Shown: in pieces, positions 1 to 64,000 of the stretch
How positions within the stretch are numbered: position 1 is the first letter of the stretch
Layout of the letters: each line of letters opens with the position of its first letter
Source: Streptococcus canis
GTDB lineage: Bacteria > Bacillota > Bacilli > Lactobacillales > Streptococcaceae
Length of the DNA stretch: 64,000 bases
Reading direction: 5' to 3'
Assembly (NCBI RefSeq): GCF_900636575.1
Contig: NZ_LR134293.1
Location: 421,001 to 485,000, forward strand
Translations under genes and position numbers: made by a program
The notes under the pieces: generated by a model
Database searches by the model: none
What the model was told of the DNA's origin: nothing
What the model saw: only the letters and a program-made list of their open reading frames with translations

Positions 1-225
1 CACAAAACTAGGAATCCCAAAAATATTCCATTCTTGTGCCACTTCGATAAATTGGTCGCGATTCACACGGACAAAGGTCATACTCGCATGCTCTGCTTCA
101 ATGTCTGGCATTACAGGGTAGATAAATTGACAATCTGGACACCAGTCAGCTGTGAAAAACAAAACGAGCTTATCTTCATTTTCAATAAGAGCTGCTAGCT
201 CCTCGTAAGTTGTTGGTGTAATCAT
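1..225 (-). CDS. thioredoxin family protein (3' end outside window)
   Basis: The minus strand from position 225 encodes a thioredoxin-like protein beginning MITPTTYEELAALIENEDK. A WCPDC dithiol motif follows a strand-forming LVLFFTADWCPDC stretch, and the later IPSF segment fits the cis-proline region. The fold and the CxxC motif indicate a cytoplasmic thiol-disulfide oxidoreductase, although the partner is not visible. The ATG is preceded by GAGGAGG, which lies inside the end of the upstream DUF4651 gene. The two genes are 2 bp apart and probably co-translated. The C-terminus runs off the window, so length cannot be compared with the family. Confidence 0.85.
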   Translation of the reverse strand, partial: MITPTTYEELAALIENEDKLVLFFTADWCPDCQFIYPVMPDIEAEHASMTFVRVNRDQFIEVAQEWNIFGIPSFV

Positions 226-227
226 CT

Positions 228-515
228 CTATTCCTCCTCAAAGCTAATATGCCCATTATGATAGGTGTACAGATACTGTTTGCCACCTGTCATGACAACA
301 CCACCCGAAATCGGCTCAGAACTATTCTTTACAGTAGTCACATATAAAACGTCAATTTGCCCCAGTTTTGAAAAAAAAGCACGTAAGTCTCTTGTTACTT
401 GTTGACGTTCTTTCTCCTGATAATAATCATTTATCATTATTCCGAGACCGATAACCAAGCCTGCTCCAAGTAATCCTGAAATAATACCTATTTTCTTTTT
501 ACTCATACCTTTCAT
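228..515 (-). CDS. DUF4651 family small membrane-anchored protein
   Basis: This 95-residue protein has one N-terminal hydrophobic segment (about residues 8-27) after a lysine-rich start. A coil-prone charged stretch (YYQEKERQQ) and a small C-terminal domain follow. It matches the streptococcal DUF4651 type that lies just upstream of a thioredoxin gene; family function is unknown. The membrane orientation is probably N-in with the C-terminal domain outside. A second possible start is the ATG at 506. It forms an operon with the downstream thioredoxin gene, whose ribosome binding site is embedded in its last codons. Confidence 0.7.
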   Translation of the reverse strand: MKGMSKKKIGIISGLLGAGLVIGLGIMINDYYQEKERQQVTRDLRAFFSKLGQIDVLYVTTVKNSSEPISGGVVMTGGKQYLYTYHNGHISFEEE

Positions 516-605
516 TTTATCATAAAAAAGGCAAGATAAGCTAGCCTAAAATCAACCATGACGGGCATAAATCAGCTAAAATTAAAAATTTTATCCAATC
601 ACTAC

Positions 606-634
606 TTGACAAAAAAGGCAAAAGTGCTTAGACT
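606..634 (+). promoter_or_regulatory. sigma-A promoter for the small membrane peptide gene
   Basis: TTGACA (606-611) and TAGACT (629-634) are separated by exactly 17 bp. The promoter points toward the 57-codon ORF at 720. An inverted repeat (AAGCATGG/CCCATGCTT) follows in the leader, so the transcript has a structured 5' end. Confidence 0.65.
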
Positions 635-719
635 GAAATTACATTTATTAAGCATGGTTTATTTTTAAATTAAACAACCCATGCTTTTGATAATTTCTAG
701 AAAATAGAAGGTTCCTCTT

Positions 720-893
720 ATGACCCCATTATCCTTACTTTTCGCCAGTGGAGAGTCTTTTCGTACTATAAGTGCCCTACTATTCTTACTGACCAGCCTT
801 TGCTTTATCATCTTAATGATCACCTTACTTCCTAAAAAAACAGCTTACGGCAAAAAGACAAGCACTCCTCACAAAAGTCCTAGAGAATCCTAA
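720..893 (+). CDS. small single-pass membrane peptide, 57 aa
   Basis: The ATG at 720 follows AGAAGG at a suitable distance. The peptide begins MTPLSLLFASGESF, continues through one strongly hydrophobic helix (about residues 17-38, rich in L, F, I) and ends in a basic tail (PKKTAYGKKTSTPHK). I do not recognise a family. A good promoter upstream and an intrinsic terminator overlapping the stop codon bracket it as its own transcription unit, which supports it being real. A toxin-like or membrane-modulating peptide is possible, but nothing in the sequence proves it. Confidence 0.55.
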   Translation: MTPLSLLFASGESFRTISALLFLLTSLCFIILMITLLPKKTAYGKKTSTPHKSPRES

Positions 894-907
894 TCTCTAG
901 GTTTTTT
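879..907 (+). terminator. intrinsic terminator of the small peptide gene
   Basis: CCTAGAGA (879-886) pairs with TCTCTAGG (894-901) and is followed by TTTTTT. The stop codon TAA lies in the loop, so the terminator overlaps the coding end. Confidence 0.8.
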
Positions 908-991
908 GTTTGCCTTTAATGTTCCTGATTTTTTACACGCTATCAGTCGAAAACGGCTTCAAGACCTGTAGGGTCTGGAAATCGTAACCCA

Positions 992-1020
992 TTCTTGCTT
1001 AAAAAGTGGTAAAATATAAG
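992..1020 (+). promoter_or_regulatory. probable pepA promoter
   Basis: TTCTTG (992-997), a 17-bp spacer and TATAAG (1015-1020) lie 50 bp before the pepA start. The spacing is ideal but the -35 box is imperfect. Confidence 0.5.
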
Positions 1021-1070
1021 ATAGATGACCGTGTTGAACTGGTCTGAAACCTTATTAATGGAGCAAAAAA

Positions 1071-2138
1071 ATGACAGATTTATTTTCAAAAATCAAAGAA
1101 GTAACTGAACTGGATGGTATTGCTGGCTACGAACATAGTGTCCGTGATTACCTCCGCACCAAAATAACCCCACTGGTTGACCGTGTTGAAACAGATGGGC
1201 TTGGTGGGATTTTTGGTATTAGAGACAGTAAAGCTGAGCAAGCACCTCGTATTTTAGTAGCTGCGCACATGGACGAAGTTGGGTTTATGGTGAGCGATGT
1301 CAAAGCTGACGGAACCCTGCGCGTGGTTGGTATCGGTGGCTGGAACCCACTTGTTGTCAGCTCACAACGGTTTACTCTTTACACACGCACTGGTCAAGCT
1401 ATTCCCCTTATTTCAGGATCAGTACCACCTCATTTTTTACGTGGGGCAAATGGCTCTGCTAGCCTACCTAACATTGAAGATATTGTGTTTGATGGTGGCT
1501 TTACAGATAAGGCAGAAGCTGAAAGCTTTGGCATTACACCGGGAGATATTATTGTCCCTCAATCTGAAACTATCCTAACAGCCAATCAAAAAAATATCAT
1601 TTCAAAAGCTTGGGATAATCGCTATGGCGTTCTCATGGTAACAGAAATGCTTGAAACTCTGAAAGGACAAGACCTTAACAACACCCTAATTGCAGGTGCT
1701 AACGTTCAAGAAGAAGTTGGTCTGCGCGGAGCCCACGTCTCAACCACCAAGTTCAACCCTGAACTCTTTTTTGCAGTAGATTGTTCGCCTGCTGGCGATA
1801 TTTATGGCAATCCTGGGACAATCGGAGATGGCACCTTGTTGCGTTTCTACGACCCAGGCCATGTCATGCTCAAAGATATGCGTGATTTCTTACTCACAAC
1901 GGCTGAGGAAGCTGGTGTCAATTTCCAATACTATTGTGGCAAGGGAGGCACAGATGCAGGTGCTGCACACCTTCAAAATGATGGTGTTCCATCAACAACT
2001 ATTGGGGTTTGTGCACGCTATATTCACTCTCACCAAACCCTCTACGCCATGGACGATTTCGTAGAAGCCCAAGCCTTCTTACAAGCCATTGTCAAAAAAC
2101 TGGATCGCTCAACCGTTGACTTGATTAAACATTACTAA
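1071..2138 (+). CDS. pepA: glutamyl aminopeptidase PepA (M42 family)
   Basis: This 355-residue cytosolic metallo-aminopeptidase removes N-terminal Glu/Asp residues from peptides. Family hallmarks are visible: AAHMDEVGF (metal-binding His and Asp near residue 66), the catalytic EEVGLRGA segment, a metal-binding VDCSPAGD and GGTDAGAAH near the C-terminus. Length is normal for M42 enzymes, which assemble into dodecamers with two metal ions per subunit. The start follows an AATGGAG ribosome binding site. In casein- or host-protein-fed streptococci PepA supplies amino acids from imported oligopeptides. The neighbouring proC lies 47 bp downstream on the same strand and may share transcription. Confidence 0.93.
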   Translation: MTDLFSKIKEVTELDGIAGYEHSVRDYLRTKITPLVDRVETDGLGGIFGIRDSKAEQAPRILVAAHMDEVGFMVSDVKADGTLRVVGIGGWNPLVVSSQRFTLYTRTGQAIPLISGSVPPHFLRGANGSASLPNIEDIVFDGGFTDKAEAESFGITPGDIIVPQSETILTANQKNIISKAWDNRYGVLMVTEMLETLKGQDLNNTLIAGANVQEEVGLRGAHVSTTKFNPELFFAVDCSPAGDIYGNPGTIGDGTLLRFYDPGHVMLKDMRDFLLTTAEEAGVNFQYYCGKGGTDAGAAHLQNDGVPSTTIGVCARYIHSHQTLYAMDDFVEAQAFLQAIVKKLDRSTVDLIKHY

Positions 2139-2185
2139 ATTAGTGTTAGCCTGACTAACCACAATATCCCATGAGGAGCAACAGC

Positions 2186-2962
2186 ATGAAAATTGGAATT
2201 ATTGGTGTTGGCAAAATGGCTAGCGCTATCATCAAAGGCCTTAAACAAACGCCCCATGAACTTATCATTTCAGGATCATCTTTAGAACGGTCTAAGGAAC
2301 TTGCTGAGCAATTAACACTGCCTTATGCCATGTCCCATCAAGACCTTATTGACCAAGTTGACCTTGTTATTTTAGGCATCAAGCCTCAATTATTTGAAAT
2401 GGTCCTCAAACCACTTCACTTCAAACAACCTGTTATATCTATGGCAGCAGGCATTTCTCTCCAAAGACTGGCAACATTAGTAGGAGAAGACCTCCCTTTG
2501 CTACGTATCATGCCAAACATGAACGCACAGATTCTCCAAAGCAGCACCGCTTTAACTGGAAACGCTTTGGTGTCTCAGGAATTACAAGAACGTGTTCGAG
2601 ACTTAACAGATAGCTTTGGCAGCACTTTTGTTATCAGTGAAAAGGATTTTGACACCTTTACCGCTTTAGCAGGGTCAAGTCCCGCCTATATTTACCTCTT
2701 TATTGAGGCCTTGGCTAAGGCTGGTGTCAAGAATGGCATTCCTAAAGCAAAGGCGTTGGAGATTGTTACCCAGACAGTCTTGGCAAGCGCCAACAATCTC
2801 TTAGCCAGCTCTCAAAGTCCTCACGACTTTATCGATGCCATCTGCAGTCCTGGTGGAACAACTATTGCTGGGCTATTAGAATTAGAACGCCTTGGCCTCA
2901 CAGCTACTGTCAGCTCTGCCATTGACAAAACCATTGATAAGGCTAAACAGTTACAAAAATAG
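2186..2962 (+). CDS. proC: pyrroline-5-carboxylate reductase
   Basis: This 258-residue protein is the NAD(P)H-dependent last enzyme of proline synthesis, reducing pyrroline-5-carboxylate to proline in the cytoplasm. The N-terminal Rossmann motif MKIGIIGVGKMASAII binds the cofactor. RIMPNMNA and the C-terminal ALAGSSPAY...SPGGTT signature are the ProC hallmarks. I placed the start at the ATG at 2186 because GAGGAG lies 8 nt upstream and the protein then begins exactly at the Rossmann strand. An upstream in-frame ATG at 2171 would put that ribosome binding site inside the coding sequence. Confidence 0.93.
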   Translation: MKIGIIGVGKMASAIIKGLKQTPHELIISGSSLERSKELAEQLTLPYAMSHQDLIDQVDLVILGIKPQLFEMVLKPLHFKQPVISMAAGISLQRLATLVGEDLPLLRIMPNMNAQILQSSTALTGNALVSQELQERVRDLTDSFGSTFVISEKDFDTFTALAGSSPAYIYLFIEALAKAGVKNGIPKAKALEIVTQTVLASANNLLASSQSPHDFIDAICSPGGTTIAGLLELERLGLTATVSSAIDKTIDKAKQLQK

Positions 2963-3165
2963 GTACTACCATGTACCTCATTTAGCAAAACATCCCCGTT
3001 CAAGGACAAGTCACTTAACTGTTAGACAAAACATCTAACAAGGAAGTTAAACTGTTCTCAAACAGGGGTGTTTTCTTGTCTTTAGAATGTTTAGAATGGG
3101 ATTACATTTTTTTAGAAACCCAATGTCTAAGGAAGAAATAAAGATAAGTCAAAATCAAAGGCAAT

Positions 3166-3537
3166 TTATACGACACAAGGTCTCGAATAGTTAATTGGGG
3201 AAAAAAAGCATAAAACAATAAAAAGATTAATGATCACGTAAAAGCAGTAGACCTGTGTCTGTTTTCGAATGGCACGATTACGCTCATCGTGCAGAGCCAC
3301 CAAATAATTTTTTAAATCAGTAGGTTCTGTAAACACATAAAAGAAAAAGGTTGAAGCAATCAAAAACAAGGGGGCAAGGAAAAAGAACAGAGTTCCCTGT
3401 CTCATATTTCCACGTGTCATTGACCAAATACCCCAAGTCGCGGATAAAAAGCCTAAAGCAACCAATACATGGCCAATTCGAGTATAGACCTTTTCCCAGT
3501 ACTGGCATTTTTGTTTAAGTGAAGGTTCCTTTTTCAT
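3166..3537 (-). CDS. hypothetical membrane protein, 123 aa
   Basis: I do not recognise a named family. The protein has a charged N-terminus, then three hydrophobic segments (about residues 22-42, 48-68 and 98-114), with a basic loop (HDERNRAIRKQ) between the second and third. This is a small polytopic membrane protein. It follows an XRE-type regulator gene and a decayed CPBP protease fragment on the same strand. The original operon was probably regulator, membrane protease, then this gene. The arrangement resembles streptococcal loci where a small Cro-type regulator controls a membrane protein, but the role is unknown. Confidence 0.55.
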   Translation of the reverse strand: MKKEPSLKQKCQYWEKVYTRIGHVLVALGFLSATWGIWSMTRGNMRQGTLFFFLAPLFLIASTFFFYVFTEPTDLKNYLVALHDERNRAIRKQTQVYCFYVIINLFIVLCFFSPINYSRPCVV

Positions 3538-3554
3538 ACCTCAATCTCCTTATG

Positions 3555-3692
3555 TTAAGAAATCATCGTTGTCGCAAGAGTCATCACTATCAGGGCTATG
3601 CCGTTATTCAAAAAGTGAACCAGCAGGACGTGTGCTCGTTTTTGTATTTTGCGATAACAGAACCCAAAATAAGCCCCATACCGCCGTAAATA
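3555..3692 (-). pseudogene. remnant of a CPBP (CAAX/Abi-type) intramembrane protease
   Basis: Between the regulator and the membrane protein genes the minus strand keeps the C-terminal part of a CPBP protease. GGMGLILG is followed, after a change of reading frame, by KRAHVLLVHFLNNGIALIV and a stop at 3555-3557. The HFLNN segment is the conserved third motif of this family. The N-terminal two thirds, with the EExxxR motif, are absent and the remnant contains a frameshift. This was therefore once a full membrane protease gene that has been deleted and is decaying. Confidence 0.6.
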
Positions 3693-3694
3693 AC

Positions 3695-3901
3695 CTAATC
3701 GTCTTGATTAAGATCAAACAAGAAAATCTCTTCAATACTTAGTTGAAAAAAAATAGCAAGTTTGTAGGCTAATTCAAGCGAAGCATTATAACGACCTTTT
3801 TCTAAAGAAATAATGGTCTGTCTCGTGACATTCATAGCATCAGCAAGTTCTGCCTGGCTAATATGTCTAGCCTTACGGAGTTCCTGAATACGATTATCCA
3901 T
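3695..3901 (-). CDS. XRE/Cro-type transcriptional regulator, 68 aa
   Basis: This is a minimal helix-turn-helix protein. RIQELRKARHISQAELADAM and VTRQTIISLEKGRYNASLEL form the recognition helices, and the IEEIFLFDL tail is typical of the small YgzD-like regulators. The start is placed at 3901 because GGAGG lies 5 nt upstream. An in-frame TTG further up overlaps that site. A near-consensus promoter precedes it, with two copies of ATGTAAAG flanking the -10 box as possible autoregulatory operators. It probably controls itself and the adjacent membrane protein genes. Confidence 0.8.
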   Translation of the reverse strand: MDNRIQELRKARHISQAELADAMNVTRQTIISLEKGRYNASLELAYKLAIFFQLSIEEIFLFDLNQDD

Positions 3902-3941
3902 CTTATCCTCCAAAATATTGTCAAGTTAACTTTACATTTAT

Positions 3942-3970
3942 AGTATAGTTTCCTTTACATTTTTTGTCAA
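3942..3970 (-). promoter_or_regulatory. promoter of the XRE regulator with flanking direct repeats
   Basis: On the minus strand TTGACA (3965-3970) and TATACT (3942-3947) are 17 bp apart. ATGTAAAG occurs in the spacer and again just downstream of the -10 box, spaced to be read by a dimeric regulator. The gene-free stretch from 3971 to 4156 shows nothing else that I can identify. Confidence 0.75.
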
Positions 3971-4156
3971 TAGTTTTCTCACTTATTTGTCATTTTAAAC
4001 ATAGTTTTGCTAGAGATTATCTTCTAGTAGCCCAGAGCCATATCTCTCTTTATCATAATACTATCTCAACGCGCCACCTTAGATACTCCATCCACCAATC
4101 TTTCTTCACTACTTGGCTGTAATGAGAGCGGCAACGGAAAATTGTTAGAAGACTAT

Positions 4157-4201
4157 CAAAAAAACCAAGTAGGGAAATCAATCGCTTTACCTTACTTGGT
4201 T
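4157..4201 (-). terminator. ackA terminator
   Basis: AACCAAGTA (from 4163) pairs with TACTTGGTT (ending at 4201). On the minus strand the hairpin runs into a T tract (A7 on the plus strand at its left edge), which is correct for stopping ackA transcripts. Confidence 0.75.
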
Positions 4202-4223
4202 ATTTATTGAAACTTAGCCTCTT

Positions 4224-5420
4224 TTATTTTGTATTTTTTAAGCGTTCAACATCACGCGCAATGCATAATTCTTCATCTGTTGAGATAACAAGAACCTTCA
4301 CTTTTGACTCAGGTGTTGAAATATCACCACGGTATCCGAAAACATTTTTCTCAGGGTCAATTTCCATGCCAAACCATGACAAGCCACCGATAACATCTTG
4401 GCGCATCAATGGTGCATTTTCACCCATACCAGCGGTGAAGACCAAAGCATCTGCTCCATTCAAAACAGCGAAATATTGACCAATGAATTTTTTAATACGA
4501 TCAATGAAGATATTGTAAGCTAAAACGGCATCTGGATCTTTCTCTTGCAAACCAGCTTCAATATCACGCATATCACTAGAAATGCCTGACACCCCACCAA
4601 GACCTGATGTCTTGTTTAACATATTCACAACATCAGCAGCGTCTTTTAGCTCTGGGTCTTGCTCAATTAAATAAGGAATAATAGCTGGGTCAATGTCACC
4701 AGAACGTGTTCCCATCATAGGACCAGCAAGTGGTGTGAATCCCATTGAAGTGTCAACGGATTGTCCATGGTAGTTGGCTGTAATTGACACACCATTTCCG
4801 ATATGAGCAGTGATTAGTTTCAACTCTTCTAATGGACGACCTAGCATTTTAGCAGCTTCTTGCGCCACATACTTATGACTTGTTCCGTGTGCCCCATATT
4901 TACGAACCTTATAGTCAGTGTAATATTTTTGAGGAATTGGGTAAAGATAAGTATGTTTTTGCATGCTTGTGTGAAATGATGTGTCAAACACACAAACACT
5001 AGTAATATCTGGCAAAATATCACGGAAAGCACGAATACCTGCTGCTGCTCCAGGATTGTGAAGCGGTGCTAAAGCTGACAATTCTTCAACCTGCTCAACA
5101 ACCGTGTCGTCCACGACAACAGATTCTTTAAAGTATTCGCCACCCGCAACGATACGGTGCCCAACACCTGTGATTTCATCATAGGCTGCAATGATTCCAA
5201 AGTGAATCAAATCATTCAACAAGATTTTAACAGCTTCTGTATGGTCGTGAATATCAAGAATTTGCTCTTCTTTTTTGCCATCGTACTTAACTGTTGAAAT
5301 AGAATCCTTGAGACCGATACGCTCAATAATCCCTTGTGCTAACACTTCTTCTTCTGGCATCTGATAAAGTTGCCATTTTAAACTGGAACTACCTGCATTA
5401 ATTGCAATTGTCTTTGACAT
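4224..5420 (-). CDS. ackA: acetate kinase
   Basis: This 398-residue protein catalyses acetyl phosphate + ADP to acetate + ATP, the ATP-yielding step of overflow and mixed-acid metabolism. It begins with the ASKHA phosphate loop [11 protein letters not shown] and carries the acetokinase signatures around [10 protein letters not shown] and [11 protein letters not shown], plus GNGVSI and the C-terminal [15 protein letters not shown]. Length is typical. A perfect CcpA cre motif lies just upstream in the leader. A hairpin terminator follows, so it is transcribed alone or with the upstream methyltransferase gene 58 bp away. Confidence 0.96.
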
Positions 5421-5432
5421 TTTTAACCTCTC

Positions 5433-5447
5433 TTGAAATCGTTTTCT
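5433..5447 (-). promoter_or_regulatory. CcpA cre site in the ackA leader
   Basis: TTGAAATCGTTTTCT fits the cre consensus WTGNAANCGNWNNCW at every position. It lies just downstream of the predicted ackA start point, between promoter and start codon. This is established family knowledge applied to a sequence match; binding is not shown here. Confidence 0.7.
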
Positions 5448-5460
5448 GTGATGCTATTTT

Positions 5461-5489
5461 ATTATAACAAAAAATCAGTTAATTGACAT
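5461..5489 (-). promoter_or_regulatory. probable ackA promoter
   Basis: A TATAAT on the minus strand (5461-5466) is preceded at 17 bp by ATGTCA (5484-5489), within the end of the methyltransferase gene. The -35 box is imperfect. Confidence 0.55.
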
Positions 5490-6432
5490 TATCCAGTTTC
5501 CACTTTTTGAAATTATCCATAAGAGCATGAATATTCTCTGCAAGTTTCAAGTCCCGAATTGGATAAACAAAGGTTTCCATTGGGCGGTCTGTTTGTTTTT
5601 GCAAGACAATAATAGACTTGGCATTGGATGGATGACCAAAAATGGTGTCTGGTAGAGTAATTAGAGCCACCACCTGAGCATATCCTTTTAACCAATGTTT
5701 CAATAACTGGCTCTGAGGGCTCGTCAATAAATTGACTGGTGCCAGAAAAATCGCAAAGCCATCTTTTTTCAAGTATTTTAGAGACTGTTCCATTAATAAA
5801 TGGTGAGCATACGTATGCTCATCTGAACTAGCCACCTTGTAACGTTTGGCAATAGCATCGTTAGGATAATAGCCAACTGGCAAGTCACTGATGACAACAT
5901 CACTTTCTTTCAATAATTGAGGTCTTACTGCATCTTCTTGAATAAAATGAGCTGAAGAATCCATCACCTCTGCAATGCTGGCTGACAAATCAATCAAGAG
6001 ATCATCAAGTTCAATTCCTACATAATCAAGAGACTTGCTCGTGTTGTTGAGAAGGGTTTGAGCTAGGTTCCCTGTTCCACTCCCAATTTCAAGCACCTCT
6101 AAGCTATCTTTATCGCTCAATTGTTCCAACAGATAGAGAAGAATAAAACCAATAGTATCTGGTGTGAACTGATGGTTGGCTTGCAGTTGTTCAGTCTGAG
6201 CTGCCTTAATAAAAATAAACTGGTAGGCTCTGCGCCATTCTTCTTTTGTCAGGCACAAGGCTTTCAGTTTATCAATGTTTTGAGCCACCTGAGGACTGGC
6301 TCCCTCTGCCCCTAAATAAAAGGAGTTTTGTTCAACAATGGCATCATAAATATGGGTTTTTAAGTCATTTTCAATCAGTTGGCTATTCTCTAAAAGCAAC
6401 TGATAAGCTTCTTCAATTTTTTCAAAATTCAT
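5479..6432 (-). CDS. class I SAM-dependent methyltransferase (YtxK-like, com locus)
   Basis: This 317-residue protein has an N-terminal helical region and an N6-adenine-type methyltransferase domain. VLEIGSGTGNLAQ (near residue 110) is motif I for S-adenosylmethionine. SDLPVGYYP (near residue 184) replaces the usual NPPY-like catalytic motif. Homologues sit between the comG operon and ackA in streptococci and resemble B. subtilis YtxK. The substrate is not established. There is no target recognition domain, so a restriction role is unlikely. It follows comGG by 49 bp on the same strand and may be read through as part of the late competence operon. Confidence 0.8.
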   Translation of the reverse strand: MNFEKIEEAYQLLLENSQLIENDLKTHIYDAIVEQNSFYLGAEGASPQVAQNIDKLKALCLTKEEWRRAYQFIFIKAAQTEQLQANHQFTPDTIGFILLYLLEQLSDKDSLEVLEIGSGTGNLAQTLLNNTSKSLDYVGIELDDLLIDLSASIAEVMDSSAHFIQEDAVRPQLLKESDVVISDLPVGYYPNDAIAKRYKVASSDEHTYAHHLLMEQSLKYLKKDGFAIFLAPVNLLTSPQSQLLKHWLKGYAQVVALITLPDTIFGHPSNAKSIIVLQKQTDRPMETFVYPIRDLKLAENIHALMDNFKKWKLDNVN

Positions 6433-6481
6433 ATACCTATCATATCAAATTCCACCTTAAATGAAAAGAAATCCCGTTCCA

Positions 6482-6862
6482 TCAGTTTAAAGGAGATGAG
6501 GGGGCTAAGTGAGAAGAATTGGTTCTGCTCGTATTTTCTTTGGCTTCCTCCTCAGTTCGTTTAGGATATTGGAACTGGTAGCGCCTCTTGTGACCCAAGT
6601 CGATAGTAATAAGTTGTTGTCCTTTTCGACAAGTATAAGTGGCTTCTCCTTCTTTGAAAGAAAGATGACCAGAAGGTTGAGAAGGGTTTTGATGAATCAT
6701 TTCTGCCATTAACCTGGCTTTCACATAGGCTGTTTGTGCCTGATATTCCTTATGAAACTGCGTCATTTGGGATAGGTAAACTTGTAAAACCAACAAAAAA
6801 ACACTGGCCATCAACATAGCATATAAGAGGATACCCGCTTTAAGGTTGGTCTTGAAACGCAT
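6482..6862 (-). CDS. comGG: competence pilus minor protein ComGG
   Basis: This 126-residue last gene of the comG cluster encodes a protein with a single N-terminal hydrophobic segment (about residues 8-28) and a periplasm-facing mixed domain. It lacks the FTxLE prepilin cleavage motif of its neighbours, as is usual for ComGG, and position supports the call. It starts 22 bp inside the end of comGF. ComGG is a minor pilin needed for the transformation pilus that captures DNA outside the cell. Confidence 0.8.
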   Translation of the reverse strand: MRFKTNLKAGILLYAMLMASVFLLVLQVYLSQMTQFHKEYQAQTAYVKARLMAEMIHQNPSQPSGHLSFKEGEATYTCRKGQQLITIDLGHKRRYQFQYPKRTEEEAKENTSRTNSSHLAPSSPLN

Positions 6863-7280
6863 AATAAAAAGTCCTTTCTAAGCCACTTTTCCATTTTAAC
6901 TTAATGCTAACATAGGACTGGTCTGCCTGAATTTTAGTATGAGACAGACCAAATAACATGGGTTGGTAACCTTGACCATTACTAGCTGATTTCCGAAAAT
7001 CATGGCTTTTAGATTGACCTAAAGCTAAGGTTTTCTTTCCCTTTTTAATATAGAGTTTGTTATTTGTTACTTTTTGAAACCTAGCTCCATCTAATTCTTC
7101 ACGTAACTGCTGGGAAAACAAAAGCCAATGATCTTGGTCATGATTCGCCAGATAGTGGCTGTGCTTGAGGAGAGTTTTAGTTAGCCCTTGATACACTAAT
7201 AGCGATCCTGATATAACGAGCAGAGCAATTAAAGCTTCTAAAAAAGTAAACGCTCTAACCCTATTTGTCCTTTTGTTCAA
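6840..7280 (-). CDS. comGF: competence minor pseudopilin ComGF
   Basis: This 146-residue protein starts MNKRTNRVRAFTFLEALIAL, in which AFTFLE is a type IV prepilin cleavage/methylation signature followed by the hydrophobic helix. The C-terminal domain is short, as expected for a minor pseudopilin. The gene overlaps comGE by 20 bp and comGG by 23 bp, showing tight translational coupling in the operon. Confidence 0.88.
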   Translation of the reverse strand: MNKRTNRVRAFTFLEALIALLVISGSLLVYQGLTKTLLKHSHYLANHDQDHWLLFSQQLREELDGARFQKVTNNKLYIKKGKKTLALGQSKSHDFRKSASNGQGYQPMLFGLSHTKIQADQSYVSIKLKWKSGLERTFYYAFQDQP

Positions 7281-7557
7281 TCCTAATCACTTCTCCTTTA
7301 TCGTCCTGAATACTAATCTGATGTTCCGTTCTCCGAACAGTAATATGACAGCCATTGAGTGTGACTTCTTCACGGCCTGTCTGTACTGCCATCAGCGCCA
7401 AATTCAGTTTTTCTTGTTGATTGCGATAATGGGTTAGGGCGACCTGACCTTGCTGTAAACTAGTCAAAACTAGGATAACAATGGAAAATAAGAGCCCTGT
7501 CGCCATCACACTTTCAAGGGCTATGTAACCTTTCACTTGTTTTTTGATAATTTCCAC
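7261..7557 (-). CDS. comGE: competence minor pseudopilin ComGE
   Basis: The product carries GYIALESVMATGLL, a prepilin-like site with the invariant Glu, then a hydrophobic helix and a short domain ending EQKDK. The start is uncertain. There is no good ATG near the site, so I use the GTG at 7557, close behind a GGGGAG ribosome binding site. An ATG at 7602 or the ATT a few codons later are alternatives. It overlaps comGD by 44 bp. It functions as a minor pseudopilin in the competence pilus. Confidence 0.75.
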   Translation of the reverse strand: MEIIKKQVKGYIALESVMATGLLFSIVILVLTSLQQGQVALTHYRNQQEKLNLALMAVQTGREEVTLNGCHITVRRTEHQISIQDDKGEVIRIEQKDK

Positions 7558-7924
7558 TCCCCAGATAAAATTGGTAGCTGAGACGTTGTTCCCCTGTCTC
7601 AAAAGTTAACTTGGTCAACGAATGATTGCCTCCCATGTGATCAAGGACTAGCTGGCGACTACTTTTAACCCTTATCGAATCAGGTACTTTTAAGCCCTCA
7701 TCTTCTGTCCTAATTTCTTTAGAAGAAATCGTTAGAACCCGTTTTTCTTGCTGTAAAATGGCCACCTTTTGCTGATGCCGGTAAAGGTGCTCAAAACGGG
7801 TGAAAAATAAATGCTCTTGAACTCTCCGATAACTACTTGTCACTGGAAAAGATAAGCCCAGTACGATAAAGCTCATCACTGACAGACTCAGTAAAGTTTC
7901 AAGTAGCGTAAAAGCTTTAATCAT
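7514..7924 (-). CDS. comGD: competence minor pseudopilin ComGD
   Basis: From MIKAFTLLETLLSLS the protein has a textbook prepilin motif (FTLLE), a hydrophobic helix and an extracytoplasmic domain of about 110 residues. I place the start at 7924, where ATGATTAA overlaps the end of comGC. An in-frame ATG at 7942 would add six residues (MKKPVL). The 8-bp overlap suggests translational coupling. The protein belongs to the DNA-uptake pseudopilus. Confidence 0.85.
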   Translation of the reverse strand: MIKAFTLLETLLSLSVMSFIVLGLSFPVTSSYRRVQEHLFFTRFEHLYRHQQKVAILQQEKRVLTISSKEIRTEDEGLKVPDSIRVKSSRQLVLDHMGGNHSLTKLTFETGEQRLSYQFYLGSGNYQKTSERLHSP

Positions 7925-8243
7925 TAAGACTGGCTTTTTCATCTTTATGTTTGCCATAATAGTCGCGATAAGCTTTTTCTTGTTTGTCAGTGATGCTACC
8001 ATCTTCCTTCAGTTGGCTCAAACTTGGTTTTGAACCCTGAGATAATTCATATAGCTCCGCTTGATTCTCCACTAATTTAACAACAGCGGTATGACCTGTC
8101 TCGGTAACCCTGTCTTTTTGCTTGCTTAAATTTGGCACAAATAATAGCATCAAAACACTGATGACAAGAATCACCAATAACATTTCAAGAAGAGTAAATC
8201 CTTTTAGCTTCTTGTGTCGTAAGTTGTTCCATTGGTTTGTCAT
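7917..8243 (-). CDS. comGC: major competence pilin ComGC
   Basis: This 108-residue prepilin begins MTNQWNNLRHKKLKGFTLLE. KGFTLLEMLLVILVISVLML is the leader-peptidase/methylation site and polymerisation helix. The C-terminal region (residues 40-108) is charged and helical. It is the main subunit of the transformation pilus. The start at 8243 lies immediately after the comGB stop. A much longer upstream reading in the same frame runs through comGB and is not needed. Confidence 0.93.
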   Translation of the reverse strand: MTNQWNNLRHKKLKGFTLLEMLLVILVISVLMLLFVPNLSKQKDRVTETGHTAVVKLVENQAELYELSQGSKPSLSQLKEDGSITDKQEKAYRDYYGKHKDEKASLND

Positions 8244-8245
8244 AG

Positions 8246-9280
8246 TTAAATAAGGCCTCCCATATCTTGATAAATTGGTAATAAGATTGCCGCATAAATC
8301 ATGACGATTATTAAGGCAATCATTAAAAAAATAACTGGTTGAATAAACTGCGTTGCTTGATGAAGCTGGCTGAAAAAGCGAGCCCAACTTTCTTGAGCAT
8401 AGATTTCAAGCTCCTGACCTAGTTTGGATTTGATTTCTCCATATTCAATCATCAAACTTAATTCTTTTTTAAAGAAAGGGTAAGTGGCTACTTTGGTAGG
8501 AAAAGCCTGTCCTGCCAGTAAACTAGCCCTAATATCCTCAGCCAACTCTTGCATCAGTGAGGATTTCTCGGTTGCCATAATGTCTAGAATCATCGGTAAC
8601 TCAAGGCCCTGCCCTATCAAAGTGCCCCATTCCCTTGCATAATAGGCGGTTAGGTATTGTTGTAATAGTTTTCCCAGAAAGGGAAAGGTGCTTAGGTGGC
8701 TTAAACAGTTTAAACGGCTTTGAGACCGCCATCTCAGCCACCCCACTCCCAAAAGTAACACAAGAGCCAAACCAAAACCCAAAAAGTAGGTCGGAAAATG
8801 ATTGAGAAAGTCAGTTATTTGGTTTGTCTCTTCTAATTGGGGCACTAAATAGTGTCTCAATCCTAGCATGATGACAAAGAGAAAAAGCAACAGCATTATT
8901 GGATAGGTTATTACTTCAATGGTCTTTCGCTTGAGCTGGGTCATTTGCTTCAGGTAATTCTGAATGTTAAACAGCGTCTTCTTAATATCTCCGTGCCCAT
9001 CTGCTAGGCTAATCTGAGTCAAGATGGCATCCGAAAATCCCAGACCAGCTAACATATCTGCTAAGCCTCGTCCCTTTAAAAGGGAATCTTCCATACTAAG
9101 AACATACTGGAGTTTCACAAGCTGACTTTTCTTTAAAAAAGCAATAATATCTGTCAACTGAAATCCTGCTGATAGAAGATTAGTCAACAACTGAATAAGC
9201 TTATATTGCTCTTTACTGGACAATTTTTTCAAGCCTTGCTTGTTTCGGACTGAGATGTCCTGCTGCAAGTAACTGATCAA
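8246..9280 (-). CDS. comGB: competence pilus inner-membrane protein ComGB
   Basis: This GspF/PilC-family polytopic membrane protein of about 344 residues forms the inner-membrane platform of the competence pilus. Two repeated GspF domains are visible, with hydrophobic helices near the middle (PIMLLLFLFVIMLGLR, YFLGFGLALVLLLGVGWL) and at the end (IQPVIFLMIALIIVMIYAAILLP trimmed). The start is a TTG at 9280 preceded by GGTGG and giving LISYLQQDIS. An ATG at 9337 is possible but would overlap comGA by 125 bp. Even the TTG start overlaps comGA by 68 bp. Confidence 0.88.
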   Translation of the reverse strand: MISYLQQDISVRNKQGLKKLSSKEQYKLIQLLTNLLSAGFQLTDIIAFLKKSQLVKLQYVLSMEDSLLKGRGLADMLAGLGFSDAILTQISLADGHGDIKKTLFNIQNYLKQMTQLKRKTIEVITYPIMLLLFLFVIMLGLRHYLVPQLEETNQITDFLNHFPTYFLGFGLALVLLLGVGWLRWRSQSRLNCLSHLSTFPFLGKLLQQYLTAYYAREWGTLIGQGLELPMILDIMATEKSSLMQELAEDIRASLLAGQAFPTKVATYPFFKKELSLMIEYGEIKSKLGQELEIYAQESWARFFSQLHQATQFIQPVIFLMIALIIVMIYAAILLPIYQDMGGLI

Positions 9281-10154
9281 GCTGCTGATTCCACCGGTCT
9301 GGTAGGTAGTGTTCAAAGTTTTTTTGAGTTGCGTCAATCAATGCTCCTCCATTAAGCAAACGTTGGTAGGCAATTAAGGCCAAACAATTATCCAGTTCTG
9401 CCCTTGTTACCCCAAGTTCTAGCAATCTAGCATAGACTCCTGAAATACTTTTGGCATGCACCGTTGAAAAGACCATGGCCCCTGTTAGACTGGCTCTAAT
9501 AACTGCTCTAGCTGTCTGGCTATCTCGAATTTCACCAATGACCAAAATATCTGGTCGATGCCGCAAGGACAGTTTGATTAAATTGTCGTAAGTCATGCCA
9601 ATATCATCATTGACTTGCAATTGTAAGGCCTGCTGGTTTTTAATTTCCACTGGATCTTCAATGCTAATCACCTGTGCTTCCTGATAATGATCTGCAATAA
9701 GCTGATGCATCAAAGTTGTTTTCCCTGATCCGACTGGACCTGCAAAAAGGTAGAGGCCTCGACCTCCAATCTGACTCGCTACTTTAGTTAATCCATCAAA
9801 CCAGTAACGTAACTCCTTTTTCTGATGATGTAGCAGACGAATGACTAAACTTTCTTGACCACGGTAATCTCCAACACTGGATAAACGTAAGGACAATCGC
9901 GTGTCTTCATCAAGGTCATAATCACAAGAACCAACCTGACAACGTCTTTTTTCACCAACGGTCATTCCTGCAACGAATTTAAAGTGACTAATAAGATGAG
10001 CCATCCGATCGCCCCGATAAACATCTACTAATCTCCTTTCATCTCCTATTCTTAAAAAGAGCTCGTACTGGTCTGCTCGTGGCAGAATATAAATATCTTG
10101 AGCCTGAACTTGCTCTGCTTCTTTCAAAATTGATTTTGCTAATGCTTGTACCAT
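9213..10154 (-). CDS. comGA: competence pilus assembly ATPase ComGA
   Basis: This 313-residue GspE/PilB-type secretion ATPase powers assembly of the transformation pilus from the cytoplasmic face. The Walker A motif GPVGSGKTTLMHQL, the Asp box VISIEDPVEI and the Walker B region DILVIGEIRD are visible, with the His box SLTGAMVFSTVHAKS. Length is usual for streptococcal ComYA/CglA. It is first in the seven-gene operon, and an exact ComX (SigX) box lies 19 bp upstream. Transcription is therefore expected only during competence. Confidence 0.95.
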   Translation of the reverse strand: MVQALAKSILKEAEQVQAQDIYILPRADQYELFLRIGDERRLVDVYRGDRMAHLISHFKFVAGMTVGEKRRCQVGSCDYDLDEDTRLSLRLSSVGDYRGQESLVIRLLHHQKKELRYWFDGLTKVASQIGGRGLYLFAGPVGSGKTTLMHQLIADHYQEAQVISIEDPVEIKNQQALQLQVNDDIGMTYDNLIKLSLRHRPDILVIGEIRDSQTARAVIRASLTGAMVFSTVHAKSISGVYARLLELGVTRAELDNCLALIAYQRLLNGGALIDATQKNFEHYLPDRWNQQLDQLLAAGHLSPKQARLEKIVQ

Positions 10155-10172
10155 AATGCCCCCTCATTGATT

Positions 10173-10180
10173 TATTCGTA
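10173..10180 (-). promoter_or_regulatory. ComX (SigX) CIN-box of the comG operon
   Basis: The minus strand reads TACGAATA, the exact combox recognised by the alternative sigma factor ComX in streptococci. It sits 19-26 bp before the comGA start codon, giving a very short leader. Confidence 0.9.
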
Positions 10181-10184
10181 AACC

Positions 10185-10217
10185 AAAAAAGAAAATGCCC
10201 ATTCAATGACATTTTCT
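10185..10217 (-). terminator. terminator of the DUF1033 gene
   Basis: AGAAAATG (10190-10197) pairs with CATTTTCT (10210-10217). On the minus strand the hairpin is followed by a T tract. It separates the upstream gene from the competence operon, immediately before the ComX box. Confidence 0.75.
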
Positions 10218-10240
10218 CAGATTCTTCTGTTTAGAAAAGG

Positions 10241-10606
10241 TTATAGTTTCAATTTACAAAGGTAGGTGGTTTGGGGCGAATCATTGCGTTGTTCAAAATG
10301 AGACAAGTAGTGCGTGTTAGGGACAATATCTCTATTTTTCAAGAGTAAAAGAGAATGGTATTGTTGCAAATCATCATCACAGTCTTCACACCACCGGGTA
10401 TCGTTTTTCTCCCAAAAGGTGGCCAATAAGTTTTTTTGACTATGGTAACTTGGAAAGCGATTTCTCATGCTCTGCCATTCTTGCTCAAAGTAAGCAAGGG
10501 CCTCTTGCCAATCATCAAACCGTTCTTCTGCTACAATATCATCCTGCCATCCTTCAATGAACCACCATGGTTCCCAATCGCCATACATTTTTATTACTTG
10601 ATACAT
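10241..10606 (-). CDS. DUF1033 family protein
   Basis: This 121-residue soluble protein is rich in aromatic residues and acids: MYQVIKMYGDWEPWWFIEGW, then a DWQEALAYFEQEW helix and a CxxC-like DTRWCEDCDDDLQQY segment. It matches the DUF1033 family found upstream of the comG operon in streptococci. Function is unknown. The cysteine pair could bind metal. A TATAAT at 10629-10634 on the minus strand, with a weak -35, could serve as its promoter, and it has its own terminator. Confidence 0.75.
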   Translation of the reverse strand: MYQVIKMYGDWEPWWFIEGWQDDIVAEERFDDWQEALAYFEQEWQSMRNRFPSYHSQKNLLATFWEKNDTRWCEDCDDDLQQYHSLLLLKNRDIVPNTHYLSHFEQRNDSPQTTYLCKLKL

Positions 10607-10718
10607 AACACCTTTTCCTCTTATCCATATTATAGCTAAATCAGAGGCATTTTGAAAAATATCTGCTCATTGGGACTAAGACCGAGCGTCAAGACTTGTT
10701 ACTGTCAACAAACTCAGA

Positions 10719-10744
10719 CAAAAAAAGAGCCCTAAGGACTCTTT
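10719..10744 (-). terminator. rpoC terminator
   Basis: AAAGAG and CTCTTT arms around CCTTAGGG form a short hairpin just after the rpoC stop. On the minus strand it is followed by seven T residues. Confidence 0.8.
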
Positions 10745-10751
10745 CAGTGTT

Positions 10752-13700
10752 TTATTTTGCTTCAGTTGTAGCAACTGTTTCTTCTAAAAGCTCAGCATTG
10801 TCAATAACTTCAATATCATTGATAGCTTGTGGTTCGATGTTACGGTAACGTGCCATACCAGTACCAGCTGGAATGATTTTACCGATGATAACATTTTCTT
10901 TAAGACCAAGAAGATGGTCTTTTTTACCACGGATTGCAGCATCTGTAAGGACACGAGTTGTTTCCTGGAAGGATGCAGCTGACAAGAAGGAATTGGTTTC
11001 AAGTGAAGCTTTGGTAATTCCCATAAGAACTGGACGAGAGGTCGCAGGAATGCCACCAGAAATAACAATTTCTTTATTAGCATCGGTAAAGTCTGCAATG
11101 TCAAGTAGAGTTCCTGGAAGAAGATCGGTATCCCCTGGATCCATCACACGAACTTTACGAAGCATTTGGCGAACCATTACCTCAACGTGTTTATCTCCGA
11201 TTTCTACCCCTTGGCTACGGTAAACTTTTTGCACTTCTGCAAGAAGATAAGTTTCAACGGACAAGGTATCACGTACTTCAAGAAGACGTTTCGGTTGAAT
11301 AGAGCCTTCTGTCAGAGCAGCTCCGCGATTAACTTCGTCGCCGACTTCAACCTTCATACGTGCTGTAAATGGTACGACGTATTCGCCCATGCCAGTTTGA
11401 CCTTGAACGTAAACTTTCTTAGTACGTGTTGAGGCATCTTCTTCAATCTCAACGACATTACCTTTCACTTCAGTAATGACCGCTTCCCCTTTAGGGTTAC
11501 GTGCTTCAAAGATTTCTTGGATACGAGGAAGACCCTGTGTGATGTCAGTATTTGAGGCTACACCACCCGTGTGGAAGGTACGCATGGTAAGCTGAGTACC
11601 AGGCTCACCGATAGATTGGGCAGCGATAGTACCGACTGCTTCACCCACTTCAACGGCATCGCCAGTTGCAAGGTTGATACCATAACAATGACGGCAGACA
11701 CCGTGACGTGTCGCACAGGTAAAGACAGAACGAATGGTCACTTCTTCAACACCTGCATCAACAATCTTACGAGCCATGTCTTCAGTGATTAATTGGTCAG
11801 CACCAATCAAGACTTCACCAGTTTCAGGATGTTTGACTGATTTACGTGTGTAACGACCTTGAAGACGTTCTTCAAGGGTTTCGGTAACTTCCTTACCATC
11901 TGTAATAGCACGGATAAGAAGTCCACGGTCAGTACCACAGTCGTCTTCACGAATGATAACATCTTGGGCAACGTCAACCAAACGACGAGTAAGGTAACCT
12001 GAGTCGGCTGTTTTAAGGGCCGTATCGGTCATCCCTTTACGTGCACCGTGGGTTGAGAAGAACATTTCCAAAACGCTCAAACCTTCACGGAAGTTTGACA
12101 AGATAGGAAGTTCCATGATGCGTCCGTTAGGAGCAGCCATCAAACCACGCATACCCGCAAGCTGTGAGAAGTTAGAGATGTTACCACGAGCTCCTGAGTC
12201 CATCATCATAACGATTGGGTTCTTAGGATCTTGTGTTTCAATCAGACGTTTTTCAAGGGCTTCTTTAGCTTCACGCCATGTTGTTGTAACGGCAACATAA
12301 CGGTCATCATCTGTCATCAAACCACGACGGAAAGCCTTATTGATTTCTTCAACACGATGGTGAGCAGCATCAATGATTTCAGCTTTATTATCAATAACAG
12401 GAATGTCAGCGATACCCACTGTCAAACCAGCAAGGGTTGAATGGTAGTAACCAAGGTCTTTCAAGCGGTCAAGGAAGGCTGATGTTTCTGTTGTACGGAA
12501 ACGTTTGAAGGTTTCTGCGATGATGTTACCAAGGTTTTTCTTCTTGAATGGCACATTGATGTCCAAGCGATCGATGACTTCTTGGATATCTTGACCAGGT
12601 TCAAGGAAGTATTTATCAGGTGTTCCTTCTGTCAAGTTGGCATTGTTTGGCTCTTGGAGGTAAGGAAGGTCTTCTGGCATGATGTCGTTAAACAAAATCT
12701 TACCAACAGTTGTCACCATGATTTTTTGTCTTTGGCTATCTTTCCAAGGTTTTTTGGGCATGCTGTCAACAGCGATACCCACACGACTATGCAAGTGAGC
12801 ATAACCATTACGATATGCCATCACAGCTTCGTCTTTATCCTTGAAGATCATGCCTTCACCTTCGCGACCAGCATCTTCCATCGTAAGGTAATAATTACCC
12901 AACACCATATCCTGAGATGGGGTAACAACAGGTTTACCGTCTTTAGGATTCAAGATGTGCTCTGCGGCAAGCATTAAGAGACGAGCTTCAGCTTGTGCTT
13001 CTTCAGACAATGGCACGTGGATGGCCATTTGGTCTCCATCGAAGTCGGCATTGTAGGCCTCACACACAAGTGGGTGAAGACGAAGTGCCTTACCATCAAT
13101 CAGAACGGGCTCAAAGGCCTGAATACCAAGTCTGTGAAGGGTCGGTGCACGGTTAAGGAGAACTGGGTGTTCTTTGATAACCTCTTCTAAGATATCCCAG
13201 ATGCGTTCGTCACCACGTTCAACCATACGCTTAGCTGCCTTAACGTTACCAGCATATTCTTTGGCAACAATTTCGCGCATGACAAATGGTTTAAAGAGCT
13301 CAATAGCCATTTCACGTGGCACACCACATTGGTACATTTTTAGGGTTGGACCTACGGCGATAACGGAACGGCCAGAAAAGTCTACACGTTTACCAAGCAA
13401 GTTTTGACGGAAACGACCTTGTTTCCCTTTAAGCATGTGGCTCAAAGATTTCAATGGACGACTACCTGGTCCAGTGATTGGACGACCACGACGACCGTTA
13501 TCAATCAAAGCATCAACGGCTTCTTGAAGCATCCGTTTTTCATTTTGAACGATAATACCTGGGGCATTAAGTTCCAACAAACGTGCCAAACGGTTGTTAC
13601 GGTTAATCACACGACGGTACAAGTCATTCAAGTCAGATGCGGCGAAACGGCCACCATCTAATTGAACCATTGGGCGTAAATCTGGTGGAATAACTGGCAA

Positions 13701-14393
13701 GATGTTAAGTACCATCCATTCTGGTTTATTTCCAGATTTGTGGAAGGCATCAAGCACATCCAAACGACGAACTGCCTTAATTCGTTTTTGACCAGAAGCA
13801 GATTTTAACTCTTCTTTTAATTCAGCGATTTCAGCTGCCAAGTCCACACGTTTCAAGAGATCTTGAATGGCTTCCGCACCCATTTTAGCGACAAATGAAC
13901 CGTGTCCATACTCTTGCAGTTTTTCACGGTATTCACGCTCTGTTAATAATGATTTTGGTTCAAGCGGTGTATCCTTTGGATCGATGACCACATAAGCCGC
14001 AAAGTAGATAACTTCCTCAAGAGCACGAGGACTCATATCAAGAGTCAATCCCATACGTGATGGGATCCCTTTGAAATACCAGATATGTGACACAGGAGCC
14101 TTTAACTCGATGTGCCCCATACGTTCGCGACGAACTTTAGCACGAGTTACTTCAACCCCACAGCGGTCACACACGATACCTTTATAACGGATACGTTTGT
14201 ATTTACCACACGCACATTCCCAGTCTTTTGTTGGACCAAAGATGACTTCGTCAAAGAGTCCTTCACGTTCTGGTTTCAATGTACGGTAGTTGATTGTTTC
14301 AGGTTTTTTAACTTCACCATACGACCATGAACGGACCTTACTTGGTGAGGCTAATGTGATTTGCATACTTTTAAAACGATTTACGTCAACCAC
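10752..14393 (-). CDS. rpoC: DNA-directed RNA polymerase subunit beta'
   Basis: This 1213-residue catalytic subunit of RNA polymerase contains the absolutely conserved [10 protein letters not shown] loop holding the active-site magnesium. It also has the N-terminal zinc-binding cysteines ([20 protein letters not shown]) and the second cysteine cluster [13 protein letters not shown]. Length matches streptococcal RpoC. It follows rpoB by 95 bp in the same orientation and ends in an intrinsic terminator. No truncation or frameshift was seen. Confidence 0.98.
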
Positions 14394-14488
14394 TAGTTTT
14401 ACCTTTCTGCCTTTGATGACTTTACCAGTCTAAGGGCAAGACTCGCCTGCCCTCAACTCGTAAATAATTGTTTATAAGAATTGATTGC

Positions 14489-17400
14489 TTATTTGTCGTC
14501 AGTTGTTCCAAAAACCTCTTGGGTTTCTTGAGCTTGTTTTTCACGCGCTTTTTCAAGATCGTCAACGTGCATCACATCATCGTCTTCGCCTTCATCAAGG
14601 TCACGAAGTTCAACTTCATTGTCGTCCTCGTCAAGCACACGCATGTCAAGACCAAGAGATTGCAATTCTTTCACAAGAACGCGGAAGGATTCTGGCACAC
14701 CTGGTTTTGGAATCGGTTTACCTTTGGTAATCGCTTCATAAGCTTTCAAACGTCCAGTCACATCATCTGACTTGTAGGTCAAGATTTCTTGAAGGACATT
14801 TGAGGCACCATAAGCTTCAAGGGCCCAAACCTCCATTTCACCGAAACGTTGCCCACCAAATTGAGCTTTACCCCCAAGTGGCTGTTGGGTAACAAGTGAG
14901 TATGGTCCGACTGAACGCGCATGAAGTTTATCATCAACCATGTGGTGGAGCTTGATCATGTACATGACCCCAACTGACACACGGTTGTCAAATGGTTCAC
15001 CAGTACGTCCATCATAAAGAACAGTCTTGGCATCTGAATCCATACCAGCTTCACGAACAGTGTCCCAAAGGTCTTCTGATGAGGCACCGTCAAAGACTGG
15101 TGTTGCAATATGGATACCCAAGTTACGAGCAGCCATACCCAAGTGAAGTTCCATAACTTGTCCGATGTTCATACGTGATGGCACCCCAAGAGGGTTCAAC
15201 ATGATATCAACTGGTGTTCCATCTGGAAGGTACGGCATGTCTTCAACTGGTACAATACGTGAAACGACACCTTTGTTTCCGTGACGACCGGCCATTTTAT
15301 CTCCAACTTTGATCTTACGTTTTTGAGCGATGTAAACACGCACAAGCATGTTAACGCCTGATTGTAACTCATCACCGTTAGCACGTGTAAAGATCTTCAC
15401 ATCACGAACGATACCATCTCCACCGTGAGGCACACGAAGTGAGGTATCACGAACTTCACGTGATTTATCCCCAAAGATGGCATGCAAGAGACGTTCTTCA
15501 GCAGAGAGGTCTTTTTCACCTTTAGGTGTGACTTTACCTACTAAGATGTCGCCTTCTTTAACCTCAGCACCAATACGAATAATGCCCATCTCGTCAAGGT
15601 CTTTGAGGGCTTCTTCACCAACGTTTGGTACTTCGCGAGTGATTTCTTCAGGCCCAAGCTTTGTATCACGCGTTTCTGATTCAAATTCTTCCAAGTGAAC
15701 AGATGTATAAACATCTTCTTTCACAAGGCGCTCACTCATGATAACGGCATCCTCAAAGTTATAACCTTCCCAAGTCATGTAAGCAACGACTGGGTTTTGT
15801 CCAAGGGCCATTTCACCATTTTCCATAGATGGTCCATCAGCGATGAAGTCACCTTTTTCAACAATGTCTCCTACTTTAACAAGAGTGCGTTGGTTATAGG
15901 CAGTTCCTGAGTTGGAGCGACGGAATTTGGTAATGTGGTAAACATCAAGTGAACCATCTTTACGACGGACTTCAACTTTTTCAGCATCAGAAAAGACAAC
16001 TTTACCATTGTGCTGAGCAATAACCGCAGCACCAGAGTCATGGGCAGCTTGATATTCCATACCAGTCCCAACAAACGGTGCTTTGGGATCAATCAATGGC
16101 ACAGCCTGACGTTGCATGTTGGCACCCATGAGGGCACGGTTGGAGTCATCATTTTCCAAGAAAGGAATACATGCCGTCGCAACAGCAACTACCTGTTTAG
16201 GTGAAACGTCAACGAAATCCACAATACTTGCAGAAAATTCTTGGTTATTCCCTTGGTGACGACCCATAACGATTTCTTCTGCAAAAGTGCCATCTTCGTT
16301 TAATTTAGAATTGGCCTGTGCAACTGTATATTCGTCTTCTTCGTCGGCAGTCAACCAAACAATCTCGTTAGTTACCTTACCAGTCGCACGGTCAACCTTA
16401 CGGTAAGGTGTTTGAATGAAACCATATTTATTAAGATGTCCAAATGAAGACAAGTTGTTAATCAAACCAATGTTTGGTCCTTCAGGTGTTTCAATCGGAC
16501 ACATACGACCATAGTGCGTGTAATGCACGTCACGAACCTCATAACCAGCACGGTCACGTGTCAAACCACCAGGTCCTAAGGCAGATAAACGACGTTTATG
16601 AGACAACTCTGACAATGGGTTGTGTTGGTCCATGAACTGTGACAACTGAGAAGAACCAAAGAATTCTTTGACAGCTGCTGTGACAGGACGGATATTGATG
16701 ATTTGTTGTGGTGTTAACACATCGTTGTCTTGGACAGACATACGCTCACGCACGTTACGCTCCATACGAGCAAGACCGATACGGAATTGGTTGGCAAGCA
16801 GCTCACCAACAGCACGAATACGACGGTTACCCAAGTGGTCAATATCGTCAACTTTTCCAATACCTTCAGCAAGGTTCAAGAAGTAAGACATTTCTGCTAA
16901 AATATCAGCAGGGGTAAGAGCACGAACCTTATCATCTGGATTAGCATTACCTACAATAGTAACGACACGATCAGGGTCGATTGGAGATACCACCTTGAAT
17001 TTTTGAAGAATAACAGGCTCTGTCACTACCGCATAATCATTTGGTGTGTAAACAAACTTGTTCAAATCACCATCAAGATGTTCCTCAATAGATTCAATCA
17101 CACTGCGTGTCATCTCAGTTCCAGCTTCTACTAAAATTTCGCCAGTTTCAGCATCTACAAGATTTTCAGCAATGATTTGGTTTAAAAGACGAGTCTTGAT
17201 ATTAAGTTTTTTGTTTACTTTGTAACGACCAACTGCAGCTAAATCGTATCGACGAGCATCAAAGAAACGCGCAATCAAGAGACTACGTGAACTGTCAGCA
17301 GTCTTTGGCTCACCTGGACGAAGACGCTCGTAAATTTCTTTAAGAGCCTCATCTGTACGAGAATCGCTTGGATTTTTGTGAATATCTTTTTCAATAGTAT

Positions 17401-18055
17401 TACGAACAAGATCGCTTTCCCCAAAAATATCAACGATTTCGTCATCACCTGAGAAACCAAGAGCACGAACCAAGGTTGTGAATGGAATCTTACGGGTACG
17501 GTCAATACGAGTGTAAGCAATGTCCTTTGAGTCAGTTTCTAGCTCTAACCAAGCCCCACGATTAGGGATAACAGTTGAGCCATACCCCACTTTACCGTTT
17601 TTATCTACTTTATCATTGAAGTAGACACCTGGTGAACGCACCAACTGAGAAACGATGATACGTTCACCACCGTTGATGATAAAGGTCCCCATTTCCGTCA
17701 TGATTGGGAAATCACCAAAGAAGACTTCTTGAGTTTTAATCTCACCAGTTTCTTTATTGACCAAACGGAAGGTAACAAAGATTGGTGCAGAATAACTTGC
17801 ATCGTGGATACGAGCTTCTTCAAGGGTGTATTTAGGTTCCTTGAATTCGTAACCAACAAATTCAAGTTCCATGGTATCCGTAAAATTTGAAATAGGAAGT
17901 ACATCTTCAAATACTTCTTTCAACCCTGAATCGAGGAAATCTTGGAATGAGTCAGTTTGAATTTCAATCAAATTTGGTAAATCAAGAACTTCTTTGATTC
18001 TTGAAAAGCTACGACGTGTACGGTGTTTTCCGTATCGAACTTCATGTCCTGCCAA
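14489..18055 (-). CDS. rpoB: DNA-directed RNA polymerase subunit beta
   Basis: This 1188-residue beta subunit includes the rifampicin-pocket region ([20 protein letters not shown]), which appears wild type, and the C-terminal [20 protein letters not shown] clamp segment. I start at a TTG at 18055, giving [20 protein letters not shown], because AAGGAG lies 8 nt upstream. The alternative ATG at 18106 adds 17 residues that have no reason to be translated. The C-terminus is very acidic (DEGEDDDV). A leader with a terminator-like hairpin precedes it. Confidence 0.97.
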
Positions 18056-18188
18056 GTTTTTAGCTCCTTCTTCTTTCTTAAGCTTTGCCGTTTCAGCAAA
18101 TCGCAACTAAGTTATCATTTGTCCTAAATGTGAATTTTTAGAATCTTTAAATATGGATTACAAACCCTATTTTTCCTAAAAATAGGCA

Positions 18189-18239
18189 CAAAAAGAGCAG
18201 CTAAATCTGACTTCATCAGTGTGATTTAACTGCTGTTCT
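18189..18239 (-). terminator. terminator-like hairpin in the rpoB leader (pbp1b terminator or attenuator)
   Basis: The arms AGAGCAGCTAAATC (18194-18207) and GATTTAACTGCTGTTCT (18223-18239) form a long stem with a T tract on the minus strand. It lies downstream of the putative rpoB promoter, so it would both end pbp1b transcripts and face rpoB transcription. A second inverted repeat (CTAGCTG/CAGCTAG, 18242-18265) lies just upstream in the leader. Confidence 0.75.
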
Positions 18240-18289
18240 TCCTAGCTGGACAATATTTCAGCTAGATTGGACGACAAATAGTTACTAAA

Positions 18290-18318
18290 ATTGTACACTA
18301 TTTGTCGACAAAATGCAA
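18290..18318 (-). promoter_or_regulatory. putative rpoBC promoter
   Basis: On the minus strand TTGCAT (18313-18318) and TACAAT (18290-18295) are 17 bp apart, directly after the pbp1b stop codon. It predicts a leader of about 230 nt before the rpoB TTG start. Confidence 0.6.
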
Positions 18319-18319
18319 C

Positions 18320-20620
18320 TTAATTTCTCTTACCTCCAAAACTTGCCCAGGCCTTTTGATAATCAGCATCTGTTCCTCCGATAGCAAATCGGTAAGTCAT
18401 AGCTCCTGGTCCTTTTTGAGCCCACAAGCTAGTCGTCATCTCTCCTCCAACAGAGAAGGTTCGACCGTTGACATTGACTGTCCCTGGTTGTAATCCTGTT
18501 GACTTCAAGACATTAGCCTTAATGACTCCTGAATCTAAGTGGAAACGTTGCCCGCCACCAAGAACATTAGGGTCCGCCTGATTAATGGCATTAGCTAAAT
18601 AAGCCAGGTAATTAGAATTATTGTTATAACCGGTCAACGGAGCAAGCGAGGTATTGTCATCATGACCTGCCCAGCCTCCCAAAGTTGCCTTTGGCGTAGC
18701 AAGCACCAACCAAACGTCGGTATAATTTTCAGTTGTTCCTGTCTTACCAATCCAATCTGCATTGGCTAGACTAGGATTGATAGCTGCCAAACGACTCTTG
18801 AAAGTGGTCGTTGCACCTGAAGAGATTGGCCCTCTCAGTAAATCCTGTAAAATAGTTGCAGTTGGTGCAGAGAAAATACGGACTGGCTTGTTTTCGTGTT
18901 GGTAAACAACAGTGCCATCACTAGCTGTGATTTTATCAACAATATATTGTTTTTGGAACAAGCCATTATTTGAAATCATCTGATAAGCATTGGTTTGTTG
19001 GGCAACAGATACCTCGATACCACCGCCGAGAGGCAGACTCTCAATAGAATAATCTGCGATTTTATAGCCCATTTTGGTCATATAATCTTTCACATCGACC
19101 CCTTTTTCCCGCAATAATTTCTGCGTCCAAAAGGCTGGAATATTCCACGACGTATTGAGCGCTTCTTGAAGAGACATCATGGCTGTCCCTTCGCTGTCAG
19201 CGTGCATGATTTTTTGACCACTCGAGTAAGTCGTTGGGTAATTAGACAAGACGCTGGCGCTTCCCATCAATCCTTGGTCAATAGCAGGGCCATAAGAAAT
19301 AATAGGTTTAATGCTAGAACCTGGAGAACGCACAGTATCAAAGGCATGGTTATTCTGGTTAAGGGCATAGTCTCTACCCCCAACAAAGCCTAAAACGGCA
19401 CCCGTCGCATTGTCCGTCAAGACATTTCCCATTTGAACTGTACCTGTCCCATCATCTAACAAGCCACCAAACTGAGCTGCCGCTGTCTGCATCGCATTGT
19501 AAATAGGCTTATTAATGGTTGTGGTGATGGTATAACCACCCTGTTGCAATTCTGTTAAGGCCCTCTCTTCATAGGCAGCCTTAGTCTCGTCGTTTTTCAG
19601 GTCACGACTAGACACCTTATCTCGCTTAATCAAATAGCTATACATAGCTTTCTTAGCATCCGCTAGCACCGTGTAATAAAGGTAATCGTGATTTTTTACC
19701 GTAGCACTTCCCGGTTGGATAAAATCCTTCTGAATCGGATAAGCCTTATAGTCCTCGTATTCTTTTTTTGTCAGGGCACCTGTACGGTACATGTTATAGA
19801 GAACATTTTGCTGTCGCTTGATGCCATAAGCCATGTCCTCTTCTGACTTCAGTTGTCCCGTTGACAAATAAGGAGAGTAAACAATTGGACTCTGCGGAAG
19901 CCCCGCCAAAAATGCTGCCTGTGGAACCGTTAAATCCTTAGCAGATACTCCAAAAATACCACGCGCTGCTTCTTCAACACCTGCGATATTTTGACCTTTG
20001 TTATTGCGACCAAAAGGAGAAACATTCAAGTAGTGAGACAAAATGTCATCTTTGGACATGTAACGTTCCAAAGCAAGAGCATAGATAATTTCTCTTGATT
20101 TTCGTTTAAAAGTTGGATCATCTCCCAAAACTTGTTGCTTGATTAACTGCTGTGTCAAGGTTGAACCACCACTGGATTCGCCAAATCCCAAAACGGAGGC
20201 TAAGGTCGCTCGAAAAACAGCCTTAGGCACCACACCTTTGTGTTCTTGAAAATGCTCATCTTCTGTAGAGACAATGGCTCTTTTAATATTATCTGAAATG
20301 GCATCATTAGCCACAGGAGTTCTAAGTAAATCAGTATCAAGAGTAGCAATCAAGCTATTATCAGAGTAATTCATCTGTGACATCATGGTTAAGGACTCAA
20401 CCTGCTTGACTAAACTTGCTTTACTGGGAACTTTGACAGAATCAACCTGACTAGCCAAATAGCCCAGAGCCATACCGGCTCCCATCATTCCAAAAAGGAA
20501 AATGACAATATAAAAAAAATTAGACATGAGTTTCAGGGTACGCAAAAGGACAGGTCCCAAATCTAAGAGACCTAATTTCTGCTCACCTTTGCTTTTGTGT
20601 TTCGTGTTCCATTTCACCAT
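18320..20620 (-). CDS. pbp1b: penicillin-binding protein 1B (bifunctional transglycosylase/transpeptidase)
   Basis: This class A PBP of about 766 residues builds peptidoglycan at the outer face of the membrane. A basic N-terminus is followed by one transmembrane helix (about residues 32-55). The GT51 glycosyltransferase motifs [10 protein letters not shown] (from about 120) and GGSTLTQQ (about 151-158) come next. The transpeptidase domain has SPGSSIKP with the catalytic serine and GKTGTTE. The ATG at 20620 follows AAGGTGAGG with suitable spacing; the earlier in-frame GTG overlaps that site. It is divergent from tyrS. Confidence 0.93.
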
Positions 20621-20660
20621 AAAATACCTCACCTTCTATTATACCAAACTTTGATAAAGC

Positions 20661-20690
20661 TTGCATAGCCACAACAGTTTTTGGTATAAT
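20661..20690 (+). promoter_or_regulatory. tyrS promoter
   Basis: TTGCAT (20661-20666), an 18-bp spacer and TATAAT (20685-20690) precede tyrS by 36 bp. The leader is far too short for a T-box riboswitch. A mirror TTTGGTATAAT occurs on the other strand upstream of pbp1b. Confidence 0.75.
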
Positions 20691-20726
20691 GATTTCCGAA
20701 ACTATAAAGGAAAACGGAGAAAGCCT

Positions 20727-21986
20727 ATGAATATTTTTGAAGAACTCAAAGCACGTGGCTTGGTCTTTCAGACAACTGATGAAGAAACCCTAGTCAAAGC
20801 ATTAACAGAAGGGCAAGTATCCTATTACACTGGTTATGATCCAACCGCTGACAGCCTTCATCTTGGTCACTTGGTTGCTATCTTAACATCTCGTCGCTTA
20901 CAATTAGCAGGGCATAAGCCATATGCGCTAGTTGGTGGAGCAACTGGTCTGATTGGTGACCCTTCTTTCAAAGATGCCGAACGTAGCCTGCAAACAAAAG
21001 AAACCGTTCTCAACTGGAGTGACAAAATCAAAGGTCAACTGTCTCGCTTTCTGGATTTTGAGAATGGAGACAACAAGGCAGAACTTGTCAACAATTACGA
21101 CTGGTTCTCGCAAATCAGCTTTATTGACTTCCTCCGTGATGTCGGCAAATACTTCACCGTTAACTACATGATGAGCAAGGACTCTGTTAAAAAACGTATT
21201 GAAACAGGAATTTCTTACACTGAGTTTGCTTACCAAATCATGCAAGGCTACGACTTCTACGAACTCAATGCCAAGCATAACGTAACCTTACAAATTGGTG
21301 GCTCAGATCAATGGGGTAATATGACCGCAGGAACCGAATTGCTTCGCAGAAAAGCTGACAAGACTGGTCACGTCATGACCGTACCACTCATCACCGATTC
21401 AACCGGGAAAAAATTCGGTAAATCAGAAGGCAATGCTGTCTGGCTTGATGCCGACAAAACTTCCCCTTACGAGATGTACCAATTCTGGTTAAACGTCATG
21501 GACGATGACGCCGTACGATTCTTAAAAATCTTTACATTCTTATCTTTAGATGAGATTGCAGAAATTGAAACCCACTTTAATGCCGCTCGTCACGAGCGCC
21601 TCGCTCAAAAAACCTTGGCGCGCGAAGTGGTTACTTTGGTTCATGGCAAAGAAGCTTACAAACAAGCGCTTAACATCACTGAGCAACTCTTTGCTGGTGC
21701 TATTAAAAATCTTTCTGCCAGCGAGTTAAAGCAGGGCTTAAGCAATGTGCCTAACTATCAGGTAAAAGCCGAAGACAACCTTAACCTTGTTGACATTCTC
21801 GTGACCGCAGGCATTTCCCCATCAAAACGCCAAGCACGTGAAGATGTGCAAAACGGTGCGATTTACATCAATGGCGACCGTGTTCAAGAGTTGGATTACA
21901 CCTTATCAGATACCGATAAAATCGACAACCAACTAACTGTGGTTCGCCGCGGTAAGAAAAAATACGCTGTTCTAAAATTTAACTAA
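20727..21986 (+). CDS. tyrS: tyrosyl-tRNA synthetase, C-terminus altered by island insertion
   Basis: This 419-residue class I synthetase charges tRNA-Tyr. HLGHLVA (HIGH-type) and KFGKS (KMSKS-type) signature loops, the GGSDQWGN tyrosine pocket and a C-terminal S4 RNA-binding domain ([23 protein letters not shown]) are all present. The start at 20727 gives [11 protein letters not shown]. The last residues (KYAVLKFN) are supplied by an integrated island. The displaced right junction at 35,537 still encodes YAVLTY plus stop in the same phase, so the original tail was probably YAVLTY. The catalytic core is unaffected. Confidence 0.97.
21963..21973 (+). repeat. attL core of the tyrS island
   Basis: TACGCTGTTCT lies inside the last codons of tyrS and is repeated exactly at 35,537-35,547, just beyond the integrase. 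Confidence 0.75.
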
Positions 21987-22077
21987 CCTTAAACGTCTTT
22001 AAATCGCCTTAACTACTGATATGACAACGTTTCTAGGGATTTCCTATAACTTTAATTATCCTTAGATATTCCTTCAA

Positions 22078-22099
22078 AGTCCACAAAAAAGTCCACAAA
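22078..22099 (+). repeat. tandem AAGTCCACAAA repeats near attL
   Basis: AAGTCCACAAA occurs at 22078-22088 and 22089-22099, and a third time at 35455-35465 beside attR. Their position inside both ends fits integrase arm-binding sites; that role is inference. Confidence 0.5.
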
Positions 22100-22109
22100 T
22101 TTTGACACT

Positions 22110-22139
22110 AAAAAAGCTATCAACTCAATGTTTGATAGC
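22110..22139 (-). terminator. terminator closing the leftward island operon
   Basis: GCTATCAA (22116-22123) pairs with TTGATAGC (22132-22139). On the minus strand the hairpin is followed by a run of T. It lies downstream of the toxin gene. Confidence 0.7.
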
Positions 22140-22194
22140 CTAAAACAGTAGTAAAAGGTGAACAAATTTTAATAAGTTCAGCAGGCAAGAAACT

Positions 22195-22217
22195 AGCACC
22201 CGGTAAAGGTGCTTTTT
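22195..22217 (+). terminator. hairpin AGCACC/GGTGCT with T tract
   Basis: This short perfect stem is followed by TTTTT on the plus strand. It could stop transcripts entering from tyrS, whose own terminator has been displaced to 35,571. From 21,987 to 22,257 I see only these repeats and terminators. Confidence 0.6.
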
Positions 22218-22257
22218 AGTTTGCTGTAAATCTATTGTAACATGTTATTATGCGTTT

Positions 22258-22605
22258 TTATTTTTTCTTAAACAGTCTGATATAGTCTTGTTTGCTATGG
22301 ATAATGTCAGATACAAAAACGGCTTTTCCGTCTTCTAAAATGTGATAAAAAGCTAGATAGTCCCCTAAAACAATGCAACGGGTATTATGTGGCGGGTAAA
22401 TAGTTTCTCCTACTCTGTCATCTGCGTTAAATCCTGCTTCTGGGAAAAATTCAAGACGTTCTAGCCCGTAAAGAATATTGTTGACGGTGTTAGCTCCTGC
22501 TTGCTCCGAAAAGTAAGTAGTTTCAATATAGCTTTTTATTGCCCGTAGCTGTTCCTGTACGGTTTCGGGGATAATAAGGCTATGGGTTTTATTATCAGAT
22601 ACCAA
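22258..22605 (-). CDS. type II toxin, RelE/ParE family
   Basis: This 115-residue protein has the compact RelE/ParE fold pattern: a helical N-terminus (QEQLRAIKSYIETTYFSEQ), the central GLERLEFFPEAGF segment, then a beta sheet (TRCIVLGDYLAFYHILEDGKAVFVSDIIHSK). Conserved basic and aromatic positions near the C-terminus fit an mRNA interferase or gyrase inhibitor; the target is not determinable. It overlaps the antitoxin gene upstream by 11 bp, the standard antitoxin-then-toxin arrangement. In the island it probably promotes stability. Confidence 0.85.
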   Translation of the reverse strand: MVSDNKTHSLIIPETVQEQLRAIKSYIETTYFSEQAGANTVNNILYGLERLEFFPEAGFNADDRVGETIYPPHNTRCIVLGDYLAFYHILEDGKAVFVSDIIHSKQDYIRLFKKK

Positions 22606-22882
22606 GGTTAGCCCTCACTTCACTAGCGTTGTATACCCGCCCATGCTCTAAATCGTCAAAACTTTTAGCAATTTCAGCACGTAAACCTGCAAGTAGTTCA
22701 GCCCGTTCTTTATCGGTGTCAGTCTCAAAAGGTAAGGCTTTATTTTGTACAATGTTTTCTAAAAACAAATTAAAGCTAGCTGTCATGTCAAGGTTTTGGG
22801 CCGCGATAATAGCTTTAGCTTTTTCTAGTAAATCGCTGTTAGTCTTAAAGTTGACCTGCGTATTTTTTTCTAAAACGTGCAT
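22595..22882 (-). CDS. type II antitoxin, RelB/DinJ family
   Basis: This 95-residue protein has an N-terminal ribbon-helix-helix (QVNFKTNSDLLEKAKAIIAAQNLDMTA region) for DNA binding and dimerisation. A C-terminal acidic helix (ELLAGLRAEIAKSFDDLEHG) would wrap the toxin. GGAGGTGC sits before the ATG. An exact-arm palindrome overlaps the likely -35 region, so the pair should repress itself. Confidence 0.85.
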   Translation of the reverse strand: MHVLEKNTQVNFKTNSDLLEKAKAIIAAQNLDMTASFNLFLENIVQNKALPFETDTDKERAELLAGLRAEIAKSFDDLEHGRVYNASEVRANLGI

Positions 22883-22902
22883 AGTAGCACCTCCTTAATG
22901 AT

Positions 22903-22934
22903 ATTATATCACTTTTAACTATACCTGTATAGTT
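22903..22934 (-). promoter_or_regulatory. toxin-antitoxin promoter with palindromic operator
   Basis: TATAAT on the minus strand is at 22903-22908. Upstream, AACTATAC and GTATAGTT (22917-22934) form an 18-bp palindrome covering the -35 area, the usual place for RelB-type autorepression. Confidence 0.7.
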
Positions 22935-22950
22935 GCATATAGCTGAGTGC

Positions 22951-23328
22951 CTATGCTGTTGTTATTAACACACCATTTCTATAACTCTGGGCGAATTCAA
23001 GCAAGGCTCTTTTCTTGGTCTCATAGTACCGACTTTCAGAGCGTTTGAGTTGCGTCATGATCTTCTGGTTAGATAGCTTCTCACTAATCAAATAACACTC
23101 AATCAGTATTTGTCTGTATTCTATCTTAGACAGTTGATTGATGGCATGTTTAATAGCATCTAGTTCCTCTAAGGCACATTCTCGGCTTATTTCAAGGTGT
23201 TCTCTGCGTGTGGAATGGCAATCTATATCAAACTGGTAACGCTCGTTATAGCTTAAATCAAGGCTATTGGCGATACGTTGCCATCTATGAAACTCTTTTA
23301 GTTTACGAATAGCGTTCTTATGGTTCAT
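22951..23328 (-). CDS. ArpU-like phage transcriptional regulator
   Basis: This 125-residue basic protein resembles ArpU/late-operon activators of streptococcal and enterococcal phages. It has an N-terminal helical segment and a central coiled region (ECALEELDAIKHAINQL). The C-terminal sigma-region-4-like helix-turn-helix is IECYLISEKLSNQKIMTQLKRSESRYYETKKRALLEFAQ. It overlaps the upstream sigma-like gene by 11 bp. In phages such proteins switch on late genes; in an island they may control the distal genes or respond to the helper. No structural gene lies downstream here. Confidence 0.7.
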   Translation of the reverse strand: MNHKNAIRKLKEFHRWQRIANSLDLSYNERYQFDIDCHSTRREHLEISRECALEELDAIKHAINQLSKIEYRQILIECYLISEKLSNQKIMTQLKRSESRYYETKKRALLEFAQSYRNGVLITTA

Positions 23329-23665
23329 CTAATACCTCTAAAGCTTCTCTATGTAATTTAAAAACGGTATTCCTTGAATAACCTAGTTTATCAGGTATCT
23401 CATCCCATGATAAGCCATCCACGTATCTAGCTTTGATAACAGCAATCTGTCTCTCATCTTGCAATGTGGCAATCATGGCCAGTCTCTTGTCACGTTCCTT
23501 AGCTAAATATAAGAGTTGTTTAGCTGTACCTTTTTCGATGCCATTTAGTAACTCAGGATTACGAAAAGCATTCATTAGCTTGATGTCCTTGTCTCGTTGT
23601 TCCTCAAATAAGGTCATTAAAGCAAAGAGCGGTTTCAATTCTTTAAGTTGTTCTTTGGCGTTCAT
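23318..23665 (-). CDS. sigma-70 region 4-like / DUF1492-type regulator
   Basis: This 115-residue protein has a helical N-terminal half. Its C-terminal helix-turn-helix (DERQIAVIKARYVDGLSWDEIPDKLGYSRNTVFKLHREAL, split here by residue 100) has the DGLSWxEIxxxLGYS pattern of sigma region 4. It is typical of small phage regulators next to ArpU. It is probably a DNA-binding transcription factor; the target promoters are unknown. Confidence 0.7.
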   Translation of the reverse strand: MNAKEQLKELKPLFALMTLFEEQRDKDIKLMNAFRNPELLNGIEKGTAKQLLYLAKERDKRLAMIATLQDERQIAVIKARYVDGLSWDEIPDKLGYSRNTVFKLHREALEVLDEP

Positions 23666-24061
23666 TAAAGCCCCCAGTGTGGTATAATTGTGTTAACAGA
23701 TATAACCAAGGAGGCGTTCGCATGGACGTCTTTTTGTTTTGTTCGTTTTGTAAACTAGATATTTTTTGTAGTACTTCGCTTTTCGCTTCTAAAATCGTTT
23801 CTAAGCGCTTTTTAGAGTTTATAATATAAATCATCAACCTTTTAGACAGAAGCGTTAAAACCATGCTTTATTTTAGTCTGAGAGTGTTATTCTGTGTGGT
23901 AGGCTTCCTAGCTAAAACTAGAGGTTAAATCCTTTCGCGCCAAGCTTTTTAATCTTCGTCAAAAATTTCAAAAAGGGAATTTTTTTCACGGAAAAGGGCG
24001 CGTTCTTTGTTTTCCGAACAATATAGCCCCGTTTAAAAATGAAGGGGGTAGTTTCCGAATG
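23666..24061. other. gene-poor stretch with repeats; possible packaging or regulatory region
   Basis: No well-supported gene is seen. An extended -10 (TGGTATAAT, 23681-23689) on the plus strand is followed by GGCGT/ACGTC arms and TTTTT near 23,713-23,736, which could make a transcript of about 50 nt. An imperfect 18-bp direct repeat starting TTTCCGAA and ending TATAGCC occurs at 24011-24028 and 24052-24069, next to a GGGCGCG motif. The role is unknown. Confidence 0.35.
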
Positions 24062-24550
24062 TTATAGCCAGTACCTGTCCCCCTTATCCATATAGTAATG
24101 AAATCTCTTCCAGTGATACAAGTATTTAGCTATTCTCATGTACTTAGGACGCTTAGGAAAGTCATCATGACTATAATAACCATGTTTGTGTTTGGCTTTT
24201 GGATCTACTTTCAAACACTCTTTAAAGGCTAATCGCCAATAGTATTGACAATCTGTCTTGCTTCGATTGAGTGTGGCTTGATGAACCTTCTGACAAGAAC
24301 CACAAGCAAAATCATGAGAAGCCTTAAATAACTTCCGGCAACGTCTCTCACAGTCAGGACACAAGAAGAAGTAACGTTTACCACCATAAGTTCCTGGTAT
24401 CGTTTCAAGTAAGAGCTCTTGCCCCTCATAATGAACGATTAGCCCATCTAGGTCTATACGGATAGCTTGGCCATTTATTGTTCCTGTAACTCTAGTCTTC
24501 TCCTGTGTCTTCATTGGTTTAATGATACTCTCAATAGCTAGTTCTAACAT
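24062..24550 (-). CDS. zinc-ribbon hypothetical protein
   Basis: This 162-residue protein starts at 24550 behind AAGGAG. Residues 1-60 form a beta-rich domain. Two cysteine pairs, CPDCERRC and CGSC, lie about 25 residues apart and make a likely zinc ribbon; the basic His- and Tyr-rich C-terminus (KHKHGYYSHDD, YLYHWKRFHYY) could contact nucleic acid. I do not recognise the family. It sits at the end of the replication module and may be an island-specific DNA- or RNA-binding accessory protein. Confidence 0.6.
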   Translation of the reverse strand: MLELAIESIIKPMKTQEKTRVTGTINGQAIRIDLDGLIVHYEGQELLLETIPGTYGGKRYFFLCPDCERRCRKLFKASHDFACGSCQKVHQATLNRSKTDCQYYWRLAFKECLKVDPKAKHKHGYYSHDDFPKRPKYMRIAKYLYHWKRFHYYMDKGDRYWL

Positions 24551-24623
24551 TCTTTCTCCTTAACACTCACACAACCCAAAACTATTGATAAAACGACAAA
24601 AAGAGGGAAAACCCTCTGATTGT

Positions 24624-25181
24624 TTATTTAACGAGTAACTGACCTTCAACAACCATATCATACAACTGGTTAAAGGCTTGACTGATAGACTCAAGGATGG
24701 CCCCTAAGTCTTCTGGCGTCATCTCTTTATAATTCATAGAGAGGTGTTCAGCCAGTTGGTTGTGGTCTGAAATGAAAGTCATAAATGTGTCTCGATCGTT
24801 AACTTTCTCTTGGGTACTTTTAGATAAAGAAACCACGCGCTGATCATCAAGTTCTTCAACTTCCTTGATTAATTCGTTTTCTTGAGCCATGTCATCAAGT
24901 TCTCCATCCGTCATATCCTCAGGTTGGTTGTAATAGTCCTTGAAGCTGTCACAGATACGCTTGAAGACCTTGCTTAACTTTCTGTCTTCGGCATATTCTA
25001 AGACTAACTGATTAGCATAACCACCTTGGTCATCATTGTGATAAGTTGCGTCAATCACTGGTTGCTCATAGGTTCCAGTCATATAGCCTAAAATAGCATG
25101 ACAAGCCACTTGTGCGGTGTCAAAGTCTTTAAACGTGTAGTGGAAGGTGAATGTTTTTGGTGTGTCTGAAAATGTTCTCAT
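24624..25181 (-). CDS. hypothetical island protein, 185 aa, acidic
   Basis: AAAGGAG precedes the ATG at 25181. The N-terminal part is beta-rich (FTFHYTFKDFDTAQVACHAILGYMTG). A strongly acidic middle (PEDMTDGELDDMAQENELIKEVEELDDQ) and a helical C-terminus follow. No family is recognised. It starts right after a 57-codon ORF and clearly belongs to the leftward operon. The acidic character would suit an inhibitor or DNA-mimic protein, but this is only a possibility. Confidence 0.6.
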   Translation of the reverse strand: MRTFSDTPKTFTFHYTFKDFDTAQVACHAILGYMTGTYEQPVIDATYHNDDQGGYANQLVLEYAEDRKLSKVFKRICDSFKDYYNQPEDMTDGELDDMAQENELIKEVEELDDQRVVSLSKSTQEKVNDRDTFMTFISDHNQLAEHLSMNYKEMTPEDLGAILESISQAFNQLYDMVVEGQLLVK

Positions 25182-25182
25182 A

Positions 25183-25356
25183 TTATTTCTCCTTTGTGAT
25201 TGCTATAATGTCTGATAAATTGATGATGGCAGAAGGAGATGCTACCCAGTTTGGTTGTTTGCCAGATAAAAGATATTTGACCAACTCATTATAAAGGGTG
25301 CGGTCACCTTGAATGGTGATGGTGTTACCACCTCGTGTGTGTAATTTTAGTTTCAT
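25183..25356 (-). CDS. small island protein, 57 aa
   Basis: This short ORF encodes MKLKLHTRGGNTITIQGDRT and continues to IIAITKEK with a stop at 25183. It has the look of a small beta-strand phage protein. Its end is 1 bp from the next start, and the AAAGGAG of that next gene lies in its last codons. This tight packing, in the same direction as its neighbours, supports it being translated. Function is unknown. Confidence 0.55.
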   Translation of the reverse strand: MKLKLHTRGGNTITIQGDRTLYNELVKYLLSGKQPNWVASPSAIINLSDIIAITKEK

Positions 25357-25361
25357 ACCAG

Positions 25362-25535
25362 TTACCTGTACAAGACCAATAAAGAAGTTGTGGTAGCCAT
25401 GTCTTCATAATTGCCAGAAGTGGCTTCTGAAAATTTGATGTCTATCACAGATACCGATAGGGTAAATTGATTGACCCGATATTCAAAATCGTCTAGTGAT
25501 TCATTGTGTTTTTGATAAAATAGTTTGATTTTCAA
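25362..25535 (-). CDS. Cse60-like small protein, 57 aa, TTG start
   Basis: A TTG start at 25535 follows AAAGGAG. The product (KIKLFYQKHNESLDDFEYRV, then VIDIKFSEATSG and ending LLVLYR) has the pattern of the small Cse60/sporulation-type family widespread in phages: short beta strands, a long helix, then an IDIKxS strand. It is first in the small-gene cluster directly below the iteron region. No function is known for this family in phages or islands. Confidence 0.55.
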   Translation of the reverse strand: MKIKLFYQKHNESLDDFEYRVNQFTLSVSVIDIKFSEATSGNYEDMATTTSLLVLYR

Positions 25536-25561
25536 TTTTTTTAGCTCCTTTTCTTTAATTT

Positions 25562-25868
25562 GTTACCTTCTTTAGTGTTTTTGTTACCTTCTAGGTAACA
25601 TAGCTCCGCCTTACTGCCACAAGGGGTTAGGCCGCTTTGTTACCATGTTGACCTTCTTTCTAACTCCTTACCCTTATATATAAATACTGCTTTTTTCCTA
25701 TATAGAGAGTTAAAAAGAAGGTAACAAGGTCAACATAACAGCTATAAAGCTATATATATCAAGGGTCTAGGTGCGTTACCTTCTTTCTAAACAAGGTAAC
25801 AAGAAGGGCAACAATGTTTGTAAAATCCTAGTAACTGCAAGGGTTTAGGCCATCAAAAGAAGGTCAAC
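25562..25868. other. putative island replication origin: iterons around an AT-rich core
   Basis: GTTACCTTCT occurs at 25562, 25583 and 25775, with GTTGACCTTCT at 25647. Inverted versions AGAAGGTAAC (25716), AAGGTCAAC (25726), AAGGTAAC (25793), AGAAGGGCAAC (25802) and AGAAGGTCAAC (25858) lie on the other side. Between the two arms, about 25675-25715, is an AT-rich core. The region is directly downstream of the helicase gene, the same place as the SaPI origin, whose Rep binds iterons flanking an AT-rich segment. Confidence 0.65.
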
Positions 25869-25869
25869 A

Positions 25870-27372
25870 TTATTCTTTTTTTGTTATAGCGTGATTTACT
25901 CTCCCCAGTTTTGGCCTCTCAAACTCCAACGGATCCAGTTTGTCATAATCTTCAACCTTAACACGCGCTTTTTTTAGTTGGTACTTATTTGGCGTTAACT
26001 GCTGTAAGTGCCTGATTGTCTCCTTACCAGCACCGTAAACATTTGGCTTAGGTATTCCCATATCTTCGGCATAATGCTTCAAGGATCTTGTAGCGATAAA
26101 AACGGGTACTACGTCCAGCTCGTGCCAACCTCTTTCCATGTACTCATGTTTTACCCAAGATAACAAGTAATCATTATCTTCCTGGTATTCCTCTAACAGG
26201 CCTTTGACTGCCTGCGGTTCGATAAAATGAGTAAATGGTTTCTGGTTGATAGCTTTATAAAGGGCGTACTCTAATACCTCTTTATTGGCCAAAAAATCAT
26301 TTTTTATCCAGGGCTTTTCTTTCTCACCGTTAAAGTCAGCATTGAAGGGGACAATCATAATACGCCTATACCAGCCCTTTGTCTTATTTCCACCGTTGGG
26401 GATATAGTTTCCTGAAAAGATATTAAAGAGTTTGAAGGTCGCTTCAAAAGCTGGGCGCCCCTTTGGATTGACTAGCACGGTGTCCCCACTGGTAATACTC
26501 ATTAGGTCAGACGGATTTTTTAAGTATTCATTAGGTGTCTCGTCTCCAATATTGCAAACTTTACCTACTAGCGTTTCCAGGTTATGCTTTTCAGCAAACT
26601 GTGCGGGCTTCAATGCTGATACGTTACTTTCTCCTATCAGATTGATAAGGAACCGCTGAAATGTCCCTTTTCCGTTGTTACCGTCCCCGTAAAAGATAGC
26701 AAATTTATTCCGTGTATGGTTGGGGTTGATAGCCTCCAGGATAATCTGCCAAAACAATGTTACCAGCTCACTATCATTGCAAGCGATAGAGTTTAACCAA
26801 TCGTCAAATGTCTTCCCCTCCCTATCGGTTGGGACCCGTTTAGGCGCGTGATAAGCTGTGCTGATTTTGCTTGTAATCACATATTTAGGGCTGAAAGGAA
26901 GTAGCTCTTTAGTCCTTAAGTCAATTATGCCATTCTGTACAGGGATAAGGTAGGCGCTCTCCAGCGGTTTCTTTATCCTTGTCAATGTCCTAACCATTAG
27001 CTTAATCTGGGGCCATTCCCTAGGCTTAATCCTCACGTCAAAAGTCTTACAAAATCGGTTAAATAGGTCATTACTAGCCGTATATATGCCCTCATCTAAA
27101 TCATAGATATAGAGTAGGCTATAATCAGGTACGTTGCTTTTGCTGATAAAAGTAAAGGTGATAATTTCGCTTAGCATTTTGGCAACTGTGAAAACCTGGG
27201 GCATGGCCACCTTTTCGGTAACGTCCCCTGTACTTTCATTTATTTTGGTTTCCGTGTGTTCTTCCCGCCATTGTTCACCAGCTTGAAAGATACGGCTTTC
27301 CAATTCCTTCATTGTCCTGGGCGGTTGCTCATTTTCACGCGCCTCTAAGATTTCACTTTCCAGGCTTTTCAA
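25870..27372 (-). CDS. rep: phage/plasmid-type replicative helicase-primase (D5/DUF5906 type), Rep
   Basis: This 500-residue superfamily 3 helicase has a D5-N-like region around residues 180-225 and Walker A GDGNNGKGT at 229-237. A Walker B-type segment (LVGKVCNIGDETP) and sensor/arginine region (NGGNKTKGWYRRIMIVPF) follow, then a C-terminal winged-helix domain. It is the kind of protein that opens an origin and loads host replication proteins for P4-like elements and SaPIs. It follows the primase gene by 19 bp, and the iteron origin begins at its stop codon. Confidence 0.85.
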   Translation of the reverse strand: MKSLESEILEARENEQPPRTMKELESRIFQAGEQWREEHTETKINESTGDVTEKVAMPQVFTVAKMLSEIITFTFISKSNVPDYSLLYIYDLDEGIYTASNDLFNRFCKTFDVRIKPREWPQIKLMVRTLTRIKKPLESAYLIPVQNGIIDLRTKELLPFSPKYVITSKISTAYHAPKRVPTDREGKTFDDWLNSIACNDSELVTLFWQIILEAINPNHTRNKFAIFYGDGNNGKGTFQRFLINLIGESNVSALKPAQFAEKHNLETLVGKVCNIGDETPNEYLKNPSDLMSITSGDTVLVNPKGRPAFEATFKLFNIFSGNYIPNGGNKTKGWYRRIMIVPFNADFNGEKEKPWIKNDFLANKEVLEYALYKAINQKPFTHFIEPQAVKGLLEEYQEDNDYLLSWVKHEYMERGWHELDVVPVFIATRSLKHYAEDMGIPKPNVYGAGKETIRHLQQLTPNKYQLKKARVKVEDYDKLDPLEFERPKLGRVNHAITKKE

Positions 27373-27391
27373 TTCTTCCTTTTCTATGGTT

Positions 27392-28249
27392 CTATCCTCT
27401 CTTTCTAAATTCTGCTCTTGCTATACTTTCAAAAGTCCTATCTAGCTCCCTCTCTGATAGGGGATTAGCCGTCACGCTGTTAGCAATCTTTGTTAATTCG
27501 TAAGCTGTTTCTAAATCACAATCAACCCACTTATTAAATAGCAAGCCAACAAACTTAGTTAGGGCCACGTTACGCCCACCTTCGTCTCCAAAACCATTAA
27601 ACAAGGTATCTATGACCCTCATGGTGATAGAACGCTGACTTCTAGGGCGTGGCGTGTAAGTAGTAACAACTTGTCTGTTTGGCGTGCTACCATTTTTAGG
27701 AACAGGATAATCAAGACCATGGTTCACATAGCGCTGATAGCCCTCTGGGTCGCCTGTTGTAACAGGTAAGCCTTGTAATTGTGACCAGGTAAGGCTAGCT
27801 AAATCAAACGGCAGTCCAATCTTATCGGCTATCTCCTTGACCACTTGTTTATAAGTTGCTTCAGTCATCACGTCACTAGGCTTCACGACAAGCCGATAGC
27901 GTGGCTTCTCAGCGGTGTGTTTAATCGTTGGATAAATAATATAGCTGTATTCCCAAAGCGTCTGAGAAACGATTTTAGGTAGGTTGACGCCTGTTTCTAT
28001 CTCGTCATAGTCAAGAAAAATCAAATCGCGATAAACTAAACTAGCATTATTGCGCTTATAGCTATCGTTTTTCTCTGCTGTGACCTTGCCACTTAGGCAG
28101 TAGGGGGCTTGTGTTCGCTTGTATTCTTCAATATCGATAGCCTCAGGCGGTTTCAAAGGTTTAAACTGCGCAATATAGTCAAATGGTTCTAAAGGTCCTT
28201 TGTAGGGGTACAAATAAGAGCTAAAGCCTCTTGCTTCATAAATAGCCAT
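27392..28249 (-). CDS. pri: island primase (PriCT domain)
   Basis: This 285-residue protein has an N-terminal catalytic-like domain in which LIFLDYDEIE provides the acidic pair and KPRYRLVVKPSD the basic strand, as in prim-pol/RepE-type enzymes. The C-terminal helical domain GGRNVALTKFVGLLFNKW fits PriCT. It would synthesise the primer for island replication together with the downstream helicase. Its ATG abuts the stop codon of the preceding small regulator gene. Confidence 0.75.
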   Translation of the reverse strand: MAIYEARGFSSYLYPYKGPLEPFDYIAQFKPLKPPEAIDIEEYKRTQAPYCLSGKVTAEKNDSYKRNNASLVYRDLIFLDYDEIETGVNLPKIVSQTLWEYSYIIYPTIKHTAEKPRYRLVVKPSDVMTEATYKQVVKEIADKIGLPFDLASLTWSQLQGLPVTTGDPEGYQRYVNHGLDYPVPKNGSTPNRQVVTTYTPRPRSQRSITMRVIDTLFNGFGDEGGRNVALTKFVGLLFNKWVDCDLETAYELTKIANSVTANPLSERELDRTFESIARAEFRKRG

Positions 28250-28522
28250 CTACACATTTACCCCCAAAAAGATAAGAATATCACTGACCTTGTAATAATG
28301 TTTCCTGGTGTCTTCTAGTGGTGGTTGGTATCGTCTTAACCCAGCATTTTCCCACCGTTTTAGGGTTTTACCTTTGATATTTAATTCCTCTTTGACCTGT
28401 TCAGCCGTGATCAATCCTAAAACTCTTGGTTTAGGTTTCTGGTAGGCTTCCAAAAAGCGATTAAAAGCGGTCAGGTTTTGTTCTAAGAGTTTTGCTTCAT
28501 AATCTTGACTAAATACGTTCAT
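28250..28522 (-). CDS. MerR/excisionase-like helix-turn-helix protein, 90 aa
   Basis: After a helical N-terminus, residues 36-90 form a winged helix: LITAEQVKEELNIKGKTLKRW then a basic wing (GLRRYQPP) and YYKVSDILIFL. This is the layout of MerR/excisionase DNA-binding domains. The gene immediately precedes the primase and may be an accessory replication or regulatory factor. Confidence 0.65.
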   Translation of the reverse strand: MNVFSQDYEAKLLEQNLTAFNRFLEAYQKPKPRVLGLITAEQVKEELNIKGKTLKRWENAGLRRYQPPLEDTRKHYYKVSDILIFLGVNV

Positions 28523-28524
28523 AC

Positions 28525-28854
28525 CTAACCTCCTTTGAGTAGTTCTTTGTAACTGGTTAAATCGGCATTCAATAACACACTTAGGCGTTCTTGTTCCTTT
28601 TGTACTTGATTATAAAAGGCTTTAGCACCATCTAGTAATTCTTCTTTGTTAGCTGGGATAAAGTACCCACGATTGAATCCGTGTCTAATGCCGATAATAG
28701 GGACGTTATAGCGCGTGATTAAGCTACTGATGATACTTTGGACGGAGCGTTCTTCAAGTTTCAGTATTAAGCCAATCTCTGCCCCTGTAATGGGGTTGTC
28801 TGCCCCCACCTTAATCAGATTAAGGACACGTCTATAATTTTCTGGTAGTGTCAT
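28525..28854 (-). CDS. winged-helix hypothetical protein, 109 aa
   Basis: The N-terminal 60 residues resemble a winged helix (YRRVLNLIKVGADNPITGAE, then LEERSVQSIISSLITRY). The C-terminal half is a coiled helix (AKAFYNQVQKEQERLSVLLNADL). It is similar in outline to small phage replication or regulatory proteins. It is 2 bp upstream of the next gene in the operon. No function can be assigned. Confidence 0.6.
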   Translation of the reverse strand: MTLPENYRRVLNLIKVGADNPITGAEIGLILKLEERSVQSIISSLITRYNVPIIGIRHGFNRGYFIPANKEELLDGAKAFYNQVQKEQERLSVLLNADLTSYKELLKGG

Positions 28855-28865
28855 TCAGTTCCTCC

Positions 28866-29060
28866 CTAATTGTAATAATGGTTCTGTGCTTGAATATAAG
28901 CCCCATAGTTTGCGTTCTGACTTGGCTTAGGTACTTGGGTATCTTCTGGTAAGTCAATCTCTATTAATGACTTAGAAAGGCTAAGAAGGAGCCCTAAGAG
29001 ACCTAAAACAATGAATAAAATAAGTGTCTGTGTTGGGGTGAGGTTAAGTTCATTAGGCAT
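28866..29060 (-). CDS. small membrane protein, 64 aa
   Basis: The ATG at 29060 follows AAAGGAG at 6 nt; an upstream in-frame start at 29087 lies behind that site. The peptide has one transmembrane helix (TLILFIVLGLLGLLLSLS) and a C-terminal proline- and asparagine-rich tail. It overlaps the preceding gene by 8 bp. Function is unknown. Confidence 0.6.
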   Translation of the reverse strand: MPNELNLTPTQTLILFIVLGLLGLLLSLSKSLIEIDLPEDTQVPKPSQNANYGAYIQAQNHYYN

Positions 29061-29535
29061 TCTGTTCTCCTTTGGATAATTCAGCATAAAATATTGGGGC
29101 TGGAGTTGATAAGAGTCCGTGCTTTTGCATGTCCTCCCTCACCAGACGTAACAGAAAGTCATGAATATTACATTCTGCGCTCTTCGCACATTCAGGGTCA
29201 GTAAGTCTGACATATCGGTCAAGATAGCGAAAAAGAGTCGTTTCTATTTTGTTTTTTTCAAAAACATTTGCAGAGGCTTTTTTATCTTTTATCAGCGCCC
29301 CAAGTAGATACTTGATATTAGATTCTACAATTTGTTCATGTCCTTGTTCTTGCTCAATATAGGCTCTTCGTAGATCTTCAAACCCAACCCAAGTCTCTGT
29401 AATGGTAAGTTGTATTGTTTCAAGCATATCGCTTGCGCCTATATTATCTTTACTCAAAAGCCATTGATTCAAGATTTCAAGTTTTTCTTCAATAGTTTTT
29501 AATTCAAATTCAAAACGTTCAAAAAGTTTTTCCAT
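29053..29535 (-). CDS. hypothetical helical protein, 160 aa
   Basis: The protein is mostly helical and charged, with a coiled coil near the start (FERFEFELKTIEEKLEILNQ) and two cysteines close together (PECAKSAECNIHDFL). No family is recognised. It lies just below a 244-bp gap that holds a candidate plus-strand small RNA, and starts the distal part of the leftward operon. Confidence 0.55.
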   Translation of the reverse strand: MEKLFERFEFELKTIEEKLEILNQWLLSKDNIGASDMLETIQLTITETWVGFEDLRRAYIEQEQGHEQIVESNIKYLLGALIKDKKASANVFEKNKIETTLFRYLDRYVRLTDPECAKSAECNIHDFLLRLVREDMQKHGLLSTPAPIFYAELSKGEQNA

Positions 29536-29628
29536 GGTAGTATCCTTTATTTTCTGTGTAGTATTCTTATTGATTGCTTGTTTCTTATACTAGATTCATG
29601 CTAGTTTTAAGGGGTAGCGCCCTGCGTA

Positions 29629-29762
29629 TGGTCAAAATAGCTTCAATATGCTATAATTTAAGACATAAAACCCCTTTAATAATAGCTTGCCTGCTTTATT
29701 AATTGAGTTTAGTTATACTAGTTAAAGGCTTGGAAGTTTGGTCGCTGTCAAAGCCTTTTTTG
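29629..29762 (+). ncRNA. candidate small RNA with its own promoter and terminator
   Basis: On the plus strand TGGTCA (29629-29634), a 17-bp spacer and an extended TATAAT (29652-29657) predict a start near 29,664. AAAGGCTT (29724-29731) pairs with AAGCCTTT (29751-29758) and is followed by T6. This gives a transcript of about 100 nt, antisense to the leftward operon. Its first 30 nt are repeated almost exactly in the integrase leader at 34,262. No ORF is evident. Confidence 0.5.
29666..29695 (+). repeat. 30-bp direct repeat, copy 1 (second copy 34,262-34,291)
   Basis: The two 30-bp copies differ at one position. Copy 2 lies in the 5' leader of the integrase gene just before its ribosome binding site. 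The 3' ten bases (CTTGCCTGCT) also occur inverted at 22180-22189 near attL. Confidence 0.8.
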
Positions 29763-29779
29763 TTGTTCTGGGTTATTGA

Positions 29780-30022
29780 TTAATAATTACCTTGTTCAAT
29801 GTCATTCAAACGCTTTTGCTCTGCTTTGCGATCATAGATTAGCACTTTGTCATCAAGCATAAGCGATACGCCTTCCAATACGTTGAAAATTTCCTGTGTG
29901 ACTGCTTCAAATTGTTCACGATCCACACTAGGTACTTTATCAGCGTAACCCTGTGCTAGTTCAGCAAAATCAACACCTTCATCAATCCATTTCTTTAACT
30001 CTTTGTAAGTTGTTGCTTTCAT
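29780..30022 (-). CDS. hypothetical island protein, 80 aa
   Basis: The ATG at 30022 is chosen because AAAGGAG lies 8 nt before it; an ATG at 30043 would read through that site. The product (MKATTYKELKKWIDEGVDFA onward) is small, acidic and helical with a beta hairpin (LMLDDKVLIYDRKA). No family is recognised. Confidence 0.55.
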   Translation of the reverse strand: MKATTYKELKKWIDEGVDFAELAQGYADKVPSVDREQFEAVTQEIFNVLEGVSLMLDDKVLIYDRKAEQKRLNDIEQGNY

Positions 30023-30035
30023 AGTATTTTCTCCT

Positions 30036-30443
30036 TTATCCATAGAGTTCCGTTAGTTCTTTAAAATACTGATCAGGAATTTCATCCATAGCCACTTGTT
30101 GTAATTGAATGGCCTTTAAACGATTGGTGTCGCTAGCAGTCGGTTTATTAATAATTTCAGCCGTTGCCTGTACTTGCTTGAAATACTCTTCAAGCTTAAG
30201 TTGCCTTCCTGCGGAAACTTCTTCGGATATGGCTTTTCTGTTATTGATAATTTCAAAGGTATCAATTTCACCGTTTGCCATGGTGTAATCAATGTTATTT
30301 CGATACCGCCAAGCTGCCAGCCTAAGCTTGATGTCTTTTTCAGGCCAATCGGGGAGCCGTTCAGCAATCAGCTCTATGCTCATTGTTCCTGTATCGTCAA
30401 ATATCTGATGTAATAATTCTTGTGTAAATGGTGTTCTAGCCAT
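30036..30443 (-). CDS. hypothetical island protein, 135 aa
   Basis: This soluble, mainly helical protein has a helix-turn-helix-like N-terminus (TMSIELIAERLPDWPEKDIKLRLAAW, split here) and a C-terminal coiled segment. It resembles small phage proteins found below antirepressors, but function is unknown. The gene is closely linked to its neighbours on the minus strand. Confidence 0.55.
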   Translation of the reverse strand: MARTPFTQELLHQIFDDTGTMSIELIAERLPDWPEKDIKLRLAAWRYRNNIDYTMANGEIDTFEIINNRKAISEEVSAGRQLKLEEYFKQVQATAEIINKPTASDTNRLKAIQLQQVAMDEIPDQYFKELTELYG

Positions 30444-30463
30444 TTTTTATTTACCTACCTTTC

Positions 30464-31072
30464 TTAATGGGTTGCTCTACTGTAAATAGCGTTTGAAACA
30501 CTGATACCAAGGTCAAATTTATCCTTGATTACCATAAGTTCAACGGTATCATCTAATAACTGCTCTCTATCTTTTAACATTTGTTCAGTCATTTGAGATT
30601 TGCCAATCATCTTTGGTAATCCATACTTATTAGATACCGCTTTATTGGCAATCGTGTTGGCTTTGATAAGGTCAGTCTGTTTAACCTGTTCTAAGCCATT
30701 AACCAGTCTATTCATTGCCTGCTTCTGATGTTCTTTATCTAACATTCTAAACACTTGGAAGCCCTCTAGGCCTGTGCTTTGTCTTAACTGTTTAATGGTT
30801 TCAAATACCCATAATTTAAAGGTTTTGGCTTCCTTCTTACGGCTTGAGAAGATAGTTTCATAAATGCCAAACTCATTAACGATTAACATTTCTTGTTGAC
30901 GCCCTAAACTGTCTGCGACGTGGTTGTTTGAAACAACCTCATCTCCCAAACGTTGTTTAATAAATTTTGGCTTCAGATCTAGTGCTTTAGCAATATCAGC
31001 TAGCACCGCCCACCATTCGCCATTATGCTCTACAAATCGGATAGTATATCCGTTCCATGTTTCTGTTCTCAA
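30464..31072 (-). CDS. phage antirepressor (BRO-N type)
   Basis: This 202-residue protein starts with a BRO-N domain: WNGYTIRFVEHNGEWWAVLA, then DIAKALDLKPKFIKQRL and MLIVNEFGIYETIFSSRKKEAK, the classical antirepressor pattern. The C-terminal half is helical. Such proteins inactivate repressors or modulate lysogeny. It overlaps the Cro-like gene by 50 bp and is the second gene of the leftward operon, where it could help derepress the island. Confidence 0.8.
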   Translation of the reverse strand: MRTETWNGYTIRFVEHNGEWWAVLADIAKALDLKPKFIKQRLGDEVVSNNHVADSLGRQQEMLIVNEFGIYETIFSSRKKEAKTFKLWVFETIKQLRQSTGLEGFQVFRMLDKEHQKQAMNRLVNGLEQVKQTDLIKANTIANKAVSNKYGLPKMIGKSQMTEQMLKDREQLLDDTVELMVIKDKFDLGISVSNAIYSRATH

Positions 31073-31313
31073 TAAGTTGTCCTTTCAACTCTTCTGGTGT
31101 TAGTTCTATTTTTTTCGTACTATCACCTAAAAAAATATCATCTAACTTAACATGATACAACTCTGACAAGTCTTTCAACAGCTCAAAAGGAATTAGAGTA
31201 CTATCTTTTTCGTACTTTGAGATGGTCTGAAAATTCTTGCCTACTTTTTTTGCTACCTGTCGCAAGGTATAACCTGCATTTACTCGACACGCTTTTAGTG
31301 TCCATTGTGTCAT
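31023..31313 (-). CDS. Cro-like XRE regulator
   Basis: This 96-residue protein has an XRE helix-turn-helix (YTLRQVAKKVGKNFQTISKY) and a short C-terminal extension. It is first in the leftward operon and diverges from the repressor gene, as Cro does. Operator-like TTTTCGTACTAT motifs surround both promoters and one lies within this gene. Confidence 0.8.
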   Translation of the reverse strand: MTQWTLKACRVNAGYTLRQVAKKVGKNFQTISKYEKDSTLIPFELLKDLSELYHVKLDDIFLGDSTKKIELTPEELKGQLIENRNMERIYYPICRA

Positions 31314-31342
31314 TTTTTAACTCCTTTCAAAAGTGATAAAAC

Positions 31343-31429
31343 AATAGTACTATTATTTTCGTACTTGGTCAAGTGCTTTTGAACAAAAGTTTTATTTTTT
31401 TCGTACTATGTCGTTTTTTGTGTTATAAT
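31343..31429. promoter_or_regulatory. divergent promoters and repeated operators of the island switch
   Basis: Leftward promoter: TTGACC (31367-31372 region, minus strand) and TACTAT at 17 bp. Rightward promoter: TCGTAC (31401-31406) and TATAAT (31424-31429), also at 17 bp. Operator-like copies are AATAGTACTATT (31343-31354), TTTTCGTACT (31356-31365) and TTTTCGTACTAT (31398-31409). A further copy lies at 31112-31123 inside the Cro-like gene. Copies overlap both promoters, so one repressor could control both directions. Confidence 0.75.
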
Positions 31430-31464
31430 CAAAATAGAAAATTAGTGAAATGGAGGGGAATCAC

Positions 31465-32007
31465 TTGGCAAAGAATAGCCCGCAGGATATAAAAAATAGG
31501 GAATACTTTTCTGATAATCTTAACAGAATTATGAAAGAAAAAGGAGTCCGGCAAATTGATTTACATAATAATACAGATATCCCAAAAAGCACGATAACTG
31601 GGTACGTAAAGGGAAAATCCTTGCCTACACCGGGGAATCTTCAAAAAATAGCTGATTTTTTAAATATAAAAAAATCCGATTTAGATTTACGTTTTAATCC
31701 AAGGGAGGAAAATCCACAAATAAAATTAATTGATTCATGGTTGAATGGTCTAATGGAGTTATCTAACATCGAAAGTTCGGTTACTGAAAACGGCGATGCT
31801 TCTTCCAAGACTGTGGGAGAGATGCTTGATTACTACAGCAAAGTAAGCATTATCGGATTAGAATTTATAAGAGCATTTGAAAACGGTGAAACAAAAATAG
31901 AGGCTGAAAAAAGATTATCTAAAAAATACACGAAAAAAGATATTGTGGTTGCTTTGCGACTTTTGAAAAATATGGCTCTCCATCACTCGAGTGATAAAGT
32001 AGACTAA
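31465..32007 (+). CDS. XRE-family island repressor (CI/Stl-like)
   Basis: This protein of about 180 residues has an N-terminal helix-turn-helix (RQIDLHNNTDIPKSTITGYV) and a C-terminal helical domain without the Ser-Lys autocleavage motifs of LexA-type repressors. The start is a TTG at 31465, 6 nt after GGAGGGG. The ATG at 31450 lies upstream of that site with no ribosome binding site of its own. Lack of an autoprotease domain suggests derepression by a partner protein, as for SaPI Stl, rather than by SOS; this is inference. Confidence 0.8.
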   Translation: MAKNSPQDIKNREYFSDNLNRIMKEKGVRQIDLHNNTDIPKSTITGYVKGKSLPTPGNLQKIADFLNIKKSDLDLRFNPREENPQIKLIDSWLNGLMELSNIESSVTENGDASSKTVGEMLDYYSKVSIIGLEFIRAFENGETKIEAEKRLSKKYTKKDIVVALRLLKNMALHHSSDKVD

Positions 32008-32038
32008 CCCACGCGCCACGGTGTGAAAATCCTAAATA

Positions 32039-32071
32039 CCTAATCAGTTTATTTCTGAATTAGAGGTTTTT
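32039..32071 (+). terminator. probable terminator after the repressor gene
   Basis: CTAATCAG and CTGAATTAG arms are followed by a T-rich tract on the plus strand. The remaining gene-free stretch to 32,262 holds GCGCGTG motifs but no ORF that I can support. Confidence 0.5.
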
Positions 32072-32262
32072 AGAGATTTCTGCGCGTGCTTCCCTCATGC
32101 TTCAGCAAGTCCGCTGGCCTTGTCTAAACCTTGTCACTTTTTAGGGTGGATAAAATGGCCGATTTTCTTTTTAAGACGTCAGCAATGTCATCTTTTCAAG
32201 GTGTCTAAAATTACTATGATACTTTGCTATTAAGAAATACATAATAAAGAAAGTGTGAAAAT

Positions 32263-32538
32263 ATGGATGAATTAATGCAACAAATGGCTGATAAATTCGG
32301 TGACATGGTCCAGGCTGTAATCATTGAAAAAATAAAAGTCATTGATATTGATCAGACATTACCCATGGAACTTAACCAAAAACAATTGGCAACTTTGCTC
32401 GGTTGTTCTACAAGTCGTTTACCTGAATTTATTTATCGGAAAGATTTTCCTAAGATTGATAGAGGATATGGAAGAAGATTAGCCTTTCCAAGAGATGCCG
32501 TGAGAGAATGGTATAACAATAACTGGCACAAGTTATAA
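32263..32538 (+). CDS. AlpA/excisionase-like DNA-binding protein
   Basis: This 91-residue protein has its DNA-binding domain in the C-terminal half: LNQKQLATLLGCSTSRLPEF, then a wing with GYGRRLAFPRDAVREWY. This is the AlpA/MerR-type excisionase pattern. In PICIs an AlpA homologue lies beside the repressor and integrase and controls integrase or excision. Here it is between the repressor and the cargo gene, reading toward the integrase. Confidence 0.65.
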   Translation: MDELMQQMADKFGDMVQAVIIEKIKVIDIDQTLPMELNQKQLATLLGCSTSRLPEFIYRKDFPKIDRGYGRRLAFPRDAVREWYNNNWHKL

Positions 32539-32571
32539 ACAAATTAACTAAGATGATTTTTAAACTTTCCC

Positions 32572-32703
32572 GCGCGTGTGCGAATGTGTGTGCGAATTGA
32601 TTGTTATCGACAAATCCTTTAATAACGCCTTTTTCTAACAGGAAACAAACTTATTAGTCTGCGCGTGTGCGAATGCGTGTGCGAATGCGTGTGCGAATTG
32701 ATT
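32572..32703 (+). repeat. GCGTGTGCGAAT repeat clusters upstream of the AlbA-type gene
   Basis: A first cluster (32572-32603) and a second (32661-32703) both start GCGCGTGTGCGAAT and end in GCGAATTGATTG. In the second the 12-mer GCGTGTGCGAAT is repeated in tandem. GC-rich motifs of this sort are unusual in the surrounding AT-rich sequence. The repeats lie just before the gene's ribosome binding site. Confidence 0.75.
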
Positions 32704-32712
32704 GGAGAAAAA

Positions 32713-34227
32713 ATGAGAAAATACGATATACAAAAATTGTTATTATCAGGGGAGAATCAAAGTGTCGAATTTAAAGAAGCTAAAAATTCTTTCCCTAAAG
32801 ACGGTATGAAAACAATTTGTTCCTTCGCTAATACAAATAATGGTCTGTTAATTCTAGGGGTCTCAGAAAACACAAAGAGTAAAGATTTTTATATTTCCGG
32901 CGTTAATGATTCCGATAAAGTACTGGACGAATTATATAGTTTACTTAATAACCCTAAGAAAATTAATAGAAATGTGATTAATGAAGAAAGTGTTGAAGTC
33001 ACAAATATAAAAGGAAAAGAGATTATCATTATCTCTGTTAACAAGGTTGACTACAAGGATAAACCTATATATCTTAATGACAATATAGCATCTACCTATT
33101 TTCGTCAGGGGACTGGTGATTTTAGGTGTTCACAAGAACAAATCAATGCGATGCTAAGAGATTCTGCAAAAGAAAGTTTTGATAGTACACTTGTTCAGGA
33201 TTTCTCTATTTTAGATTTAGATAGAGAAACAATAAACCGTTATAGAGAAAAGTTCGATAATATTAATGCTGAACACCCTTTTTCCAAATTAGACACCGAG
33301 CAATTTCTCTTAAAAATAAACGCTCTACGAAGAGATCGTACAGACAATAAAATAAAACCAACTGTGGCTGGATTATTAATTTTTGGAACACATAATGCCA
33401 TAAAAGAGTTTATTCCTCACTATAACGTAGAATATGTTTTAAAAGAATTTACCGAAAATAATCGATTTAAAGACCGAGTAATTTATGATGGTACGTGGGG
33501 AGAAGATAATCTTTTTAATTTCTTTCACCTAGTTATCGAAAAATTGTATCTAACTTTAAATGACAACTCTAACATTCAAGAAAATTCTATGAATAGAATT
33601 GGGATTTCAAAGTTACGAATTGCAATTCGTGAGGCATTCGTTAACAGCCTTATTCATAGTGATTATAAAAGCGAAAAAGGGATAATGGTAATTAGATATT
33701 CTGATAGATATATATTCACAAATGGCGGAACACTTAGAATTGACCTAAAGGACTTTTTTAGTGGGGCACATTCTGATCCAAGAAACTACTTAATACAAGA
33801 AACTTTTAGGTTTTTAAATTTATGTGAAAAAGCGGGAACTGGTATCCCTAAAATAATGGAAGCAGTTAAAGAGAGTCATTTAAAGTATCCCAAATTACGA
33901 ACTGAATTAGACTCAGTTGAACTTACATTATGGGATACTTCCCTTATAGATAACCTAGATATTGATAACGAATATGAGAAAAAAATATTAGAGTTAATAA
34001 TCGAAAACCGTTTCATAACAAGAGAGACTTTGGAAGAAAAACTAAAAATCCATAAAAATACAATTTTAAAATATTTAAAAAAATTAGTGGAAAAACAAGC
34101 TATCAATAAATTCAAATCTGGTAGACAATACGTATACTTTATTGCACAAAACCAAGATCCTGAATTTCAAAAATATAACCACATTGATGCTATGTATTCT
34201 CTACTAGAAGAAATGAAACGAAAATAA
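32713..34227 (+). CDS. Schlafen AlbA_2 domain / ATP-binding regulator, island cargo
   Basis: This 504-residue protein begins MRKYDIQKLLLSGENQSVEF, an AlbA_2 (Schlafen-type) domain. A GHKL-type ATP-binding segment (REAFVNSLIHSDY, later TNGGTLR and EKAGTGIPKI) and a C-terminal winged helix (IHKNTILKYLKKLVEKQ) follow. The start at 32713 follows TTGGAG; a longer in-frame reading would translate the repeat cluster as alternating MCECVC and is rejected. Such proteins are annotated as regulators or RecG-like. Position between regulator and integrase, and AT-rich codon use, suggest accessory cargo such as a defence or helper-interaction gene (inference). Confidence 0.75.
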   Translation: MRKYDIQKLLLSGENQSVEFKEAKNSFPKDGMKTICSFANTNNGLLILGVSENTKSKDFYISGVNDSDKVLDELYSLLNNPKKINRNVINEESVEVTNIKGKEIIIISVNKVDYKDKPIYLNDNIASTYFRQGTGDFRCSQEQINAMLRDSAKESFDSTLVQDFSILDLDRETINRYREKFDNINAEHPFSKLDTEQFLLKINALRRDRTDNKIKPTVAGLLIFGTHNAIKEFIPHYNVEYVLKEFTENNRFKDRVIYDGTWGEDNLFNFFHLVIEKLYLTLNDNSNIQENSMNRIGISKLRIAIREAFVNSLIHSDYKSEKGIMVIRYSDRYIFTNGGTLRIDLKDFFSGAHSDPRNYLIQETFRFLNLCEKAGTGIPKIMEAVKESHLKYPKLRTELDSVELTLWDTSLIDNLDIDNEYEKKILELIIENRFITRETLEEKLKIHKNTILKYLKKLVEKQAINKFKSGRQYVYFIAQNQDPEFQKYNHIDAMYSLLEEMKRK

Positions 34228-34261
34228 AGACCTTCTCGTAAGCCCTGACATGATATAAACC

Positions 34262-34291
34262 TAAAACCCTTTTAATAATAGCTTGCCTGCT
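34262..34291 (+). repeat. 30-bp direct repeat, copy 2, in the integrase leader
   Basis: This copy is identical to 29,666-29,695 except at one base. It ends two bases before the GGAAAGG ribosome binding site region of the integrase gene. Confidence 0.8.
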
Positions 34292-34310
34292 GATGGAAAG
34301 GTTTATGATC

Positions 34311-35456
34311 ATGAAGATAACAGAACATAAAAAAAAAAACGGTACAATCGTTTATCGTGCCAGTATTTATCTAGGTATTGACCAGGTAACAGGTAAGAGA
34401 GTAAAAACCAGTCTCACCGGAAGGATACAGACAGAAGTTAAGCAAAAAGCCAAACACACGCAGTTTGACTTCCTGTCTAATGGTTCTACAATACATAAAG
34501 AAGCACAGATTAGGAATTATCAAGAGTTGGCAGAACTATGGCTAAAGAGTTATCAGCTCACCGTTAAGCCACAGACTTATGAAAGCACTAAATTGCTGCT
34601 TAAAAATCATATTCTGCCCGTTTTCGGTAATATGAAGTTAGAAAGGATAACTCCTAGCTTTGTTCAACAATTTGCCAATAAACTAGCACACACCTTAGTA
34701 AATTTTAAGGTTGCTTGCTCTATTAACCGCAGAATTCTCCAATATGCGGTACTATTGCAACTTATTCCTTATAATCCAGCTAGGGAAATCATTATCCCTA
34801 AAAAGCAAAAGAAATCAGCCGATAGGGTAAAATTTATTAATCCTCAAAATCTAAAAGCATTGCTCGACTATATGGAAACATTAGCACCAACCAAATATCA
34901 ATATTATTATGATAACGTCCTTTATCGCTTTTTGTTAGCCACTGGTTGCCGTTTTGGTGAAGCGGTAGCTCTCGAATGGTCTGATATTGATTTAGAAGCT
35001 GGTACCGTTAGTATCTCAAAGACGTATAACCGACAAATCAATCAAATCAGCACACCCAAGACAAAATCCGGTAAGCGTATCATTAGTATTGATAACAAAC
35101 TAGTCCTACTGTTAAAACAATATAGGAATAGACAAAGATTAATTTTTATAGAAATCGGTGCGCATGCTCCTAAAGTCATTTTTGCTAGTCCAACCCTAAC
35201 ATACGCGAGTAGTGACGTTAGATCAAAAGCATTAGCACACCGCTGCAAAGAAATAGGTATCCCTCGCTTTACCTTTCACGCTTTTAGACATACTCACGCT
35301 AGTTTATTGCTGAACGCCGGTATCAGTTACAAAGAACTACAACACCGATTAGGTCACTCCAATATCAAAATGACCTTAGACACGTACGGACATATCTCAA
35401 AAGAAAAAGAAAAGGAAGCTGTTTCCTATTTTGAGAAAGCTATAAATAACCTGTAA
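34311..35456 (+). CDS. int: tyrosine-type site-specific integrase of the tyrS island
   Basis: This 381-residue phage-type integrase has an N-terminal arm-binding domain (VYRASIYLGIDQVTGKRVKT) and a core-binding SAM-like domain. The catalytic domain has Arg in GCRFGEAVALEW, HAFRHTH, LGHSN and the nucleophile in TLDTYGH. Start at 34311 (MKITEHKKKN) is 9 nt after GGAAAGG; ATGs at 34293 and 34305 are alternatives. attR lies 80 bp downstream. It should catalyse integration at the tyrS 3' end. Confidence 0.92.
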   Translation: MKITEHKKKNGTIVYRASIYLGIDQVTGKRVKTSLTGRIQTEVKQKAKHTQFDFLSNGSTIHKEAQIRNYQELAELWLKSYQLTVKPQTYESTKLLLKNHILPVFGNMKLERITPSFVQQFANKLAHTLVNFKVACSINRRILQYAVLLQLIPYNPAREIIIPKKQKKSADRVKFINPQNLKALLDYMETLAPTKYQYYYDNVLYRFLLATGCRFGEAVALEWSDIDLEAGTVSISKTYNRQINQISTPKTKSGKRIISIDNKLVLLLKQYRNRQRLIFIEIGAHAPKVIFASPTLTYASSDVRSKALAHRCKEIGIPRFTFHAFRHTHASLLLNAGISYKELQHRLGHSNIKMTLDTYGHISKEKEKEAVSYFEKAINNL

Positions 35457-35465
35457 GTCCACAAA
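35455..35465 (+). repeat. AAGTCCACAAA repeat near attR
   Basis: This is the third copy of the element-end repeat seen twice near attL; it overlaps the integrase stop codon. Confidence 0.5.
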
Positions 35466-35536
35466 AATAAAAATAAGAAGACCGAAACCACTCAAACACT
35501 TGTTTTATAAGGGTTTGTAACAACAGTAAGTAAAGT

Positions 35537-35547
35537 TACGCTGTTCT
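35537..35547 (+). repeat. attR core of the tyrS island
   Basis: TACGCTGTTCT repeats the attL core. Continuing in the tyrS phase it reads YAVLTY then TAG, the likely original C-terminus of TyrS. Confidence 0.75.
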
Positions 35548-35570
35548 CACTTACTAGATAACCCATTAAA

Positions 35571-35590
35571 CGAGCTCTGGCTCGGTTTTT
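35571..35590 (+). terminator. displaced tyrS terminator
   Basis: CGAGC TCTG GCTCG followed by GTTTTT. It lies 24 bp after the displaced tyrS stop and before the HIT gene, so it was probably the native tyrS terminator before the island entered. Confidence 0.75.
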
Positions 35591-35607
35591 CATAAGGAGA
35601 TTCACCT

Positions 35608-35991
35608 ATGACAGAATGTAACTTTTGCCATCAGCTCAAAGCAAGTCAGCTACTGACTCAAAGTCGCTATTTCAAGGTTGTTTTTGATATTGATCCTATC
35701 CAAAAAGGGCACCTTTTACTGATTTCCAAAGACCATTACACTAGTTTGACACAACTGCCAAAGGAAGTGCGCTATGATCTCATCGACTTACAAACCGCTC
35801 TAGTTGCTAAGCTAGAGCAGCACCTTCCCATTTCAGGCGTCACTAGCGTCAGCAATGACAAGGAGTTGATGGATGAGGGGACTCATTTTCACCTTCATTT
35901 GATCCCTCGCTTAACTAATGATAGCTTTTGGGAGGGCATCACCATTAATCAAGAAAATTGGGATCTTACGCCTTTTTTAACACATTTATAA
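35608..35991 (+). CDS. HIT family hydrolase
   Basis: This 127-residue protein carries the histidine triad HFHLHLIP near residue 94 and an N-terminal CNFCHQL segment. HIT enzymes hydrolyse nucleotide conjugates such as AMP-lysine or Ap4A in the cytoplasm; the physiological substrate here is unknown. AAGGAG precedes the ATG. It lies between the island and the convergent adc operon. Confidence 0.88.
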   Translation: MTECNFCHQLKASQLLTQSRYFKVVFDIDPIQKGHLLLISKDHYTSLTQLPKEVRYDLIDLQTALVAKLEQHLPISGVTSVSNDKELMDEGTHFHLHLIPRLTNDSFWEGITINQENWDLTPFLTHL

Positions 35992-35993
35992 AT

Positions 35994-36027
35994 AAATCCT
36001 CACATGTTAAACATGTGAGGATTTTTT
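35994..36027. terminator. bidirectional terminator between HIT gene and adcB
   Basis: AATCCTCACATG pairs with CATGTGAGGATT around TTAAA, with T tract on the plus strand. It serves the two convergent genes. Confidence 0.85.
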
Positions 36028-36031
36028 CTGA

Positions 36032-36847
36032 TTAAACTAACCGTTTTTTAAGCATTCCACTTAGACTAACTATGAGGAAAATACTAATGAAAATCATGGT
36101 AATGGTGGCACTAGCTGGCGTTTCAAAGAAATAAGATAAGAAAATGCCAGATAACATACCGCTAAAACCGATGACAATTCCTAGTAAGATAACTGTTTTA
36201 AAGTTTTTCCCCAGTCTCATGGCAATGCTTGCTGGCAAAACCATAATAGTAGAAACCAAAAGTGCTCCTGCTGCTGGAATGGTCAAAGCAATAGCAACCC
36301 CAGTAACGATATTGAATAAGACAGACATCAGACGCACCGGCAGACCATCTACAAAAGCAGTATCTTCATCAAAGGTCAGAATGTACATCGGCCTGATGAA
36401 AAGAATGGTTAAGACCAAAATAATCACTGCAATAACGAACAAAGCAAAAACCTGCTCCATACTAATGGTGATAATAGATCCAAAAAGATATTGTTCCAAA
36501 CTCATGTTGGAGGAGCTGGTTGACTTGCTCATGATAATCAAGGATAAGGCCAAACCAAGCGACATCAAAATAGCCGTCGAAATTTCCATGTAGTGTTTAT
36601 AAACCACACGCAAGTACTCTAACAAAATAGCGGCCAAAACAACAACAATAATGGTTGTGATGGTTGGGGAAATACCAAGGACTACTCCAAATGCTACCCC
36701 GGCCAAAGAAACGTGGCTAAGGGTATCACTCATCAAACTCTGACGACGCAAAATGAGAAAAATTCCCAAAATTGGAGCAAAAATACTGATTGCCACAACA
36801 GCCATTACCGCCCTTTGCATAAAGTCATAGGACAAAATATCAAGCAT
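36032..36847 (-). CDS. adcB: zinc ABC transporter permease AdcB
   Basis: This 271-residue ZnuB-type permease has eight or nine hydrophobic segments and the family motif [18 protein letters not shown] early in the sequence. It forms the membrane channel for Zn2+ supplied by AdcA-type binding proteins. I start at 36847 ([11 protein letters not shown]), 8 nt after GGAGG and overlapping the adcC end by 8 bp; upstream in-frame ATGs are inside adcC. It is the third gene of adcRCB. Confidence 0.92.
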
Positions 36848-37559
36848 GAACATGACCTCCTTTGTCACCATCTGCATCAACATCATGAATGTTGAAACAC
36901 CGCCAAGGAAGGTTTTGATTCCTGATTAAGTGGATATTACGATCAGCATAAGCCTTCACTTCTTCTGGGTCATGGGTAATCATTAATACCGCTTTCCCAT
37001 GTTGATGGGCATTGTGGTGCATCAATTCGTAAAAAGTATCCGTCGTTCCACTGTCCATCCCTGTTGTCGGCTCATCTAGCACAAAAATATCAGGGTCAGA
37101 AGCAAACATACGGGCAATAACCACACGTTGTTTTTGACCACCTGATAAACTACCAATTCTCTTATGACGGTTTTCCCACATGCCAACAGCTTCTAAGCTG
37201 GCTTGCACATGCTCTTCATCATGTTTGTTCAAAGGTCTGAACCAACCACTACGTGGGTAACGACCAGACTTCACAAACTCATAAACTGTGGAAGGAAAAC
37301 CAGCATTAAAACTAGCCACCTGCTGTGGCAAATAAGCAATTCTTAATTTTTTACCATCTTTATTTTTCTTAGCAATGGTAACCTGACCAACTTTTGGTTT
37401 TAAAATGCCCAAAGTTGCCTTAATCAAGGTTGACTTTGCAGCACCATTTTCGCCAGTCATGGTGACAAATTCTCCACTATCTAAATGATAAGTGATGCCT
37501 TCTAAAACTGGATCACTCTCATATTGAAAGGAGAGATTTTCCACTGATATATATCGCAT
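36840..37559 (-). CDS. adcC: zinc ABC transporter ATP-binding protein AdcC
   Basis: This 239-residue ABC ATPase has Walker A in [14 protein letters not shown], which replaces the usual GxxGxGKS glycine with Ala, as is common for AdcC. Signature [13 protein letters not shown], Walker [11 protein letters not shown] and the His switch ITHD follow. The C-terminal [10 protein letters not shown] is His-rich, possibly metal-binding. It lies 3 bp after adcR and powers zinc import with AdcB. Confidence 0.93.
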
Positions 37560-37562
37560 GGA

Positions 37563-38006
37563 CTACCCTTCTAATTCCTCCGCAAAAACTGTTAAAAATT
37601 TGTCAACAACCTCTTGCTCTTCTGCGGAGAATTTCTTTAGCAAACGGTTGTAAACATTTAAGGTCTCATCATGATGGTGGGTGTGTTCTTTAGCAATCGG
37701 TTTGGCTAACTCGGTTAATTCAAAGTAAGTCACCCTAGCATCAACAGTATCTTTAGTTCCTGCTAGCATGTCTTGTTTGACCAAACTTTTAATAGCTTTA
37801 GTGACTGCTGCTTGACTAATGTTTAATTTTCTAGCCAAGTCGGTATTGGTTAGACGGTCCTGTGACAAAAGCATTAAAATGTGCTCTTGTGTATTGGTGA
37901 GTTTGACCTCACTTTGGCAAGCACCAAACAACAGCTCGTGCTGATTTTCAGCTTTCATCAAAATAGCATTCACTAAACTATCAAGTTTTTTTTCTAAAGT
38001 CCCCAT
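37563..38006 (-). CDS. adcR: zinc-responsive MarR-family repressor AdcR
   Basis: This 147-residue MarR protein has a winged helix (LTNTDLARKLNISQAAVTKA) and zinc-ligand residues in EHTHHHDETLN and other His/Glu positions. With zinc bound it represses uptake genes. A perfect TTAACCAGTTAA lies in its own promoter. Similar boxes precede the histidine-triad gene at 54.7 kb, suggesting a small regulon within this window. Confidence 0.94.
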   Translation of the reverse strand: MGTLEKKLDSLVNAILMKAENQHELLFGACQSEVKLTNTQEHILMLLSQDRLTNTDLARKLNISQAAVTKAIKSLVKQDMLAGTKDTVDARVTYFELTELAKPIAKEHTHHHDETLNVYNRLLKKFSAEEQEVVDKFLTVFAEELEG

Positions 38007-38021
38007 AAGTACCCTCTTTCG

Positions 38022-38061
38022 TTAACCAGTTAATTATAACACGAAGCCTCTAAAGAAGCAA
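38022..38061 (-). promoter_or_regulatory. adcRCB promoter with AdcR box
   Basis: TTAACCAGTTAA (38022-38033) matches the AdcR consensus TTAACYRGTTAA exactly and abuts the -10 TATAAT (38033-38038, minus strand). The -35 TTGCTT (38056-38061) is 17 bp further up. Binding at this site would block the promoter when zinc is plentiful. Confidence 0.88.
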
Positions 38062-38074
38062 ACTTAGCACAGTT

Positions 38075-38926
38075 TTACAAGGTTCTCACCTTATAAACTT
38101 CCTTGCAAAATCCTTTTAAACTATTGACCACTCGGTTAGCCTGTTTTTCAGTTTTACACAGGGCAAACACCGTTGGGCCACTGCCTGTCATCAAGGCTGC
38201 ATCAGCACCAGCTTGCAGCATTTTATCCTTTATTTTTTGGATAAAAGGACGCTTGGCAATGGAAATATCTTCTAAAGAATTGCCCATTGTCAGTAGTAAT
38301 CCCTCATAGTCATCTGCTTCAATAGCAGCAACCAATCCATCAATGGATACTCGTGAAATGGTGTCGCAATTAATATCTGAAAATACCGTTCGCGTTGAAA
38401 TGCCAAACTCTGGTTTTACTAAAACCACCCAAGACGATAACTGGCCAGCAATTTGACTGACCACTTCCCCTTTACCAGATACTTGGGCACAACCTGCAAC
38501 TAAACAATAAGGGACATCACTACCGATCTGCATGCCAATATCAATCATGTCCTCGCAGCTAAGGTTAAGTTGCCACAATTGATTCAAGGCTCTGATGGTG
38601 GCAGCAGCGTCACTAGAACCTCCACCCATACCAGCACAAACAGGAATGCGTTTTTCCAAGAAAATGGAAAGACCTGTTTTTATCTGAAAGCGGTCTTTCA
38701 TCAGCTGCGCTGCTTTATAAACATCATTAGTTTGATTAACAGGCATTTTAGGACAGTTTGAGGTAAAGACAATCTTGTCTTCGTTCAAATGATCGACTGT
38801 CACATAGTCACACAAGTCAACACTGACCATAACCATTGACAAATCATGATAACCATCTGGTCGTTTTCCCCGAATGTCCAAGCCCAAATTGATTTTTGCA
38901 GGAGCTCTCTCAATGATTGTTACCAT
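38075..38926 (-). CDS. ispE: 4-diphosphocytidyl-2-C-methyl-D-erythritol kinase-like protein (IspE/Ipk)
   Basis: This 283-residue GHMP kinase has the N-terminal APAKINLGLDI, the ATP loop PVCAGMGGGSSDAAATIRAL and the C-terminal LMTGSGPTVFAL. In bacteria with the MEP pathway it makes isoprenoid precursors. Many streptococci use mevalonate but retain this gene with an unclear role. The start at 38926 follows AAGGAG; an ATG at 38944 is upstream of it. Confidence 0.88.
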   Translation of the reverse strand: MVTIIERAPAKINLGLDIRGKRPDGYHDLSMVMVSVDLCDYVTVDHLNEDKIVFTSNCPKMPVNQTNDVYKAAQLMKDRFQIKTGLSIFLEKRIPVCAGMGGGSSDAAATIRALNQLWQLNLSCEDMIDIGMQIGSDVPYCLVAGCAQVSGKGEVVSQIAGQLSSWVVLVKPEFGISTRTVFSDINCDTISRVSIDGLVAAIEADDYEGLLLTMGNSLEDISIAKRPFIQKIKDKMLQAGADAALMTGSGPTVFALCKTEKQANRVVNSLKGFCKEVYKVRTL

Positions 38927-39191
38927 AATACTCCTTACTCTCATACCAGTACACTATCAAATATACACAAACCTCAGGAAAAATTCAAATAAATGTATGC
39001 TTTCTAACAAATGATTGGCCTATTCAGCCTTGGGGTAACCTCGTCAAGCGTTTCTAACAGAATGTCTTTTTCGACTGCAACCTTGAGGGTATTCCTTTTT
39101 TTTAAAAGCTTATGACTTATCAATTCTAATCCTAGTCATCCTGCCTGAAATGCGGTAAAATAAAGAAATAAAGTAAGCAAGGAGTATGGCT

Positions 39192-40172
39192 ATGTCTTCG
39201 TTTTGGAGCAAAAATCCTCGTATGCAGGCTAAAATCAACCACATTTGTGACCTTATTGCTGAGCGGGTCGCTGTTAGAAACCCTGCTATTGAAACGGCTA
39301 TTGTTGACTTGAGCACCGCCGGTGGCAAATACCTCCGCCCTGCCTTTTTTTACCTTTTTTCCGAATTTGGACAGACTGAGGCTAAAAATGAAGGCAAGCT
39401 CCTCAAAATTGCCACTTCCCTTGAAATCTTACACATGGCAACCCTGATTCACGATGATATTATCGATGATTCGCCTCTCAGACGAGGGCAAAAAACCATT
39501 CAAAGTCGCTTTGGAAAAGATGTCGCCGTTTACACAGGAGACTTACTCTTCACTGTCTTTTTTGAATTGATTTTAGAAAGCATGGTAGACACTCCCTATA
39601 TGACCATTAACGCTAAAACCATGAAAAAGATCCTCATGGGAGAGCTCAACCAGATGCACTTGCAATTTAATCAAGACCAATCCATCCGTAGCTATCTCCA
39701 TTCTATTTCCGGTAAAACAGCTGCGCTTTTTAGACTGGCTAGTAAAGAGGGGGCCTATTTTGGAGGAGCAGATACCAAAGTCGTGGCATTAGCTGGCAAA
39801 ATTGGTTTCAATATTGGCATGGCTTTTCAGATTTTAGACGATATTTTAGACTACACAGCCAATCAGAACACCTTTAACAAACCTGTCTTAGAAGACTTAA
39901 CCACCGGTGTTTACAGCCTGCCTCTCTTGTTAGCTCTACAAAAAGAGCCTCAAACTTTTAAGCCCTTCTTGGATAAGAAAAACACAATCAGCCTCACCGA
40001 ACGACAGCTGGTCGCCCAAAAAGTCATTGACCTTGGTGGTATCAAAGCCGCTCGACAATTAGCCAGACGGTTCACCGAAAAAGGGTTGACTGACATCGAG
40101 AAATTGCCTAGCGTCAAAGCCCAAAAACAACTCTTCCAGCTGACCAACCATTTACTCAAACGCCATATTTAA
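39192..40172 (+). CDS. polyprenyl diphosphate synthase
   Basis: This 326-residue all-helical trans-prenyltransferase has the first aspartate-rich motif LIHDDIIDDSPLRRG and the second FQILDDILDY. It extends allylic diphosphates with isopentenyl diphosphate. The start at 39192 is 8 nt after AAGGAGT; the ATG at 39186 is too close. It converges on the cyd operon and beside menA it could supply the quinone side chain, which fits a respiration locus; the chain length cannot be read from the sequence. Confidence 0.88.
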   Translation: MSSFWSKNPRMQAKINHICDLIAERVAVRNPAIETAIVDLSTAGGKYLRPAFFYLFSEFGQTEAKNEGKLLKIATSLEILHMATLIHDDIIDDSPLRRGQKTIQSRFGKDVAVYTGDLLFTVFFELILESMVDTPYMTINAKTMKKILMGELNQMHLQFNQDQSIRSYLHSISGKTAALFRLASKEGAYFGGADTKVVALAGKIGFNIGMAFQILDDILDYTANQNTFNKPVLEDLTTGVYSLPLLLALQKEPQTFKPFLDKKNTISLTERQLVAQKVIDLGGIKAARQLARRFTEKGLTDIEKLPSVKAQKQLFQLTNHLLKRHI

Positions 40173-40208
40173 CCATTCCCCTTTATTGTAGGTATCTTCA
40201 AAAAACCA

Positions 40209-40250
40209 AAAAGTCTGAAATAGCACATAATGCTATCTCAGACTTTTTTC
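40209..40250. terminator. bidirectional terminator between the prenyl synthase and cydC
   Basis: AAAAAGTCTGA...ATAGC and GCTAT...TCAGACTTTTTT form a long stem with A and T tracts on either side, serving two convergent genes. Confidence 0.85.
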
Positions 40251-40256
40251 CTTAGA

Positions 40257-42002
40257 TTACCATTTGCCATCATCAATGGCTTTAAGGCGACGATACCTCT
40301 CGCTAGTGTTAAACAACTCCGTAGGACTTCCTACCATTTCAAGTTTTCCGTTTTCCAGAAAAATGACCCGATCAGCGTGTTCAATACCTTTCAAATGATG
40401 CGTAATCCAAATCAAGGTTTTGCCTTCCAAGGCTTCCATAAAGGTTGCTAGCAAAGTCTGTTCCGTAATCGGATCCAACCCAACGGTTGGCTCATCTAGT
40501 AAGACAATCGGCACTTCTTGAAGCAAGATACGAGCCAATGCTAGACGATGTCTTTCCCCACCCGAAAAACGCAAACCTGCTTCATCGACCATAGTGTTCA
40601 GTCCATCTGGCAGATTTTCCACCATTTTGCGCAAGCCAACTCGATCTAAAACATCCCAGACCTGAGATAAGCTGGCCTCCTCATTTCCCAAACGCAGGTT
40701 ATTAAGCAAGCTAGTATGAAAGAGATAAGGGGCTTGTTGAATCACACCAATATAATCAGCAACCTGATCTCCCAACTGATTAACAGGGACACCTCCTAAC
40801 AAGACTTGCCCCTCTTCAGCCAGTAAATCACCACGTAACAGGGTAGCTAGGGTGCTCTTCCCAGAACCACTGCGCCCTAGAATAGCTAATTTTTCACCAG
40901 CCTTAATGTCTAGACTAAACTGATCCAAGACTTTTTTCTCCCCTGACCCATAACGGAATGTCAGATTTTCAATATGAAAATCAAGAGGCTCCTGAGGTAA
41001 GGAAGGCTGATCTTCTCTTTCTTTAGGCTGAGGCAAGCCATTCAAGCGACTAATCGAATCAGCATAAACATTAGTTTCTTGACTCGCCGCTGATAAACCA
41101 GCAAAGGCGTCCACTAAAGGAAAAACGGATAAGACAAAGGCCGCAATCCAATTGGCTTGACCTCCATGATCCCCAGAAAAGGTCATAGAAGTCCAGATAA
41201 TAGTCAAAACCACTAAACAGCCGAAAACCAATTCAAATAAAAGGCTTCGCACATGATGAAAATGACGCATTTGCTGCTGCACAGCTTGCAAGTCTGCCTG
41301 TGACGCTTCATGCAACTGCACGTAATCCTGCCCCCGTTGACTAAAAATCCAATCAGAAATTCCCATGACATTATCAGTTAGGTCTGTATAGAGTGTATTC
41401 TTCAAAGCCTTTTCCCGCTTTTGTCTGGCTCCATTAACCAACACTGACCACAAGGGAAAGAGCACTAAACTAATCAAAAAATAGAGTGCCATCACAACCG
41501 CAAAGAAAGGAGAGAAAAAGCCAAGTCCGATAATAATAGCAAAATAGAGTGACCAGGCGATAATGGTTGGAAAAATTGTTCGCAAGTAAAGGTTCTGAAG
41601 ATGATTAATGTCTTCAGCAAGTAACCCCATGACATCACCCAAACGGTAATCACGTTTCATAAAAACAGCGTCCTGTTCAATCGCTTTGTAAAGTTTTAGG
41701 TGAAGTTTAGAGGTCATTTTCAATACCCAATTATGACTCGTCAATCGCTCCAAGTATCTAAAAACAGGACGACCAATTCCAAAGGCACGGGTCAAAACGA
41801 TGGGAATGTAAACCAGTAAAATATTGGTCGGCAAAGAAGCCGATTTACTAATTAAAAAGCCAGAGTTAAACATCAAAGCCGCAGCTGAAAAGAAGGTACA
41901 AAATCCTAAAAACAAGGCTAAAATCAGTGGGACTCGGTACTGTTTCAAATAAGGTTTTACCCAGTCATCATGCTTCAGGGCATCACGTAAGGGAATTTTC
42001 AT
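40257..42002 (-). CDS. cydC: thiol reductant ABC exporter subunit CydC
   Basis: This 581-residue half-transporter fusion has six N-terminal transmembrane helices and a C-terminal ATPase (LGRSGSGKSTLATLL, FSGGERHRLALAR, IVLLDEPTVGLD). The FRYLERLTSHN motif is characteristic of CydC. With CydD it exports cysteine/glutathione needed for cytochrome bd assembly. The start codon overlaps the cydD stop by one base. Confidence 0.92.
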   Translation of the reverse strand: MKIPLRDALKHDDWVKPYLKQYRVPLILALFLGFCTFFSAAALMFNSGFLISKSASLPTNILLVYIPIVLTRAFGIGRPVFRYLERLTSHNWVLKMTSKLHLKLYKAIEQDAVFMKRDYRLGDVMGLLAEDINHLQNLYLRTIFPTIIAWSLYFAIIIGLGFFSPFFAVVMALYFLISLVLFPLWSVLVNGARQKREKALKNTLYTDLTDNVMGISDWIFSQRGQDYVQLHEASQADLQAVQQQMRHFHHVRSLLFELVFGCLVVLTIIWTSMTFSGDHGGQANWIAAFVLSVFPLVDAFAGLSAASQETNVYADSISRLNGLPQPKEREDQPSLPQEPLDFHIENLTFRYGSGEKKVLDQFSLDIKAGEKLAILGRSGSGKSTLATLLRGDLLAEEGQVLLGGVPVNQLGDQVADYIGVIQQAPYLFHTSLLNNLRLGNEEASLSQVWDVLDRVGLRKMVENLPDGLNTMVDEAGLRFSGGERHRLALARILLQEVPIVLLDEPTVGLDPITEQTLLATFMEALEGKTLIWITHHLKGIEHADRVIFLENGKLEMVGSPTELFNTSERYRRLKAIDDGKW

Positions 42003-43717
42003 CACACATCACCTCCCATAGCTGCTGTCAACTGATACAACTGGCCTTTTTGTCCCATAAGACTATCATAGTCTCCCATTTCAACCAAGCGGCCATCTTC
42101 AAGCACCAAAATCACATCCATCTGATTGAGCCAATGCAGCCGGTGAGTTGCAAAAAAGACCAGACGATTTTCCATTAAAGGAATCATTTTTTCTTTCAAT
42201 TCCAGTTCTGTCTCAATATCAAGGTGAGCTGTCGGTTCATCGAAAATCATAACCCGACGGCTTTTATCCAAAAAAGCACGCGCTAGGGCAATCCGTTGTG
42301 CCTGACCGCCACTTAGGGGTCTTGCTCCATTTCCGATACGTGTGTCCAAACCGTCTGGCAATTCTGTTACCAATTCTTCCAAACCAACCACCCGAATGGC
42401 TTCTAAAACCTCATCTTCACCAGCATCTGGCGTGTAAAAGGTTATGTTGTTTCTGAGACTAGTTTCAAAAACATATGGGTTTTGAGGAATATACAATAAC
42501 TGCTGACGCCAAGTCTCCTGATCAAGGTTATCAAGCACTTGATCTCCCAAACGAATCTGACCAGCAATCGTTTCTAAAAAACCACTCAGCAGATTAATCA
42601 AACTCGTTTTCCCTGAACCACTCATGCCAATAATACCAACCTTTTGAAAACCACTAACGGTAAAATGAGTTCCTTCTAGTAAACTTTTAGACCCGTACTG
42701 AATGGCAACATTATCCAAGACCAACTGACTGTCTGCACTCCATCTTGGAAGCTCTAGTTGCGCCTTACGATGACTTGGACGATTAAGAATCTTCTGAATA
42801 GCCTGAAAGGCATTTTTACCATCCAAAGTCGCATGATAATCGCTAGAAAAATCACGTACTGGTAAAAAATATTCTGGCGACAAAATCAGCACCGTCAAGG
42901 CTGGAAAGAGTAAAATCTCCCCTTTAATCAAACGAAGCCCCAAAAGGACAGCAACAATGGCAATCGATAAGGTTGAGAAGAAATCCAAGGCAAAAGTGGA
43001 TAAAATCCCAATCCGTAAACTACTCATGGTTGCCTTACGAAAAGCTTCGCTACTCCGATAAATGCTTTTGCCATAACGCTTACTAATACCAAAAAATGTC
43101 AAGGTGTCAATGCCGCGCAACGAATCCAAAAAATGATTAGACAACAGTTGATAAGAAGCATACTGACGATCAGCCTTTGCTTGCGCTGCAAATCCCAAAA
43201 CAATCATAAACACAATGATCAAAGGAAAGACCAGCAATAAGACCAAGCCAGATTCCCAATCCAAATAAAAGATAACTGCGAGAATAAACCAAGGAATGAT
43301 ACTCATCTTAATCATTTTACTCAAAATCAGATGGAGGTAGTTTTCGACTAACCCAATGCCATCAAGTGCCATGGTGATGACATTCCCAGTGCCTTCTTCT
43401 TGAACAATGTGGGGACCAAGTTCAAATAATTTTCCTAATAATTGCTTTCTTAGCTGACTGGATTCTCGTCTGGCAAAGTGATCCAAACACTCATCTTTGA
43501 AATAAGTTAAGACATGCCTACCCGCATAAGATAGCATAAACAACAATACTGCAGGTAATTGCGTTGATAGAACTTCTCCTTGCCACAAACCAGTAATAGC
43601 ACGACTTAAAAAATAAGCTTGTCCGATAATAAAGATTGCCTGAAGAACATCCAGCCCCACAAGCAATCCCATAATCTTATGAATACCTGACAAGCGCATA
43701 ACCGCTTTATCTAGCAT
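42002..43717 (-). CDS. cydD: thiol reductant ABC exporter subunit CydD
   Basis: This 571-residue ABC transporter has six transmembrane helices and the ATPase motifs GMSGSGKTSLINLL, LSGGQAQRIALAR and MIFDEPTAHLD. It is the heterodimer partner of CydC. It follows cydB by a one-base stop/start overlap, so the four cyd genes are translationally coupled. Confidence 0.92.
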   Translation of the reverse strand: MLDKAVMRLSGIHKIMGLLVGLDVLQAIFIIGQAYFLSRAITGLWQGEVLSTQLPAVLLFMLSYAGRHVLTYFKDECLDHFARRESSQLRKQLLGKLFELGPHIVQEEGTGNVITMALDGIGLVENYLHLILSKMIKMSIIPWFILAVIFYLDWESGLVLLLVFPLIIVFMIVLGFAAQAKADRQYASYQLLSNHFLDSLRGIDTLTFFGISKRYGKSIYRSSEAFRKATMSSLRIGILSTFALDFFSTLSIAIVAVLLGLRLIKGEILLFPALTVLILSPEYFLPVRDFSSDYHATLDGKNAFQAIQKILNRPSHRKAQLELPRWSADSQLVLDNVAIQYGSKSLLEGTHFTVSGFQKVGIIGMSGSGKTSLINLLSGFLETIAGQIRLGDQVLDNLDQETWRQQLLYIPQNPYVFETSLRNNITFYTPDAGEDEVLEAIRVVGLEELVTELPDGLDTRIGNGARPLSGGQAQRIALARAFLDKSRRVMIFDEPTAHLDIETELELKEKMIPLMENRLVFFATHRLHWLNQMDVILVLEDGRLVEMGDYDSLMGQKGQLYQLTAAMGGDV

Positions 43718-44736
43718 TATTTGTCTCCTGTCACAATCACTGGAAGGCTAACACGTTTTCTAAAAATATAGTAAGCCCAAACAGTATAGGCCAAAACAAA
43801 TGGCACTAGACTAATCGCCACAATAGACATGATTTTAAGAGTATAAGGTGACGATGACGCATGTTGAATCAACAAATCGTATTTCGAACTAATGGAGCTA
43901 ATCATTACCCTTGGGAAAAGTCCTTGGAACAAGAGCGCAACCAAAGCAACAAAGGTAAGCCCACTTGCTAGAAAAGCAGACATTTCATGTTGCTTAAAGA
44001 CACTAGCATGCGCAAAAAGGGACAAAGCCACAATCACTACTAATAAAACGAGTGTCCCTAAAGCATGTTGACTAAAGAAATCTGTTTTAAGGAACAAGAG
44101 GAGGGCAAAAACAAGCAAACCAAGGTACAAGACCCAGTATAAAAAGGCTGCATAATTACGAGCACGGTCTCTAACAGGACCAGTCGTTTTTAAGCTGATG
44201 TAGTTCAAACCATGCAAGTAAGACAAGAGTAACACGGCCACCCCGCCAACAAGTGAAAAGAGATTAATGTAATCCCCGAAGTGAGCCATCATATTCCCCT
44301 TAGCATCAAGAGGCACACCTTGAATCAAGCTAATAAACATAAGCCCAAAGAAGAATGGCACAAGGGCTGAACCAATGGTTAAGGTCCAATTCCAGATGTT
44401 TTTTTGCTCTGCTGGAACCTTGTGTCTAAATTCAAAGGAAACCCCACGAATAATCAAACCACACAAAATGATTAGTAGAATCAAGTAATAGCCACTAAAT
44501 AAAGAAGCGTACCAATAAGGGAATGAGGCAAACATAGCACCGCCTGCCGTTAACAACCAAACCTCATTACCATCCCATACAGGGCCGATAGTTTCGACAA
44601 TCTGGTCTTTTTCATGCTCATTATGAGCCAAGGTCTGCACAGCCATCCCAACACCAAAATCAAATCCTTCTAAGAAGAAAAAACCTGCAAACAAGAGACC
44701 AATAAGAAAGAACCAAAAGAATTGTAATGCCGTCAT
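43717..44736 (-). CDS. cydB: cytochrome bd ubiquinol/menaquinol oxidase subunit II
   Basis: This 339-residue polytopic membrane protein has about eight or nine helices and the N-terminal GFFFLEGFDFGVGM, the conserved CydB helix that contacts the haem-bearing subunit. WDGNEVWLLTAGGAMFA is another family hallmark. It is needed for assembly of the oxidase. Confidence 0.94.
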   Translation of the reverse strand: MTALQFFWFFLIGLLFAGFFFLEGFDFGVGMAVQTLAHNEHEKDQIVETIGPVWDGNEVWLLTAGGAMFASFPYWYASLFSGYYLILLIILCGLIIRGVSFEFRHKVPAEQKNIWNWTLTIGSALVPFFFGLMFISLIQGVPLDAKGNMMAHFGDYINLFSLVGGVAVLLLSYLHGLNYISLKTTGPVRDRARNYAAFLYWVLYLGLLVFALLLFLKTDFFSQHALGTLVLLVVIVALSLFAHASVFKQHEMSAFLASGLTFVALVALLFQGLFPRVMISSISSKYDLLIQHASSSPYTLKIMSIVAISLVPFVLAYTVWAYYIFRKRVSLPVIVTGDK

Positions 44737-46164
44737 TTAATATGCCCCCTTCTCAAATGGATCAATAGAAGATTGACTGGCTACTGGTAAGTGCGCCTCT
44801 TCGTGTTCAGGACCCTTATGCAATTCTCGAATCACTAAACTTACCATCATCGCACCAAGCCCACTGAATAAGACAAAATAAACACTATTTGACACTAAGA
44901 GTGATGCCACAGAAACATTAGGTGACACACTATCTTTAATCGTAAACAAGCCATAAACAGTCCAAGGATAACGCCCTTGCTCAGTAATAATCCAACCAAG
45001 TGTATTAGCAATAAATGGTGCAAAGGTAGTCAATGCCATAACGCGTAACAGCCACTTGTGTTGATAAAGCACTGGCTTTTTCTTTCGTGTCAAGAATAAA
45101 CCAAGTACGGATACCCCAAGCATTAACATCCCAAAACCAGCCATCAAACGGAAACTGTAAAACAAGAGGTTAACCATAGGAAAATAGTTGCGTTCCCCGT
45201 ACTTTTTAACCAAGTCTTTATTAGCAGTGTTCATTCCAGGAACTGCACCAGAGGGTTTGCCATAAGACAAAATACTTAGCATGTAAGGTACTTTAATCCC
45301 AAACACTTGTTTTTTATCTGCCTCATTAGCCCAAGCAACAACTGTCCAGGCAGCCGGATCGCCAGAATCTTCATAATCACCTTCCATAGCAGCAAATTTC
45401 ATAGGCTGATCATGAAGCAAAGCTTTCATTTGCAAATCCCCTGCTCCCATAACTGCCAAAGAACCAAAAAGTGAAATGACTAGACCAATCCGAACAGATT
45501 TTTTGTACAGAGCTACTGTTGTGTCTTTCAAAGTCTCTTTTTTCAATAATTTGAAAGCTGACATCCCTGCAACCAAGATACCACCCATGGTAATAGCACC
45601 CGTAATCACATGACTGTATTCATAGAAAAATTGGGGATTCGTCATCAGCGCAAAGAAGTCTGTCATTTGAGCACGACCATTTTCAATGGTGTAACCAACA
45701 GGATGCTGCATAAAGCTATTGGCAATCAAAATCCACATCGCAGACATCAAAGAACCAAAGACAACCAACCAAATAAAGCTCAAATGCACTTTCTTGCTGA
45801 CTTTTTGATTGTCCCAGGTAAACATCCAGAGTCCTAAGAAGGTTGATTCCATAAAGAAAGCCAATAAGGCCTCAACTGCAAGAGGTGCTCCAAAAATATC
45901 CCCCACAAAACGTGAATAATCTGACCAGTTCATTCCAAACTGAAATTCCTGAATAATCCCCGTTACAACTCCGACCGCAAAACTCAAGAGCATCATATTA
46001 CCCCAGAATTTTGTCAATTTTTTGTAGTCCTCATTTTTAGTGACCACATAACAGGTTTCCAAAACAGCAACAATTAAACACATTCCAATCGAAAAAGGAA
46101 CAAAGAAAAAGTGAAAAATAGTTGTCATCGCAAATTGAAAACGCGCCAACGCTTCAATAGTCAT
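44737..46164 (-). CDS. cydA: cytochrome bd oxidase subunit I
   Basis: This 475-residue subunit has nine or so membrane helices. The early RFQFAMTTIFHFFFVPFSIG carries the haem-ligand His, and the quinol-binding loop lies near GKPSGAVPG. Haem b558/b595/d binding residues appear intact. It reduces oxygen to water using quinol; streptococci lacking full haem synthesis need external haem. An inverted repeat precedes its ribosome binding site. Confidence 0.95.
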   Translation of the reverse strand: MTIEALARFQFAMTTIFHFFFVPFSIGMCLIVAVLETCYVVTKNEDYKKLTKFWGNMMLLSFAVGVVTGIIQEFQFGMNWSDYSRFVGDIFGAPLAVEALLAFFMESTFLGLWMFTWDNQKVSKKVHLSFIWLVVFGSLMSAMWILIANSFMQHPVGYTIENGRAQMTDFFALMTNPQFFYEYSHVITGAITMGGILVAGMSAFKLLKKETLKDTTVALYKKSVRIGLVISLFGSLAVMGAGDLQMKALLHDQPMKFAAMEGDYEDSGDPAAWTVVAWANEADKKQVFGIKVPYMLSILSYGKPSGAVPGMNTANKDLVKKYGERNYFPMVNLLFYSFRLMAGFGMLMLGVSVLGLFLTRKKKPVLYQHKWLLRVMALTTFAPFIANTLGWIITEQGRYPWTVYGLFTIKDSVSPNVSVASLLVSNSVYFVLFSGLGAMMVSLVIRELHKGPEHEEAHLPVASQSSIDPFEKGAY

Positions 46165-46182
46165 AAAATTCCTCCCGTTTCA

Positions 46183-46200
46183 AATCGGTTCAGACCGATT
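46183..46200. promoter_or_regulatory. AATCGGT/ACCGATT inverted repeat before cydA
   Basis: A perfect 7-bp inverted repeat with four-base centre lies 18 bp upstream of the cydA start, between ndh and cydA. It could be an operator or an mRNA hairpin regulating cydA separately from menA-ndh. It is not the usual Rex motif. Confidence 0.45.
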
Positions 46201-46277
46201 AGCCGTAACTTAACCACAAGTATCATCTGCTCAGCCGACCACTCCTAGTATAGGAAATCGCAGAGCAGACTATTTTA

Positions 46278-47486
46278 TTAATGGTACAAGTCAAAACGCC
46301 CCTTAGCCAATAACTCCTTCAAGCCTCCAATATCCAACAGCGACTTGTTCATGATACTCTTTTTAATAACAGAAGCAGGATAAGACTTCACTGGCAGCTT
46401 ACCAACCAAACCAAAGGCACGTGTATTTCCTACCGATGCCACTGTTCCCAAAGGTTGATAGCTAAAGTCTTCTGTCGCTTCCCCTCTTAATTGATGGAGC
46501 ACATTTTTAGCCGCATGTGTTCCCATGCGTGTTGCAATTTGTGCAGTCGTTGGGAACGGACGGTTACAAGACGTGTCCATAAAGGCTGACACATCTCCAA
46601 TCACATAAACATTGTCATAATCAGGATCACGCAAATCACTATTTACCATCACACGTCCACGACGTTGATTAAATCCAGACTGCCCCATTACTGGGCTACC
46701 ACTCACACCCGTAGTCCAAATAATTGTCCCAGCAGCAATGGTGTGTAACCTACTATCCTCAGAGCCAGCCGCGTAGCATACCTGACCAGATTGAATGTCT
46801 TTAATCGTGCAGCCAAGCATCAACTTCACACCGAGTTTCTTTAATAAATCAGCCCCATGCTGAGCAAGAGCATCGTCAAACATTGGTAAAATACGATTAG
46901 CTGCTTCCACACAAATAATCTCAATCTGCTCAGGAGCAACACCAGCAAGTTCGGCATAGCGGTGACGTTCATCCACAAAGGCACCTGCCAATTCAATTCC
47001 TGTAAACCCAGCCCCGCAAATCAACAGACGAAGAGAAGTCTCATCTTTAGTCTCGCGGTAACTCGCCACCGTTTTTAAAATATGCTCATGAACAGCTTCA
47101 GCCGTATCAATATTGACCATCTGAAGTGCATTTTCTTGTGCCCCAGGAATACCAAAGGTTTCTGACGTAAAACCTAATGACACAATCAAATAGTCGTAAG
47201 CCAAAGCCCCATTTTGCTTAACGGTTACCGTCTGAGCATCACGATCAACTTGCACCACTTCATCTTGTAAAAAAGTCACCTTATCAGGATTAATAACATC
47301 CAAAATCGGATAAGAAATTTTGTCCCTCGAATGTGACCCTGCTGCCACCTCATGAAGTTCTGTCGCCTCATAATGATAACTATTGCGGTCAATCAAGGTA
47401 ATGTGAAAATCATCTTTTTGTTTTTGTAATTGTCGCACTGCTTTTAAGCCAGCATAGCCTGCGCCTAAAACTAAGACTTCTTGCAT
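46278..47486 (-). CDS. ndh: type II NADH dehydrogenase (NDH-2)
   Basis: This 402-residue flavoprotein has the FAD motif VLGAGYAGLKAVRQL, a second Rossmann motif (LLICGAGFTGIELAGA) and the FAD-contact VIGDVSAFMD. It passes electrons from NADH to quinone at the membrane without pumping protons. The C-terminal amphipathic region (NKSLLDIGGLKELLAKGRF) probably binds the membrane. It is 15 bp after menA. Confidence 0.92.
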   Translation of the reverse strand: MQEVLVLGAGYAGLKAVRQLQKQKDDFHITLIDRNSYHYEATELHEVAAGSHSRDKISYPILDVINPDKVTFLQDEVVQVDRDAQTVTVKQNGALAYDYLIVSLGFTSETFGIPGAQENALQMVNIDTAEAVHEHILKTVASYRETKDETSLRLLICGAGFTGIELAGAFVDERHRYAELAGVAPEQIEIICVEAANRILPMFDDALAQHGADLLKKLGVKLMLGCTIKDIQSGQVCYAAGSEDSRLHTIAAGTIIWTTGVSGSPVMGQSGFNQRRGRVMVNSDLRDPDYDNVYVIGDVSAFMDTSCNRPFPTTAQIATRMGTHAAKNVLHQLRGEATEDFSYQPLGTVASVGNTRAFGLVGKLPVKSYPASVIKKSIMNKSLLDIGGLKELLAKGRFDLYH

Positions 47487-47501
47487 TGTTACATGTCTCC
47501 T

Positions 47502-48401
47502 CTATAAAATAATACCGATAACGTAAGTCAAGGCTTGTAGAGTAGAACCCAAAGCCAAAATACGAATCGCACAGCTAAACGTCTCTTTTTTAATTTGTTT
47601 CAACCACAATAGCTTGGTCTGTTTATAGATAAACGGAATCAATAACAAGGTCAATAAAATAGTAGCTGGAGCAAGTCCAAAAAGAAATGCTAACACAATT
47701 GCACAAAGAGCTAAAATATTGCTCAGAGAAAATAATAATAAGCCTCCTCTAGTTCCCGTATAGTGGACTAGAGTAAAACGGTGATTACGTTCGTCCTCTT
47801 CCTTATCACAGAGGTTATTGGCCAACATCAAGTTAGCAATCCATAAGGTATTAGGAAGAGAAATCAAAAAAATACTAGCTAAGCGCTGCCAATCCCAACT
47901 AAACTGTTGATAAGTGTTCAAATAAACACAGATTAAAGTAATCATGAAACCCATAGTAAAGCCCGAAAAAACTTCACCTAAAGGCAAACTAGACAGAGGT
48001 CTTGGCCCTGCAGAATACAAAATGCCCACAGCATAACAAAAGCCACCCATCAGTAGCAAAGGCCATCCCACCAACCAAGCTAGCACAAAACCAATCACAA
48101 CAGAAACCACAAACAAAACGAGCATCAGCCTCCTGACAACCGTCAAAGAAAGCTTCTCCCTACCAATAATATTGGTTTCTTGTTGATAATCGCTATCATA
48201 TGCACGTAGGTAATCATTGTAATTATCCCAAACATCCACAAACATATTGAACAACAACATGGAAATAAAAAACAAAATCACAAACCAAAGATGAATAGCC
48301 CCATAGTAGTAGTAACTAAAACAAAGACCAATAAGGAAAGGAAGGATACTAGCCGTTTTTGCTTTGATTTCAACTAATTCCAAAAAAACAGGAATTGTCA
48401 T
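47502..48401 (-). CDS. menA: 1,4-dihydroxy-2-naphthoate polyprenyltransferase (MenA)
   Basis: This 299-residue UbiA-family membrane enzyme has about eight helices and the aspartate-rich motif NMFVDVWDNYNDY that binds the prenyl diphosphate through magnesium. A second motif lies near NLCDKEEDERN. It attaches a prenyl chain to dihydroxynaphthoate. No other men genes are in view, so the organism probably uses an external quinone precursor, as in S. agalactiae; this is inference. It leads the operon. Confidence 0.9.
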   Translation of the reverse strand: MTIPVFLELVEIKAKTASILPFLIGLCFSYYYYGAIHLWFVILFFISMLLFNMFVDVWDNYNDYLRAYDSDYQQETNIIGREKLSLTVVRRLMLVLFVVSVVIGFVLAWLVGWPLLLMGGFCYAVGILYSAGPRPLSSLPLGEVFSGFTMGFMITLICVYLNTYQQFSWDWQRLASIFLISLPNTLWIANLMLANNLCDKEEDERNHRFTLVHYTGTRGGLLLFSLSNILALCAIVLAFLFGLAPATILLTLLLIPFIYKQTKLLWLKQIKKETFSCAIRILALGSTLQALTYVIGIIL

Positions 48402-48439
48402 GAGAGCCCCCTATATCACACAAAATCTCTAACATTACT

Positions 48440-48467
48440 ATTATAGAGAAAAAGAAAGCAATTGCAA
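48440..48467 (-). promoter_or_regulatory. menA-ndh-cyd promoter
   Basis: TATAAT (48440-48445) and TTGCAA (48462-48467) on the minus strand are 16 bp apart, about 40 bp upstream of menA. A TTGTGAAATAATTT half-site resembling Rex lies further up but its second half is poor. Confidence 0.65.
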
Positions 48468-48535
48468 ACAAATTGAATTAAATTATTTCACAATAACAAG
48501 AAAATAATAAAAAATTAACTTAGAAAAACAAAAAA

Positions 48536-49069
48536 TTATTTCTCCTGAAATTGATGCGCCCCGTACTGACCAACCATATCAAAACACAAGTGTATCTTAC
48601 TCTTCAAATAAGGAATAAAAGACCCCTCATCAATCATACCTAAAATATCATCACAACTAGCCCAACGAACTGCTTGAACTTCTTCCTCCTGAAGAACCAA
48701 ATTCTCCAACTCCACAGAGGCCTGAACTAAAAATGTATCATCAAATCCTTCACCAAAATTAATAGTGAAATGAGGTCTCACCCCAGTCAGCTCTAGAGAA
48801 AGACCTAATTCTTCCTCAAGCTCACGCATAGCAGCCTGCTGAGCTGTCTCCCCAGCAAGGGCACTTCCACCAACCGTCACATCCCAAAGTCCTGGCCAAC
48901 CAGCTTTATCTGCTTGTCGTTGCTGAATCAGCATCTCACCTTTGTCATTGAACAAACAGATGTGCACCACCAAATGATAATCCCCTTGCTTAAACGAAGA
49001 ACCACGCTCCATCACCCGGCCCGTCTCCACCCGATCAGCAGTGTAAATATCCCAAAATTCGACCACCAT
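48536..49069 (-). CDS. NUDIX hydrolase
   Basis: This 177-residue protein contains the Nudix box GSALAGETAQQAAMRELEEE plus LGL, with the catalytic REXXEE helix intact. The N-terminal MVVEFWDIYTADRVETGRV and the mid-part resemble isopentenyl-diphosphate isomerase-like Nudix proteins. The substrate is a nucleoside or isoprenoid diphosphate but cannot be named. GGAGG lies close to the ATG. It is upstream of menA on the same strand, with a separate promoter for the latter. Confidence 0.85.
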   Translation of the reverse strand: MVVEFWDIYTADRVETGRVMERGSSFKQGDYHLVVHICLFNDKGEMLIQQRQADKAGWPGLWDVTVGGSALAGETAQQAAMRELEEELGLSLELTGVRPHFTINFGEGFDDTFLVQASVELENLVLQEEEVQAVRWASCDDILGMIDEGSFIPYLKSKIHLCFDMVGQYGAHQFQEK

Positions 49070-49297
49070 TAACCTCCAACATTAGCTACAATAGATCAAT
49101 CCTTAACTGTCTTCCTACTAGCTACAAAAGCACCTAGTAGTAACAAACCTTGTTCAAAGCTTTATCGGTATCCCTCCCATAAGGCATAAACACTTGAATA
49201 CTCATTCATGTTCATCATACCACAAACCTAACGCATTAAATAGACCTTATCAGTAAGATAAAAGACTGTGCCACATACCTACAGCCAAACCAACAAA

Positions 49298-49326
49298 AAA
49301 GACAAGGTCAAGAAACCTTATCTTTT
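49298..49326. terminator. decayed copy of the tRNA-Leu terminator
   Basis: AAGACAAGGT pairs imperfectly with ACCTTATCTT. The same hairpin accompanies the better tRNA-Leu fragment at 57,008-57,037. It marks the flank of the older integration scar. Confidence 0.6.
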
Positions 49327-49332
49327 AAGCTA

Positions 49333-49384
49333 TGCCAGCGTTCTGGGTCAAACGGGCACGTCCGTGAGGACACTGAATTTTGAG
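49333..49384 (-). pseudogene. decayed tRNA-Leu(CAA) 3' fragment
   Basis: The minus strand keeps the anticodon-loop side, variable arm and T-arm/acceptor side of tRNA-Leu in the same order as at 57,050. The T-stem no longer pairs and several bases differ, so it is dead. No 5' half is present. In the 488 bp between the NUDIX and lipoprotein genes I see nothing else. Confidence 0.75.
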
Positions 49385-49557
49385 TGCTACCAAGAGTTTT
49401 TAAAAGTCAGAAATCCTTGAGTTCATAAGAGTTGAAGGCTAGAAATCAACTGAATAATCTAATGTTTTTGAAACGTTAGTCATTTTTAAGTAACTAATTT
49501 ACATGGGTATGACTAATAATATAGGCCTTTTATTCACTAGCATAATTATCATCTAGA

Positions 49558-50376
49558 TTAACCTACCCACCGATCATTCTCCATAATAAATGGTACTGCC
49601 GTTGTCTCGTCTTGATAATCTTTATAAGTTGTAGATAAGTAGCGATAACATTCTTCTTTACTATTAAATGTAATCGCTTGAAATGGCGATTCAAATGATA
49701 GCTTTTCCACAAACAGATACTTATCTTTAATTTTTGTCAACACCCCCACATGCCCAATAAAAAGATAATCACCATCTAAATTATCATGAAGAACTACAGA
49801 AATCATTTTTACTTTATCATCAAATCTTACCTTAGAGAAATGATCTCTCATTTTTGACGCATGCACAGCTATGTTTTTAGTTCCATTTGTTTTTACTCTT
49901 GAAAATAATTGCTTAAATGTTTCAGTGTCTTGCTCATGAAAAATCTTCCCCCTAGCAATAGCTTCCTCATCTAGAAATAATAGAGAGTCATCTATTTTCC
50001 CTTTTGAAATACTAAGATTGCCTTTTAACAACATAAAGGTATTGATTCTACAATTTGTACCAATAAAATCACCTTTTTCAGCCGTCCATAGCTTACTAAT
50101 CTTAGGTAAATCATATTTGGGGTGCTTAGTTTTTGTAAAACCTTTGTTCAGACTAGTTTGCTTTATTGTTTCGTTATAATCAGTAACTCCTTCAAGAAAC
50201 TCGTCGACATTTTCAGATTTTAAATTCTTTTTCAAAGCAACTTCTACTTCATGCCTACTACTGCTATCTGTCATGTTAGACATCCTAATATAACCATTAT
50301 TTTCCTTAGTAGATACTGACTGACAACCTACAAGAAAAAATGATAAGAATAATGCTCCAACAAGTAGTTTTTTCAT
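49558..50376 (-). CDS. DUF4300 family lipoprotein
   Basis: This 272-residue protein starts MKKLLVGALFLSFFLVGCQS, a lipoprotein signal with lipobox FLVGC. The start at 50376 follows AGGAG at 8 nt. The mature part has NCRINTFMLLKG and a HVGVL strand, with a conserved pattern of the DUF4300 family. It would be anchored on the outer face of the membrane. Family function is unknown. It lies between two tRNA-Leu fragments and so may have arrived on an element. Confidence 0.75.
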   Translation of the reverse strand: MKKLLVGALFLSFFLVGCQSVSTKENNGYIRMSNMTDSSSRHEVEVALKKNLKSENVDEFLEGVTDYNETIKQTSLNKGFTKTKHPKYDLPKISKLWTAEKGDFIGTNCRINTFMLLKGNLSISKGKIDDSLLFLDEEAIARGKIFHEQDTETFKQLFSRVKTNGTKNIAVHASKMRDHFSKVRFDDKVKMISVVLHDNLDGDYLFIGHVGVLTKIKDKYLFVEKLSFESPFQAITFNSKEECYRYLSTTYKDYQDETTAVPFIMENDRWVG

Positions 50377-50442
50377 ACTATTTTCTCCTAAAACAATCAC
50401 CAACACTATTAGAACTATATAAATGGCTTCCAATGTCTAGAA

Positions 50443-50694
50443 TTAATAGGGAATTATTCTAGGATAATAGTAGAAATAAAAGGCTACAGCCAATGCCAGT
50501 AATGAAACCACAAGTGCAAGCCAAGTTACATTTTTCCGATTTTCAAAATTATAAAAAATGCTCAAAATAGCTATAATAACAGCTACAATCGGAAGGTAAA
50601 TATAACCATAAGCAATAAATGGCGTAAAGTGATCTAATAAAGAAATAAAACTTAACACTAAACTAATAGTTGGCAATAACTTATGTTCTTTCAT
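50443..50694 (-). CDS. small membrane protein, 83 aa
   Basis: Three hydrophobic segments (about residues 8-30, 32-50 and 56-78) with few charges indicate a polytopic membrane peptide. It resembles small immunity or DUF4190-like proteins but I cannot name it. It is upstream of the DUF4300 gene on the same strand, with 66 bp between them, so the two may form an operon. Nothing in the sequence gives its role. Confidence 0.55.
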   Translation of the reverse strand: MKEHKLLPTISLVLSFISLLDHFTPFIAYGYIYLPIVAVIIAILSIFYNFENRKNVTWLALVVSLLALAVAFYFYYYPRIIPY

Positions 50695-51210
50695 ATGATT
50701 AATCCTTTCCTACTTCAAAATATTTACTCATGTCTAATGTTATTGATTAAAACGATACTTTATCTAACAGTTACTATCTTTTATCAAATAATTAGAAAGT
50801 TCCTTTATACTTACTAACAACCTATTAATATTAAGTTAATTATAACACAAAACACAGACTCACTAATAGACAAAAGTTAACAATTTTTAGCTCCTATATT
50901 CAAAAATATCAATACTAAGAAATATACACAGCTTTCTAAAGCATCTTCCTAACAAGGACTCCCTCGCAAATAAGAACATTTTGTAGACCTATTTACCTTG
51001 GTCTAAAACCATACAAGGAAAATTGTAAGTGGAAAAAGGTTCCAGAGTCTGATTTGACTTTGGAACCTTTTTCAATACTCCTCGTTACGGGATACTTACG
51101 ATAATTCACATAAATAATTTTTCATTACTTCACTTGAATTGATAATTAACAATCACATAATTCAAAAAGCTAGCTTATCACAGTTGGCTTGTTTGGAAAT
51201 AACAGTATTT
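50695..51210. other. AT-rich intergenic stretch with one terminator
   Basis: A TATAAT on the minus strand (50839-50844) may belong to the small membrane protein gene. A hairpin lies at 51,033-51,072. Otherwise I see no coding or repeat structure in these 516 bp. Confidence 0.4.
51033..51072. terminator. terminator downstream of the collagen-like gene
   Basis: AAAAAGGTTCCA pairs with TGGAACCTTTTT over an 18-base loop. It has A and T tracts on its sides and so could work in both directions. Confidence 0.8.
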
Positions 51211-51894
51211 TTAATTGTTTTCTTTACCTTTTCTAACTGCAGTTGTAGCAGCTGTTGCTAATACTGCCAGTGCAGCTGTCGTGAAAAATGGATTACTCTT
51301 TTCACCACTCATAGGCAATTCTTTATTTACACTCACATATTTACTAGGAACTTTTACTTCCTTTTTATCACTAGCAAGATCCTTGTTTAAGCTACTATTG
51401 TCGGAAGGGAGCATTTGTGGTTTCTGAGGAATGATTATATCAGGAGAGTTATGATTACCTTGTTCTCCTGGTTCTCCTTTTTCACCACGTGGTCCTTGTG
51501 GTCCCATTTCGCCTCTCTCTCCACGAGGACCTGGAGGTCCAGGGACTCCTTGGTTCTCCTTAATCTCTTCCTGTAAACCCATAATATTTACATCAACTTT
51601 CTGATGAACATCATACTCCTCTGCCATATATTTTTTCAAAAATTTTTCAAGTTTTTCTAAATATTCATAAATATCATAAGTCTTATAAGTATTTCCAACA
51701 ACTAACCGACCTGGACCCGGTATCGTTTGAACCTTAGGAAGTTCATTTATGATTGTACTAAGGGTTGACAAATTATTTTGATTTACAGTATTAGCTGCTA
51801 CCTTATTTACCCCAACACTAGACATTCCAAGCAAGGTAATTGCCAGCAAGCTAGTACCAACGACACGACGACATAGGGACATGTTTTTTCTCAT
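51211..51894 (-). CDS. collagen-like surface protein with LPMSG sorting signal
   Basis: This 227-residue protein has a signal peptide (cleavage likely after KVAA, residue 34), a variable domain (35-114) and a collagen-like run of ten G-X-Y triplets (about 116-145, beginning GVPGPPGPRGER). A linker follows, then LPMSG, a hydrophobic helix and a basic tail. It resembles the Scl family of group A streptococci but the collagen region is short. Scl-type proteins bind host cells and matrix. Its promoter has a (TA)n spacer, a possible on/off switch. Confidence 0.9.
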   Translation of the reverse strand: MRKNMSLCRRVVGTSLLAITLLGMSSVGVNKVAANTVNQNNLSTLSTIINELPKVQTIPGPGRLVVGNTYKTYDIYEYLEKLEKFLKKYMAEEYDVHQKVDVNIMGLQEEIKENQGVPGPPGPRGERGEMGPQGPRGEKGEPGEQGNHNSPDIIIPQKPQMLPSDNSSLNKDLASDKKEVKVPSKYVSVNKELPMSGEKSNPFFTTAALAVLATAATTAVRKGKENN

Positions 51895-51932
51895 TGATCA
51901 TTTCTCCATTTTTCCTCAAATTATCAAGTAAC

Positions 51933-51959
51933 ATTATATATATATATATATATCTTCAA
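51933..51959 (-). promoter_or_regulatory. collagen-like gene promoter with a (TA)n spacer
   Basis: On the minus strand TTGAAG (51954-51959) and TATAAT (51933-51938) are separated by 15 bp made only of alternating A and T. One extra TA unit gives the ideal 17 bp. The whole alternating run spans 51935-51952. Confidence 0.65.
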
Positions 51960-52077
51960 GCTCATGATTTTATCAGATTTCACTTTTCTGAACTGGTAAA
52001 CCAAGTCGCTCATTTCCCCTCGTAGCTGTGCTTACATTAGGTCAGAAACTTAGCTGCGGAGAAGTTAGAGCCAAGCG

Positions 52078-52114
52078 AAAAAAGCCATGATTTCAATAGA
52101 AATCACGGCTTTTT
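52078..52114 (-). terminator. terminator of the histidine-triad gene
   Basis: AAAAAGCCATGATTTC pairs with AATCACGGCTTTTT. On the minus strand it is downstream of the gene with a T tract. The rest of 51,960-52,268 shows no gene. Confidence 0.75.
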
Positions 52115-52268
52115 AAGTGTTATGGTAGAACTGATCAGAAGTTCCTTCATGAGCCAGTTCACTTATTCTGAGATGAGATGTCTCTCTTCATTTTCATCAT
52201 TAGGCTAGGTCAGTTTTCCGTTCTCGAAACTAGAGCTGCTTTAGTTGACTAGATTGCTTTATCTTTTG

Positions 52269-54683
52269 CTAGTTTCCCTCGTAAGGCATCGGATTTGCCA
52301 CAGAATGATCAACCTCTGGACTTTCTACCTCATCTTTATTGCTATTTAAGGCTTCTGGCGCCCTTTCTTCGCCTGGCTCAGCTACTGTCTCGTCAGAAGT
52401 CGAACTTGGTGATAAAAACTCATCAAGCCAGCTATCAGAAGCATTGGTATCATCTGTATCATTGTCATCAGCAATGTTCTTAAATAAAATGTTATAAACC
52501 TTATCTTCCGTCACAGGAGCATGATAGTCGGCCTCTGACACAATGATGTGAGAATAATCCTGTCTATACCCCTTTTGAGGTTGAGTTGATGGCGGTAACA
52601 CTTTCGCTTCCGAAAGGCTTGTTCCCTTCCTAATTAAGTAAACTAAGCTCTTTCCTCTTCCGATTGGTGAGACTAGCTCTCCACCATTTCCAGCTTTAAA
52701 AGCTATGGCAACATAATTTTTGGGATCATGCCAAAAATAATTAGGGTGTCTGCTTGGATCATGAATATCCGTTGGATTATCTGGATTTTTTGCAAAATAA
52801 GGTCCAATTTTTAGATTAGTCGTTCCAAATGCAGCCATGCTAATCGTAGTGCTTACTTTATCATCAGCATTTCTTCCATCAAAAGAGATATGACGCCACT
52901 CAATAAATTCATAATTATCATTTGGAATAGGAGTCGGTTCCTTAAGACCATTTTCCCAAGCTTCTTTCCATGTCAAGCCAGGCTTAACATAGTAGCTAAA
53001 TCCTCCTTGAGTAACATCACCAAGCTTAACACTACCATTTTGTAGCACAGTATATTTAATTGGAACGTATCCTTCTAAATCAATCTCCGAAACATCATCT
53101 TCTGGACCATAGACGTTTTTAGTCGGCTGTTTTTTATTTCTATCAAAATCAACGTAAAAAGAACGGTGTTCTCTTTCCATTTTACCAGAAGTTGGGAGTT
53201 CATTAGTCCAACCTTTAAAGACACGACCTTCATCTTTAACAGCATCTGGTCGCTGAATATTCAAATCTTCCCAATTCAAGTCTTTGCGAACTAAATAATA
53301 TACTCTCTTGGTTTTGTGACCATCTACTAGTAAATTACCATAATCACTATTCGTACTAAATGTCAGTAAAACAAAGTTTTTAATATTTTGGAGGCCTTTT
53401 GGATTATACTTTTGATAAACTCCTTTACGAGTTAAGCTTTCAGCTGAACCCTCCGTGTAAAATGGACCATAAACAAGCTGCTGTTCAACATCAAGATTTG
53501 TCGTTTCGGTCTTAACATCACGCTCAGGATCATCAGGTAAATTAGGATCAATTTTATAAACATGGGCATGATCTCCGTGACGAACACTCATATAATTGCC
53601 ATCAATAGTAATGTCTTCACGCTTAACCTTGAAACGCTCCATGTACTCTTTTATCAGTCTTTCTTTTCTTTGCTCAATACTTTCGCCTGCTTCTTGTCTC
53701 ATAATATGATCTTCTGGACTTTCAAAAGGCTTATTAATATCAAGTTCACTCAAAAAAACCACATGAGTATGATCACCATGAGGATACTCTAGCCCCACTT
53801 TGCCTTCATTTACGACTTTCTTAATCTGTGAAATTTCTACATGAAGTTCTTTAGCCAAATAAGCGCGTTTTACTTGAAAATCAGCCTCTTCCTGCGTTAG
53901 GGTAGGAGTATGCTCGTCTTTAGACTGGTTTTTGTATTGATTAACTAAATAAGACCACTTACTCTGTTGCAAAACATCAAAACTGATGGGATGTAAATGA
54001 TTCCCATGTTTTACTAAAATTCCGGTACTTGTCACACCACTAATATTGGTTCCATCGAATAAGAACCCATCACTTGTTCTAAAGTCAATACCTGATACTC
54101 CGCCACCTTTTTGGTGTATAACTGGTGGCACTGATGGGATAGAGTAAGAATTTCTACTAATTTGTCGTAGAGTTGATGTTCCTAAAGTTGACTTCAAAAT
54201 ATAATGATAATGGTCGCCATGACGAACAGTATAACCATTAGCATCTTCTGAAACTATATCACTAGGATTAAAAACATAGCCATCTTCAGTTTGACCCAAA
54301 AATCCTTGGCTATTATTATGACCAGCATTAATAGCTTTAGGACTGACATGACCCTTGTAATCTTTAGGAATCAAATAGTCCCATTTGGTTCCTTTTAAAT
54401 CTGAATAAAAGAAAAAATGCTTGTGATCGCCATGCTTCACAATAATTCCTGTATCTGTTTTGCTCTCAATCTGTGACTCATCCGTTAACAAAAAACCATC
54501 ATCAGTAGGCTTATCTATACCAGAAATATCCTTACGCATTCCCTTTTTAGAGAGTTTTTTATGCCTTGGCTTTTTTGTTTTAGTAGTCTTTTGGTAACTT
54601 TTAGAATCTTGTGATTGATTAGTCTGAGACGTTGAATGACAGGCAGTTAATGCTAGACTACAAGTAAGCAAGATGCCTGTCAA
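52269..54683 (-). CDS. htp: histidine-triad (Pht/Htp) zinc-scavenging lipoprotein
   Basis: This protein of about 804 residues has a lipobox (ALTAC) near its start and five HxxHxH motifs (HGDHKH near 84, HGDHYH near 155, HGNHLH near 226, then HGDHTH and HGDHAH). These bind zinc outside the cell and pass it to the Adc system. The C-terminal third is a beta-rich adhesin-like region ending in acidic residues. The first usable start is TTG at 54683, which leaves the signal peptide without its basic part; a better placed codon, 54714-54716, is ATA. No lmb gene is adjacent. Confidence 0.9.
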   Translation of the reverse strand: MTGILLTCSLALTACHSTSQTNQSQDSKSYQKTTKTKKPRHKKLSKKGMRKDISGIDKPTDDGFLLTDESQIESKTDTGIIVKHGDHKHFFFYSDLKGTKWDYLIPKDYKGHVSPKAINAGHNNSQGFLGQTEDGYVFNPSDIVSEDANGYTVRHGDHYHYILKSTLGTSTLRQISRNSYSIPSVPPVIHQKGGGVSGIDFRTSDGFLFDGTNISGVTSTGILVKHGNHLHPISFDVLQQSKWSYLVNQYKNQSKDEHTPTLTQEEADFQVKRAYLAKELHVEISQIKKVVNEGKVGLEYPHGDHTHVVFLSELDINKPFESPEDHIMRQEAGESIEQRKERLIKEYMERFKVKREDITIDGNYMSVRHGDHAHVYKIDPNLPDDPERDVKTETTNLDVEQQLVYGPFYTEGSAESLTRKGVYQKYNPKGLQNIKNFVLLTFSTNSDYGNLLVDGHKTKRVYYLVRKDLNWEDLNIQRPDAVKDEGRVFKGWTNELPTSGKMEREHRSFYVDFDRNKKQPTKNVYGPEDDVSEIDLEGYVPIKYTVLQNGSVKLGDVTQGGFSYYVKPGLTWKEAWENGLKEPTPIPNDNYEFIEWRHISFDGRNADDKVSTTISMAAFGTTNLKIGPYFAKNPDNPTDIHDPSRHPNYFWHDPKNYVAIAFKAGNGGELVSPIGRGKSLVYLIRKGTSLSEAKVLPPSTQPQKGYRQDYSHIIVSEADYHAPVTEDKVYNILFKNIADDNDTDDTNASDSWLDEFLSPSSTSDETVAEPGEERAPEALNSNKDEVESPEVDHSVANPMPYEGN

Positions 54684-54713
54684 ATATAAAGAATGTCTAT
54701 TTCTTTCATGGTT

Positions 54714-54729
54714 TATAAAAAAACTCCTT
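54714..54729 (-). promoter_or_regulatory. htp ribosome binding site followed by an ATA codon
   Basis: AAGGAG (54724-54729) is 7 nt from an in-frame ATA (54714-54716), and not from any ATG in this frame. Reading from ATA gives NHERNRHSLYL in front of the hydrophobic signal helix, a proper basic n-region. This suggests an ATG has been lost. Confidence 0.6.
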
Positions 54730-54732
54730 TTG

Positions 54733-54787
54733 ATAACCAGTTTATATTTTACTGGTTAATTATATCAACAAAAAGTCCCTTTGACAA
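54733..54787 (-). promoter_or_regulatory. htp promoter with two AdcR-like boxes
   Basis: TTGTCA (54782-54787) and TATAAT (54759-54764) on the minus strand are 17 bp apart. Downstream boxes ATAACCAGTTTA (54733-54744) and TTTACTGGTTAA (54748-54759) each closely match TTAACYRGTTAA and form a larger palindrome. Repression by AdcR with zinc is predicted. Confidence 0.82.
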
Positions 54788-55044
54788 GAAACAATATTCA
54801 GTCTCAATGCCATTTCCTTGAGTAGTGAGGTAGTAACCTTAACGTTATACACTTCACACTATCTATCTAAATTATGCTTTTATAGTGACCTAGTTATTAG
54901 TTTGAGCCCCTAAAGTGCATCTTCCAAAGAATAATATTAAGCATGGTAATAAGCCAGTAAAACCTCACATTCATGCTTGTATTGAATTTACCAGTCGTAG
55001 CTTAACTAGTGCACTTGGTCTTTCACCTCAATATATTGAATCCA

Positions 55045-55540
55045 GCAATTGCAAAAGTCCAACTTAATTATTGGTCAATCGAAGAATTTAAAAAGTTTCT
55101 AAATTTATTTGAACCAGAAAAATACAATTATCACTTATTATTTACTTGTCTATTCTTTACTGGAATGCAACTTGGCCAAGCATTAGCATTAACATGGAAT
55201 GATATAGACTTCACCACTCAAACAGTTCACATTACAAAATCTATTTATATCAGCAAAGGGATTAGCTACTTGTCCACACTCACCGATTGTTATAACTAAG
55301 AATAGTACTGAAAAGTGTTATAAAACAATATTAAAAAGAGATCCTAACCTTAAAAAAATTAGAATCCACGATTTTCGTCACTCTCACACTTCTTCATTTA
55401 TCCATCAAACAAAGTGAAAATGGCTTGGTAGTAAACAACACCTAGGACACGCTTCAATTACGTCTACACTTAATACTTACTCACATTTATATCTTAGTAA
55501 ACAGAAGACGCTGGCTAATAAATTGGACGATAGTTTTTAG
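55045..55540 (+). pseudogene. dead tyrosine integrase (C-terminal half)
   Basis: The remnant matches the intact integrase at the right end of the window: YWSIEEFKKFLNLFEPEKYN against FWTVKEFQQFLTLFEPEEYN, and ALALTWNDIDF against ALALTWQDIDF. The catalytic Arg is changed (GMQLGQ for GLRLGE). A deletion removes the segment after SYLS and shifts the frame, and a stop interrupts HQTK. HDFRHSH and LGHASITSTLNTYSHLY remain readable. It is a relic of an earlier related element. Confidence 0.85.
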
Positions 55541-55571
55541 AAAATGGAATTTTGGGGTAACTCAAAAAAAC

Positions 55572-56984
55572 GGCTCTATAATTTCTGTAGTGGGTAAAAC
55601 CACCAAAGAAGTTATAGGGCTTTTTGAGTGTATCAAAAAAGTCCCATATGACTTATAATGAAAAGCGACGAAACTCACATTAGAAGGACTCATATGGAAC
55701 ACATTAATCTTACCAAAAATCTCTTGAAAGTAAAAGACCCAAATGTTCAAAGTACTAAAGTCATTCATCTGGAGACTCACTCTGAGGTGCTAGCCCTACT
55801 GGATTACCCTGCACCAAACTGTCCAGCATATCAGGCCAAAATGAGTAAATATGACTTTCAAAAACCATCTAAAATCCCTTATCTTGAGTCAGTTGGTTAT
55901 AAAACATTGATTCGTCTGAAAAAGAGACGATTCCAGTGTCAAAATTGCCGTAAAGTCTTGGTGGCAGAAACATCTTTAGTCAAGAAAAACTATCAAATCC
56001 CTTACATGATTAATCACAAAATCAGCCAACTCTTGATGGAAAAACGTAGCCTCACTGACATCGCAGAGCAACTGACTATCTCAACTTCGACAGTCATTAG
56101 ACAACTCAAAACGTTCCAATTCAAAACTGATTTAACGTCATTGCCCGAAGTCTTATCTTGGGATGAATTTGCCTTTCAAAAAGGGAAGATGAGTTTTGTC
56201 GCTCAAGATTACACAACCAACAAAATTATCGCTATTCTAGACGGTCGAACACAGGCAATCATTAGAAATCACTTCCTACGTTACCAAAGAAGCGTCCGTG
56301 AAAAGGTCAAATGGATTACCATGGACATGTTTGCGCCCTACTATTCCTTAGCTAAAGAGTTATTTCCAAATGCTCAAATTGTGCTTGACCCTTTCCACAT
56401 TATCCAGCACCTCAACCGTGCAATGAATCGAACTAGAATTGCCATCATGAACACCATGGACCGCAAATCTCATCAGTACCGTGCCATCAAGCGTCACTGG
56501 AAACTCATCCAACAAGATAGCCGTAAACTCAGCGATAAACGCTTCTATCGGCCTACTTTTCGAATGCACTTAACCAATCAAGAAATCGTTGAGAAGCTCC
56601 TTGATTACTCGGATGAACTTCGTTATTACTACGACCTTTATCAACTCTTACTCTTTCATTTCCAAGAAAAGAATAGCCAATGCTTTTTTGAACTCATTGA
56701 CTAAGAAATGAAGGGGGGCAATCCAATCTTTCGTACGGTTTTCCAAACCTTTCTCAAGGACAGAGATAAAATCGAGAATGCACTGGAACAACCCTATTCA
56801 AATGCAAAATTGGAAGCAACCAACAACATCATTAAAGTCATTAAGCGCAATGCTTTTGGCTTTCGGAACTTTGAAAACTTTAAAACCAGAATATTAATCA
56901 CTCTAAATATGAAAAAAGAGAAGACCAATCTGGTCCTCTCAAGATGTTAGCTTTTCATCTACCCACTACAGTTGACAAAGAGCC
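55572..56984. mobile_element. ISL3-family insertion sequence
   Basis: The ends are inverted repeats beginning GGCTCT and sharing CTGTAGTGGGTA (left arm from 55572, right arm ending 56984). Flanking AAAAAAC on both sides fits a target duplication of about 8 bp blurred by the A run. It carries one transposase gene with a nonsense codon. It sits between the dead integrase and the tRNA-Leu fragment. Confidence 0.85.
55694..56950 (+). pseudogene. ISL3-family transposase interrupted by a stop codon
   Basis: The frame starts MEHINLTKNLLKVKDPNV (ATG 55694) and includes the zinc finger (CPAY, CQNCRK), a helix-turn-helix (LTDIAEQLTISTSTVIRQL) and the DDE domain (VLSWDEFAF, WITMDMFAPY, CP...DPFHIIQHL). 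A TAA at 56702-56704 falls in frame between ELID and EMKGGNPIF, and the rest (LPYSNAKLEATNN-like YSNAKLEATNNIIKVIKRNAF region) follows in the same frame. Unless the stop is suppressed the enzyme lacks its last 80 residues, including the catalytic Glu. Confidence 0.85.
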
Positions 56985-57007
56985 AAAAAACAGTATAAAA
57001 CACAAAA

Positions 57008-57037
57008 GAAAAGACAAGGCTAAAAACCTTGTCTTTT
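57008..57037. terminator. tRNA-Leu downstream terminator
   Basis: AAAAGACAAGG pairs with CCTTGTCTTTT. It lies just beyond the tRNA 3' end, as expected for its terminator, and is the intact counterpart of the hairpin at 49,298. Confidence 0.75.
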
Positions 57038-57049
57038 CAACTTAAGCTA

Positions 57050-57100
57050 TACCGGCGGCCGGGGTCGAACCGGCACGCCCGTGAGGGCACTGGATTTTGA
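57050..57100 (-). pseudogene. tRNA-Leu(CAA) 3' fragment, attachment-site duplicate
   Basis: The minus strand carries the anticodon loop (CTCAAAA), variable arm (GCCCTCACGGGC), perfect T-arm (GCCGG TTCGACC CCGGC) and 3' acceptor strand CGCCGGT plus discriminator A. The 5' half is missing and replaced by mobile-element sequence. The intact tRNA should lie at the other end of the element, beyond 64,000. The rest of 57,101-57,322 has an interrupted hairpin near 57,101-57,145 and a possible promoter. Confidence 0.85.
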
Positions 57101-57322
57101 GTTTGGTTCACGTGGGTTTATATGAATAGGAACCCAGTCAAACCAGCATTTTATGAAATTACCTCTATCGTAAAAACGGTGGATTTTTTTATCTTTAGTA
57201 ACTTTTTAGGAATTATATTTTTTCACTTGAATTTTGAAAACCTAAAATAGATTTTGATTTACTAATCTGTATCATTACGATATAATGATTTTAAGGTACT
57301 AAATGATTTAGGGGGGGCAATC

Positions 57323-57838
57323 ATGGAATTTCAAGCTAGAGTATCTAGTGAGTGCATGTATTACATTAGTCTATTAGAAGAAATTTACTCCAAAGAGATA
57401 ACTGGAGCAGTTACTAGGGGAATAGTTCTATCAAAAGCATTCGAAGAAACAAAAAATCTAAACAATTGGTTACAAATTAGTGAGGATACACATACAATCC
57501 CCTTACACAATATAGAATATTCAAAAGGCTATGGAGTAAAGATTAAAGCTGAAATCAACGAAAAAACTGACCGAGGAATTAGAAATTTAAAAATTGAACT
57601 TCCTAAATATCTACCAGTTCGGTCTGTAACAATTGGCGTAACAGTTAAACTAATTTGTAAAGCAGCAATCTTACTAAGGAGAGATGAAAAGTTTAGACAA
57701 ACTGAAATATTATCTGTTTCCGAACATTTTGAGCATTTAGAAGAAAAATTAAAAAAAATAGTTGCACCAGTTAATTACGATAAACTTCAAGATATTTTAG
57801 CAGATAGCAAAAATGAAATCCAAAGGAGTGTTAAATAA
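57323..57838 (+). CDS. hypothetical mobile-element protein, 171 aa
   Basis: AGGGGGGGC precedes the ATG. The protein starts MEFQARVSSECMYYISLLEE, is mixed alpha/beta and ends in a charged helix (SEHFEHLEEKLKKIV). It may be a cytoplasmic regulatory protein, but no DNA-binding motif is obvious and I do not recognise the family. A TATAAT lies near 57,285 with a weak -35. It is the first gene after the tRNA fragment, a place often taken by element-specific accessory genes. Confidence 0.55.
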   Translation: MEFQARVSSECMYYISLLEEIYSKEITGAVTRGIVLSKAFEETKNLNNWLQISEDTHTIPLHNIEYSKGYGVKIKAEINEKTDRGIRNLKIELPKYLPVRSVTIGVTVKLICKAAILLRRDEKFRQTEILSVSEHFEHLEEKLKKIVAPVNYDKLQDILADSKNEIQRSVK

Positions 57839-57902
57839 CATTTCTTTGGATTTTTTTACTTCTCTAACTGTACCCCAAAAATATATTTTTACACAAAAAT
57901 CA

Positions 57903-57931
57903 TTGACAAAGTATTTTTTTTCTGATATCCT
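57903..57931 (+). promoter_or_regulatory. promoter of the mobilization gene block
   Basis: TTGACA (57903-57908) and TATCCT (57926-57931) are 17 bp apart. A small inverted repeat AGGGTA/TACCCT (57950-57964) lies near the transcript start. Confidence 0.7.
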
Positions 57932-57989
57932 ACCCTTGTAAATAATTTTAGGGTACATTACCCTTTGAAATGATTAGAGAGGTGGCTCT

Positions 57990-58094
57990 ATGTATGAAAT
58001 AGAACAAGAAGCTTTAGATTACTTCTATGAAGAATTGGAAAGTTATTATGATGAGGACGAACAAGGAGAAATCTTTGACGGAGTAGACGACTAG
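57990..58094 (+). CDS. acidic microprotein, 34 aa
   Basis: GAGAGG precedes the ATG at 57990. The peptide MYEIEQEALDYFYEELESYY continues with DEDEQGE and ends VDD; about half of its residues are acidic and many are tyrosine. It lies between a promoter and a strong hairpin, so it could be a leader peptide or a small inhibitor/DNA mimic. No family is recognised. Confidence 0.5.
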   Translation: MYEIEQEALDYFYEELESYYDEDEQGEIFDGVDD

Positions 58095-58126
58095 CAGGAG
58101 GAATTCCTCCTCTTGCTAAATTTTTT
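58092..58126 (+). terminator. hairpin with T tract between microprotein and EEP gene
   Basis: TAGCA and TGCTA enclose GGAGGAATTCCTCC, followed by AATTTTTT. It can terminate or attenuate before the downstream block. The stop codon of the microprotein lies in its first arm, so translation could affect folding. Confidence 0.65.
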
Positions 58127-58139
58127 GGAGGACAGTTTT

Positions 58140-58898
58140 ATGACACAACTTACAGTTTCTACTTGGAATATCAATCAGCGTTCAGGACTTGGCAGACAAA
58201 TTCCTGATATGGTTGTAACTGAACTAAGAGAATTGAACGCAGATATTATATGTCTGACAGAGTATGTCAAGACAGAATCCCATAATTTATTCTGTGCTAG
58301 ATTGCAGGATATTGGCTATGAGGTTTTTGAAGATGACCGTTCTCTTGAATTCGGAAACGAAATCTTAGTAGCTATCAAAAGTTCCTTAATTTCTGATAGT
58401 AAATTCACTACCATTGATAATGATGATAGTAATCCAAACTTTTTACGAGTTACAGTAAATATATTTGGTAAGGAATTAAATATTGTCGGTACTCGTATAA
58501 AAACTGGTGGGAAAGATATCATTGAAGATTTTAAAGAGCGCAAAATACAACTAGATAATCTAATTTCAAATTTGCCTGCAAGTCATGAAAATACCATCAT
58601 TCTAGGTGACTTTAATAATGGTTTTTTCAAACAGAATGATGATATTCATTCCTATCAAGGAAAAGCTAGAGAGTTTTACTCTTATCCATTACTTAAGTCG
58701 ATAATGAGCAAGGCAGGCTTAACTGTATATACTCCATCAGATTTAAACTCTTGGAAGTATTGTAAGTTAGACCATATTTTTGCAAATATCCCTATAGTAA
58801 ATGAAAATTATTCTTGGGAATTCTTAAAAAATCCTGATTATAAAAGCCAAGTAGGCTACCCAGACCATGCGATTTTATCAGCAACTATTTCTTTATAA
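58140..58898 (+). CDS. endonuclease/exonuclease/phosphatase (EEP) family protein
   Basis: This 252-residue protein starts MTQLTVSTWNINQRSG behind GGAGG at 8 nt. The EEP catalytic pattern is visible: TWNIN (metal site), ICLTEYV (Glu), ILGDFNNG (Asp/Asn), KLDHIFAN and a final DHAILSA. These enzymes cleave DNA, RNA or phosphoesters; the substrate is unknown. It is first after the attenuator, in front of the coupling-type ATPase, which is unusual cargo for such an element. Confidence 0.8.
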   Translation: MTQLTVSTWNINQRSGLGRQIPDMVVTELRELNADIICLTEYVKTESHNLFCARLQDIGYEVFEDDRSLEFGNEILVAIKSSLISDSKFTTIDNDDSNPNFLRVTVNIFGKELNIVGTRIKTGGKDIIEDFKERKIQLDNLISNLPASHENTIILGDFNNGFFKQNDDIHSYQGKAREFYSYPLLKSIMSKAGLTVYTPSDLNSWKYCKLDHIFANIPIVNENYSWEFLKNPDYKSQVGYPDHAILSATISL

Positions 58899-58918
58899 TT
58901 CTCCATGAGGTGCTGATT

Positions 58919-60238
58919 ATGTTCAAACCAAAGCAAGTCGCTGACTTAAAAAGAAATTATATTATTTCAACTAGCAAATTAAAGATAGCTCATTGGTCAA
59001 TATTAGGCTTCTCTACTTGTATTATACTTACTATTATTGCAAATATTAGAGCCCCTGACCTTATTAAAATCCCTTTATTTATTCTAGCAGGATTTGTCAT
59101 ATACAAATTTCATCGTCAATTAAAATATTTTAGATATCATTTGGATTATTACCTAATTATCAGAGAAAGCTTATTGTATGTATTAAATACAAACCATCTT
59201 TATACAACATATAAAGATAGCTCAGGATATGAAAAAATCTCTAGAAGTGCAATCTTGCAATACGAGCTAGACAAACAAAAAGGGCATATCCTTATCAAAG
59301 CTCTGATTACTGGTGATGAATTTAGCAAAAAAGTACAATCACTTGATGATGTTCTTGCTGGAGTACTCGAACTGGAACTAGAAGAAAAAATTATCCGTCC
59401 TAATTTTGTGGAATATCATTTCTATTACAAGAAACCTGATAGGTTAGTTCTTCAATCTCACAACCAGAAGCAAGAGATTGATAGTCTTAATATAGATTTA
59501 GGATATGGTGTGAATTATAATCCTGTCAAGTGCCCTCATATTCTAGTTGCTGGTGGTACAGGAAGTGGGAAATCAGTATTGATATCTTTCTTAATTTTAG
59601 AATTTTTAAAACGCCAATCAACTGTCTATATAGCAGACCCTAAAAATTCTGACCTAGGTAGCTTATCATATTATTTCGGAGAAAAGTATGTAGCAACAAC
59701 TCCGAACAATATCGCTCGTATTGTCCGTTTAGTAGTCGAAGAAATGCATGAACGATATCAATATATGCGGGATAACTTCCAATATGGAACAAACTTTGCA
59801 GACCACGGATTCAAACCAGTATGGATCATCTTCGATGAAATGGGAGCTTTTCAAGCTTCAGGAACTGATAAAAAATCAAAAGAAATTATTGTTGAAGTTA
59901 TGGATGGCATTAAACAAATTATTCTACTAGGAAGACAAGCAGGCATATTTATCCTTGTGTCAGCTCAGCAAATGAGAGCCGAAACCCTAAATACCGACCT
60001 TAGAGATAACTTGGGGTTGAGAATTGCTCTTGGTGCTAATTCTAGTGAGGGCTACCGCATGGTCTTTGGTTCGGCTACTCCTGATAAGTTAAAACCTATC
60101 GAAGAAAAAGGTGCAGGTTATCTTTATATGCAAGGTTCAGGCAAGGAGACAGCACAATACTGGGAAAGTCCTTATCTTGATATCACTCAATTTGACTTTA
60201 TCAAAGAATTACAACTTTATTTAACAAAAACAAACTAA
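58919..60238 (+). CDS. FtsK/SpoIIIE-type ATPase, TcpA-like coupling protein
   Basis: This 439-residue protein has two N-terminal membrane helices (about residues 22-45 and 47-65). A P-loop GGTGSGKS (212-219), Walker B VWIIFDEMGAF and the sensor ILVSAQQM follow. It matches the TcpA-like coupling ATPases of ICEs and IMEs, which bring the relaxase-DNA complex to a secretion channel. The ATG at 58919 follows GAGGTG. Confidence 0.85.
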   Translation: MFKPKQVADLKRNYIISTSKLKIAHWSILGFSTCIILTIIANIRAPDLIKIPLFILAGFVIYKFHRQLKYFRYHLDYYLIIRESLLYVLNTNHLYTTYKDSSGYEKISRSAILQYELDKQKGHILIKALITGDEFSKKVQSLDDVLAGVLELELEEKIIRPNFVEYHFYYKKPDRLVLQSHNQKQEIDSLNIDLGYGVNYNPVKCPHILVAGGTGSGKSVLISFLILEFLKRQSTVYIADPKNSDLGSLSYYFGEKYVATTPNNIARIVRLVVEEMHERYQYMRDNFQYGTNFADHGFKPVWIIFDEMGAFQASGTDKKSKEIIVEVMDGIKQIILLGRQAGIFILVSAQQMRAETLNTDLRDNLGLRIALGANSSEGYRMVFGSATPDKLKPIEEKGAGYLYMQGSGKETAQYWESPYLDITQFDFIKELQLYLTKTN

Positions 60239-60250
60239 TTCCAACGGATG

Positions 60251-60311
60251 TTGTTGCTTAAATTCGCTAGATTTTCAGCAACAATATCTGTTCCTCATCG
60301 CTCTGCGATGA
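60251..60311. other. two hairpins before the 104-aa gene
   Basis: TTGTTGCT/AGCAACAA (60251-60284) and TCATCG/CGATGA (60295-60311) stand between the ATPase gene and the next ORF. They may be regulatory or part of a transfer origin; no T tract follows. Confidence 0.4.
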
Positions 60312-60327
60312 TAGAAAAGAGGTATAC

Positions 60328-60642
60328 ATGAAATTAAATGATTTTCTTAAGGCAGAATTGTTAGGTAGCCGTTTTGTAGCTGTAAAGGGATACAGTGAGG
60401 TTCTAGACCGTGAGACTGGAAAGCCAACTGCTCTTCGGTTGAATGTTTCTATCCAAGATGAAACATCTGATTTCTTTATGGAAATGATACAAGTCAAGGT
60501 GAATACTTTAACACCTTCTGCTACTGTTCAAGAGATGGCAAACAACAAGACTTGTCCTGTTGTACTTAAAGATTTAAATGTTGGGCAATTCAATGGCAAT
60601 CTTTGGTTTGCTTGCTCTGATGTCTTACCTGTAACAAAATAG
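60328..60642 (+). CDS. conserved mobile-element protein, 104 aa
   Basis: This is a small soluble protein with a beta-rich fold (GSRFVAVKGYSEVLDRETGK, LRLNVSIQDETSDFF, FNGNLWFACSDV). It resembles small proteins that accompany replication genes of ICEs and IMEs, possibly an OB-fold nucleic-acid-binding accessory factor; this is inference. It is downstream of the FtsK-type ATPase on the same strand. Confidence 0.55.
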   Translation: MKLNDFLKAELLGSRFVAVKGYSEVLDRETGKPTALRLNVSIQDETSDFFMEMIQVKVNTLTPSATVQEMANNKTCPVVLKDLNVGQFNGNLWFACSDVLPVTK

Positions 60643-60683
60643 TTGTGATAAAATATAACAAAAACATATAAAGGAGTTTTACA

Positions 60684-61073
60684 ATGCAAGTTTTTAGCTA
60701 CGATGATTTTAAAAATGAAAAGGAGATTATGTCATTTTCTGAAGCGGAACAAATCTATTCTAATCTTCTTAATTCCTCTAATCAGCTTGATAAAGAATTC
60801 CAAGAAGAATGGACAACATTTGTACTACTCTGCGTAGAATATGCCTCTGCACGTGGCAAATGGCTCACACTCTCAAGAGAAGAAAAACTTGCCAATGATG
60901 AAGCAAGAACTGTTACTCACAATAAGGTGATTTATCAACTAAAACTCTTAAAAGGTTTGGCAAATGAACAGGGTAATGATGTTTCTTGGTTTGAAAAATT
61001 TAACGATGATAGAAAACGTATTGGAGACTTTGCTTGCTTTGTGGCTTATATCTATGCCTTAAATGCAAGATAG
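60684..61073 (+). CDS. hypothetical mobile-element protein, 129 aa
   Basis: AAAGGAG precedes the ATG. The protein is helical and acidic in its N-terminal half (DDFKNEKEIMSFSEAEQIYS), with CVEYASARGKW in the middle and FACFVAYIYALNAR at the end. No family is recognised. It overlaps the frame upstream of the metallophosphoesterase gene and is probably co-translated with it. Confidence 0.55.
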   Translation: MQVFSYDDFKNEKEIMSFSEAEQIYSNLLNSSNQLDKEFQEEWTTFVLLCVEYASARGKWLTLSREEKLANDEARTVTHNKVIYQLKLLKGLANEQGNDVSWFEKFNDDRKRIGDFACFVAYIYALNAR

Positions 61074-61089
61074 ACAATTAGAGGAAATT

Positions 61090-61851
61090 ATGGCTAAATA
61101 TTACTCTATGTCCGATATACATGGACATTATGATGAATTTATTGAAAGCCTGTCAAAAGTAGATTTATCTGATAAGAACAGTTTATTGATTTTGCTTGGA
61201 GATTATATCGATAACGGCTCTCAATCATTGCAAGTCATTTCAAAAATAATTGAACTTGAAAAATATTATCCTGACCAAGTTATCACTTTATTAGGCAATC
61301 ATGAAGAATACTTTGTTGAGTGGCTACTTGAGGAAGAGACTGCAAAATATTCTTCCTCTGCTACGATTAACAGCTTCATTAGTCAGAATAAGCGAGAAAC
61401 TATTGTTAATTCAGTAATATCAGACCTATCTTTTTCTGATGAAGAATGTCTAAATCAAATTGATAAGAAAATGAAAGACTATATTATTGCTGAGTATCCT
61501 GAAATTGTGGATTGGCTTAAAGATAAATTTTTTAATACAGAACGATTTTTTGAGACCGACTACCAAATATTTGTTCATGCTGGAATTGATGAAGAATTAG
61601 GACAAAACTGGAAACTATTTTCCAATCCTGATATATTTACTAAGAAGTTCCCTGCAAGTATCGGAAAATTTTATAAAGATATTATTGCAGGACACATCTA
61701 TTCAGAAGAAATTGCTAAAGATAGTGATGTACTGGGTAAAATTTACTTTGATAACTATAATCACTACTACATTGATGGTCATGTGTCTCTTAGTAAGACT
61801 ATACCAATTCTGGCATTCGATACGACTACTAAAAAGTACCACTACTTATAA
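61090..61851 (+). CDS. metallophosphoesterase (PPP/Ap4A hydrolase-like)
   Basis: This 253-residue protein starts MAKYYSMSDIHGHYDEF. The calcineurin-like motifs are complete: SDIHGH, LGDYIDNG, LGNHEE, then HAG and AGH near the C-terminus, all metal ligands. Such enzymes dephosphorylate proteins or dinucleoside polyphosphates. Start at 61090 follows GAGGAA. Two phosphoesterases (this and the EEP protein) in one small element suggest a linked accessory function; the substrate cannot be deduced. Confidence 0.8.
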   Translation: MAKYYSMSDIHGHYDEFIESLSKVDLSDKNSLLILLGDYIDNGSQSLQVISKIIELEKYYPDQVITLLGNHEEYFVEWLLEEETAKYSSSATINSFISQNKRETIVNSVISDLSFSDEECLNQIDKKMKDYIIAEYPEIVDWLKDKFFNTERFFETDYQIFVHAGIDEELGQNWKLFSNPDIFTKKFPASIGKFYKDIIAGHIYSEEIAKDSDVLGKIYFDNYNHYYIDGHVSLSKTIPILAFDTTTKKYHYL

Positions 61852-61969
61852 CTTCTAATCATGTACCTAAGCAAAACTGCCGACTGGAGGTCGGCAAGCT
61901 GGAAGCGTGTTTAGCGGAGCAGTGCTTAGGATCACATGATAGAAGTTAGGAGGAGCAAAGCTCCTCCTA
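61851..61969 (+). other. strongly folded 120-nt region before rep: candidate oriT/dso or structured RNA
   Basis: Nested perfect arms are present: ACTTCTAATCATGT (61851-61864) with ACATGATAGAAGT (61934-61946); CCTAAGCA (61866-61873) with TGCTTAGG (61923-61930); TGCCGAC (61878-61884) with GTCGGCA (61890-61896). They are followed by a 10-bp hairpin TAGGAGGAGC/GCTCCTCCTA (61947-61969). A GGC-GAAA-GCC hairpin lies just before the rep ribosome binding site. The position beside an HUH enzyme suggests a nick site region. Confidence 0.6.
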
Positions 61970-62028
61970 GTTTATTTATTATATAGACAATCTTTTGGCG
62001 AAAGCCAGCCTAAAAGGAACTATTTTTT

Positions 62029-62811
62029 ATGACCTCATATAATAAAAAAATAGTCCGCACTTCTTCCTATATTGAAATTTGGGAATATGAAAAGCCAATA
62101 TTTTCAAAAGGAAAAAACATTTTAGAAGCTAATACTGAAAATAAAGAAAAAACGCAACGCAGAACATTTGATGAACTAACACCCGAAGAACAAGAACAAC
62201 GTCTTGAACGTATGAAGAAAACTCGCTTAGAAGCAAAGTGGAATTTACTCCGTCTAGTAGATTGTAATTATGATAACAATACTTCATTTCTAACCTTAAC
62301 CACTAAAGAAAATATCAGCGATAGAAATCACTTCAAAAACTTACTCAAAACCTTTATCAAACGCTTTAATTATCACATATTTAAGACTAAAAAAAGCCGA
62401 TTAAGATACATATCAGTATTAGAAAAGCAAAAACGTGGAGCATGGCATGCTCATATTCTGCTATTCAGCGTCCCTTATATTCCACATAAGCAATTATTAG
62501 AACTTTGGGGACATGGGGCAGTACGGATAAATAAAGTTGATGTTGATAGCAAAGAAAATCGCGGTCGATATGTTACTAAATATTTTGAAAAAGGTATCGG
62601 CCAAGAGCTATTAGAAAACTTCGGTAAACAAGCCTATTTATCATCACGCAACTTGAAAAAGCCTGATGAAGATAAATTTTACACTTACGAAGATTTTAAC
62701 TACGATAGTTCGGTCGTCCTATATGAAACGGAATACACGAGTAAGGTCTATAAAGACGGTCAGTATTTCGATAATCATGTAAAGTATAAGAAAATAAAAC
62801 TAGATGAATAA
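62029..62811 (+). CDS. rep: HUH-type rolling-circle replication initiator/relaxase
   Basis: This 260-residue protein has the three RCR motifs: SFLTLTT (86-92), the metal-binding HUH-type WHAH (139-142) and a tyrosine motif RYVTKYFEK with Tyr181/Tyr185. It resembles phage G2P/ORF2-type Rep proteins. It would nick the element at its origin for replication after excision and may serve as relaxase for mobilization. The strongly folded region lies directly upstream. Confidence 0.82.
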   Translation: MTSYNKKIVRTSSYIEIWEYEKPIFSKGKNILEANTENKEKTQRRTFDELTPEEQEQRLERMKKTRLEAKWNLLRLVDCNYDNNTSFLTLTTKENISDRNHFKNLLKTFIKRFNYHIFKTKKSRLRYISVLEKQKRGAWHAHILLFSVPYIPHKQLLELWGHGAVRINKVDVDSKENRGRYVTKYFEKGIGQELLENFGKQAYLSSRNLKKPDEDKFYTYEDFNYDSSVVLYETEYTSKVYKDGQYFDNHVKYKKIKLDE

Positions 62812-62824
62812 AGGAGTAAGTCAC

Positions 62825-63031
62825 ATGATAGCAACTGTAACTAAGAATGACTTAGTTGCCCTCGGTTTCTCCGAGGGAACATCTAAACGTATTATCCGCC
62901 AAGGAAAAGAACTACTGATAACACGAGGCTTTACAGTCTATCAGAACAAGCGAATTGGCACAATCCCTGCTACCATAGCTACCGAACTACTTGGTTTTGA
63001 TGTTCAGAACAGTCCCCTTCCCAAGGAGTAA
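62825..63031 (+). CDS. DUF3173 family protein (excisionase-like)
   Basis: This 68-residue protein starts MIATVTKNDLVALGFSEGTS, 8 nt after AAAGGAG. The compact basic helix-turn-helix-like fold (KRIIRQGKELLITRGFTVYQ) matches DUF3173, which nearly always precedes tyrosine integrases of streptococcal ICEs and IMEs. It is likely a recombination directionality or DNA-bending factor. It ends 3 bp before the integrase start. Confidence 0.8.
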   Translation: MIATVTKNDLVALGFSEGTSKRIIRQGKELLITRGFTVYQNKRIGTIPATIATELLGFDVQNSPLPKE

Positions 63032-63034
63032 GAT

Positions 63035-64000
63035 ATGGCAATTAGAAAAGGAAAAGACGGTAATTGGATAGTTGATATTAGCAACGGTTTTGATCCGATA
63101 ACACTAAAGCAACGTAGACTTGTTAGAAAGGGCTATAAGACAAAAAAAGAAGCTACCGAAGCAGAACACTACCTACGAAGTGTAGAGCTAAAAGAACGCT
63201 TCTATGGGGCTAAAATAACTGTTTATATGCTCTATGAATTATTAAAAGAAGAAGATAGGATAAATCATCGGAAAATTAGCTATATCAACACACAAGAAAA
63301 TAACTACAATAGACACATTAAAAATTATTTTTCAAAAGTTGATAATGTCGGAAAATTAACCTATGAAGACATTTATCAGTTTAGAGAACACCTTAGGCAA
63401 AAAGTTGCTCAAAATTCTGATAACCCCTTAAGCACAAATACTATCAATAAAATTATGATTTTGCTTAAAAAGATTTTTGATGTCGGCTTGCGAAAAGGAT
63501 ATTACACTACAAACCCAGTAAAGCTACTCAAAAAATTACCAATTGAAAAGACTAAAATGCAGTTTTGGACAGTCAAAGAATTTCAACAGTTTCTAACACT
63601 GTTTGAACCAGAAGAATACAATATCAAATTACTATTTACTCTTCTATTCTTTACTGGGTTAAGACTTGGAGAAGCACTGGCACTAACATGGCAAGATATC
63701 GACTTTTCAACTAATACAATTCATATCACAAAATCTGTATATGTTAATAAAGGGGTAAGCTATATCAGTTCAACTAAGACTAAAGCAGGAACAAGAAGAA
63801 TTGTTATCAATAGAAAATTAAGTCAGAAACTTCAAGATTGGCAGCAATCTCAAAAACATCTGCTAGAGCAATTTACCAATGATAGCCTAACTCTACAAGT
63901 GTTTCAAAATAGCCCTCTCACAATTACAAAAAATGCTATTGAAAAACAGTACAAGAAAATACTTGAACGTGATAACACACTTAAAAAAATACGAATACAC
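63035..64000 (+). CDS. int: tyrosine integrase of the tRNA-Leu element (3' end outside window)
   Basis: At least 322 residues are visible from the ATG at 63035, which follows AAGGAG. An N-terminal arm-binding domain (GNWIVDISNGFDPITLKQRR), a core-binding domain and the start of the catalytic domain (GLRLGEALALTWQDIDF with the catalytic Arg) are present. The end (KKIRIH) stops just before the HxxR motif. Its close relative is the dead integrase at 55,045, and it should act at the tRNA-Leu site. Confidence 0.9.
   Translation, partial: MAIRKGKDGNWIVDISNGFDPITLKQRRLVRKGYKTKKEATEAEHYLRSVELKERFYGAKITVYMLYELLKEEDRINHRKISYINTQENNYNRHIKNYFSKVDNVGKLTYEDIYQFREHLRQKVAQNSDNPLSTNTINKIMILLKKIFDVGLRKGYYTTNPVKLLKKLPIEKTKMQFWTVKEFQQFLTLFEPEEYNIKLLFTLLFFTGLRLGEALALTWQDIDFSTNTIHITKSVYVNKGVSYISSTKTKAGTRRIVINRKLSQKLQDWQQSQKHLLEQFTNDSLTLQVFQNSPLTITKNAIEKQYKKILERDNTLKKIRIH

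What the first reader, a model, noticed from the sequence alone, without database searches (positions are those of the whole stretch)
51933..51959. Collagen-like adhesin promoter whose spacer is a TA dinucleotide repeat
The -35 (TTGAAG) and -10 (TATAAT) boxes are 15 bp apart and the spacer is pure alternating TA. Gain of one repeat unit gives the optimal 17 bp, loss gives 13 bp. This matches the logic of phase-variable fimbrial promoters with TA repeats between -35 and -10 and would switch the surface protein by slippage. Known scl2 phase variation uses coding repeats instead.
Basis: partly seen in the sequence, partly recalled or inferred. Interest (0 to 1): 0.72.

Follow-up and report, generated by a model that had tools for sequence, protein, structure and literature searches.

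The report
TA-repeat promoter of a surface protein
A collagen-like surface protein gene, very probably of Streptococcus canis, has a promoter whose spacer is a slippage-prone TA repeat; an almost identical promoter in front of a second surface gene carries two repeat units fewer, which suggests (but does not prove) a length-based expression switch.

Summary
In detail: on the minus strand TTGAAG (51959-51954), a 15-bp pure alternating TA spacer and TATAAT (51938-51933) stand 38 nt upstream of the ATG of a short LPXTG collagen-like gene. It is not chance. The 2.08-Mb genome holds four TA arrays of five or more units; all four abut the TATAAT of a gene for a predicted exported or wall-anchored protein. 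The best test available here is a paralogue: an M-like LPXTG gene elsewhere in the genome shares a 248-bp promoter, leader and signal-peptide cassette (240/248 identical), and its TA array is two units shorter (spacer 11, not 15). Of 284 Streptococcus genomes, 44 hold 56 TTGACA-(TA)n-TATAAT sites; of 212 other genomes of the order, 1 has one. One orthologous promoter has spacers of 7 to 21 bp. This fits slippage-tuned promoters working like Haemophilus hifA/B; a published pneumococcal AT tract (spxA1-tenA) shows such tracts vary and change expression in this genus. Not shown: polymorphism of this tract among isolates, the transcription start, any effect on transcription, or switching. TTGAAG is a weak -35, and an extended -10 just upstream is a live rival. 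Verdict: phase variation plausible, unproven.

The parts
51954..51959 (-). -35-like hexamer TTGAAG (4 of 6 to TTGACA)
51939..51953 (-). 15-bp spacer, pure alternating TA
51935..51953 (-). TA array, 9.5 units, overlapping the -10; the only place in the genome with eight consecutive TA units
51933..51938 (-). -10 hexamer TATAAT
51967..51975 (-). rival extended -10 element TGATAAAAT (would put the TA array into the transcribed leader)
   Evidence: role is inference
51904..51907 (-). ribosome-binding site GGAG
   Evidence: read from the sequence
51211..51894 (-). 227-aa collagen-like LPXTG surface protein (signal peptide, short Gly-X-Y stretch, wall anchor)
51787..52034 (-). promoter, leader and signal-peptide cassette shared (240 of 248 columns) with an M-like LPXTG gene at 686 kb of the same genome
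52079..52114 (-). terminator-like hairpin after the upstream histidine-triad gene, so the collagen-like gene probably has its own promoter
   Evidence: -22.5 kcal/mol, z -5.9; not listed by the scan
51032..51073 (-). terminator-like hairpin downstream of the collagen-like gene (likely monocistronic)
   Evidence: -26.4 kcal/mol, z -5.7; not listed by the scan
52269..54683 (-). upstream neighbour: streptococcal histidine-triad protein

Best explanation
The collagen-like gene is transcribed from a sigma-A promoter whose -35/-10 spacing is set by a TA microsatellite. Replication slippage adds or removes 2-bp units, so sister cells can carry 13-, 15-, 17- or 19-bp spacers and make different amounts of the protein; 17 bp is expected to be strongest and the sequenced 15-bp allele weaker. 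The same promoter-leader-signal cassette was copied between this gene and an M-like surface gene, where the array stands at an 11-bp spacer, so the two genes would switch independently. Shown: the anatomy, the cassette sharing, the two-unit length difference, and the genus-wide recurrence with variable lengths. Inferred: the promoter in use, the effect of length on transcription, and the switching.
For: Array and geometry. Rarity: 4 arrays of five or more units in the genome, all four directly at the TATAAT of genes for predicted exported or wall-anchored proteins: collagen-like, M-like, and two with a KxYKxGKxW-type signal. Sister cassette 240/248 identical with a 4-bp gap in the array, one 1-bp gap at the upstream edge and 3 substitutions. 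Genus: 56 TTGACA-N-(TA)n-TATAAT sites in 44 of 284 genomes, reversed-pattern control 0. In a sample of the order 4 of 34 Streptococcus genomes and 1 of 212 others match. In a scan that did not ask for a -35, 16 of 32 arrays have an exact TTGACA upstream, against about 0.7% by chance for each; these 16 are also among the 56, and 6 of them are one gene family. In that family, with matching flanks, nine genomes have spacers 7, 11, 11, 12, 12, 13, 15, 21, 21. In S. pneumoniae an AT tract upstream of spxA1-tenA runs from 10 to 38 bp over 33,625 genomes, gained ATAT spontaneously, and 22- and 38-bp tracts raise transcription 1.5- and 1.6-fold (PMC11709252, passages read).
Against: No isolate or read data for this locus could be reached: the only other cassette found is the paralogue. 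TTGAAG is a 4/6 -35, and an upstream extended -10 scores equally in a crude scheme. The sister promoter at 11 bp would be nearly dead by the same logic, so either that gene is off in this strain or the -35 is misassigned. Spacers across the genus are not peaked at 17 (15 is commonest, 12 of 56; 17 is 7 of 56). The pneumococcal effect is small, its 10-bp tract equals the 18-bp one, and it is described as lying upstream of the promoter between other flanks. The fourth array of this genome (five units) has no -35 at a workable distance.
Confidence: 0.58

Rival explanations
1. The gene is transcribed from the upstream extended -10 promoter (TGATAAAAT, 51975-51967), or from an activator-dependent promoter such as one under the Mga orthologue. 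The TA array then lies in the 5' leader, or only modulates DNA melting, and its length has little or a different effect.
For: Extended -10 with 5 of 6 matches within the shared cassette; equal top score in a crude scheme. TTGAAG is weak and the sister spacer is 11 bp. The region upstream of the array is conserved between the two cassettes. An Mga orthologue adjacent to scm exists in S. canis; whether it binds promoters is stated there to be still open (PMC11097546, part 1 of 4 and passages read).
Against: The extended -10 has no good -35 at 16-18 bp. TATAAT 38 nt before the start codon resembles the genus-wide set, where TTGACA precedes the array. The candidate leader shows no unusual fold (z 0.2 to 0.5), and no Rfam family matches.
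Confidence: 0.22
2. The TA array varies but is only a tolerated, AT-rich, easily melted spacer; variation is near-neutral and there is no meaningful switching.
For: Spacers from 7 to 25 bp occur, broader than a strict optimum would allow; the pneumococcal effect is modest.
Against: All 4 long arrays of the genome sit at promoters of predicted exported proteins; downstream genes in the genus often carry export or membrane features (41 of 51 against 18 of 54 window ORFs; the background is not taxon-matched and families repeat); most spacers are odd, the parity that can reach 17 (53 of 56), though exceptions exist.
Confidence: 0.17
3. Chance AT-rich sequence in a low-GC intergenic region.
For: AT-rich intergenic DNA; the generic promoter scan finds as many sites as shuffles do.
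Against: Expected number of nine-unit arrays genome-wide at most 0.00004; only four arrays of five or more units, all at TATAAT boxes before genes.
Confidence: 0.02

Closest known systems
Haemophilus influenzae hifA/hifB fimbrial promoter, (TA)9-11 (van Ham 1993 not read; seen only through passages of PMC2651432 and PMC11709252)
   Same: TA dinucleotide array proposed to set the -35/-10 spacing; adhesin product; neighbouring unit numbers differ in output
   Different: hif drives two divergent genes from one array; here there is one gene per array and the cassette is copied to a second locus; switching is reported for hif and only predicted here
Streptococcus pneumoniae spxA1-tenA AT tract (PMC11709252, passages read)
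   Same: Same genus, AT dinucleotide array of similar length (18 bp in 93.3% of genomes), length variation among isolates and a spontaneous +4 bp change
   Different: Tract described as lying within TTTRC-(AT)n-CRTTT upstream of the promoter of a toxin-antitoxin operon; effect 1.5-1.6-fold; not a surface protein
Scl1/SclA and Scl2/SclB collagen-like adhesins of Streptococcus pyogenes
   Same: Signal peptide, Gly-X-Y stretch, LPXTG anchor
   Different: Only 227 aa with a very short collagen stretch; far below the NCBIfam cut-offs for SclA and SclB; no coding repeat seen at the 5' end; the scl2 coding repeat is recalled
Invertible promoter of a surface protein in S. zooepidemicus (PMC2654543, passages read)
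   Same: Phase-variation-like control proposed for a streptococcal surface protein promoter
   Different: Recombinase-driven inversion, not slippage

Membership tests
Promoter-spacer microsatellite phase variation (hif type) | Simple sequence repeat between -35 and -10 | tested here: met
   -35 assignment weak (4/6)
Promoter-spacer microsatellite phase variation (hif type) | Repeat number varies between copies or isolates | tested here: inconclusive
   Met between paralogous cassettes and for orthologous promoters of other species; no isolates of this locus could be compared
Promoter-spacer microsatellite phase variation (hif type) | Repeat number changes transcription | not testable with these tools
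   needs reporter or RNA data
Promoter-spacer microsatellite phase variation (hif type) | Reversible, frequent switching in a clone | not testable with these tools
   needs deep reads or colony assays
Promoter-spacer microsatellite phase variation (hif type) | Product exposed on the cell surface | tested here: met
   By prediction only: LPXTG anchor PF00746 at 33.4 bits, cut-off 20; surface display itself not tested
Scl1/Scl2 collagen-like adhesins | NCBIfam SclA or SclB model above cut-off | tested here: not met
   SclB 86 of 325 bits and SclA 65 of 400 bits
Scl1/Scl2 collagen-like adhesins | Collagen Gly-X-Y region and LPXTG anchor | tested here: met
   Anchor above cut-off; collagen 25.8 bits, just under the 27.2 cut-off, over a short stretch that can be read in the sequence
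Scl2 coding-repeat switch | Short tandem repeat just after the start codon | tested here: not met
   sequence after the ATG; no tandem array there
spxA1-tenA type AT tract | TTTRC-(AT)n-CRTTT flanks upstream of the promoter | tested here: not met
   flanks here are GCTTGAAG and AATGTTAC on the coding strand

The most novel reading that the evidence does not exclude
Streptococci carry a genus-wide class of contingency promoters in which a TA microsatellite is the -35/-10 spacer, mostly in a register of odd lengths from which the 17-bp optimum can be reached. In this genome all its members drive predicted exported or wall-anchored proteins. Promoter-leader-signal cassettes with the array are copied between unrelated surface genes (collagen-like and M-like), so that one switch design serves several cargoes that vary independently.
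Probability: 0.33. Interest if true: 0.75.

Novelty: new member of a known kind. Interest (0 to 1): 0.6.

Why it matters
If true, this animal and occasionally human pathogen would vary two wall-anchored proteins (collagen-like and M-like) and at least one secreted repeat protein by slippage in promoters. I saw no description of that in the listings and passages from the ten searches of the open-access library made here; most listed papers were not opened. It would predict that array length, and so expression, differs between isolates, and it gives an easy test: count TA units in existing reads. More widely it points to a recurrent promoter type in Streptococcus, many of whose members have spacers outside the 16-18 bp that the scan used here allows.

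Tried and rejected
Isolate-level variation at this locus: among 284 genomes of the genus only this one holds the cassette. 79 genomes had hits at E 0.01 or better, but after this genome's two full-length hits the best is 66 bases at 80%; the list, sorted by E-value, was cut at its weak end. A variable-gap scan of viral contigs found nothing. The named genome collection gave six distant collagen-like loci, none of Streptococcus, and records of this genome may be left out there. The protein search shows near-identical proteins but not their promoters. The N-terminal part has distant relatives in two other genomes of the genus, G099 and G070.

Regulatory RNA in the leader: no Rfam match, no unusual fold. 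Phase variation by a coding repeat as in scl2: no repeat seen. Chance: disfavoured by genome-wide counts. The leader similarity to promoters beside a glucose-6-phosphate-isomerase-like gene in other streptococci (79-80% over about 65 bp, partly TA) was not pursued as common descent.

Limits: spacer parity. Over the 56 sites, 53 spacers are odd; in 30 of 32 families, grouped by hand, all are odd. Members outside that selected set break the rule: two 12-bp spacers with an interrupted array and one 10-bp spacer (L027). With them 28 of 32 families are purely odd, and families that share flanks are not independent. After this recount I lowered the probability of the novel case from 0.35 to 0.33. 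The 56 sites were selected for an exact TTGACA and a long array, so spacers below 9 bp were not sampled. Downstream ORFs were picked by a simple script; 51 of 56 have at least 100 aa and entered the export count, 5 were dropped. Its background is 54 ORFs of this window, not of the same genomes. The scan demanded a non-T base 25 positions upstream and a G after AAT, so it is a subset.

Full report
What is there. On the minus strand, TTGAAG (51959-51954), a 15-bp pure alternating TA spacer and TATAAT (51938-51933) lie 38 nt upstream of the ATG (51894) of a 227-aa protein with a signal peptide, a short Gly-X-Y stretch and an LPXTG anchor. The array runs into the -10 and counts 9.5 units, 51935-51953. 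A terminator-like hairpin follows the upstream histidine-triad gene (52079-52114) and another follows the collagen-like gene (51032-51073), so the gene is likely a single transcription unit (the simple scan lists neither).

Organism. The tools name no source. The protein search finds the same or nearly the same signal peptide in proteins labelled Streptococcus canis (P0037-P0041, P0050). A protein 100% identical over its whole length sits on a contig of 2,267,856 bases, the size given for S. canis FSL S3-227 (PMC3541175, passages and the virulence section read). I take the genome to be S. canis; the held genome has 2,084,744 bases.

Is it more than chance? The genome has one place with eight consecutive TA units, three with six or more and four with five or more. 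Markov models trained on the window predict at most 0.00004 nine-unit, 0.06-0.15 six-unit and 1.2-2.4 five-unit occurrences. All four arrays directly abut a TATAAT before a gene for a predicted exported or wall-anchored protein: the collagen-like gene; an M-like coiled-coil LPXTG gene at 686 kb between pepO-like and tsf-like genes (the names pepO and tsf are recalled from the look of the sequences); a repeat protein with a KxYKxGKxW-type signal at 981 kb (TTGACA, spacer 11); and a second such protein at 1,151 kb whose promoter-leader and start are 85% identical to the third over 136 columns (five units, no -35 at a workable distance).

The sister cassette. A 248-column stretch from upstream of the promoter through the leader to the end of the signal peptide is 240/248 identical between the collagen-like and the M-like gene. 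The differences are a 4-bp gap in the TA array, one 1-bp gap at the upstream edge and three substitutions. The array is thus two units shorter and the spacer 11 bp. This is direct evidence that this array differs by whole units, though between two loci, not between isolates. The M-like gene seems to be a second M-like gene rather than scm, because scm is reported beside mga and relA (PMC11097546, part 1 of 4 and passages) while this one lies beside tsf; I did not test this further.

A class of promoters in the genus. The pattern TTGACA-N(0-16)-ATATATATATATAAT occurs 56 times in 44 of 284 Streptococcus genomes, the reversed pattern never. In a sample of 246 genomes of the order (34 Streptococcus by my count of the rows), 4 of 34 Streptococcus and 1 of 212 others have a match. 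Spacers over the 56 sites are 9 (1), 11 (7), 13 (10), 14 (2), 15 (12), 17 (7), 18 (1), 19 (9), 21 (5) and 25 (2). In a scan that did not ask for a -35, 32 arrays were found and 16 have an exact TTGACA upstream, against about 0.7% by chance for each; these 16 are also in the set of 56, and 6 belong to one gene family. That family has matching flanks in nine genomes and spacers 7, 11, 11, 12, 12, 13, 15, 21, 21 (the two 12s have an interrupted array). Downstream proteins of at least 100 aa carry an export or membrane feature in 41 of 51 cases, against 18 of 54 ORFs of this window (not a taxon-matched background).

Parity. 53 of the 56 spacers are odd and 30 of 32 hand-grouped families are purely odd. 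Three further members outside the selected set are even (two, one), which leaves 28 of 32 families. The bias is suggestive of a register from which 17 bp can be reached, but families are not fully independent.

How it most likely works. Slippage of the TA array changes the distance between the -35 and -10 boxes in 2-bp steps. From 15 bp the optimum of 17 bp is one unit away; the sister promoter is three units short. Published work on S. pneumoniae spxA1-tenA reports AT-tract lengths of 10 to 38 bp in 33,625 genomes, a spontaneous +ATAT change, and 1.5- and 1.6-fold higher tenA transcript with 22- and 38-bp tracts, while a 10-bp tract equals the parental 18 bp (PMC11709252, passages read). The same passages compare it with hif of H. 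influenzae, where 10 TA units are reported as maximal and 9 or 11 as reduced. The original hif paper was not read.

What speaks against it. TTGAAG is only 4/6, and an extended -10 (TGATAAAAT, 51975-51967) scores as high in a crude scheme. If it is the promoter, the array lies in the leader. Spacers across the genus are not centred sharply on 17. No isolate data, no transcript data and no reporter data were available. The sequenced 11-bp sister allele should be nearly inactive by the same logic.

Known or new. It works like hif-type promoter-spacer phase variation, but membership is only partly tested: the anatomy is met, variation is met between paralogues and across species, effect and switching are untested. 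The protein itself is Scl-like but does not reach the SclA or SclB model cut-offs. In the listings and passages seen from ten open-access literature searches I saw no description of this promoter or of a TA-spacer class in streptococci; most listed papers were not opened, and most subscription papers are not in that library.

Noticed in passing
   Followed up: partly
L066 (981 kb) and L150 (1,151 kb) of the own genome: Two repeat-rich proteins with KxYKxGKxW-type signals share promoter-leader DNA (85%) and differ in their TA arrays; in G070 two similar genes have spacers 25 and 15.
   Followed up: partly
about 51450-51550 (Gly-X-Y coding stretch): Near-identical proteins of 227, 230, 233 and 260 aa in other records differ in the number of Gly-X-Y units, so the collagen stretch is length-polymorphic in frame.
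   Followed up: partly
L071, L078, L094, L120, L122 and others: In other streptococci lipoproteins and membrane proteins of different families have similar TTGACA-AC-(TA)n promoters and leaders, again suggesting that a promoter cassette is moved between genes.
   Followed up: partly
L026, L027, L029, L034, L035: Several streptococci carry a TA-spacer promoter just downstream of a glucose-6-phosphate-isomerase-like gene, followed by different small genes in different species; spacers 15, 10, 15, 19, 17.
   Followed up: partly
55658-56950: ISL3-family transposase that appears split over two consecutive ORFs (348 and 80 aa; only the first was scanned).
   Followed up: no
22951-35456 and 58910-62811: Genes that look like a phage-like or satellite element with an integrase, and an FtsK-like and replication gene set of an integrative element (by eye).
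   Followed up: no
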